From a virus, in the IMG/VR virus record IMGVR_UViG_3300029448_000081, positions 1 to 35,635 of that record: DNA of 35,635 nucleotides; one strand, given 5' to 3'. The notes under the pieces are model-generated. The model worked only from the letters and a program-made list of their open reading frames with translations, was not told where the DNA came from and searched no databases. Below, one piece after another: positions 1 through 35,635 of this stretch. Position 1 is the stretch's first letter. Every line of letters begins with the position of its first letter. Both the position numbers and the translations under genes were made by a program.

Positions 1-1059
1 AACTCTGCTGTATTAATGAGACATAAAATAACAAAGGAATTTTTCTTAGATTTGTGGAAACGTATTGAATTATCCGGAGCTGGAGAGCCAGGTATTTATT
101 TTAATCACGATAAAGATTGGGGCACTAACCCTTGTTGTGAAATTGCCTTGCGTCCTTACCAGTTTTGTAATCTGTGCGAAGTTAATGTAAGTGATATCAC
201 AAGCCAAGAAGATCTTAATGCCCGCGTTAAGGCCGCATCTTTTATAGGCACGCTTCAAGCAGGTTATACGGAATTCCACTATCTAAGAGAAATATGGCAA
301 GAAACAACAGAGAGAGACGCACTTATAGGTGTGTCAATGACAGGAATAGGGAGTGCCGCTGTACTCCAAATGGATATGAAGGAAGCTGCAAGTATAGTAA
401 AACGAGAAAACACAAGAGTAGCGAAGTTAATAGGGATAAACAAAGCAGCAAGAACAACGTGCGTTAAACCTGCTGGAACTACTTCTCTTGTGCTTGGTAC
501 TTCTTCTGGCATACACGCTTGGCATAATGAGTTTTATATTAGAAGACTACGCGTGGGTAAAAACGAACCTATATATAGTTACTTAAAGAAAAATAATCCT
601 GATCTAATACAGGACGAGTACTTTAGACCGCATGATACCGCTGTTATAGAAATACCGCAATCAGCGCCAAAAGGTTCTATATTAAGAACTGAATCTGCTT
701 TTGACTTACTCAAAAGAGTTAAACAAGTTGCTACCGAATGGGTAAAACCTGGACATAGAAAAGGATCCAACACCCACAATGTGTCCGCAACAATTAGCTT
801 AAAAGCAGACGAATGGGATAAGGCTGGGAAATGGATGTGGGATAACAGAGAGTGTTACAACGGTTTATCAGTTCTACCTTACGACGGTGGAACATATACT
901 CAAGCCCCGTTTGAAGATATAACGAAGCAAGAGTTTAATAAAAGAGTTAAGTTTTTAAATGATATTAATTTATCTAATATTATTGAAGAAACTGACGAAA
1001 CAGATCTATCCGGTGAATTGGCTTGCGCTGGTGGCTCTTGTGAAATAACAAGCCTATAA
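1..1059 (+). CDS. Class II (adenosylcobalamin-dependent) ribonucleotide reductase, C-terminal part
   Basis: The frame is open to the first base of the window, so this is a 5'-truncated gene; 352 residues are visible and the Met codon at 16 is internal. It resembles the monomeric class II ribonucleoside-triphosphate reductases (Lactobacillus RTPR type), which make deoxynucleotides with B12 as radical generator. The active-site block NPCCEIAL is followed 11 residues after its first Cys by the Cys of FCNLCEVNV. This matches the spacing of RTPR Cys408, Glu410 and Cys419. The C-terminus ends CAGGSCEITSL, giving the CxxxxC redox pair of this family. All visible catalytic residues are intact. It is the first of three rightward genes, with 14 bases to the next. 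A reductase fits the nucleotide-metabolism arm of a lytic phage. The class II assignment is inferred from the C-terminal half; the cobalamin and allosteric parts lie outside or are not diagnosable here. Confidence 0.9.
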   Translation, partial: NSAVLMRHKITKEFFLDLWKRIELSGAGEPGIYFNHDKDWGTNPCCEIALRPYQFCNLCEVNVSDITSQEDLNARVKAASFIGTLQAGYTEFHYLREIWQETTERDALIGVSMTGIGSAAVLQMDMKEAASIVKRENTRVAKLIGINKAARTTCVKPAGTTSLVLGTSSGIHAWHNEFYIRRLRVGKNEPIYSYLKKNNPDLIQDEYFRPHDTAVIEIPQSAPKGSILRTESAFDLLKRVKQVATEWVKPGHRKGSNTHNVSATISLKADEWDKAGKWMWDNRECYNGLSVLPYDGGTYTQAPFEDITKQEFNKRVKFLNDINLSNIIEETDETDLSGELACAGGSCEITSL

Positions 1060-1073
1060 CTAAAACAATTATT

Positions 1074-1472
1074 ATGAAAAAACTATTTTTAATGGCAAGT
1101 CTTATTTTTGCTGCTAATTTATGTTCTGCACAGTTTCTAGCTATAACAACTATAAACATGCCAGAAGATAATGCGGAATGGGAAATGTCAAACATCACTG
1201 ACAACATAGGTATTGGTTACATACTTACTGACAAGATAGTAGCTGGCCTTGTAAAAAACGGTGAAGAGTATGACTTATGGGGTAGATACCACTTTAATAA
1301 ACTCTACGCGGTCGTACAAGCTCCTACTGAAGAAACAACTGATAACATGATGTTCGGGGTTGGTTATTCTATGAAAGTTTGGAAAGACTTATATGTTGAT
1401 CCAAGCTATATGATGTCTGCAAAAGAAGACTCAGAAGGAGAGTTTAAATTAGGAATATCTTATCGATTTTAA
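1074..1472 (+). CDS. Small exported beta-rich (outer-membrane-like) protein
   Basis: This 132-aa protein starts 14 bases after the reductase stop. Residues 1-19 form a clear Sec signal peptide (MKKLFLMASLIF core) with a likely cleavage at CSA|Q, a typical Bacteroidota site. The mature chain alternates polar and hydrophobic residues, is rich in Gly, Tyr and Trp, and ends in ISYRF with a terminal aromatic residue, as outer-membrane beta-barrel strands do. At about 113 mature residues it could form only a small barrel or a periplasmic beta-sandwich. It has no recognisable enzymatic motif. Its place between a nucleotide-metabolism gene and a DNA-binding protein gene suggests expression before the late genes. 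A role in changing the host surface, such as superinfection exclusion, is possible but purely inferred. Confidence 0.75.
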   Translation: MKKLFLMASLIFAANLCSAQFLAITTINMPEDNAEWEMSNITDNIGIGYILTDKIVAGLVKNGEEYDLWGRYHFNKLYAVVQAPTEETTDNMMFGVGYSMKVWKDLYVDPSYMMSAKEDSEGEFKLGISYRF

Positions 1473-1480
1473 ATATTAAC

Positions 1481-1498
1481 AATTAAATTAAATTAAAT
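1481..1498 (+). promoter_or_regulatory. A/T repeat translation leader
   Basis: A short AATTA-type repeat runs directly into the ATG at 1499, with no purine-rich Shine-Dalgarno sequence. Bacteroidota genes typically initiate from unstructured A-rich leaders, so this is the likely ribosome loading region. The same design precedes many starts on the other strand. Confidence 0.4.
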
Positions 1499-1693
1499 AT
1501 GAGTTTTAATAAATTAAATACTATCTTTGATGATTTACAAGACGCAATCAACGATTGCCAATCTGATATAACTAAATTTGTTGAAGGAAATAACTCTGCG
1601 GGAACGCGAGTTAGAAAGGCTATGCAGACTGTAAAGTCTTTAGCGCAAGAAGTTAGAATTGAAGTTCAAGATCAAAAGAACGCTCAGTTTTAA
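1499..1693 (+). CDS. Histone H1/Hc1-like DNA-binding protein
   Basis: This is a 64-aa, probably all-helical protein. Its segment NNSAGTRVRKAMQTVKSLAQ, followed by EVRIEVQDQK, closely resembles the short histone H1-like (Hc1 family) proteins found in most Bacteroidota, where AGTRxRK and a following amphipathic helix are the hallmark. These proteins bind DNA without sequence specificity and are thought to shape the nucleoid. Unlike many chromosomal versions it lacks a long Lys/Ala-rich tail. It is the last gene of the rightward operon, 26 bases after the preceding stop and followed by a strong terminator. In a phage it might compact replicating DNA, interfere with the host nucleoid or assist gene switching. 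The family call is by pattern recognition only. Confidence 0.75.
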   Translation: MSFNKLNTIFDDLQDAINDCQSDITKFVEGNNSAGTRVRKAMQTVKSLAQEVRIEVQDQKNAQF

Positions 1694-1709
1694 ATAATCT
1701 TAAATTAAC

Positions 1710-1742
1710 AAAGGGGATAACGAAAGTTGTCCCCTTTTTTTT
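1710..1742 (+). terminator. Rho-independent terminator of the rightward operon
   Basis: A 12-bp stem (AAAGGGGATAAC paired with GTTGTCCCCTTT, one G-U pair) closes a GAAA tetraloop at 1722-1725 and runs into eight T residues. It lies 17 bases past the stop of the Hc1-like gene. The G-U pair exists only in plus-strand RNA; the minus strand would have an A-C mismatch, so the terminator is oriented rightward. Confidence 0.92.
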
Positions 1743-1750
1743 ATACTGCT

Positions 1751-1781
1751 AATAAAAATATAGTAATCATTAATACTATAT
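1751..1781 (-). terminator. Possible weak terminator of the leftward late operon
   Basis: In minus-strand RNA the arms 1781-1774 and 1765-1758 (ATATAGTA with TACTATAT) form an 8-bp AU-rich stem around an 8-base loop, followed by UUUUAUU. It lies about 95 bases past the endolysin stop in the convergent junction and could end late transcription. The stem has only one G-C pair, so strength is doubtful. Confidence 0.4.
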
Positions 1782-1874
1782 ATACCGCAGGGCTTATATC
1801 TATTTTTTTTGTCTCCATGAGTGTATAATCACTCATTGTTATAGTGTGTTAATAATTACAGTGTTAAGTAATTG

Positions 1875-2330
1875 TTAAATTACCATATATTTTGTTTTAC
1901 CGTTTTCTTTATATGCCTTTAAACATCTATTTCTATTCTTATCAGAAGACACATAGCTAATATGAACCCAATTAGGATTATCATTATCTCCAAACTCCCA
2001 AATCATTTGATCAAAATCTAAATTATCTTTTATCCAATGGTACATCTCAGCATTAGTCATTTTACCATAAGTATCATCTATATCCATAGCTTGACCTTTA
2101 CAGTGTTGTGACGTTTTAGACCCGCCAATAGCTGTGTTAAGTTCTGGTGATCTAAAAAAGCTATTAATTTTTATTGGACCATTAACATATGCTCTTAACG
2201 GTTCAAATACTTTTTCAGCAATTAATTCCATATTGTCTAACTGCCCATCATTAGGGGTGTTATCTATTCCTCTACGTAAAGCGGTTGTGCTATACACGCC
2301 TTCTTTGTAACTTATGTGTTTACTTATCAT
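1875..2330 (-). CDS. Peptidase M15-family endolysin (D-Ala-D-Ala carboxypeptidase-like)
   Basis: This 151-aa zinc peptidase resembles the M15A / DUF882-type peptidoglycan peptidases used by many phages to cut the peptide cross-links of the host wall at lysis. The SxHxxGxAxD motif is present as SQHCKGQAMD (His76 and Asp83 as zinc ligands). WEFG (Glu112, probable general base) and WVHISY (His123, third ligand) follow. FFRSPELN upstream is also typical. There is no signal peptide or membrane segment, so release to the periplasm needs a holin or similar; the 93-aa membrane protein at 9298-9579 is one candidate. It is the last gene of the leftward region, 12 bases after the fibre-like gene. A virion-associated wall-piercing role is the alternative. 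Confidence 0.88.
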   Translation of the reverse strand: MISKHISYKEGVYSTTALRRGIDNTPNDGQLDNMELIAEKVFEPLRAYVNGPIKINSFFRSPELNTAIGGSKTSQHCKGQAMDIDDTYGKMTNAEMYHWIKDNLDFDQMIWEFGDNDNPNWVHISYVSSDKNRNRCLKAYKENGKTKYMVI

Positions 2331-2342
2331 ATTATTATTATA

Positions 2343-4031
2343 TTAACTTGTCCATCCAACTTCTAGTACGCTATTAAAATATATAGCCTTGGCACTAGGC
2401 CCTTTAACCCCAGTTATTAAAATATCTCCAGCTGCAAAAGCTACAGAAAAACTAGTTTCAGAAAATGCTCTTAAAAGATTATTACCACCCGCTGCATACG
2501 TGGTATTCTTTACTAATGCCATAGATACATTGCTAGAACTAGTTGCGTCTGGTGTATATTTAAATATAGAAACATCAACATCTCCACTTCCAGCCGACGT
2601 ACCGTGACCTACCCAACGTCTACAAATACCCGCTCTTGGCATTACAACACCTTGTACTCTTAGTAATAATGATGGCGCCACTGCTGTTAATCCATCAGAT
2701 CCGACTGAAGTATCGTCATGTAAAAACGGAGCTTTATTTCCAGACATAACATCTGCTATCATAAAATTGCTACCATCTCCAGTTGCATAGCCAGCAAATT
2801 CAAAAAAACCTCTTCTATCAAAGTGGTTATTAATAGCCGCCGCCGTCATTAACTGCGCATCAGAATCAGCAAAAGACTCAGAGCTAAGTTGTATTCCCTC
2901 TATGGTAGCGCTATCAAAAGTAATACCTGATGTTGGTTCTAATACTAATCCCCCAGCAGAGTCTAAAACTATATTACCGTCAGCTTCTAATTCTAAATGA
3001 GCAGCAGCTAAAGCGTTGTCGTGGGTTGTAAGCTTAGTGTCTCCATTTTCCCCAACAGCTATCAAAAAATAATCATCTGTATTTCCTGTTTTATAAAAAA
3101 TACTTCTTCCCGCATTATTCATATAAAAAGTACCGTCAATGTCAAGCGTTAAGTTAGCGAGTGACCCACTATCATCTATAGTTTTTATTGTTGTAGCACC
3201 ATTCGCTATTGTTGATATAGAGCAGTAATCATCATCGTCAGCGGAACTACGGTTTATAATATCTCCCCCGGTGCCATCTGTAGCGGTTACATCTAAACCG
3301 TGATTAGTGTCAGCGCCGATTGCTGTAATTTCCACGGCTTTATTTGTCGTGGTACCCTGGTTATTCGTCTGGCTTGCGCTTACCACAAGAGCTCTTTGAT
3401 TTACAGTACTATTAGCATGGTTTGTAGCTGTGTCGGATGTCGTACAAACAGCACCTTGAATCAAAGCAGTTATACCGTCACCAGTTACGCCTGTTTTTAC
3501 TACATCAAAACTACCCGCGGTTGTACTAAGAGTACCTGTTATGTTTGTGTCTAAATCAACTTCTATACCAATACCACCATTAAAAACATTATCCCCATTA
3601 ATATAGATAGCACGACCTGTCGTTGCTCCGGTAGCGTTAATGTCTAAAATATTCGCAGTAGTATTTGCGGCATTTATATATAAAGCTTTTTGATCTACGT
3701 CAGCATTTGTTAATGTTATAGCAGATGAACCTAAGTCTGAGGCTGATGTTACTGCTAAACTACTAAGTGTCCCTAAAGATGTTATACCCGCCTGGGCCGC
3801 ATCTACGTTTAGCGTAGGTACCGGTCCAGTTAAATCAGTACCACTCAACCCCGTGCCCGCAGTTATACCGGTAAGGTCACCACCACTATCAACAGCTTTT
3901 ACAATCTTATTGTTTGAGTCTAAACCTAGGTGACCACCACTAGCTATAGTACCAGTAGATATATCTTCTAAATATACATCACTACGAAATCTAGATATTT
4001 TATCCCATATGTTTTGACCTATCCATTCCAT
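2343..4031 (-). CDS. Tail fibre-like or appendage protein
   Basis: This 562-aa protein is rich in Gly, Ser, Thr, Asp and Asn and low in Cys. It starts with MEWIGQNIWDKISRFRSDVY, a short helical N-terminus of the sort that docks fibres onto a particle. A long stretch of weakly repeated beta units follows (for example LGTLSSLAVTSASDLGSSAI, then repeated patterns of TTxxALYINA or RAIYINGDN type), as in trimeric beta-helical fibre shafts. The last 150 residues (from about RRGFFEFAGYATGDG) look like a globular C-terminal domain that could be the receptor-binding tip. It follows the 103-aa structural protein by one base and precedes the endolysin. The fibre call rests on composition, repeats and position; no family was confirmed. 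Confidence 0.7.
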   Translation of the reverse strand: MEWIGQNIWDKISRFRSDVYLEDISTGTIASGGHLGLDSNNKIVKAVDSGGDLTGITAGTGLSGTDLTGPVPTLNVDAAQAGITSLGTLSSLAVTSASDLGSSAITLTNADVDQKALYINAANTTANILDINATGATTGRAIYINGDNVFNGGIGIEVDLDTNITGTLSTTAGSFDVVKTGVTGDGITALIQGAVCTTSDTATNHANSTVNQRALVVSASQTNNQGTTTNKAVEITAIGADTNHGLDVTATDGTGGDIINRSSADDDDYCSISTIANGATTIKTIDDSGSLANLTLDIDGTFYMNNAGRSIFYKTGNTDDYFLIAVGENGDTKLTTHDNALAAAHLELEADGNIVLDSAGGLVLEPTSGITFDSATIEGIQLSSESFADSDAQLMTAAAINNHFDRRGFFEFAGYATGDGSNFMIADVMSGNKAPFLHDDTSVGSDGLTAVAPSLLLRVQGVVMPRAGICRRWVGHGTSAGSGDVDVSIFKYTPDATSSSNVSMALVKNTTYAAGGNNLLRAFSETSFSVAFAAGDILITGVKGPSAKAIYFNSVLEVGWTS

Positions 4032-4032
4032 A

Positions 4033-4344
4033 TTAATTTATTATTACATCAACTGTTGGTGTTTCTGACGCGCCTTTAGTTAGCTTAATAAACAAACTAA
4101 ATTGATTAATTTTTGTGTTAAATTTTACCCCATCACTATATATTAATGTTGCGCCAACCGGTAAAGCCACGCTTTTTAAAAGATAATACCTACCTGTTAG
4201 TTTTTTTTCAATAAACAAATCTACAGTACAGGTTGTACTAGCGTGTATATTTGTTAAGGATATTTTTTTTATATCCGTGTTTCCACCATGAGGTATTAAT
4301 AATTGAGTGAGTTCACCAGATATGTTGTGATGTAAAACCGCCAT
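4033..4344 (-). CDS. Small phage structural protein (beta-sandwich, unknown)
   Basis: This 103-aa protein starts MAVLHHNISGELTQLLIPHG and ends VDVIIN. It is almost entirely predicted beta, with a pattern of alternating hydrophobic residues and no enzymatic motif. Similar proteins with the HGGNTDIKKISLTNIH segment occur among structural genes of marine phages as far as I recall, without a defined role. The start follows the previous stop by three bases and its stop precedes the fibre gene ATG by one base, so translation is probably coupled to the fibre. An adaptor, fibre-base or head-decoration role is plausible. The call of structural protein is inferred from context. Confidence 0.6.
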   Translation of the reverse strand: MAVLHHNISGELTQLLIPHGGNTDIKKISLTNIHASTTCTVDLFIEKKLTGRYYLLKSVALPVGATLIYSDGVKFNTKINQFSLFIKLTKGASETPTVDVIIN

Positions 4345-4347
4345 TTT

Positions 4348-4791
4348 TTACTGGTGAAATACTGCGTATTCTAAAGTCATTTTATCAGATGAACTAGGTA
4401 AAACCATAATATCTTCATTAGCATCTGTTGCTAACCAAGGCATTAACATCCAATCTTGTCCAAATAAAGTACCTATTTCCTCTACATCATCCGCTGCGTC
4501 TGCTAAAAATATTTTAAAACCTTTAGTTTTATCTGTGCCAGTATTTCTAATATAAACTTTGTGAGCCACTGGAGTTGTTGCGTCAGTGGTACCAGGTGTT
4601 ACCGAGGTTGCTGATACATCTATTAACACTACCTGTGATGGGCTTCCGGAAAAAGTTCTTTGAGCAAGCCCTGTAGTTTCCTCTAAATCTAAAGTTGTAC
4701 CGGCTTGGTGCATAGTCATACTCTCACTTATACTAAAAGATATTGAATCTGTTATATCACTTGATATATTTATTTCTGCTGTTGTTGCCAT
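4348..4791 (-). CDS. Tandem paralogue C of a beta-rich structural family
   Basis: This 147-aa protein is one of three adjacent paralogues. It shares with the two upstream genes an N-terminal MATxxxxxxSDxT block with alternating Ser (SISFSISESMTM), a central VYIRNTG strand, and a C-terminal GQDWMLMPW then LEYAVFHQ segment. The pattern resembles small beta-sandwich proteins annotated only as structural in marine phages. No signal peptide or catalytic motif is present. An A/T repeat precedes the start. Capsid decoration or a tail-appendage subunit would fit. Tandem duplication with divergence suggests related surface proteins assembled together or alternatives under selection. Confidence 0.65.
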   Translation of the reverse strand: MATTAEINISSDITDSISFSISESMTMHQAGTTLDLEETTGLAQRTFSGSPSQVVLIDVSATSVTPGTTDATTPVAHKVYIRNTGTDKTKGFKIFLADAADDVEEIGTLFGQDWMLMPWLATDANEDIMVLPSSSDKMTLEYAVFHQ

Positions 4792-4809
4792 ATTATTATT
4801 ATTTATTTA
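4792..4809 (-). promoter_or_regulatory. A/T repeat leader upstream of paralogue C
   Basis: Read on the minus strand, AAAT units followed by AAT units run directly into ATGGC. No Shine-Dalgarno sequence is present. It probably acts as an unstructured A-rich translation leader of Bacteroidota type. Confidence 0.35.
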
Positions 4810-5238
4810 TTATGAGTGAGTTACTAATGTTTGTGGTTCTTGGAATAAAGCAAACTCGTAAGGACATACTGCCCCTGCAGGTTCTGCTTCTATTACAAAT
4901 TCTGAAGCCTCGTCATTCATACCATAAGGTATAAACATCCAGTCTCCAGCGTATAATCTACCTACATTTGTATCATGTAAGTCTATATCTATATAAAAAG
5001 TAGGGTCAGTTGCTTTGTTTACAAAAAACAGTTTAGCTGCCTTATCTACACCTAAAGCCGTAGGTAAACCAAACTCAGCTGTTTTAGAACCATCGCCTCC
5101 TGAAATTGTGCCTTTACCCATTTCTATTAATTCAAGATCGTCATTAAGTGCTGCTTTTTTAATTACCGTGCTAGCACTTATGTTCATGCTAGAACTAGTA
5201 ATATCAGAAGTTAATGACAGTGTGCATGTTGTTGCCAT
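4810..5238 (-). CDS. Tandem paralogue B of a beta-rich structural family
   Basis: This 142-aa protein starts MATTCTLSLTSDITSSSMNI and ends with EFALFQEPQTLVTHS. It shares the N-terminal SDIT/Ser-alternating block, the middle strand (KLFFVNKATD, matching VYIRNTG of its neighbour), and YAGDWMFIPYG followed by a final beta strand (YEFALFQ). It differs from its relatives by a short C-terminal extension. It lies between paralogues C and A with an 18-base gap on one side and 33 on the other, each filled with A/T repeats. The function is unknown; a virion surface beta-sandwich is the most economical reading. Confidence 0.65.
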   Translation of the reverse strand: MATTCTLSLTSDITSSSMNISASTVIKKAALNDDLELIEMGKGTISGGDGSKTAEFGLPTALGVDKAAKLFFVNKATDPTFYIDIDLHDTNVGRLYAGDWMFIPYGMNDEASEFVIEAEPAGAVCPYEFALFQEPQTLVTHS

Positions 5239-5258
5239 ATTTATTTATTTATTTATTG
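5239..5258 (-). promoter_or_regulatory. AAAT tetranucleotide leader upstream of paralogue B
   Basis: Four tandem AAAT units (minus strand) abut the ATGGCA start at 5238. As with other starts in this window there is no Shine-Dalgarno sequence. The repeat probably provides an unstructured initiation region, and its copy number could vary by slippage. Confidence 0.4.
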
Positions 5259-5271
5259 TTAATTATTTGTT

Positions 5272-5661
5272 TTAAGCTTTTGTAAAATAAGCGTATTCTG
5301 CTACTATAGTAGATCCAGAGGCTTGTAGCTGTACTCCTAAGGAATGTCCTCCAACAGGCATAAACATAAATTCTCCAGCCGCTAGCTTTCCTATTACTAC
5401 ATCTCCTGTTAATTCTATATTTAAAGTTGTGGTAACGTTAGAACCGCTAGCATCAACTCCAGTATGTTTTACGTAAACATAATATGTTTGACCATCTGTA
5501 GCTGGTTGTATGATATTGTTTGCTCCTGTGGTTGAAACAGCAATTTTTGCTAAACCTATGTGAGGGGCTGTTACTGACAAGCTATCTGTTACTGAAAAAC
5601 TAAGTTGATCAGTAGTAACGTCATTACTTGTTAGTGTTAGTGTTGGTGTTAATGTTGCCAT
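5272..5661 (-). CDS. Tandem paralogue A of a beta-rich structural family
   Basis: This 129-aa protein starts MATLTPTLTLTSNDVTTDQL and ends VAEYAYFTKA. It has the family signature: N-terminal Thr/Ser-alternating strands, the central YYVYVKHTG strand, GKLAAGEFMFMPVGG, and the terminal EYAYF strand that matches EYAVF in paralogue C. It is the shortest of the three. It follows the GCTD-repeat gene by four bases and so belongs to the same transcript. Nothing suggests enzymatic activity. A virion decoration or appendage role is inferred. Confidence 0.65.
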   Translation of the reverse strand: MATLTPTLTLTSNDVTTDQLSFSVTDSLSVTAPHIGLAKIAVSTTGANNIIQPATDGQTYYVYVKHTGVDASGSNVTTTLNIELTGDVVIGKLAAGEFMFMPVGGHSLGVQLQASGSTIVAEYAYFTKA

Positions 5662-5665
5662 ATTT

Positions 5666-7876
5666 TTATTTTTTTATTAGTTTTCTTTCTACAGTTCCAT
5701 CAGAATATATGTAGAATAAAAGTTGATTTTTATTTTCTTTTGCTGGTCTACCTAACAAATCAGTAATCATTACTAATTTTTTATTTGGTTGCATTCTTGT
5801 TGGTTGTGGACCAGACCAATTGCCACTACAGTAATCATAAGTTGCTTGACATATAGTATCCCACTCATTTTTACAACAGTAATCATCTACTGAAATCACC
5901 CATGAGTAACACTCGTCGTTAAGCCAGTAAGGACTGCCTGGACCAGTAATACAATCAGCACTATATAAACAAGATAAAGTATCGCTAACATTAGCAACTG
6001 ATTCGTAGTTATACGCATTTGGATCCATGCAACCCATAATAATCTCGACACACGAACCGTTATCCGTGTTAGCAAGTGGATTGTAGTTAAGAGCCAAACT
6101 ATCCATACACCCATAAACATAAGAAATACAACTAAAGTCCTCCGTGTTTGCTTGTGGGTTGTAATTAAGCATAGAAGGATCCGTGCAACCATATATGTAA
6201 GGTATACAAGAATTATTATCACTATTGGCTAAAGGGTTATAATTAAACATTGTTGAATCCGTACATCCAAAAACATAAGGTAAACAACTTCCATCGTCAG
6301 TATTTGCAACTGTATCAAAGTTAAACATAGTAGGATCTGTACATCCATATATAAATGGAACACAACCACCATCATCAGTATTAGCGTTGGGATTATAGTT
6401 AAAAGCCAACGGTTGCATGCATCCAAATATTATAGATATACAACCACCGTTGTCTATATTCGCTGTGGAATCATAATTAAACGCTGTAGAATCTATACAA
6501 CCCCAAATAGCTGGTGTTAAACAATAAGAAGAATTGTCATCATAATCCGCTACGTATCCTTGAGTGTAATATTCTAAATATGCAGAGCTCATACATCCTG
6601 GTTCGTAATAACAACTAACATCATCCGTGTTAGCTAAACTATCGTAATTAATAGCTGTAGAATCTGTACAACCAAAAACTTTTTCAATACATAAATTACC
6701 ACAATATGTTGGAATAGTGTATTTAAATAAAGGTTGTAAAAAAGGCGGTAAAACCTCAAACATAACTTGACCAGTTGGGCTAGTTAATCTAAAACCACAG
6801 TGAGCCGCTGTTAAAGCCGCTTGTTGAGTTACGTAAAATTTAATTTCAACAGGTTGTGGAGAGTTAAGGTTTATTAATGTATCAGCTGAAAAACCATCAG
6901 CTAGATAATATATACTAACATTCGTATCTTGTTTTACTTCTAAATAAGAACCAACCCACCCATCACCAATTAAATCTAACATTGTTAATGTAAAATCACA
7001 ACTAGGTATTAAAGCCATAGTGTTTGCACTCGGATTCCAATTAAACATTGAATCGTCGGTACAACCGTAAATCTTTAAAGTATTACAACTACCATCATCC
7101 GTATCAGCCATAGGATTAAACTCAACGTAATCAAAGTCCATACAGCCATATATAGGTGGACAAGTGTCTGAAACAAACACGTGTGAGGTGTCGTATCCAA
7201 AAGCAGGATCTGTACCGTATATCAATGTATCTCCACATTGAATCACGTAATAAGAACCATCTAAACCACCCCAAATAGAACCATTAATACCATCTCCATA
7301 AGTATCATAAATAGTAAATGTCAAAGGTCCAAGCGGTAAGCAAGCCTGCTCTGTTATAACGGCATAATCAGGTTGAGAGCTGTACCCACTTCCAGAAGCA
7401 ACAATATTACCAATACTATCTTGAATATTCCAAGATGTTTCACTTTGATATTGATCTAAATTAATAATAACAGTACTTGGGGCACACACGGATGGTGTTG
7501 GTGGAGGACAAGGTAAAATATTTATAGTTGTATCTCTTTGAAAGAACGTGCCTATAACGGGGTCCCAATTAATTATCTGTCCTTGACAGGCGTTTTGCAT
7601 TTTAAAATGAGCTGGTTGACTTGACACCCATCCATCACCAAAATTATCTATTAAAGTTATAGTGTAATCACCACTGTTTATAAATATAGTTGTATCTAAA
7701 TACTCGTAGGGTGTTGTTGGTTGATAGTATATATTTGTATCACCGTTATTACTGCCCACCATAAAAAAGTTAGATTCTTGTGGTGCGTAAAAATCAAACT
7801 GAACTTTAAAGTTAACCCAAGAGTCTTGACCTAACAAGGTTATTGGTAGTAATAATAATAATAATATTTTATTCAT
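5666..7876 (-). CDS. Exported GCTD-repeat protein with probable T9SS C-terminal sorting signal
   Basis: The start is placed at 7876 (MNKILLLLLLPITLLGQ). The in-frame ATG at 7897 would overlap the 55-aa gene and spoil the signal peptide. The product is 736 aa. After a Sec signal peptide ending LLGQ come three beta units with a D-x-x-GDG-W/I motif (DNFGDGWV, DTYGDGIN, DLIGDGWV). Residues about 243-636 hold eleven Cys repeats of the form GCxDxxxxNYxPxANxDDGSC. A Cys-rich segment (YCCKNEWDTICQ) follows, and the last 40-45 residues (KKLVMITDLLGRPAKE, then QLLFYIYSDGTVERKLI) strongly resemble type A T9SS sorting domains of marine Flavobacteriia. The parts are those of a host surface protein: Sec export, then T9SS display or release. 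A host origin by gene capture is likely. Adhesin, receptor-masking or calcium-binding roles are all possible. Confidence 0.85.
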   Translation of the reverse strand: MNKILLLLLLPITLLGQDSWVNFKVQFDFYAPQESNFFMVGSNNGDTNIYYQPTTPYEYLDTTIFINSGDYTITLIDNFGDGWVSSQPAHFKMQNACQGQIINWDPVIGTFFQRDTTINILPCPPPTPSVCAPSTVIINLDQYQSETSWNIQDSIGNIVASGSGYSSQPDYAVITEQACLPLGPLTFTIYDTYGDGINGSIWGGLDGSYYVIQCGDTLIYGTDPAFGYDTSHVFVSDTCPPIYGCMDFDYVEFNPMADTDDGSCNTLKIYGCTDDSMFNWNPSANTMALIPSCDFTLTMLDLIGDGWVGSYLEVKQDTNVSIYYLADGFSADTLINLNSPQPVEIKFYVTQQAALTAAHCGFRLTSPTGQVMFEVLPPFLQPLFKYTIPTYCGNLCIEKVFGCTDSTAINYDSLANTDDVSCYYEPGCMSSAYLEYYTQGYVADYDDNSSYCLTPAIWGCIDSTAFNYDSTANIDNGGCISIIFGCMQPLAFNYNPNANTDDGGCVPFIYGCTDPTMFNFDTVANTDDGSCLPYVFGCTDSTMFNYNPLANSDNNSCIPYIYGCTDPSMLNYNPQANTEDFSCISYVYGCMDSLALNYNPLANTDNGSCVEIIMGCMDPNAYNYESVANVSDTLSCLYSADCITGPGSPYWLNDECYSWVISVDDYCCKNEWDTICQATYDYCSGNWSGPQPTRMQPNKKLVMITDLLGRPAKENKNQLLFYIYSDGTVERKLIKK
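5969..7150 (-). repeat. Eleven tandem GCTD-type Cys repeats (coding)
   Basis: Within the exported 736-aa protein, eleven degenerate units are present, most 29-31 residues long and some longer. Each has a start such as YGCTD or FGCMQ and an end such as NTDDGSC or NTDNGSC. Both Cys are kept in every unit, suggesting one disulfide per repeat; the Asp/Asn-rich turn resembles a calcium-binding loop. Neighbouring units near the C-terminal end look most alike, suggesting recent expansion. Confidence 0.85.
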
Positions 7877-7877
7877 T

Positions 7878-8045
7878 TTATTTTCTTTTACAATCATTTA
7901 CTGTTTTACCAGGTCTAGTTGGTGATGGCTTTGTGCCTACTTTTTTAAACCCAGGCCAACAAGACGAGTTTGAAGAGTCCGCTCCTTTAAACGTGGCTGG
8001 TGATTTTTCTTTAGGAAGTAATCCTTTTAATGGTGAATTTCTCAT
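7878..8045 (-). CDS. 55-aa basic Cys protein (CWPGFKKVGTK type)
   Basis: This small gene was found by reading the gap between two larger ones. It encodes 55 aa starting MRNSPLKGLLPKEKSPATFK and ending CWPGFKKVGTKPSPTRPGK followed by TVNDCKRK. The ATG overlaps the PAP2 stop as ATGA, and its TAA is one base before the ATG of the GCTD-repeat gene, which is strong contextual support. The pattern CWxGFKKxGTK...VxxCxxK recurs in short proteins of marine phages as far as I recall; no function is known. The two Cys may bind metal or form a disulfide. The N-terminal SPLK motif also occurs at the start of the giant 3343-aa protein. A DNA-binding or packaged cargo role is a guess. Confidence 0.72.
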   Translation of the reverse strand: MRNSPLKGLLPKEKSPATFKGADSSNSSCWPGFKKVGTKPSPTRPGKTVNDCKRK

Positions 8046-8563
8046 GTTTTATTTTTTATGTTGTTATACATATCTTTGCCTATTTCTTCTCCAAAAGTAG
8101 AATCTGACTTATAGTGTGCGCGCGCTGTAATTCTACTTTTAGATATGTCTCTAGCTGTTTTCATTAGTTTGTTTCTTTTACTTGGATGTTTATCACTCAA
8201 CAACATACCAATCAAAACTCCTTGAGCCGAGTGACCAGATGGATAAGAAGGAGTCTTCATTGATTCCATCTCTATGTCTTCCATTTTTATACCTAGTTTT
8301 TTTGCTAGTTTTTTAGGCCTTGGCCTGTTGTGATGTTTTTTAATCTTTAATATTATAGGAGCTGATTCATCTATTAAATTTTGTATAAGCTTATCTTCGT
8401 CAACTATTTTTGTAAAAGATTTTTTAATGTCATCCTTTTCTTTAACAAAATTTTTATTAATAGGTGTCTTACTTAGTTCTTTTATTTCCTGCATAGTAGT
8501 AAAAGAGTTGTTGCTAGGCGGCTTTTTATCTAAATACTTTTGTATATTAAAATCTTTTAACAT
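8042..8563 (-). CDS. PAP2-superfamily phosphatase
   Basis: This 173-aa protein carries all three motifs of the PAP2 / class A acid phosphatase superfamily. KIKKHHNRP is the KX6RP motif (Lys73, Arg80-Pro81), YPSGHSAQG the PSGH motif (His111), and SRITARAHYKSD the SRX5HX3D motif (Ser143, Arg144, catalytic His150, Asp154). Family members remove phosphate from lipid phosphates, undecaprenyl pyrophosphate, nucleotides or small esters. No signal peptide or membrane helices are visible, so it looks cytoplasmic or virion-carried, unlike membrane PAP2 enzymes. The ATG at 8563 was chosen; a TTG two codons upstream is possible. It overlaps the upstream gene by 7 bases and the downstream one by 4. The substrate is unknown; a phage might use it on membrane lipids, undecaprenyl carriers or signalling nucleotides. 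Confidence 0.88.
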   Translation of the reverse strand: MLKDFNIQKYLDKKPPSNNSFTTMQEIKELSKTPINKNFVKEKDDIKKSFTKIVDEDKLIQNLIDESAPIILKIKKHHNRPRPKKLAKKLGIKMEDIEMESMKTPSYPSGHSAQGVLIGMLLSDKHPSKRNKLMKTARDISKSRITARAHYKSDSTFGEEIGKDMYNNIKNKT

Positions 8564-8880
8564 TTCCAATTTCTTCTAGCTATATCGTTTGGACAATCTC
8601 CGTTTTTATCTGGATTTTTACACTTTGGTATACCAGCAGATCTAGCACAATAACTATCTTTACGAGGTCCTCCTCCTGGTTGTGGCCCTTGAACGTTACC
8701 ACCAGTTTTTGCGTTGTAAGCGTCTCTTTCTTTTTTGCTCATCCCACCCGTATGTGGTTTTGTTCTTTCAAAAGGGCTTTTTTCAGTGCGATCTTTACCT
8801 GGGCCACCGCCTTGAGTAAACGTTCTACGTCTACCGCAACTTGTAACTGGAAAGGGATTATTTTTTTGTACGTAAGCCAT
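8557..8880 (-). CDS. 107-aa Gly/Lys/Cys-rich protein (SYCARSAG type)
   Basis: This is a small, basic, probably largely disordered protein starting MAYVQKNNPFPVTSCGRRR. The middle is rich in Gly and Pro (GGGPGKD twice), then comes MSKKERDAYNAKTGG. The C-terminal 35 residues contain DSYCARSAGIPKCKNPDKNG and finish ARRNWKC. A domain with SxCARxxG at one end and a final RxWxC at the other is found in many phage hypothetical proteins, often after a KKxRxAYNxxTGG lead-in as here. Three or four Cys could bind zinc. Its start is one base after the stop of the 25-aa gene. A nucleic-acid-binding or virion-packaged role is inferred from charge only. Confidence 0.7.
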   Translation of the reverse strand: MAYVQKNNPFPVTSCGRRRTFTQGGGPGKDRTEKSPFERTKPHTGGMSKKERDAYNAKTGGNVQGPQPGGGPRKDSYCARSAGIPKCKNPDKNGDCPNDIARRNWKC

Positions 8881-8881
8881 T

Positions 8882-8959
8882 TTACTTCACGCTACACCAA
8901 CCAAGGCATATTTTGCCAAAAGTTATTTTTTTTATAAGTTTACAAATTTTTTCTTTCAT
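8882..8959 (-). CDS. 25-aa cationic Cys/Trp microprotein
   Basis: A very small reading frame encodes MKEKICKLIKKITFGKICLG followed by WCSVK. It fills the only gap in this gene block: 10 bases after the thioredoxin-fold gene and one base before the 107-aa gene, the same spacing as true neighbours. The chain is cationic and amphipathic with three Cys and an aromatic end, like a membrane-active or membrane-anchored peptide. Similar TFGKxCLGWC peptides may occur in other marine phages, but I cannot confirm this. Possible roles include a lysis regulator, a toxin-like peptide or a virion component. Confidence rests on spacing, ATG start and composition. Confidence 0.5.
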   Translation of the reverse strand: MKEKICKLIKKITFGKICLGWCSVK

Positions 8960-8969
8960 ATCTATTTTT

Positions 8970-9296
8970 TTAAAAGTCACTCATTTTTTGATTACTAATT
9001 TCTTCTTGTACTTCTTCTTTTGTTGCCACCATTTTAAAACTAAGATCTGCTTGAAACCTAGCAACTTCTTCTCCATCTTTAAATATTATTATAGTAGGTA
9101 CAACAGCTATTTTGTATTTTTTTGCTATTTTAGGATGTTTAGCTATATCGGTAACACCCACGGCTTTGCAGTCTTTTAAATCAAAAACCCAAGCAACACC
9201 ATTAGCGCTATTCCAACCAGCATTAAATACTTTAATTTCAATTTGTCCAAAACAAAATGCGGGTAACAATAACAATAGCAATAATATTTTTTTCAT
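8970..9296 (-). CDS. Exported thioredoxin-fold protein lacking the CXXC active site
   Basis: This 108-aa protein has a Sec signal peptide (MKKILLLLLLLPAFCFGQ, cut about residue 18) followed by a short thioredoxin fold. The beta1 strand (IEIKVFNAGW) leads to WNSAN at residues 28-32, where thioredoxins have WCGPC. The conserved cis-proline segment VVPTIIIFKDG (Pro67-Thr68) and the final helix are present. Both redox Cys are replaced; one unrelated Cys remains in LKDCKAVG. It is therefore unlikely to be a dithiol oxidoreductase and more likely a binding or chaperone module in the periplasm or envelope. It lies between the 93-aa membrane protein and the 25-aa microprotein with 1- and 10-base gaps. 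It could bind an envelope target or assist assembly of the Cys-rich exported protein; both are speculative. Confidence 0.78.
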   Translation of the reverse strand: MKKILLLLLLLPAFCFGQIEIKVFNAGWNSANGVAWVFDLKDCKAVGVTDIAKHPKIAKKYKIAVVPTIIIFKDGEEVARFQADLSFKMVATKEEVQEEISNQKMSDF

Positions 9297-9297
9297 T

Positions 9298-9579
9298 TTA
9301 TTTATTGTATAATTTGTCTTCTATTTTTTCAATAGACTTTTTTATATCTTTAACGTCATCTTGGGTTGTTAGAATAGTTTGCCTAATCATTTGGTCTTTC
9401 ATGTCAAACTCCATGCGTGTTACCTCTGGATCTGGTGGCGCTGGTAACTCCCTTGCTTCTGCAATATCCGCTTGTAGTGTAAACCACATTCCTGCTAAAG
9501 TAGCAATAGCAAAAGCCAAGCCTATTATTGTTTTTATACTTAGTTTAAAAGCCGTATCTTCATTTAATTCTTTTGCCAT
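9298..9579 (-). CDS. Single-pass membrane protein with C-terminal coiled coil
   Basis: This 93-aa protein has a charged N-terminus, one strong transmembrane helix at about residues 14-36 (IKTIIGLAFAIATLAGMWFT), a Pro-rich linker (ELPAPPDPE) and a heptad-like helix to the end (DDVKDIKKSIEKIEDKLYNK). The linker and coiled coil lie on one side of the membrane. This layout occurs in phage holin-like or spanin-like proteins and in other accessory membrane proteins, none of them diagnostic. Its ATG directly abuts the previous stop. With the M15 endolysin at the operon end, a lysis function is a reasonable guess, but no holin family was recognised. Confidence 0.65.
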   Translation of the reverse strand: MAKELNEDTAFKLSIKTIIGLAFAIATLAGMWFTLQADIAEARELPAPPDPEVTRMEFDMKDQMIRQTILTTQDDVKDIKKSIEKIEDKLYNK

Positions 9580-9951
9580 TTATTTTTTTTTATTTTTACT
9601 ACTTTTTAAATCCATGTGGAAATATTTTGGAGGGTATTCATCCATTTTTGCTTCAACGTTGTGTTCTATTCTGTTCTCTTCTTCCCATTTTTCACGATCC
9701 AAAGGTTTTTTTGTAGCTCTAGGCCCAACAGGTATTTTAGTTAAATAGTCTATAGATGTAACTGGCGGTTCGAATCCAGGTTTTCCTGGAGTACCAGGTG
9801 CATCTGGATCAACACTTTGGTTTTTTAAATCTTCTTCATATTCTACTTGAGCGTCTTCTAATTGACCATGAGCAGATTCTGTAGATTTTTTAATTTTATC
9901 ATCTGTTTTAAAAGGAAAACCTCCTTTTTTATGTTTCATTTTATAAACCAT
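9580..9951 (-). CDS. 123-aa charged, disordered protein of unknown function
   Basis: The protein begins MVYKMKHKKGGFPFKTDDK; the Met at residue 5 is an alternative start, but the first ATG sits three bases after the upstream stop and is preferred. The sequence is rich in Lys, Asp, Glu and Pro, with a collagen-like PDAPGTPGKPG stretch in the middle, and ends in KSSKNKKK. No domain was recognised. It has no signal peptide or membrane segment. The N-terminal GGFPFK recalls NNPFP and SPLK segments at the N-termini of other proteins in this block, which may point to a shared targeting or packaging tag. It is probably a virion or assembly accessory protein; I cannot say more. Confidence 0.55.
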   Translation of the reverse strand: MVYKMKHKKGGFPFKTDDKIKKSTESAHGQLEDAQVEYEEDLKNQSVDPDAPGTPGKPGFEPPVTSIDYLTKIPVGPRATKKPLDREKWEEENRIEHNVEAKMDEYPPKYFHMDLKSSKNKKK

Positions 9952-9954
9952 AAT

Positions 9955-11034
9955 TTAAAATATCGTATAATTTAATCCTAATTTAAAGTCGTACCATTCT
10001 CTATTCCAGTACTTATTGTATTTTCCTTCTACAAAATAACCTAATTGTTTATTTTGTTTTATCCCATATATAAATCCAAACGAATAATCATACCATTGCC
10101 CACTAACATAGTTGTGATATGAAAATTCACTACCATCATCATAATGGTACGGCATTAAACTTCCCCAAGCGTGCATCCAGTTTGATTTAGTATATTTGTA
10201 ATAATCAAAACCTACAACCAGAGAGTGTTGTATAGTTTTTTTCAATTCGTTTCTTTTTCTTTGTGTATAATTTGACAATACCTCTGGTATAACAACAGCT
10301 TCCCACACCTCAGCGCTTGTAGCAACTAATTCCCCACTTGGGCTATAGTACTCGTTGCTATACACGTCAACCTCGTAGCCCTCTTGTAGTGCTAAATAAG
10401 TGTAGTGAATATTACCGTTTGACAATATCCACTCGTCTAAAGCATTATAACCGTATGGCTCAGCTAAACGATGTGTCAGCCCAATATTCCACGATAAATT
10501 TTTTCCCTTACGTTGCCTGTACCTTTCAGACGCTTCGAAATACTTAATATCAGCAAAACCATCTTCTAAATACTCTAGTTTTAAAGCAAAAAAGTTTATA
10601 CACAACTCGTCCTCACAACCATCATCAGAGCTAAACCTAATAAAGTGGTGTTGATCCATGTAGTCCACACCTTCTTGTCTTTTATAATCTACTTCAAATA
10701 AATACTCAACTCCTTTCACTTTACCTACAGTGGCCGCATCACTATAATTAGATTCCGTTCCGTCATAAAAAGTCTGGGCTTTATTTTCGTATCCAAACCT
10801 CGCTATCTTACGTAAACCTATGGTAAAATTATAATCATAAGGAGTTGAAATAGTTTGTGTAGATAAACCGTTATCTATAGAAAACACGTCAACATCAGAC
10901 AATGATGTTCCACCGTTTACTGCGGCGTAAAATGTAGAAAATTTTAAAAGATCTTTAATGTCTTCTTTACCAAACGATTGCGCTACAACTATGTTCGATA
11001 CAAATAGTAGTAGTATTGTTAGCCTTTTTATCAT
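9955..11034 (-). CDS. Probable outer-membrane beta-barrel protein with signal peptide
   Basis: This 359-aa protein has a Sec signal peptide (MIKRLTILLLFVSNIVVAQ, cleavage near VAQ). The mature chain consists of alternating beta strands rich in Tyr, Trp, Phe and Gly (for example WYDYSFGFIYGIKQ, GYFVEGKYNKYW) and ends YDFKLGLNYTIF with a terminal Phe. These are the usual signs of an outer-membrane beta barrel, with a terminal aromatic residue for Bam-mediated insertion. The size would suit a barrel of roughly 12-16 strands. It follows the giant gene by 34 bases, so it lies in the late region. A phage-made outer-membrane protein could block further phage adsorption, provide a pore or be a displaced host gene. 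The specific role is unknown. Confidence 0.75.
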   Translation of the reverse strand: MIKRLTILLLFVSNIVVAQSFGKEDIKDLLKFSTFYAAVNGGTSLSDVDVFSIDNGLSTQTISTPYDYNFTIGLRKIARFGYENKAQTFYDGTESNYSDAATVGKVKGVEYLFEVDYKRQEGVDYMDQHHFIRFSSDDGCEDELCINFFALKLEYLEDGFADIKYFEASERYRQRKGKNLSWNIGLTHRLAEPYGYNALDEWILSNGNIHYTYLALQEGYEVDVYSNEYYSPSGELVATSAEVWEAVVIPEVLSNYTQRKRNELKKTIQHSLVVGFDYYKYTKSNWMHAWGSLMPYHYDDGSEFSYHNYVSGQWYDYSFGFIYGIKQNKQLGYFVEGKYNKYWNREWYDFKLGLNYTIF

Positions 11035-11068
11035 TGTTATATAATCACTTATTTTTTTAATTCTTTAC

Positions 11069-14000
11069 TTAATCATGGTAGTAACAATATCCACTAGAAG
11101 CTGATGTCATCATCTTACATCTTTTCTTATCGCTTTTGATGCCTTTACATTGAGTTTTTTCACCACTTTCTCTTTGTTCAACTTCTTCATGAATAGTACA
11201 AAAAGCGCCACCGCCTTCTACTTTTTTACCACATCTTTTTCCTGATTTATTTACAGCGGCACATTTAACTTTTTTACCTTCTTCTCTTTCTTTCTTTTGA
11301 AGCTCTTTGTTTTTTTCTACTTGGTTTACTTCTTCTTGCTCTTCTTTTTCTTCTTTTATTCTTTTTTTCTCTTCTTTTTCTATTTTCTTTTCTTGTTTCT
11401 TTTGTTCTTTAACCTCGAGTTTTAATGTTTCTATATCAACATCTCTTATTCCTAAATCCCAAGTATTCCAACCCATTATCAAAGCTACTCTTTGCCACCA
11501 TTCATTATTAGAGTCCATAGCGTTGTCAAGGTTTAACATTTTATTTGATAATCTACCAAGAGGTATATTTGTAAAACCTTCTATGGTATGACCAATAGCT
11601 TGCCATAAAGGATTATCTAAAGTAAACCCTCTCTTCATAAATATATCTTTATTAAATCTATCAGTTTGTATAGATGAATATATTTTTCTAAGTTTTGATC
11701 CTATAGGTGGAGAGAAACTAAGTAAAGCTAACAATGTATAAGCATGGTCAGAGTTCCAACCTTTATCTCTCTGTTTCAAATATTCTTCTATTGAACGTTT
11801 TAAAGTTCCAACAGCTTTACCACCATAGCCAAACGCAGACAACCAACCTTCAAATATACCATTTAATATTCTCTCTTTCTTTTGATCAAACTTTTCTTCA
11901 TCTTCATCTCCAAGAGAAGCCCATATCGCGGATTGTAATGCGTTAAATATTATAGCTTGAACAGCTCCGTAATAAACTAATTTAGAGAGATGTGTCTTCA
12001 TATCTCCTCTTCCGTTAACAATATCTCTAATCGACTTATTCATAATACGACCATACTGCATAGGAGTGTTTTGAAATGCTAATATCAATCTACCAAGAGG
12101 GTTTGCTTGTTGTTGTGATATTAAATCAGGTCTTGCTGATTGTTGAGAAACCTCTGTCGTTTCTTGAAAATCCAACCAAGCTCTTGATTGAGCTTCTTTT
12201 TGATTTAAACCTTGTTTTAAATATGTTTTAACTCTATTTCTATAAAAACTAGCGCCACCAAAACCAATAGCAAAACTATCCGCAATTTGTGTAGGTAAAA
12301 AACCTTTATTTAATAACCAAGCTAATGCTGCTTTAATTGGATTTGAACTACCTACAACCGCTTTCATTAACTCTGATTCTTGAACGCCCCTTTGGTTACC
12401 CCTACGTCTAGTCTTTAACATGTCAGAATTAAAAATATATACAAAATCTTTCCAAAACTGTCTTTGATTTGCAAAAGCTAAACCAGCTTTATAAGGGTTG
12501 TTATCTGTCCAATTTATATAGTTTGTTGCAGATATAGTTTGAAGAACAGCCGAACGTATATTGAAAAACATGATGGCGCCAACTGAATTATTTACCCAAT
12601 TCATGTACGCGTTAGTAATTCTATTGGCACCTCTTGGTCTATTAGAACCTGTTTCCATTCTATATAACATATCTTCTAAAGCCTCTCTAAATTTAGAACC
12701 GTATATAGCTTCTATTTTGTTTAGATTTTCAGGTGAAAATATTATATTCTTGTTTTGTATCCATTCTGCTAAAAATGTTGATCTAACATCTCCAATAGCT
12801 CCATCGCTTAATAAATCAGATTCTATACTTTCAACTATCCAATACTCTCCAGGTTTAGCGTAACCATCTTCTTTTTTAGATATTAAACCTAAAGCATCAG
12901 CAAAAGCTTGTAATCTTGGGTTTTTTTCTATCCAAGATACTAATGTTTTTAAATCTCTTTTTGATATACCAGGTATTTCAAAACCAGCTTTATTCCAAAG
13001 ATAAACTCTTACCGCTTGATCTTGAGTAAAACTTGTTGTTGGAATTTTTCTACGCAATCTTTTTTTAATACCTTTAAATTCTTTATATAAATTATTCAAG
13101 TCATTGAATGATGTTTGCTTGGCGGCATTTAATTCATTAATACCCCTAGCAAATGGATCAATTAAAGTTCTTTTAAAGAATGCCATTTGTTCTTCACCAA
13201 TCTTACCTCTACCTAAAAAATTATATAATAACCCTGCAAAATCTTGAGCAGATGGTGGTATAAGACTTTTATATCTACCTTTTCTACCTCTTATTCTCGC
13301 TTGAACATCAGAAAATATTTTTTCTGATTTTACCTTTGTGGTTCTTTCTAATATATCATTAAAATCTTTACTTGGATCTTTACTAAAATTAATTTTAGCT
13401 TGAACTGAACTACCTTTAATATCTAATTGATCTATTACATCAGCGACAGCTTTAACATTAGGTAAAGCGTCATCAACAAAATAAATATCATTATATCCTT
13501 GAGAATATTTTTCAACTATCCATAAAGCTTTTGCTTCACCAGTACTATTACCTAAACCGGTTATATTTTCTATTGGTAAATTTATGCCTTGTTGTTTTAG
13601 CCACGCTTGAATAGCTGGTGCACTTTCTTGAGGTCTAGCTGTAAGTATATAGTTGTTTTCTATTCCATACTTTTTAATTCTATTTCTAAACTTTTGCATT
13701 AATGGTCCCTCAACACCACCTCTAACGTTTATAAAATCACTAAAGTCAAACTCATAACCAGCTTCAGCTAACGCTGGACCTTGTATAGGCCACTGTGCCG
13801 ATGTTATCTCTAGTATTTCATCTCCTTTTTTAGCTATAATTATATTTTTCCCTTTATCAATAAGTGTTTCGTCAAAATCAAAAGCTGACATACCTCTTGA
13901 AGGCGTTTTATGATTTATTTTTCTTGAATTATTCACAGCTCTACTAAACATAAATCCTTTATTGATTTCTGATTTAGCTGGTATTTTACTAGCCGCTTTA

Positions 14001-17000
14001 GAAAAATGAGTAACATACTCAGGTTTTATTTCCCCTGTTAGCTGTTTTATTATTAAATCATTAGCGGTTTCAATAGGCATATTTGTCACGTTAAAAAATT
14101 CCGCAATAGTTTTATTAGAATCTACTAGCATGTATGCATTTGGATCAATACCCGAAACAGCTAATCTAATTATAGAAGAATAACCATTTGGAAGATTCAA
14201 CTCTCCACTAAGTAATCTAGGAACTACCATTTCATAATATATATCTGGCATATTAGACTTTAAAACTCCACTAGGATCATCAACTTCTAATAAAGAACCT
14301 TGCATATATGATTTACCAACAACCTTCCAAACATCATCTACTTTAGAAAAAACAGCACCAGTTAAAAGAGCTTTACCAATTAAGTTCTGAGGATCCGTGT
14401 GCTCTTCAACTGCTCTTTTGTTAAATACAGGTTTTTTTGTTTTTGGATTGATCGGGTAAAACGTAAACGGAGCCAATACTCTGGTTAAAGTATTTTGATG
14501 TTTACCAGTATCTAATAACATCTCTTCAAACATCCATATGTCATTTGGGAAGTTTTGTAAATGACTTTCAACAGCTGAAAAGAAATTATATAAAACATCT
14601 AATCTTTTAGCTCTATCGTTTTTAAATTTAGCAGTTTTTAAAATATCAAACTTATTTCTATTAAAAACAGGTCCAATACCTTTAACTTTGGTATTATAAA
14701 TCCATCTTGACACATCAACCTGCTCAGCATCTACTTCTTCTACAAAGTCATCAAAGTTTGTGTTGTCACCAGTTATTTTTTGATAATTTTTAAAAGCTTT
14801 ATCTTTGCTATTAGCAAACAAAAAGAATCCACCTTTTTTACCACCAGTTAAAGTGTTTCTTAATAAAGATCTAAATTCTGGATGAGACTGTAAGAATGTA
14901 TTGATTACTCTAGCACCCGCTTCTCTAAATGTTTCTCCAGTTTCTTTACTATATATAGCGTCTAAATCTCTAGCTGTATAAAAAGTACCATCTCCTTTTG
15001 GCACCTGTTTTGTAGGAACTCTTTTTTCTATACCACTAATAGCTCTTGTCAACTCGCCTAATTTTGACTCATACATTAATTTATAAGTAGTTGGATCTAC
15101 AGTGCCATCAAATTTTGATTTTTTACCAGTAACTTCATTACTAAACATTATCCTAGACTTTCCGTCACTTATTCTCTGTATAATATCTATAGACTCTTGT
15201 CTTTTTATTAAATGTTCTCTAACAGCTTGGTTGGTTAACATTTTTCCAGTCTGCGAAACTAATGCTTTTACTCTTGAACTAGTATTACTATCTTTCTTAT
15301 AAAGATTAGGTTTACCTCTTTCTGTTATACCAAATACTTCTAAAAACTCTTGAGTAGATATATTGTCGTTTTTAACTTGAACCGCTAAGCCTGCTTTTGT
15401 TCCTGTTTTCGCCATTTTAGCTCTACCACTTTTAGTATAAAAAGCATCTAGTAAAACTTTTTGTACCCCTGTAGATGTTCCACTAACAGTAGAACCTTCT
15501 GGTAACATTTGAATTAAAGTAGCTGCATGTTTGTTGATAAACATTTGAGCATTCTTAATATCTTGTTTTGTTAAATTACCAGTTTTTGGAATTATACCAA
15601 ACAACTCTTGTGTTAATTCAGGCGTTAAATCTTTTAATGTTTTAAAGTTTAATTTAGACATATCTAAACCAGAAGCTAGCGCTTTAACTTGTTTGTTTAT
15701 ATCTATAGCTATACCACCAAGTCTTTCAGATAACATTATTTTTCTACCAGTGGTTTGATCAAAAGTTTCTACTAGACCTACAGTTTCTTCCGCCACATCA
15801 ACTCTTTCTGTAATATCTTCTGTAAATTCTTCACCTAAAACTCTATTAGAAGCTTCAATAGCTCTTGATGGTAAATATTTATTTATATAAGCAGCTAATG
15901 GAACGCCAGATTCTGATTTATACTCTTGTATTAAGTCGTATATACCCCTAGCTCCAGTTTCTATTTCATCCATTAACAACTGTCTATCAAAACCAGGTGC
16001 ATTTCTACGTCTTTCAACTAATTTACTTGTAATAGGTTTGAACGCATCTATAATATCAAAAGCTCCACCTACACCTTGCTCTTCATATATTTTTTGAACT
16101 CTATCAGATGCTTCTTTTGACATTAAAGGAAATTGACCTTGATCATCTTGTTGTAAACCAAGACTTCTAAGCGTTTTAGCATATTGATCGCTTCCATACT
16201 TAATAACACCACCAACTTTAGCGCCTTTAAGCATTGTTCTTCTCATACCCTTACTCATCCTCTTGGTTTCAATCATTTTATTATAATCTCTAATAAAATT
16301 CATTACATCCATTCCGCTCTCAAATTCAACTCTTTTACCACCTCTAGAAAAAGCTCTTCTTAGCATGTCTGAAACTTTAACTGAAAATGTTTCGTTATAT
16401 TTCATCTCACCTTTTACTAAGGCATCAGAGAAAAGATTTAAGGTTTCTTCCGCGGATATTACATCACCTTGTTTAGCTTGATAATCTAGTACTCTCGCTC
16501 TAAATTCAGAGTTTCTGATACCATTAGGATTCATGCTCATCAACTGTGTTTCTAAAGCCCTACCTACAGCCAACTTAAGATGAGGATTTTTACTAAAAGT
16601 TTTATTTAAGAACCTGTGTAAAAACTCATGAGCAGCAACGTTTTTAGCCCCAAGTTTTAAACTAGCTTCTTTATTAATAATAATACTTTGTTTACCATCT
16701 ACAGTTTGTGTTGTAAAACCATGTGTTGCGTCAAAATCATTTTTATTATCTTGAACTTGTTGATTTATATCTTGAAAAGTTATAGGTTTTTGAGTGTCAT
16801 CTAATCCAAAGTTAATCTGATTTAAATCTTTTAAAGATAGCGTTGTATTTGTTTTTGTATCTATATAAACTCTCTTACCTGTTTTAGCATCTCTTATAAC
16901 TTGAATACCGTGTTCAGAAAGTATATCATTTAAAGCTTTTATTTCGTAAAACTCCGCTGTCTCCGCTGTTGATTCCATTTCCACAATATCAGTATCAGGA

Positions 17001-20000
17001 TCAACTTCTTCTGAAAACTTTTTTACCGCATCAACTTTTTCTTGATATTGCTCAGACGATCTCTCTTTATTTACAGCAGCAATTACAGGATCTAATATTT
17101 TATTTTTTTGCTTATTAAGTTTATTAATTTCAGCTTCAATCTTTACTATTTCTTCTAAAGTTTCATTTTTATTTTTAGAATTGTTTTTGATTAAAGTTTC
17201 TCTTTGTTCCTCTAAACCTTCTACTTGCTTTGTTAAATCTTCAACCTCTTTTACTTTGTTTTCTGGTAATCTATTTACGGCCTCAACTTCTATTGAAGCA
17301 GCAACATCTTCAACAACTTCTATTAAATTTTTAGAAGTAAGATTTCCCTCGAATCCAGTTCCTTCTAATTCTTTATAAATTTCTTCAAAAGCAAAGAAAT
17401 CATTACTTACTTCTATTTTTAAATCTTTTAAAGTACCATCTTTTTTAGCTTGTCTTACAGCATCTATAATATCTTGAGGGTTTGAATAGCTATCAAGTCC
17501 AGCTATATAAACAGGATCTCTTTTTCCAGTAGCAAACTTATACGTTTTATTAGCAGCACCAAACATTACTTGCATCGCGCCAGTTTGAATAAGAACTTCT
17601 TCTGTAAATTTAGCATCTATACCATCTAGCAAGCCTCTACCATCTATTAAGTTTTGTAATGGTTGAGCCATGAATTCCTCCATAACCTCAGGTATAATAC
17701 CATTCCAACCACCAGCTCTTTGTATTTGTTGAAGGAAATTTGCAGAGGCAGGATTTAAACCCATTTTTCTAGCGTATCTACCAAGCACCATTCTTTTAAG
17801 CCATACTGGATCCCCTAATAATTGCTTGTTTAAAAACTTAGCTCCACCAGGTATAAACTGACCAAATCTTTCTGTTCCGTATTCTACCCATGTGGATCCA
17901 AATGCTTTAGTAAATGCCTCATCCCAACCTCTATCTTGCTCATATATTGGATTACCATCAGCATCGTCTCCGACGTAAAAACCTAAATTATCTATTTCAA
18001 ATACCAATCCCTCAGCGCTAGAAGTTAAGCTCCATGCCATTTCAGGCGTCATTCTATCTATAGTGTTTTCGTAAATCATACCACTACCTCCAACAGTAGT
18101 CATTGCAGCAGATTTAAGTAAAAAATCTGTGGTAGCTGCGGCTGTATTTTGCACTTTTAGTGTCCCCGCAGATATACCTTTTATTTTAGAATATTTATCT
18201 ATAACCTCTTGCGATTTTGTAAAAAGTCTACCTTGTACTCCTCCTATTTTAACAAGCTTACTACCGTATTTAAGTAAACCTCTACTAGCTATCATCTCTA
18301 TCATAAATCTAAAAGAATCTACAGTACCAGATCCCGCGTTGTAAGACGTTGACATTTCAGATATCTTAGCTTGAAGCTTTTCATATTCAGACCAAAGAAT
18401 TAATGTTTCTTTTTCTTTTTCAGTAAGTTGTTCAGAAGGTTTTTGTAAAAGTTTTCTTATATAATTTTGTTTATTACCAGCTTTTATATTAGCATAAACA
18501 GGTATTAAATCACTAAACTCCCTACTAAACATACCATCAAAATATCTACCAACCGCTGTTGAAGACATAAATTCTGGTGTTTCTATTATTTTTTTAGCAT
18601 AACTTAACGCCTCTTCTTCACTTTTAGTTAGATCATCTAGTTTTTCTAATTCAGCAATTGTTTCTTCAGCCCATATTTTCATAGCTGTCGATGTAGGTCT
18701 ATTGTTTTTGTCTAATGATATTTTTTCATAAGCTTTATAATAAAACTCTTCTCTTCTAGCATCTACCTCCGCTTCATCTAAATATTTATCAAACTCAACC
18801 TCTAGTTTTCTCCAAGCTAAATCAATAGCTTCTTTTTGAGTTTGATAACCATATGAACTTATACCATCTTTCTGTAATTTCTTAAACACATTGTCGTATA
18901 CTTCGTCTGATATTAATTGCTCCGCTCCGTTAGATTTATTTTCATAAGATTTTTGTATAAATTCAGATTGATGTTTATAAAAAAGATCTTCTAGTTCTTT
19001 TGTTTTATTATCTAAAAAATCACCAGTATATTGCGTTACTAGCTCTTGGTATCTACTGTTATATATTTCATTAAAAGGTTTTGTCAAAGCATCAAGTTGA
19101 GCTTGTCTATCAGCCTTAACAGAGTCAACATGCTGTCTATATCTAGTTGTAATTCTTTTTTTAAATTCTGCACTATATTGTTCTTCAGAAATAGGATCGA
19201 ATGTGCCGTCTTCTAGTTCTTTTATTAATTGAGCTTGTATTTCTTCTTGTAAGCTATTTATTATTTCTTCATCCTCTAATTCAAAAGAATTATACAACTC
19301 GTTCATTTGAACGTTTAATTCGTCTTTTTCTTTTTTTAATTCTACATCTAACGTATTTTGAATTTCTTCTTTGTGAGGTTCTAACAATGCATCTAACTCT
19401 CTTTGAGTGTTAATACTAAATTCAGCTTGGATTTCAAAACTTTCTTTTTTATAATTTTCACTTTCAAGAATTTCAGTTGTAGTTTTGCTTTTTTCGTCTA
19501 TAATATCTTGGTAAGTAATATTTTCTAAAACCTCTGTTTCTTTATATATATCGTTTTCTTGTTCTTCTTGTAGTTCTTCTTGTTTATCAACATTAGTAGA
19601 TTCTGTTTGGGCTGGTTGCACTACATCAACAGCTTGAGCAATAACATCTGCCCCACTATCCTCGTACTCACTATACTCATCCCCTAAAGTATCATAAAAT
19701 AAATCTTCTATAACCTTATTACCACGAGTATAATCATCATACATATACTCATACGCTTCAAATTTTTCAATAGATCCGCCATCCAACAGTCTACCTTCTT
19801 TATCATATTCAGGTGGTATAAAATCTGTAAATTTTTCATACCAGTGGTATGATCCTGAGCTAGGAGGCCATTCAAACTGGCCATATCTTACGTTGAAAGG
19901 TTGTGCGTCTATACCTCTTCCATCAGCAAATAATTGCTCACGTCTACCACCACTAGTCCAATACGCAAACTCTTGTTTATACGTGCCTATACCTTTTTGG

Positions 20001-21100
20001 TAATTAACTTTACTTATTCCACCTCTTTGATTACCAGGTTTTATTGTGTGCAAACCGCCAGGTTGATACTTGCTACCTGTAACATTTTCATACATATTAG
20101 GCGCGATTTTAGAAACATAATCTTCTATATTATCCGCTCCTTTTATATCTGTAACCCATTTATCCCAATTAAATACTACTTGCTCTAAAGCCATTTTTTC
20201 TGCATCAGCATTCATAGGATTTGTGAACTCCAAGTATCTCTTATATACATTGTTCCACATCATTTCACCATCTTCACTCCAGTCGGTTGGTAGTTCTATT
20301 GTAGTGCTTTCTTCTTCGCCAAAGTGCCCATGACGAGTTATTATAAGTTCATCGTCACCCCCTTTAAATCCTGTTAAGTAATCAAAAGTATAATAATGAC
20401 CATTGTTATCAAAACCATTGGGATTAACCTCTGTAGTACGCATTTCTTTATAAGCTTGATGCATACTATTTAAATTATCGGTGACATACTTCTCAACATT
20501 TCTAGTGGTTTCATCACTAGGTGATAGTTGTCTAAAAGTATCCCAACCAACAGATCCATTAAGATTTTCTAAATGTTTAACTTTTACACCACCTAAATCA
20601 TAACTATAATTTCCTTCACCATCATTCCACTTAGCATCGAACGTGCTTTTTTCTTTATATGACCCAGCCTCATAATCTTTTAATTCTTCTTGAGCTTCAG
20701 CATCTTGACCTTTAACAACGACGTCTTGATAAACCTGAGTCTGTGGATCTGATAATAAATCACCGGTAACATTATCATCAAGATTAAGGTAACCATCTTC
20801 CATGTCCCATATATCAATAACAGCGTCATCTATAATTAAAGGAGCCACAACAGTTAACGCGTCAGTCTCTAAAGCAACATCTTCAACTACGATGTCGTTT
20901 TCCACTACTTGTGCTTCATCTTCAGTGTCACTTTTTGGGCTTTTGAATTCCCAAGGTTTTTTCTGCTCTTCTTCTTCTACAATAGCTGAAGCATCGCCAC
21001 CGTGAATTTTATCATGTTGTTCTTGAGTAAGATCGTCATGAGCGTCAACACGTTCTGGTACCTTTTCATTATGTTTTAACGGAGATTTTTTTATACTCAT
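11069..21100 (-). CDS. Giant (3343-aa) polyvalent-type virion protein with zincin and HAD phosphatase domains
   Basis: This is the largest gene in the window. The N-terminus (MSIKKSPLKHNEKVPERVDA) leads into an acidic region, then Glu/Lys-rich coiled coil (about 510-800) and another coiled coil at about 1280-1370. A zincin motif AAHEFLHRFL (His1491, Glu1492, His1495) marks a metalloprotease-like domain. At about 2400-2565 a full HAD motif set appears: FDFDETL (Asp2408, Asp2410), ILTARP, EAKALW and YFVDDALPNVKA (Asp2543-Asp2544). A long helical region follows, with QNTPMQYGR reminiscent of large polyvalent-protein associated domains. The last 65 residues carry two zinc-finger-like repeats (CAAVNKSGKRC...FCTIH and CKGIKSDKKRC...YCYYH). 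Its ATG overlaps the upstream TGA. The placement after internal virion proteins suggests it is packaged and injected; protease and phosphatase activities could act on host or phage targets. Domain calls rest on motifs. Confidence 0.85.
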   Translation of the reverse strand: MSIKKSPLKHNEKVPERVDAHDDLTQEQHDKIHGGDASAIVEEEEQKKPWEFKSPKSDTEDEAQVVENDIVVEDVALETDALTVVAPLIIDDAVIDIWDMEDGYLNLDDNVTGDLLSDPQTQVYQDVVVKGQDAEAQEELKDYEAGSYKEKSTFDAKWNDGEGNYSYDLGGVKVKHLENLNGSVGWDTFRQLSPSDETTRNVEKYVTDNLNSMHQAYKEMRTTEVNPNGFDNNGHYYTFDYLTGFKGGDDELIITRHGHFGEEESTTIELPTDWSEDGEMMWNNVYKRYLEFTNPMNADAEKMALEQVVFNWDKWVTDIKGADNIEDYVSKIAPNMYENVTGSKYQPGGLHTIKPGNQRGGISKVNYQKGIGTYKQEFAYWTSGGRREQLFADGRGIDAQPFNVRYGQFEWPPSSGSYHWYEKFTDFIPPEYDKEGRLLDGGSIEKFEAYEYMYDDYTRGNKVIEDLFYDTLGDEYSEYEDSGADVIAQAVDVVQPAQTESTNVDKQEELQEEQENDIYKETEVLENITYQDIIDEKSKTTTEILESENYKKESFEIQAEFSINTQRELDALLEPHKEEIQNTLDVELKKEKDELNVQMNELYNSFELEDEEIINSLQEEIQAQLIKELEDGTFDPISEEQYSAEFKKRITTRYRQHVDSVKADRQAQLDALTKPFNEIYNSRYQELVTQYTGDFLDNKTKELEDLFYKHQSEFIQKSYENKSNGAEQLISDEVYDNVFKKLQKDGISSYGYQTQKEAIDLAWRKLEVEFDKYLDEAEVDARREEFYYKAYEKISLDKNNRPTSTAMKIWAEETIAELEKLDDLTKSEEEALSYAKKIIETPEFMSSTAVGRYFDGMFSREFSDLIPVYANIKAGNKQNYIRKLLQKPSEQLTEKEKETLILWSEYEKLQAKISEMSTSYNAGSGTVDSFRFMIEMIASRGLLKYGSKLVKIGGVQGRLFTKSQEVIDKYSKIKGISAGTLKVQNTAAATTDFLLKSAAMTTVGGSGMIYENTIDRMTPEMAWSLTSSAEGLVFEIDNLGFYVGDDADGNPIYEQDRGWDEAFTKAFGSTWVEYGTERFGQFIPGGAKFLNKQLLGDPVWLKRMVLGRYARKMGLNPASANFLQQIQRAGGWNGIIPEVMEEFMAQPLQNLIDGRGLLDGIDAKFTEEVLIQTGAMQVMFGAANKTYKFATGKRDPVYIAGLDSYSNPQDIIDAVRQAKKDGTLKDLKIEVSNDFFAFEEIYKELEGTGFEGNLTSKNLIEVVEDVAASIEVEAVNRLPENKVKEVEDLTKQVEGLEEQRETLIKNNSKNKNETLEEIVKIEAEINKLNKQKNKILDPVIAAVNKERSSEQYQEKVDAVKKFSEEVDPDTDIVEMESTAETAEFYEIKALNDILSEHGIQVIRDAKTGKRVYIDTKTNTTLSLKDLNQINFGLDDTQKPITFQDINQQVQDNKNDFDATHGFTTQTVDGKQSIIINKEASLKLGAKNVAAHEFLHRFLNKTFSKNPHLKLAVGRALETQLMSMNPNGIRNSEFRARVLDYQAKQGDVISAEETLNLFSDALVKGEMKYNETFSVKVSDMLRRAFSRGGKRVEFESGMDVMNFIRDYNKMIETKRMSKGMRRTMLKGAKVGGVIKYGSDQYAKTLRSLGLQQDDQGQFPLMSKEASDRVQKIYEEQGVGGAFDIIDAFKPITSKLVERRRNAPGFDRQLLMDEIETGARGIYDLIQEYKSESGVPLAAYINKYLPSRAIEASNRVLGEEFTEDITERVDVAEETVGLVETFDQTTGRKIMLSERLGGIAIDINKQVKALASGLDMSKLNFKTLKDLTPELTQELFGIIPKTGNLTKQDIKNAQMFINKHAATLIQMLPEGSTVSGTSTGVQKVLLDAFYTKSGRAKMAKTGTKAGLAVQVKNDNISTQEFLEVFGITERGKPNLYKKDSNTSSRVKALVSQTGKMLTNQAVREHLIKRQESIDIIQRISDGKSRIMFSNEVTGKKSKFDGTVDPTTYKLMYESKLGELTRAISGIEKRVPTKQVPKGDGTFYTARDLDAIYSKETGETFREAGARVINTFLQSHPEFRSLLRNTLTGGKKGGFFLFANSKDKAFKNYQKITGDNTNFDDFVEEVDAEQVDVSRWIYNTKVKGIGPVFNRNKFDILKTAKFKNDRAKRLDVLYNFFSAVESHLQNFPNDIWMFEEMLLDTGKHQNTLTRVLAPFTFYPINPKTKKPVFNKRAVEEHTDPQNLIGKALLTGAVFSKVDDVWKVVGKSYMQGSLLEVDDPSGVLKSNMPDIYYEMVVPRLLSGELNLPNGYSSIIRLAVSGIDPNAYMLVDSNKTIAEFFNVTNMPIETANDLIIKQLTGEIKPEYVTHFSKAASKIPAKSEINKGFMFSRAVNNSRKINHKTPSRGMSAFDFDETLIDKGKNIIIAKKGDEILEITSAQWPIQGPALAEAGYEFDFSDFINVRGGVEGPLMQKFRNRIKKYGIENNYILTARPQESAPAIQAWLKQQGINLPIENITGLGNSTGEAKALWIVEKYSQGYNDIYFVDDALPNVKAVADVIDQLDIKGSSVQAKINFSKDPSKDFNDILERTTKVKSEKIFSDVQARIRGRKGRYKSLIPPSAQDFAGLLYNFLGRGKIGEEQMAFFKRTLIDPFARGINELNAAKQTSFNDLNNLYKEFKGIKKRLRRKIPTTSFTQDQAVRVYLWNKAGFEIPGISKRDLKTLVSWIEKNPRLQAFADALGLISKKEDGYAKPGEYWIVESIESDLLSDGAIGDVRSTFLAEWIQNKNIIFSPENLNKIEAIYGSKFREALEDMLYRMETGSNRPRGANRITNAYMNWVNNSVGAIMFFNIRSAVLQTISATNYINWTDNNPYKAGLAFANQRQFWKDFVYIFNSDMLKTRRRGNQRGVQESELMKAVVGSSNPIKAALAWLLNKGFLPTQIADSFAIGFGGASFYRNRVKTYLKQGLNQKEAQSRAWLDFQETTEVSQQSARPDLISQQQANPLGRLILAFQNTPMQYGRIMNKSIRDIVNGRGDMKTHLSKLVYYGAVQAIIFNALQSAIWASLGDEDEEKFDQKKERILNGIFEGWLSAFGYGGKAVGTLKRSIEEYLKQRDKGWNSDHAYTLLALLSFSPPIGSKLRKIYSSIQTDRFNKDIFMKRGFTLDNPLWQAIGHTIEGFTNIPLGRLSNKMLNLDNAMDSNNEWWQRVALIMGWNTWDLGIRDVDIETLKLEVKEQKKQEKKIEKEEKKRIKEEKEEQEEVNQVEKNKELQKKEREEGKKVKCAAVNKSGKRCGKKVEGGGAFCTIHEEVEQRESGEKTQCKGIKSDKKRCKMMTSASSGYCYYHD

Positions 21101-21945
21101 GCTTTGTTATTTCTTTTTTTAATACCCACCTTTGGCGGCGTAAATGACATGTTTGTTGTTTGCGCGTCTTGCTCCGCGTTATGGTTAGGATTAAAAGATT
21201 TTCTTAATCTATTAGCGTAATATTGGTGTAATCTAGTGTCATGTTCTGGATTAAAGGATTCAGGGTGTAACATTTCATCTGTTATTTCTCCAGATTGTAT
21301 TACCGCTTGATTATCTTCAACATAATCATTTAAAAAGTATCTACCACCAATTTTATCAGCAGCAAAAACTTTCCATTTAGCTTCGTTTTCAAATAACTTA
21401 TTTAATTCCCAATCAATATCAAAATCTAACTCTTTACCCATAGTGTTACGCTGCTTTACACATTCTTGCTGTAACCTCATAAAGTCAGCTTCTTCAGTAC
21501 CTTTTATAACCCAATTTTGAGTAATTTCATTAATATACTTATGTTTTTCTGATCCATCAGGTTGCTTAACAACTAACAAAGGTTTTAACTGATCGTCAAA
21601 TAATATCTCCCCTTTTTCTATAAAAAAATTTCTATCAAAACTTAGATCTGTCCAGTTAGAATAAAGATTTTTACCACCAGTACCACCACCGTAGTTTCTA
21701 GCAAACTCTTCTTTTAATGATTTTAAATTATCTAAATCTTTGTTTACTTTATATATTTGTGATTTATAGTTGTTTGCTTGTTCTTTATTACCCCTAGCCA
21801 TTTCCATGTCATAATTTCGCACTAAACTAGCAATCATTTCGTTTATATTCTTTTTATTTCTTGGACCATGTATTTCTGAGGACAACGCATCGTTACCGTA
21901 CGTCATATTCTCAAAATATCTTTTTACCTCTTTATCTTCAGCCAT
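21097..21945 (-). CDS. 282-aa protein of unknown function, probable internal virion component
   Basis: The protein is hydrophilic and largely helical, starting MAEDKEVKRYFENMTYGND and ending PPKVGIKKRNNKA. It holds several charged helices (NYKSQIYKVNKDLDNLKSLK) and a middle beta segment around LLVVKQPDGSEKHKYIN. No signal peptide, membrane helix or enzymatic motif is visible. Its stop overlaps the start of the giant protein as ATGA, so the two are probably translationally coupled and may be made in fixed ratio. With the coiled-coil protein upstream it forms a three-gene group resembling the injection-protein clusters of short-tailed phages, an analogy from order and composition and not from homology. 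Confidence 0.65.
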   Translation of the reverse strand: MAEDKEVKRYFENMTYGNDALSSEIHGPRNKKNINEMIASLVRNYDMEMARGNKEQANNYKSQIYKVNKDLDNLKSLKEEFARNYGGGTGGKNLYSNWTDLSFDRNFFIEKGEILFDDQLKPLLVVKQPDGSEKHKYINEITQNWVIKGTEEADFMRLQQECVKQRNTMGKELDFDIDWELNKLFENEAKWKVFAADKIGGRYFLNDYVEDNQAVIQSGEITDEMLHPESFNPEHDTRLHQYYANRLRKSFNPNHNAEQDAQTTNMSFTPPKVGIKKRNNKA

Positions 21946-21970
21946 GTTATTGTTATTTGAATTTTATATT

Positions 21971-22600
21971 TTAAACACCTCCCAACAAAGCACTAGTTGC
22001 TCCGGCTACAAATTTATCTTGCATTTGTTCATAATCATCAACAGCCATGTTTGCTGCTTCAGATCTTTGCATAGCTAAATCTAACATTTTATCTTGTTTG
22101 TCAAGACCAAACTTTTCTACCATTCTTTCTCCTTCTCTTTCCATTAAATCTCTTTTTTGTTCTCCTTCTCTTTCCATCTTTTGTAATCTTCCGGCCTCTG
22201 CTCTAGCTCTAGCTTGGTTTGCTTGTTCTTGTTTTCCAATGTCAACAGAAGCTTGTCTAGCTTGTTTTGTACTTTGATTAGCTAAAACCTGAGCTAATCC
22301 AGCTACTCCAGATCCACCCGCCGCCGTCTTCATGTTAGCCATTATATTTGCCGCACTTTGTTGAGACTGTTCTTTGGCAAACTCAGCTGCTTTTAAATCT
22401 ACGGTTTGATCTTCGTACACGTTTTCCATGTCAGCATATGGGTTTTTCACCCCAGCGTAAGGATTTTTCATTTTAGTATCCTCCCACGCGGCCATTTGGT
22501 TACCCATGTCTTCGTTAGCGGCTCTTTGCTCTTTTCTTAATTGTGCTCCTCCAAACAGTGCGTTTATAAACTTAGCTGGAGATGGTTTTTTATATGCCAT
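21971..22600 (-). CDS. 209-aa coiled-coil internal virion protein
   Basis: The sequence begins MAYKKPSPAKFINALFGGAQ. It has a repeated NPYAGVKNPYADMENVYED stretch, then a long Ala/Gln/Glu-rich helical region (AAGGSGVAGLAQVLANQSTK, QARARAEAGRLQKMEREGEQ) and ends ALLGGV. Small Ala/Gln-rich helical proteins with a central AAGGSG...LAQ motif are found in phage virions as internal or ejection proteins (T7 gp14 and P22 gp7 are functional analogues). The short hydrophobic ends could insert in the envelope during DNA entry. It precedes the 282-aa gene by 25 bases. The ejection-protein assignment is inferred from composition and position. Confidence 0.7.
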   Translation of the reverse strand: MAYKKPSPAKFINALFGGAQLRKEQRAANEDMGNQMAAWEDTKMKNPYAGVKNPYADMENVYEDQTVDLKAAEFAKEQSQQSAANIMANMKTAAGGSGVAGLAQVLANQSTKQARQASVDIGKQEQANQARARAEAGRLQKMEREGEQKRDLMEREGERMVEKFGLDKQDKMLDLAMQRSEAANMAVDDYEQMQDKFVAGATSALLGGV

Positions 22601-22651
22601 AATTTATTTATTTATATGTATAATAGTTACAGTTTTTGCTCCTTTTTTACC

Positions 22652-24457
22652 TTATGTTGAAGTTATGAACTTTTCTAGATCAAAATAGATAGTTGTATCT
22701 GCTATTGGAAAATTGCTTACTTCTATAGTACCAGTTAAAAGTATTACTTTAGCAACTTTATCAACCATTAGTGTTTGTCCACTTTCCAAGGTTTGTGCTG
22801 AGCTAACAACTATATTAGCAGCTCCAAATTGTGCTGCCTTACTAACAACTGTTGGGTTTGCAACAGCGGAGTTTATATTAATACCTCTAATTTCAGCACC
22901 AGCAACTATACTACCAACCCCATCATTTGTACTTGCTATAGGTATTGTTGTTGAGCTTGAGGTAGCGCCAGACGTTACGACACTTAACTGTGTTGGCGTC
23001 AATTCTACGTCACTTATTTTAACTTGCATACCGTTGTTCATTGTGGCTATCTGACTACCACCATGAGCAAAAATTCTTACGTTCGTGTCTGATTTTAAAG
23101 CATCAACTTGTTGTTTGTTAAATATTAGGTTTCCAGCTACAGCTGTTGCGTTACCATTTCTATCTATAGCTGTTATATCATTGTAATATGGGTCTACCGC
23201 ATCAACGTAGTCTTTAAGTATTTTTTTATTATAAAGAATATCATTGTTATACTCTCCTTTTATAAAACCTTGAACCGTTTCCGTTGTTTCATAATCACTT
23301 ATAAAAGAACCATACTTTGTGGATTGTTCTCTATTAGGATCTAGCATCATACCATTGCTTAGTCCAGATATATTAACAACTGGCCACCTATAAAAAACAG
23401 CTCCACCACTAGTGTTTTCCCCAGGTATGGCTAAAGCAGCTGCTCCAAAAGTCACATTTTTAAATGTGCACAAATCATCTGTTGATGGTATTTTTTTTAT
23501 AGATAACAACCTCCCGGATGGCGCTGTGATTCTAATTGTAAATTTTGCCTTAAGTGACCCGCCACTAGAAATTGGCAATACCGCTCTACCACTTGTAGAC
23601 TCATCACCATGAGGTGTTATACCATTAAAGGGTGGTGTAAAGGTTAGTGTAGATCCATTTGTAAAGCTGTTAGTTTGATTTAATTCTATTTCTTTTTCAT
23701 TGTCATTATCAGGGTTAATTTTATTTAATATTGTCCAAATACCAATAGCTGCATCCGTAGATGTTACTAAATCACCAACAGCTACACCGCCCCAAGTACT
23801 AGCAACACCACCTTCCGTAGGCTTATTATCCAAAACAACTCTATTGGAACTACTAGTAGTACCATCAACCGTGTCTGTAGAAGTATCGTAAAAAGCCGGT
23901 GCTATACACGACAAAAATAAACTACGCTCAACATCTTGATAAATTGTTTTTGTTATTATATTTGAGTTAGAACCCTGCGATAAATTTGTGTTTATAGAGC
24001 CATCCGCGTTAAAAGCAGGGGCAAATTGCCCGTGAGATGTTTTAACGTTGTATATTGTTTCAGCTATTAAATTAACCGTATACGTTTTTAGACTACTTGT
24101 ATTTTCTGGAAAAAATATAAATCCTTCGTAACCAGTTCCAACTTGTACGTTTTTTAAACTTGTTTTAGTTGAAGACCAACTTTTAGTGTAAAAATTATAA
24201 TAATTATTTGAGTTGTCATAAATTTCAATACTAAAATAAGCTTGACTAGTGCCTGATACTAAAAAAGGTCTTTGTTCTCCACTATGTGCAACGTCTCTTA
24301 TGTTTAATAAAAAATTTGAAATTCTTTCTTCTACATAACCATGCATAGCTATGTGATCAGCATCATTCATTAGTTTTCCATTAGGCATATAGTGAAAACC
24401 CGCTGGAGCTATAATACCATCCTTTTCTTTTACAAATAATTTTTTTTCGTATGCCAT
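22652..24457 (-). CDS. 601-aa tail or appendage structural protein
   Basis: The protein starts MAYEKKLFVKEKDGIIAPAG and contains segments such as GFHYMPNGKLMNDADHIAMH near the N-terminus. The middle is beta-rich with Asn, Ser and Thr runs. The C-terminal 150 residues (from AVAGNLIFNKQQVDALK) have repeated Val/Thr/Ser strands (SVVTSGATSSSTTIPIAST) and end in LEKFITST. No enzymatic motif is evident. It begins one base after the 140-aa gene and is followed by a 51-base gap. Position between the gp10-like protein and the internal virion proteins suggests a tail or head-tail appendage. The family is not identified. Confidence 0.6.
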   Translation of the reverse strand: MAYEKKLFVKEKDGIIAPAGFHYMPNGKLMNDADHIAMHGYVEERISNFLLNIRDVAHSGEQRPFLVSGTSQAYFSIEIYDNSNNYYNFYTKSWSSTKTSLKNVQVGTGYEGFIFFPENTSSLKTYTVNLIAETIYNVKTSHGQFAPAFNADGSINTNLSQGSNSNIITKTIYQDVERSLFLSCIAPAFYDTSTDTVDGTTSSSNRVVLDNKPTEGGVASTWGGVAVGDLVTSTDAAIGIWTILNKINPDNDNEKEIELNQTNSFTNGSTLTFTPPFNGITPHGDESTSGRAVLPISSGGSLKAKFTIRITAPSGRLLSIKKIPSTDDLCTFKNVTFGAAALAIPGENTSGGAVFYRWPVVNISGLSNGMMLDPNREQSTKYGSFISDYETTETVQGFIKGEYNNDILYNKKILKDYVDAVDPYYNDITAIDRNGNATAVAGNLIFNKQQVDALKSDTNVRIFAHGGSQIATMNNGMQVKISDVELTPTQLSVVTSGATSSSTTIPIASTNDGVGSIVAGAEIRGININSAVANPTVVSKAAQFGAANIVVSSAQTLESGQTLMVDKVAKVILLTGTIEVSNFPIADTTIYFDLEKFITST

Positions 24458-24458
24458 T

Positions 24459-24881
24459 TTATTTACTATTTATTACAACCTCACTACCAATTGAAAACAA
24501 CTCACCTTTAACCGGAAGAGTAGGACCATCCGCTCCTTGCCCATCCCAACGCATTACAACCTCAGCAAAGTAACCAGTAAGATCACCATCTGTTTGGTCA
24601 TATTTAGAAAACATTAAAAAATCTCCGGTTACAGGTACATACGGGTCTATACCACCTGGACCTAAAACCATACTGTTGTCAACAGTTAAAAATACCGTAG
24701 TGCCTTCTATAGCAATTCTCCTTAAAACACCTAGCTTACCGCTATCAAGATAACTATTTCCCGTGTTGTTTATACCTTCTGTGTCTACCGCGTGATTAAA
24801 CAGCTGTGCGTAGTAAATATAATCACCCACTTGTAGCGAGTTGTTTAGGTTTGTAATATTTGTTAGTGTTACGTTTATCAT
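24459..24881 (-). CDS. 140-aa structural protein of unknown function
   Basis: The protein starts MINVTLTNITNLNNSLQVGD and is predicted beta throughout, ending GELFSIGSEVVINSK. Recognisable segments are DYIYYAQLF, FLMFSKYDQ and YFAEVVMRW, with alternating hydrophobic residues and a Gly-rich linker (VLGPGGIDPY). Similar 130-160 aa proteins sit next to gp10-like genes in marine phages as far as I recall and are named only as structural. The start lies two bases after the stop of the 2320-aa gene, and its stop is one base before the next start. An accessory to the tail hub is plausible. Confidence 0.6.
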   Translation of the reverse strand: MINVTLTNITNLNNSLQVGDYIYYAQLFNHAVDTEGINNTGNSYLDSGKLGVLRRIAIEGTTVFLTVDNSMVLGPGGIDPYVPVTGDFLMFSKYDQTDGDLTGYFAEVVMRWDGQGADGPTLPVKGELFSIGSEVVINSK

Positions 24882-24883
24882 GT

Positions 24884-27800
24884 TTAGTATGCGCTAGGGG
24901 GATTATTTGAGCTAATGTTATTAACGTTAGGGGGATTTTGTCCATTTTTACCTTTAACAATATCATCATCCTCATATATTATAGGTACATCACCATCGTC
25001 ATTAACAATGTAACTACAACTGCCGTCATTAAAATTAGCGAGCGGATCATAATTAGATGCTGCTGGATCTGTACAACCATAAATTGGATTAGAAGTATCG
25101 TTCTCGCATTCTCCAGGCCAATTAGCACTAGAATCATAATTATCAAACTGCGCATTCATACAACCTACTTTAATATTTATCGTATCAGTCGATGTGCAGG
25201 TATCTATAATTTGATCATTTTGTACAAAGTAAAAATCAACAATAATCTTCCAGCTACCAGTTATAATATCGCTATTTAAAACGTCAACTGGAAGAGGTTT
25301 AATACCACTAATTGTAGCAATAGAAATAGGCATTAGTCCACTATAACCAGAATCTATTTCAATATTACTAGGATTTAATATACTCCAAACATAAGCTATT
25401 TGATAATTAGATGTTGGCGCGGGAAATGCTAAAAATTTAGCTGCTAAGTTAGGTGTTGATGAAGTTAAAATCCAATTAACTGAAGGACAAGTGATTCCCG
25501 TGGTGGTACCATCATCTTCAGCTTCAAATACCTGGCCAATTCCTTGAAAGGTAAAATCACCAGTGTCCATTCTATCTAAACGTTGAATTTCACCGTCACG
25601 AGTTATATTTGTAAAATACTTTCCTTCTTTTTCTTTAAACACCTGTGCACTACCTCTCTCTAAATCAGTTCTTATACTTTGTACATACCAACCATTTTGG
25701 TCGTATAAATTATCTACATTTTGATCTGTATAGTCTGTATCAGGCTGAAGAGGTATAGCTAATGTATTATCTACATATTTATATATTTTCTGCTGGCTTC
25801 CCTCGTAGTTTATAGTGTTAAACGTTTTCACAACGCCTGGATTGTCATTTAATATTGCTGTTAAACTAGATGGATATCTCACGCCATAAAATTGATTGTG
25901 ACCTAAACTTCCTACATAATAGTGATGCAGCCATATCTCTCCTTTTTTAAAAGTGTAATAGTCATTAGCCATGCTATTACCAACCTCCATATCAATAAAA
26001 CTTTTAAAGCTTACCCATCCTTTCACTTTTTCATTATAAGTTAAGACGTAGTATGTACCCGTCGTCGCCTTACCTACCTCCTGAGCCATAACACCACCAC
26101 CACTACCACTCGTACCTCGTAACTTAATATTATACTCATCGTTTCTATCATCATAACTACCTATAATATAAGGACTGTCTTTTAAATTATCTCTAAACCA
26201 ATCATTCATACCGTAATCAGATATTGGTGTTAACCCGTCTTTTGATAACCTCATTATTTTACCCCTAATCTTGTCGGAAAAATATGCTCTGTAAGCTTCT
26301 GAGGCAAAAGATTCTGGGTTTGTAGATATACCATATTCTCCAGCAAAAGGTATAGTTTGTCCTAGTACTTTATCGCTAGACGTTACGTTTGAATTTCCAT
26401 CAGCGTTAAATAAAGCGTCCTTGTTAGCTTGTATTCTTAAAATTTTGTCTTCACAAAGAGTTACTAAATCTGAATCTCTTGAGTGTAATTTTTGTATACT
26501 ACCGTAAGCTGGATTTACATCTTTGGTAATTTTTTCAGCTTGTATAAATTGGTTTAAATCGTTAACCCCAGAAGTAGAGTTATATATACCAGAGTATATC
26601 AATCCATACTTTCTCCGCTCTTTTTTGTATTCCGTGTCGAGTGTTGTAGAGGCTTTAACACCGTTTAATATATAAGACTGGTTGTAATTATCTCTAATTC
26701 TGTTTGACTCAACTCCATTTCCAAAAGAATAACAATTATGCCACGAAAGCTTAAAATCTACATTGTAAAGATCCGTACTTACTACTATTCTGTGACTAGT
26801 TAAATTTGCATCAAGATTTATTTTAAACGCTAAGCCACTAGGCGTAACTACATCAACTTCACTACCAACCAACAAGTTTGCAGTACCTGTTTGAAAACTT
26901 GTTAAATCTTCAACCCCTATGTTTTGATTTTCACCAATATACAACTGGGTTGATGCTGAGTTGTATCCCCAAACGTAATATTTTTCACCAGCAAGACCCG
27001 TTATCATTGTACCTAATGGAAAAGCTTCTTGAAGAAGCTGTTGATCATCTCCATTGATAGGTATTGCTCCAGTTGCTTCGTAATATATTTCTAAGTCTTG
27101 TGAATCTTTAGGTTCTGTTTCCCAAATTGCAGGGTTTTCTGACAAAACTTCTTCTGGTTCTATTTCTTCAACAAACTGTAAAGTTGGTCCAACCGCGGCC
27201 ATTTTACCAAGTTTTTGACTATTTATTCTAGTATTCATAGCATATCCACAAGCATTGATATTAAAAGCGCTATTAGCATTATGACCGTTACAACCAAGTT
27301 GCACAAAATGATACTTATCATTAGTGTTGTTTCTAGGATATTCCGTGTTTCCACCACCATCTAACCAACTGTGGTCGGTATTTTGCATTGGAAAATTATA
27401 ACCACCTAACCACAACTCGTAGTATTTAGGATCTTGTGAGTTGTAACTTCCAGCATTCATAGGTCTAATAGCGGTTATAACTAAATAATCATTACCAGCG
27501 TGTCCAAATTGCTCACTACCATCAAAACCCGTTGTACCTTGTGCGTTAGTTATATTTTTTATTATAAGGCTACTACCGTCGGTATTTTTTGGAAAAGATT
27601 TCAATCCCATTCCAACATGTAGTGTTTGAGTACCGTGTAAACCGTTTTCATCATCAGCACTTAGCTCAGTAACATATATTTTAGCCCATTCTCCATCTGG
27701 ACCGGTTTGAGCACCATCAGTAATATCAGTACCAGAAGAACCAACAACCCCCATAACATCACAAATTTGCAGTTTTAATGCAAAACCGTTAGTAATTTCA

Positions 27801-30800
27801 CCCTCTACAAAAGGATTCCAATCCAATTTAGGTGTAATTTGTTGCGTATGCCAAGTTCTTCTAAAGTTAAAATCGACACATGGATCCATATTAAATGCCA
27901 TTTGATTACCATCGCTTCTTTTTCTATTTCTCGTAGATTCATAATTACCAGGACTACCCGGAGGTTGGTTACCATTTTCCCAACTATGGTTCAAAAATCT
28001 TCTAAAATTAATTTTTGAAGAAAAAGAATATACTGTATCGGTAGGGTCTTCAGCAAATTTAAATCTATTACCAGGGTTTATCCTTGCACACCATTCTTTT
28101 AGATTACTGTCATTGTATAATGGGTTTGCGTCTTCATTGTTCCAAGCTCCAACACCAAAATGATTATTAGTTGTCCAACCGCTTCCACCATCAGGACCCG
28201 CTGGTCCAGCTCCATTTGCAGCAGCCCCATGTATACCACCAAAACCTAACCACATAGACCAATATTCACTTGATTCATATAAACCACCAGGTTTACCAGC
28301 AGCTCCATTTGAATTACAACTATAACTATTATGAGTAAGAGAATCGTTATCAAACCTAAAATTATTACTAGTTGTTCTTTGGGCCATAACTCTACCCTCA
28401 TCAACAAACCATGTTTCAGAGTCTCTAGCTACATTTGCTCTATCGTCATCATAATTAGACTCGTTAAATCTTTCCCAAACGTAATTTTCATCAATGCTAG
28501 TACCCCCGCAGTCATACCAAAAATGGCTTCCAACACCATGGTAAGCGTCAGACTTTGTTCTAGGTACTACATTCCAATTAACTGGATCGTCTTTATCTCC
28601 AGTACCCGAAAACGTAGCCTCTCTCCATCTCATATTTAAATAACGATTACTAGCGTCGGTGTTTGAACCTGTATTTCCACCATCCCAAGTACCTTGTACA
28701 TAGTTATTAGGACCAGAACAAGTGTTATTAGCCGTAGCACCACCAGAGTCAGCAAGTGGTAAATATCTTCTAAACCAAAGAGCTGCTGATGTATATTTAT
28801 CACTCATATAGTGACCGTATCTTGTTATCTCACCTTGTCCATCTGTATTATCACAATTGTGTCCCCATCTAGGACCGCCATAAGAGCAGTTACTCCCGTA
28901 TTGGTGCGTTTTAGTAGCCGCTGGCCCTTGATATAGCATGTGTACTATATCTCCAAAATTAGAAGACGTTTTATTGGTTGGAAACGTGTATTCTTTTAAG
29001 CAATAACCCGACGCGTTTCTAGATCCTTGATAGTCATCAAGTGCTCTTTGTGTTTGTTGGTAACTAGGTGTAAACCACCAATTCATATGGGCTGTAAATT
29101 TTTCAAAATAATCCTCCTTTAAAAGATATATATTTTTAGCGTCCATTATTCTATAATCTAAACCACTTTTGAAAGACTTTTCAATATTTTGTCTAAATAC
29201 ATCATCTTGATATATTTTTACAAAAAATCTACCATCAAATTGTGGTAAGCTTCTAGGTTCATATTTGTATATATCAATAGTTGTACCGTTTTTAATATAA
29301 CTCGACATAATACCTGTTGGGTCATCTGAAATAAAGTTAATATCAGGACCAAAACCTTTGTCCAAAAGTATATTGTAAGTACCTTCACCACCTGCACCAT
29401 CCTCATCAAGAGACATGTTTGTTATTTTATATCTTTGTGATTTTTCTTCTTCACCTAGCAACCCAAATTCAATCCAAAGTTCTCCATCTTTGTATTCATG
29501 AAGATTTCTTCCTGGGGTATCTTTGTAGTGATTATACAACAACTTAAACTCTTTAGAGCCTTCCTTAGGCGCGTCTCCCATGTCTTCTTCAAAAATAGGA
29601 GATCCAGCAACCCAATCACCGTTTGCGTCATAACTAGGATAGTAATGTGTTTGTTCAGAATATATTTGAGGAATTGTTTTTATAAACTCAGGAGCTTCGT
29701 TTTCTATAGCTAATACTTTATATCTAGCAGCGTCAGTAACTAGTTCACTTTTGTCAGATCCTTTTTTTAATATTAAAAATGAATCTATATCAACTTTGTT
29801 TCTATCAGAAGAAGGAAATGCTAACCAAATATTGTTGTCCTCAGCAAGATACCAACGATCCATAGCCATGTTGTAGTATTCGTTAGAAGTTTCTTTTATA
29901 AAAAACTTCATATGTGTAAGATCTCCTGCTGGTGGCGAGCCTTTTAAACCAACCGATATTCTATTACCCCTTTGTGCGTGTAATTTTTCTAACTTCATTG
30001 TACCTGTGGGGTTAGATATAACAGGTGTTTCTCTACCGTACTTGTCTGTAAAAACTACTCCTAATTGATACTCACGTAATGTTTTACAGGATTTAGTTGC
30101 TTCTGTTGTTCCTGCCATAAACTCTGAAAGTCCAGTTTTAAAATCTGCGTAGTATTTTTTTGTCCCCGCAATATTTTTCAAATCATAGTTTTGTACATAG
30201 TTTGCATAAACAATTCTATTACCAGTAATATCTTGAGCTAAAGCCTTTCTAGGCACGTTATCCCAAGGTCTTAACAATTGGTTTTCAGGAAGGATTTGGT
30301 TAATTGTTTCTTTTTCTATTTTGTACTGGCCACCTCTTTTTATTCTATCCCACATATTAAAAACAGCACCAATTGATTTTTCATCATTAGGGCTTATTGT
30401 GTCTACTACATAAACAGCTGTAGAGGGTTCATCTTTAAATAAAATATCAACAGAAGCCACGTCATCAGGCATTTCATTATTTATAAACCTACTTAATTCA
30501 ATATGTTTTATAGAATTTGTCATACCTAGATTAAATCCTTTTCTAGGGTGGTAATCAAAAGCCCCTGGAACAAAAGCTACTTGTGTAAACGGAGCGAAAG
30601 GAGAATACTCTCCATCTTCGTATTTGTATCTATAAGAAAATCTAGGGAATTTAAACTCAAAAAGCTTTTCACTTTCTTGAAAAAGATCCATAGCGTATTG
30701 GAGTTCTAATTGACCAGCGGCAACGTCTGGTATGGGCGGAAAACCATCAATACCAGTTACTTTAACTTTAATAGCTGTGTCAGCGTGAACGGAATAAGAA

Positions 30801-31846
30801 GAAGGATCTGCGTCTATAACCTCTACTTTCATAGTCCAATCTGTTATTGGTATAGCTGGTGGATCATTTGGACCGTCAAACTCTTTTAAAACAAATTTAG
30901 TTCCAACGGCTACAGCGGCTGACCCACCTACACTAGGATTAGCACGCCAACCCATCATACCCGGCGCCCCAGATGACGGGGATGCACTAGTTCCAATAGT
31001 ACCAATAGGATCAATTGCTCCACCTGGATGTATCGCATTTTCTATTCTAATCCAAAACTCATCATCAACCGAAAATGGACTAAAATTATATATATCTGCT
31101 TGTTGACCAGTATAGTTTAACGAAGAGTTATTTGGTCCATCATCGTCTATTTCAACCGTAACAACAGCCGTGTATATCCAGTCTGGTCTTCTAGCGGTTG
31201 TTAACTCCATACCTAAAGGTTTAAGCGGTGTTTTTCTTATAACAGTTATGTGTTTTTCTTCTACATCTATATTGTTACCTATGGTAATACCTGCAGGTTC
31301 ATTTACAAGTTTTGTATGTGTTAAAGGAAACATAGTGGGCTGTTTAGTCCCTTGTATACTTCTTTCAATATTTATTTTTTTTGGCTCGTTGATATTGTCA
31401 GTCCAAAAAATCATGCCATCAATAATATTAACGCCCGTTATCATACCGCCCCTTGTAAATTTTAAACAGTCTTTATTTAAATCTATAAAAACCATCTGTG
31501 GAGTTGATGAACCTCTCTTGTATCTAACTATATAATCAGCGTTACTAGCCCACACAAACCAATATAAAGTGTCAACTTTCTCATCCGCTATAGATGCTAC
31601 AACCTCAGCATCTATCGGATTTAGAGGATCACTAAAGTCTGAAAAAGAAAAATTATAATTAGCATTTTTATCATAAAAAGGAATTTGGTCATTACTTAAT
31701 ATACTTTGAACAGTAGCCACGTCAGAACCTTCTGAAGTAGCAACCTGTATGTTTAGTGCGTCTCTATATTCTCCGTTTGGAACTAGTCTTTCGTCTAGAT
31801 CCTTATTCATTTTACCTTTGGTAAATTGCTTTTTAATCTCTGGCAT
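24884..31846 (-). CDS. 2320-aa P22 gp10-like DNA stabilisation/tail protein with GCTD repeats at its C-terminus
   Basis: The N-terminus, KGKMNKDLDERL then VPNGEYRDALNIQV, is characteristic of the large phage stabilisation proteins of marine Bacteroidota phages that resemble P22 gp10 in order and beta-propeller composition. These proteins plug or extend the tail hub after packaging. Residues 1-900 hold beta strands of propeller type. About 920-1540 is an unusual Asn/Gly/Trp-rich region with scattered Cys and His (NWWFTPSYQQ, SNCSYGGPRWGHNCD). About 1540-2130 is again beta-rich (ILRIQANKDALFNADGNSNV). The last 120 residues hold an Ig-like unit and two Cys repeats (GCMNAQFDNYDSSANWPGEC, GCTDPAASNYDPLANFNDGS). 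The C-terminal repeats match those of the exported 736-aa protein. It lies three bases after the 461-aa gene. The family call rests on the N-terminal motif. Confidence 0.78.
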   Translation of the reverse strand: MPEIKKQFTKGKMNKDLDERLVPNGEYRDALNIQVATSEGSDVATVQSILSNDQIPFYDKNANYNFSFSDFSDPLNPIDAEVVASIADEKVDTLYWFVWASNADYIVRYKRGSSTPQMVFIDLNKDCLKFTRGGMITGVNIIDGMIFWTDNINEPKKINIERSIQGTKQPTMFPLTHTKLVNEPAGITIGNNIDVEEKHITVIRKTPLKPLGMELTTARRPDWIYTAVVTVEIDDDGPNNSSLNYTGQQADIYNFSPFSVDDEFWIRIENAIHPGGAIDPIGTIGTSASPSSGAPGMMGWRANPSVGGSAAVAVGTKFVLKEFDGPNDPPAIPITDWTMKVEVIDADPSSYSVHADTAIKVKVTGIDGFPPIPDVAAGQLELQYAMDLFQESEKLFEFKFPRFSYRYKYEDGEYSPFAPFTQVAFVPGAFDYHPRKGFNLGMTNSIKHIELSRFINNEMPDDVASVDILFKDEPSTAVYVVDTISPNDEKSIGAVFNMWDRIKRGGQYKIEKETINQILPENQLLRPWDNVPRKALAQDITGNRIVYANYVQNYDLKNIAGTKKYYADFKTGLSEFMAGTTEATKSCKTLREYQLGVVFTDKYGRETPVISNPTGTMKLEKLHAQRGNRISVGLKGSPPAGDLTHMKFFIKETSNEYYNMAMDRWYLAEDNNIWLAFPSSDRNKVDIDSFLILKKGSDKSELVTDAARYKVLAIENEAPEFIKTIPQIYSEQTHYYPSYDANGDWVAGSPIFEEDMGDAPKEGSKEFKLLYNHYKDTPGRNLHEYKDGELWIEFGLLGEEEKSQRYKITNMSLDEDGAGGEGTYNILLDKGFGPDINFISDDPTGIMSSYIKNGTTIDIYKYEPRSLPQFDGRFFVKIYQDDVFRQNIEKSFKSGLDYRIMDAKNIYLLKEDYFEKFTAHMNWWFTPSYQQTQRALDDYQGSRNASGYCLKEYTFPTNKTSSNFGDIVHMLYQGPAATKTHQYGSNCSYGGPRWGHNCDNTDGQGEITRYGHYMSDKYTSAALWFRRYLPLADSGGATANNTCSGPNNYVQGTWDGGNTGSNTDASNRYLNMRWREATFSGTGDKDDPVNWNVVPRTKSDAYHGVGSHFWYDCGGTSIDENYVWERFNESNYDDDRANVARDSETWFVDEGRVMAQRTTSNNFRFDNDSLTHNSYSCNSNGAAGKPGGLYESSEYWSMWLGFGGIHGAAANGAGPAGPDGGSGWTTNNHFGVGAWNNEDANPLYNDSNLKEWCARINPGNRFKFAEDPTDTVYSFSSKINFRRFLNHSWENGNQPPGSPGNYESTRNRKRSDGNQMAFNMDPCVDFNFRRTWHTQQITPKLDWNPFVEGEITNGFALKLQICDVMGVVGSSGTDITDGAQTGPDGEWAKIYVTELSADDENGLHGTQTLHVGMGLKSFPKNTDGSSLIIKNITNAQGTTGFDGSEQFGHAGNDYLVITAIRPMNAGSYNSQDPKYYELWLGGYNFPMQNTDHSWLDGGGNTEYPRNNTNDKYHFVQLGCNGHNANSAFNINACGYAMNTRINSQKLGKMAAVGPTLQFVEEIEPEEVLSENPAIWETEPKDSQDLEIYYEATGAIPINGDDQQLLQEAFPLGTMITGLAGEKYYVWGYNSASTQLYIGENQNIGVEDLTSFQTGTANLLVGSEVDVVTPSGLAFKINLDANLTSHRIVVSTDLYNVDFKLSWHNCYSFGNGVESNRIRDNYNQSYILNGVKASTTLDTEYKKERRKYGLIYSGIYNSTSGVNDLNQFIQAEKITKDVNPAYGSIQKLHSRDSDLVTLCEDKILRIQANKDALFNADGNSNVTSSDKVLGQTIPFAGEYGISTNPESFASEAYRAYFSDKIRGKIMRLSKDGLTPISDYGMNDWFRDNLKDSPYIIGSYDDRNDEYNIKLRGTSGSGGGVMAQEVGKATTGTYYVLTYNEKVKGWVSFKSFIDMEVGNSMANDYYTFKKGEIWLHHYYVGSLGHNQFYGVRYPSSLTAILNDNPGVVKTFNTINYEGSQQKIYKYVDNTLAIPLQPDTDYTDQNVDNLYDQNGWYVQSIRTDLERGSAQVFKEKEGKYFTNITRDGEIQRLDRMDTGDFTFQGIGQVFEAEDDGTTTGITCPSVNWILTSSTPNLAAKFLAFPAPTSNYQIAYVWSILNPSNIEIDSGYSGLMPISIATISGIKPLPVDVLNSDIITGSWKIIVDFYFVQNDQIIDTCTSTDTINIKVGCMNAQFDNYDSSANWPGECENDTSNPIYGCTDPAASNYDPLANFNDGSCSYIVNDDGDVPIIYEDDDIVKGKNGQNPPNVNNISSNNPPSAY

Positions 31847-31849
31847 GTG

Positions 31850-33235
31850 CTAGTGTTTTATCCACTTAGATTTGCCTCTAAGTATTTGAGTTAATTCTTC
31901 TAATTTTATATTTGATAACCTTAATTTTGCTGTTCTAATCGCGGCAAACCTTTCTTTTTTTAATCTTTGTACTAAATACTCGGGTGTTGTTATTTTACCG
32001 GATGCTATCGCATATGCTATAGACTTATACATTGCTTCTTCAGCAAACTTATGTACAATCATTTCGCCATCTGTACCTAAACTATCACTTATATAATCTA
32101 ACACTATAGTTTTACCACTTAAGTTAGAGCTAAAATGTATTAAACCACGTGAATCGTCTATAAAAAATGATCCATTAACCTGTGCTTGAGAAGGGTCTAA
32201 TCCATATCTTTCACCATCTGCTGGCCAGTACCTATCGTCTTTATAGTTAGCAGCGGTGTTGCTATTTTCAGATGGAGTATTACTTTTGTAATCTTGGAAA
32301 GTTTGTGAATCACTGTTTTCCCCTAAAAACGTTACGTCAACTCCCGTGCCCGAGGCAGATGATTCGCTAGAAAGATATATTGACGTACCCTGTATGTCTG
32401 TTACTACTGTTGGTATTGTAAAAGCATGAACAGCCGTACTTCCAAAAATACTTGTTGATATTGTCATACCAACTTTTACCTCTGATATATCACTTGCGCT
32501 AGCAGCGGTTAAAATATTTGAATTATTTGCCCAGGTAATTCCTTCTACTTTAAAAGACGTTGTTTTTTCTTGTATTATAGAACCTTCATTTAATCTAAAT
32601 TGAACTTCTACATCACCATCGAATCCACTTGCGGTAAAAGCAGCGGCACCACCATCAATATCATCGGTCATAGAAATTATAGTAGAAGTAGAATTGTGTG
32701 TAATTTTCTGTACAAAAGCGTCTGCTGGTATTTTCTCTCCAAAAATACGCATACCAACCGTAATATCAGTATATACCTTATCCAGCGTTATCGTACTACT
32801 AGTATCCGTACATGTCGCTACAGCAATTAGTTTAAATTCTCCGTCTGAGTTTTGAAATGGAGATGTTGGATTTTGAGTGTGTTTTGTGGGATATAAAGGA
32901 TGTTTAATACCAGCGTTGTCAACAAACAACACTCTAGTGTAGTTAACATAATCCATGGGTAGTATCATTTGTAAACTAGGTGGTAATGTTATTTCTTGCG
33001 CTTTATGTGATTTTAAAGTGTCAAAAGATAATTCAGCTAAAGCTCTTTGCGCGTGAAAAGCAACATCTATCTTTTTTGCTTTGGGTATAATTTTATCTTC
33101 TCCAATATATACTAACATAAATTGATCTATTATATCAGTTAAAGAAACAAATTGATAACCACCGTATCTTCCTCTTAAGCCTAATCCTTTTCCGTCATAG
33201 TAAAGTTGTTCGTCTTGCCCGTCTAGTAATCCCAT
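31850..33235 (-). CDS. 461-aa head-tail connector-like structural protein
   Basis: The N-terminus (MGLLDGQDEQLYYDGKGLG) leads to VYIGEDKIIPKAKKIDVAFH and QRALAELSFDTLKSHKAQEI. The C-terminus has FAEEAMYKSIAYAIASGK, then a conserved basic helix ending RGKSKWIKH. This arrangement of a helical N-terminal part, a beta insert and a helical basic tail is that of connector proteins that contact the portal and the tail hub in short-tailed phages. Between about 140 and 310 lies a Ser/Thr-rich beta region (VATCTDTSSTITLDKVYTDI) of Ig-like character. It follows the 253-aa gene by three bases and precedes the gp10-like gene by three. The assignment is by position and general layout; no catalytic motif is present. 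Confidence 0.65.
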   Translation of the reverse strand: MGLLDGQDEQLYYDGKGLGLRGRYGGYQFVSLTDIIDQFMLVYIGEDKIIPKAKKIDVAFHAQRALAELSFDTLKSHKAQEITLPPSLQMILPMDYVNYTRVLFVDNAGIKHPLYPTKHTQNPTSPFQNSDGEFKLIAVATCTDTSSTITLDKVYTDITVGMRIFGEKIPADAFVQKITHNSTSTIISMTDDIDGGAAAFTASGFDGDVEVQFRLNEGSIIQEKTTSFKVEGITWANNSNILTAASASDISEVKVGMTISTSIFGSTAVHAFTIPTVVTDIQGTSIYLSSESSASGTGVDVTFLGENSDSQTFQDYKSNTPSENSNTAANYKDDRYWPADGERYGLDPSQAQVNGSFFIDDSRGLIHFSSNLSGKTIVLDYISDSLGTDGEMIVHKFAEEAMYKSIAYAIASGKITTPEYLVQRLKKERFAAIRTAKLRLSNIKLEELTQILRGKSKWIKH

Positions 33236-33238
33236 TTA

Positions 33239-34000
33239 TTATTTTTTTTCTTGTTGTATTTGCGTTTGTTCTAGCGTTTGTCCTACCTGTACTACCTCTG
33301 ACGCTTTTAGATTTATACCAGAAAGTTTTAATATTCTATAAACTAATTCTGTTTCTTCTGAAGAGTGTAGTTCAAAATCTACAGCTGTATTATCATTATA
33401 CAAAGCTTTATTGTTAACGATAACATATGACCATTGTACCTGTGGTGGTCTAATTATGTAACTAATATTTAAACCTATATTATCTTGATGTGTACGGAAA
33501 CCAGCTCCATCATGTATTCTTAATCCAACAGCGTTTATACAGGCTATAGGTCTAATTGCCGTTGGACGCGTTAAAGGACTTCTTATAGCTGCATCAAAGT
33601 CTTTTGTGTTTAATATTTCTATTTGTCTTTTAAATCCTGCGTTAGTTGTGTTATGATATAAAGCCCCCATTTTATATATTAAGTTCCAAGGTATATTCAT
33701 TGTAACGTTAGCAGGAAAAACCAATCCCGCAATAGGCATGTTTGCCACCATCCAAGCTTGATCTTGCTCCATTTCAAACTCTCCTATTTTTTCTTGTAAA
33801 ATACTTAGTTGGTCTGAATACTCAGCCGTGTTACCTGGAAATGTGCTTGTGTTTTTTATATCATAAAAATATTGCTCAAATATTTCCATTTGTGCCTGAT
33901 TAGCTAGTAAATTAAACTCTTGAGGTGTTATGTAACCTCTCTGCTCTTTATTAGCTAGAGTTAAAACTCTTTGATATACCGTATCTACACTTACTGCCAT
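33239..34000 (-). CDS. 253-aa structural protein, possible head-tail connector component
   Basis: The protein starts MAVSVDTVYQRVLTLANKEQ then RGYITPQEFNLLANQAQMEI, an N-terminal helical segment that I recall from many marine phage hypothetical or structural proteins. The middle contains an Asn/Pro-rich loop with FPANVTMNIPWNLIYKMG, and the C-terminal part a beta stretch around NISYIIRPPQVQWSYVIVNN. The final helix (EETELVYRILKLSGINLKAS) leads to a Gln-rich tail. It lies between the 54-aa Cys protein and the 461-aa connector-like gene. A connector or head-completion role would fit this order, but no defined family was identified. Confidence 0.6.
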   Translation of the reverse strand: MAVSVDTVYQRVLTLANKEQRGYITPQEFNLLANQAQMEIFEQYFYDIKNTSTFPGNTAEYSDQLSILQEKIGEFEMEQDQAWMVANMPIAGLVFPANVTMNIPWNLIYKMGALYHNTTNAGFKRQIEILNTKDFDAAIRSPLTRPTAIRPIACINAVGLRIHDGAGFRTHQDNIGLNISYIIRPPQVQWSYVIVNNKALYNDNTAVDFELHSSEETELVYRILKLSGINLKASEVVQVGQTLEQTQIQQEKK

Positions 34001-34005
34001 AATTT

Positions 34006-34170
34006 TTATTTTTTATAAGGAAACATATTGTTTAGAGTATTTTTTCTTTTTTTACAACCACAGTCTTTTTTTCCTAATGCTTTAGATATTTTATTTGTTA
34101 AAGTGAAAAGACCGGTTGCTTTTGTAATTTTTTCTATTGAATCGCCTAGGCCTATTGATTTTTTTTTCAT
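34006..34170 (-). CDS. 54-aa basic Cys protein (CGCKKR type)
   Basis: This small gene was found by reading the gap. It encodes MKKKSIGLGDSIEKITKATG then LFTLTNKISKALGKKDCGCK, ending KRKNTLNNMFPYKK. It has one predicted amphipathic helix, a CGC pair and a basic tail ending NxxFPYKK. Short proteins with GLGDxIEKITKATG and CGCxKR...LNxxFPY are, as far as I recall, common next to structural genes of marine and gut Bacteroidota phages, with no known function. The CGC pair might bind metal with other ligands. The stop precedes the next ATG by five bases. A helix of this sort might act as a cargo or scaffold-like peptide. Confidence 0.75.
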   Translation of the reverse strand: MKKKSIGLGDSIEKITKATGLFTLTNKISKALGKKDCGCKKRKNTLNNMFPYKK

Positions 34171-34186
34171 AGTATTTTTGTAGTTT

Positions 34187-34210
34187 GCGATCGCCCCGTA
34201 GGACGACCGC
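34187..34210 (-). other. RNA hairpin with UACG tetraloop between late genes
   Basis: In minus-strand RNA the segment GCGGUCGUCC UACG GGGCGAUCGC forms a perfect 10-bp stem (two G-U pairs) capped by a UACG loop closed by C-G, a UNCG-type stable tetraloop. The plus strand would have A-C mismatches in both positions, so the structure is specific to late mRNA. No U-run follows, so it is not a typical terminator. It lies 12 bases past the 279-aa gene and 16 bases before the 54-aa gene. mRNA stabilisation or processing is a possible role. Confidence 0.7.
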
Positions 34211-34222
34211 TCTACAGTTTGG

Positions 34223-35062
34223 TTAGTTATTTAATCTTTTTTCAATATTAGAGTAAATCTCCATACCCTCATCAGTTTTAAACCAATGTGCTAACGCAGT
34301 GTATGGGTGTTCGTCAAATGGTATGACCATTAATTTTCTACCATTACTACCCCATAAAAAGTTTCTTTGATCAGAAGATAATCTTAATATTCCAGCTTCA
34401 ACCGCTCTAATACCAAAGTTTCTTAGCATTACGTTTTCATCGTCAGCTAACTCTAAGAACAGTTTAGGATTATTACGAGCAAATACTAGTAAATCTCTTC
34501 TAAGTTCTTTAGAACTTAACTCTGACACCTTAGAACCTCTTTCAACTCGCATAATAGCCTCTGCCATATCTATATCAACGCTTCTTGCTGCTGTTAAAGC
34601 ATCAACTTGCATTTCTAAAACATCTATTTCTTCTTCAGCTATAGAGGCTGGTTTGAACTCTTCAAATAACTTATCTCTAAGAGGATGATATAGTGATAGT
34701 AATTTTTGTAAAACAGTTTTTTCTTTTTCTACAAATAAACTTCCATTTCTAAAAACTATGTGCGATAATCTTTGATCACCTTTCATTTCATCTACGAAAG
34801 AAGTTTGCTGATTTTCACAATACTTTAATTCTCTTTCATAACCTTTTTCTTCGTCAAAATAATAAATATTTGTTGCTTTAATAGATCTAGACAAAGGTTT
34901 TTCTTTACCCCTTAAAAGATATAATCTATCTTTTATTTCCCATTCGTTTTTAGGTTTAATTCTTTCTCTTGCTTTTGGTTCTTCAACCATTACAGTTTCT
35001 TCAATTACCTCTACTTGAGGTTCATTGACTTTTGTTTTTTTTGTTTCTTGTTTTTTTGCCAT
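34223..35062 (-). CDS. 279-aa head-associated protein of unknown function
   Basis: The protein has a very basic and acidic N-terminal 40 residues (MAKKQETKKTKVNEPQVEVI) that look disordered. A mixed domain follows, with segments such as NIYYFDEEKGYERELKYCEN and FVDEMKGDQRLSHIVF, and then helices (EEEIDVLEMQVDALTAARSV, SKELRRDLLVFARNNPKLFL). It ends with HWFKTDEGMEIYSNIEKRL. It has no signal peptide or membrane segment. It is the first gene after the capsid gene and its terminator-like hairpin, so it is most likely head-associated or a capsid assembly factor. The family was not recognised beyond similar hypothetical proteins next to capsid genes. Confidence 0.6.
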   Translation of the reverse strand: MAKKQETKKTKVNEPQVEVIEETVMVEEPKARERIKPKNEWEIKDRLYLLRGKEKPLSRSIKATNIYYFDEEKGYERELKYCENQQTSFVDEMKGDQRLSHIVFRNGSLFVEKEKTVLQKLLSLYHPLRDKLFEEFKPASIAEEEIDVLEMQVDALTAARSVDIDMAEAIMRVERGSKVSELSSKELRRDLLVFARNNPKLFLELADDENVMLRNFGIRAVEAGILRLSSDQRNFLWGSNGRKLMVIPFDEHPYTALAHWFKTDEGMEIYSNIEKRLNN

Positions 35063-35084
35063 AATATAATATATAATAAAATTA

Positions 35085-35121
35085 ATAAAAATAAAGGGTC
35101 GGGGCCGAAGCCCCGATCCTT
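35085..35121 (-). terminator. Terminator after the capsid gene, UUCG tetraloop
   Basis: In minus-strand RNA, AAGGAUCGGGGC and GCCCCGACCCUU pair (12 positions, one A-C mismatch) around a UUCG loop closed by C-G, the most stable tetraloop class. UUUAUUUUUAUU follows directly. It begins 16 bases past the capsid stop. Such a partial terminator after a capsid gene usually lowers expression of downstream genes relative to capsid. Confidence 0.85.
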
Positions 35122-35136
35122 AATATAAATAAGTGC

Positions 35137-35635
35137 TTACTTCATTAACATAAAGTTGTTAGCACCTTGTGTAACTAAACATCTTTCAGTTAACATGTGG
35201 ATTTGCATTGCATCTAAAGCAGATGTAGCAGCTCCAACAGAACCAGTAACCCAAGTCTTCATACGTCTGTCGTCAGTTTGTGAAGCTCTGTAACGAACGT
35301 GTAAGAATGGTCGTTTAAGGTTTTTACCTAACATTTGGTCATAAACCGTAGATGTACCAGCAGGAACAATAACTCCTCTAATAGCATCAGAAGTAGCAGC
35401 AGCATTAACACCACCTCTAGTTGCTAAGTCATTTAAGTATCTCATGTCAGATTTGTAGAAGTCATAAGAACCTCTTCGGAATCCTGAGAAACCTAAGTTT
35501 AAAGCCATGTCTTCTGAGTTATCAAATACTCCATAAGAAGTACCACCAGCTCCGTAAGAATTCATAGAAGCTAACATGTCATCCATTGCTAAACTAGTAG
35601 CTCTGTTTACAAACATCATGTTTTCTTCAATAGCA
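35137..35635 (-). CDS. Probable major capsid protein, C-terminal part
   Basis: The frame is open to the right edge of the window, so the N-terminus lies outside; 165 residues are visible, beginning AIEENMMFVNRATSLAMDDM. The sequence has GGTSYGVFDNSEDMALNLGF, FRRGSYDFYKSDMRYLNDLA and VPAGTSTVYDQMLGKNLKRP. The C-terminal stretch WVTGSVGAATSALDAMQIHM then LTERCLVTQGANNFMLMK is of the kind seen in marine Bacteroidota phage capsid proteins. The mature capsid protein would be of HK97 fold by analogy. A strong UUCG terminator-like hairpin follows, as expected for a gene needed in large amounts. It is probably upstream of all late genes here. Confidence is limited by truncation and the absence of search results. 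Confidence 0.7.
   Translation of the reverse strand, partial: AIEENMMFVNRATSLAMDDMLASMNSYGAGGTSYGVFDNSEDMALNLGFSGFRRGSYDFYKSDMRYLNDLATRGGVNAAATSDAIRGVIVPAGTSTVYDQMLGKNLKRPFLHVRYRASQTDDRRMKTWVTGSVGAATSALDAMQIHMLTERCLVTQGANNFMLMK

Follow-up and report, generated by a model that had tools for sequence, protein, structure and literature searches.

We lean, if only slightly, towards reading the giant protein described here as a polyvalent ejection protein of a podovirus-like phage of marine Bacteroidetes, one chain of which would bring a predicted zinc protease (zincin), a sigma-70 region 2-like (sigma2-like) domain, a PNKP-like HAD phosphatase, and zinc finger-like units into the host cell. The window, by which we mean the whole stretch of DNA analyzed, is 35,635 nucleotides long and covers positions 1 to 35,635 of the 46,163-base IMG/VR virus record IMGVR_UViG_3300029448_000081. 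A preliminary description had noted a single 10-kb gene; it is indeed one uninterrupted ORF, with an ATG start and no internal stop, to which we add that it lies on the minus strand (Table 1). Its residues are counted from the ATG at 21100, and the protein is called P0001 below. The same description had invoked the polyvalent-protein concept, a reading well supported by several predicted enzymatic domains, the zincin, and the place of the gene at the end of the virion block.

Table 1. Features of the giant gene and of its upstream neighbors, in window positions and in residues of the giant protein
Feature	Residues	Position	Strand	Basis or remark
Giant gene (P0001), 3343 aa		11069..21100	-	Start codon overlaps stop of upstream 282-aa gene (ATGA)
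LPD14-like segment	1113-1188	17537..17764	-	Pfam LPD14
Predicted zincin (gluzincin-like) domain	about 1430-1640	16181..16813	-	Conserved motif and model
HEFLH motif	1491-1495	16616..16630	-	Seen in ORF translation
Putative sigma-70 region 2-like helical domain	1660-1758	15827..16123	-	Structural matches and a relative's Pfam match
Conserved domain (FYTK...NTSAR...TNQAVR)	1789-1997	15110..15736	-	Close to 30 giants
Conserved region with EHxxP motif	about 2165-2380	13961..14608	-	Alignment A6
HAD phosphatase domain	2402-2570	13391..13897	-	Conserved catalytic set and AF2 model
Conserved C-terminal core	2593-3236	11393..13324	-	62% mean column identity, 37 sequences
Zinc finger-like unit 1	3280-3304	11189..11263	-	C-x-C-x-C-x-H
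Zinc finger-like unit 2	3318-3343	11072..11149	-	C-x-C-x-C-x-H at 3318-3342; DUF5763
282-aa gene, possible ejection protein		21097..21945	-	Inferred from position
209-aa Ala/Gln/Glu-rich gene, candidate T7 gp14-like ejection protein		21971..22600	-	Inferred from composition and position
2320-aa virion structural protein		24884..31846	-	phrog_14478, E 1.9e-129; homologues phi38:1 gp97 and others

The C-terminal 731 residues, used as query, retrieved at least 284 related IMG/VR loci, whereas a scan of viral contigs with the whole protein gave no match; nor did tblastn with both halves of the giant against 50,697 phage records. The best 80 of the at least 284 loci were taken forward and gave 67 complete giants, one ORF each; with P0001 these 68 proteins span 1391-4044 aa. 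Residues 2400-3220 of P0001 are common to nearly all relatives, whereas the first 1100 residues have a clear match in one relative only (L013), so the family joins a fixed C-terminal part to a highly variable N-terminal part. In Pfam scans at E below 1e-3, the N-terminal parts of 48 giants matched no known enzyme, and P0001 matched DUF5763 and LPD14 only. A hydropathy scan showed no outstanding transmembrane segment. Members of the family also occur in MAGs (L086, L087, L089, L092, and L093) labelled Alphaproteobacteria, Maricaulis, Aliivibrio, and Woesearchaeota; these copies are probably mis-binned phage contigs, and the labels were left out of host assignment as likely binning errors.

The HExxH motif of the preliminary description is found in 67 of the 68 complete giants, against 0.86 expected from shuffled sequences. 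Only four columns are invariant in an alignment of 49 zincin regions, and in sequence these residues (H1491, E1492, and H1495 followed by E1552) are the gluzincin pattern. In an AF2 model of residues 1425-2012, the zincin consists of two strands, the HExxH helix, and a later helix bearing the Glu, a topology that agrees with the published account of polyvalent zincins (a beta sheet, an HExxH helix, and a second helix with a glutamate; PMC5512222). Sequence matches to known peptidases are weak, whether to snapalysin, the top match of a PDB profile search, or to M78, M4, and SprT, and all are aligned on the HExxH. The zincin proposed earlier draws its support from the invariant motif and the modelled topology; we regard it as a predicted zinc protease. 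Eight giants (L006, L012, L017, L020, L022, L048, L055, and L082) have the HExxH in a second context that is at most distantly related to this one.

Past the zincin lies a putative sigma2-like domain that the preliminary description had not noticed. Its resemblance to sigma region 2 was first suspected from reading residues 1690-1760. The model of residues 1425-2012 has a pLDDT of about 95 in this part, and when it was compared with the PDB with no prior expectation, all of the best 50 VIA-align rows were bacterial sigma factors, aligned to model residues about 211-335. The best of these (Z 8.5, rmsd 2.7, 90 aligned) falls in the range where VIA-align cautions about helical bundles, and a Z of this size is modest for helical folds. 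One could therefore see here a generic helical bundle, with neither sigma ancestry nor RNA polymerase binding. Such a bundle would fit the Pfam scan of P0001 itself, in which there was no sigma match, and a profile-profile comparison with cellular sigma factors that reached only P 9e-4 (71 of 82 columns). We nonetheless consider it unlikely, given that the structural rows, chosen blindly, are all sigma factors, and that in the giant of L084 the equivalent domain exceeds the curated Pfam cut-off for Sigma70_r2 (28.8 bits against 24, over positions 1-67 of 71). Three control domains, moreover, gave profile-profile P values of 0.02-0.28 over short alignments. Other sequence matches are fainter: Sigma70_r2 falls below the cut-off in the equivalent domain of the L051 giant, and a PDB profile search with the alignment of this domain was weak, with a sigma factor third (E 0.23). 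Of 81 giants, 27 were found to have the domain, and it follows the zincin in all 26 in which both were seen. No match to sigma region 4 appeared in Pfam scans of P0001 and of the relatives' N-terminal parts, and no standalone sigma factor was found in this record. Taken together, sigma ancestry of the domain is probable; that it makes a working contact with RNA polymerase is somewhat less likely than not. Separate sigma-like ORFs of ~255 aa are present in 8 of 50 relatives (the records of L060, L053, L046, L055, L049, L029, L067, and L050).

The full set of HAD motifs claimed earlier is likewise present: DFDET at 2408-2412, ILTARP at 2485-2490, Lys2524, and VDD at 2542-2544. Motif I occurs in 67 of the 68 complete giants (0.34 expected from shuffled sequences), and D2408, D2410, T2412, T2487, R2489, K2524, D2543, and D2544 are 96-100% conserved among 67 aligned sequences. 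AlphaFold2, given 62 sequences, predicted a clear HAD fold (pLDDT 81, core above 90), a Rossmann-like arrangement carrying motifs I-IV. A PDB profile search with the domain's sequence gave no match. By structure, the first eight VIA-align matches of the model are Pnkp structures (Z 11.3-12.8, about 2.5 A), headed by the 3'-phosphatase of T4 Pnkp (Z 12.8) and with Pnkp1 also among the top; the first HAD outside PNKP has Z 10.6. With Foldseek alone, the top matches are class C acid phosphatases, e(P4) (E 5e-5), placed above Pnkp.

The Foldseek ranking bears on whether this domain is instead a general nucleotidase or acid phosphatase (subclass IIIB-like) that acts on small phosphates, nucleotide signals for example, and not on polynucleotide ends. 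Motif I of the form DxDET is typical of that acid phosphatase subclass, which fits, and Acid_phosphat_B of Pfam matches weakly in two family members. Set against this are the VIA-align ranking and the architecture of relatives. In L005, L010, L016, and L022, motifs I and II of the HAD are separated by a nested P-loop kinase of the PNK/zeta type (AAA_33, E 2.8e-13; Zeta_toxin, E 1e-9), an arrangement that independently supports the Pnkp reading. Also compatible with end repair is the presence of an ATP-dependent DNA ligase, seen in 15 of 30 related records. We take the nucleotidase seriously as a possibility but think it the less probable one, and the HAD is likely of the Pnkp type. P0001 itself has no Pfam match to a P-loop kinase and just 79 residues between DFDET and TARP. 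Other inserts occupy the same cap position in L045/L067, L073/L080, and L081, the last with a weak ART-PolyVal match. With a kinase, an ART-like piece, or other inserts placed there in relatives, the HAD cap appears to be a module slot, resembling a docking site for swapped domains. Two further candidates were rejected: the HAD nucleophile only seemed lost in L081, where DFDQT sits 210 residues upstream of TARP with the insert between, and matches to a separate RNA ligase in related records proved to be the same ORFs as the DNA ligase matches.

The modules had been described as separated by long helical and coiled-coil stretches. This holds in part, for the linkers also contain further conserved globular domains, among them the sigma2-like one. 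Residues 1789-1997 were modelled with pLDDT of about 94. In the EHxxP region, E2233 and H2234 are invariant or nearly so, and 44 of the 68 giants have an EHxxP at most 400 aa upstream of the HAD. The two terminal zinc finger-like repeats are confirmed, the last of them matching DUF5763 above its cut-off (E 7.5e-7, 29 bits against 26.3); one or two such units are found in 28 of the 68 giants (about 40%). The search for LPD families, which the earlier description had proposed, gave a mixed answer: LPD14 matches P0001 at E 2.2e-5, yet with 24.9 bits stays below the cut-off of 27, and among 50 relatives it shows weak matches in four giants.

The genomic setting links the giant to virion genes. Upstream, on the same strand, the order is capsid-like, 279, 253, 461, 2320, 140, 601, 209, and 282 aa, then the giant. 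For the first five genes, homologues stand in the same order in Cellulophaga phi38:1, Flavobacterium elemoC, and MW202828. Each of these three virion blocks likewise has a giant as its last gene (1691, 3694, and 3859 aa, respectively). The records of phi38:1 and elemoC label these last-slot proteins structural. A search with the zincin profile picks out the elemoC giant at E 6.5e-11 and, at 3.9e-5, a segment of the MW202828 giant. No sequence match to the C-terminal core was detected in any of the three records, so the equivalence of the slots is drawn from position and, in two of them, the zincin. P0001 resembles phi38:1 gp101 and the elemoC giant in being giant and in its operon slot, the last of the block, and differs from them in its C-terminal core and its HAD, neither of which was detected or assigned there. 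The 282-aa gene just upstream has relatives in 5 loci, the 209-aa gene in 60, and the 2320-aa gene in 33.

The neighborhood holds several other genes. The 2320-aa protein is 770-1000 aa longer than its homologues in phi38:1, elemoC, and MW202828 (1324-1551 aa), with a stretch from about residue 723 to about residue 1697 that finds no match. At its C-terminus is a motif, YGCTDxxAxNYxxxANxDDGSC, that recurs as tandem repeats in a 743-aa protein (5666-7897, minus strand), hinting at a common surface or receptor-binding module. An endolysin-like M15 peptidase (1875-2330, minus strand; phrog_894, E 1e-30) is conserved in 38 relatives. A 175-aa protein (8042-8569, minus strand) resembles acid phosphatase PhoC/PAP2 (E 1.3e-6 in NCBIfam, under the cut-off), and at 1-1059 on the plus strand, opposite to the virion genes, the C-terminal portion of the large chain of a ribonucleotide reductase was recognized by eye.

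A giant, helix-rich protein encoded last in a virion block, whose best conserved stretch is a C-terminal core with no assigned function, might be a tape-measure or channel-like structural protein with vestigial enzyme-like domains. We judge this very unlikely, as the catalytic residues of the zincin and HAD are precisely the invariant ones in otherwise divergent domains. It is also improbable that the giant acts as an unpackaged takeover enzyme made in the infected cell. In other elements, polyvalent proteins are not necessarily virion proteins (PMC5512222), which would allow this, but the position of the gene, its collinearity with virion genes, and the structural label of the same-slot giants of phi38:1 and elemoC argue against it.

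Polyvalent proteins and their zincins are already known, the zincin being their commonest domain (Iyer et al. 2017, PMC5512222). P0001 has several distinct predicted domains on one chain (zincin, sigma2-like, HAD, and DUF5763), a HExxH plus downstream Glu zincin, which is common but not obligatory in such proteins, and a gene beside late virion genes. It shares with the polyvalent proteins this giant multi-domain chain with the zincin as a hub, and also variable accessory modules, such as the ART-like one of a single relative here. It differs in the nearly universal PNKP-like HAD and the frequent sigma2-like domain; the words "phosphatase," "polynucleotide kinase," and "sigma" are not mentioned in the text of Iyer et al. 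(PMC5512222). A second parallel, and the closest analogue for the mode of action proposed here, is the virion RNA polymerase gp50 of N4, a giant ejected protein of about 3500 aa in which a polymerase is combined with a HExxH domain and a large helical one (PMC12633501, PMC5512222), similar to P0001 in size, in its HExxH zincin-like domain, and in its large helical part. The role of gp50 is transcriptional, and the giant here would parallel it only through the proposed sigma-like role. Where gp50 carries a whole polymerase, P0001 has at most a sigma2-like module, plus the HAD; Pfam, PHROGs, and NCBIfam gave no match to a single-subunit RNA polymerase domain in P0001. To T4 polynucleotide kinase/phosphatase and Pnkp1 it is related by the nearest HAD fold and, in some relatives, by the joining of kinase and phosphatase. 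Unlike in those enzymes, the kinase is nested in the HAD of relatives and absent from P0001, and the HAD lies inside a virion-linked giant; in a survey of jumbo phages, PNK-HAD enzymes are separate RNA-repair proteins (PMC7824862). The closest predicted viral structures to residues 1425-2012 are two proteins of uncultured viruses in BFVD (A0A218MLT5 and A0A218ML07). One of them is named "UDP-N-acetylglucosamine kinase," a name it probably owes to an inserted kinase such as the L005 group carries.

As an ejection protein, the giant would be expressed late together with the virion genes and loaded into the capsid, to be threaded into the cell before the DNA or along with it, steps suggested by the position of its gene. 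The C-terminal core and the small upstream proteins would probably form or hold the ejection channel. Inside the cell, the target of the zincin may be a host protein or the giant itself, whose parts it would then free. The sigma2-like domain could dock on the clamp of the host RNA polymerase and bring it to the entering DNA, as N4 brings its own. The HAD, judging by its fold and catalytic set, might strip phosphate from nucleic-acid ends in the manner of PNKP and so protect or repair DNA or RNA broken at entry, while the zinc finger pair may contact nucleic acid or protein. We favor the ejection-protein reading because the HExxH and HAD motifs are near-universal amid otherwise highly variable parts, because the HAD model is nearest to T4 Pnkp and Pnkp1 and four relatives nest a kinase in it, because the sigma2-like fold comes with the L084 Pfam match and a constant place downstream of the zincin, because the virion-operon slot is collinear in three phages, and because the zincin profile matches a giant annotated as structural in elemoC. 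We count against it the failure to match the C-terminal core in the phi38:1, elemoC, and MW202828 records, the Foldseek preference for acid phosphatases over Pnkp, the modest value of the best sigma Z, the detection of the sigma2-like domain in only a third of giants, and the lack of a recognizable region 4. An anti-defense role, also suggested earlier, found no direct support; the sigma2-like and PNKP-like domains point at least equally to transcription start-up and nucleic-acid end repair.

In the open-access literature, the scope of our search, no description of a virion sigma factor turned up, and we found no description of a conserved PNKP-like HAD or sigma2-like domain within polyvalent proteins. 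Virion-carried polymerases are known; we came across no account of a sigma-like domain carried in the virion, nor of an ejection protein with a PNKP-like phosphatase as a constant component. We therefore put forward, tentatively and as an idea more likely to fail than to hold, that a virion-carried sigma-like domain recruits the host RNA polymerase to the incoming genome from the outset, in an N4-like manner, coupled to an end-repair phosphatase and a releasing protease. If true, this would reveal, in phages infecting Flavobacteriia-type hosts, a second route by which transcription of an incoming genome can begin, and it would offer a testable reason for the large size of these proteins.
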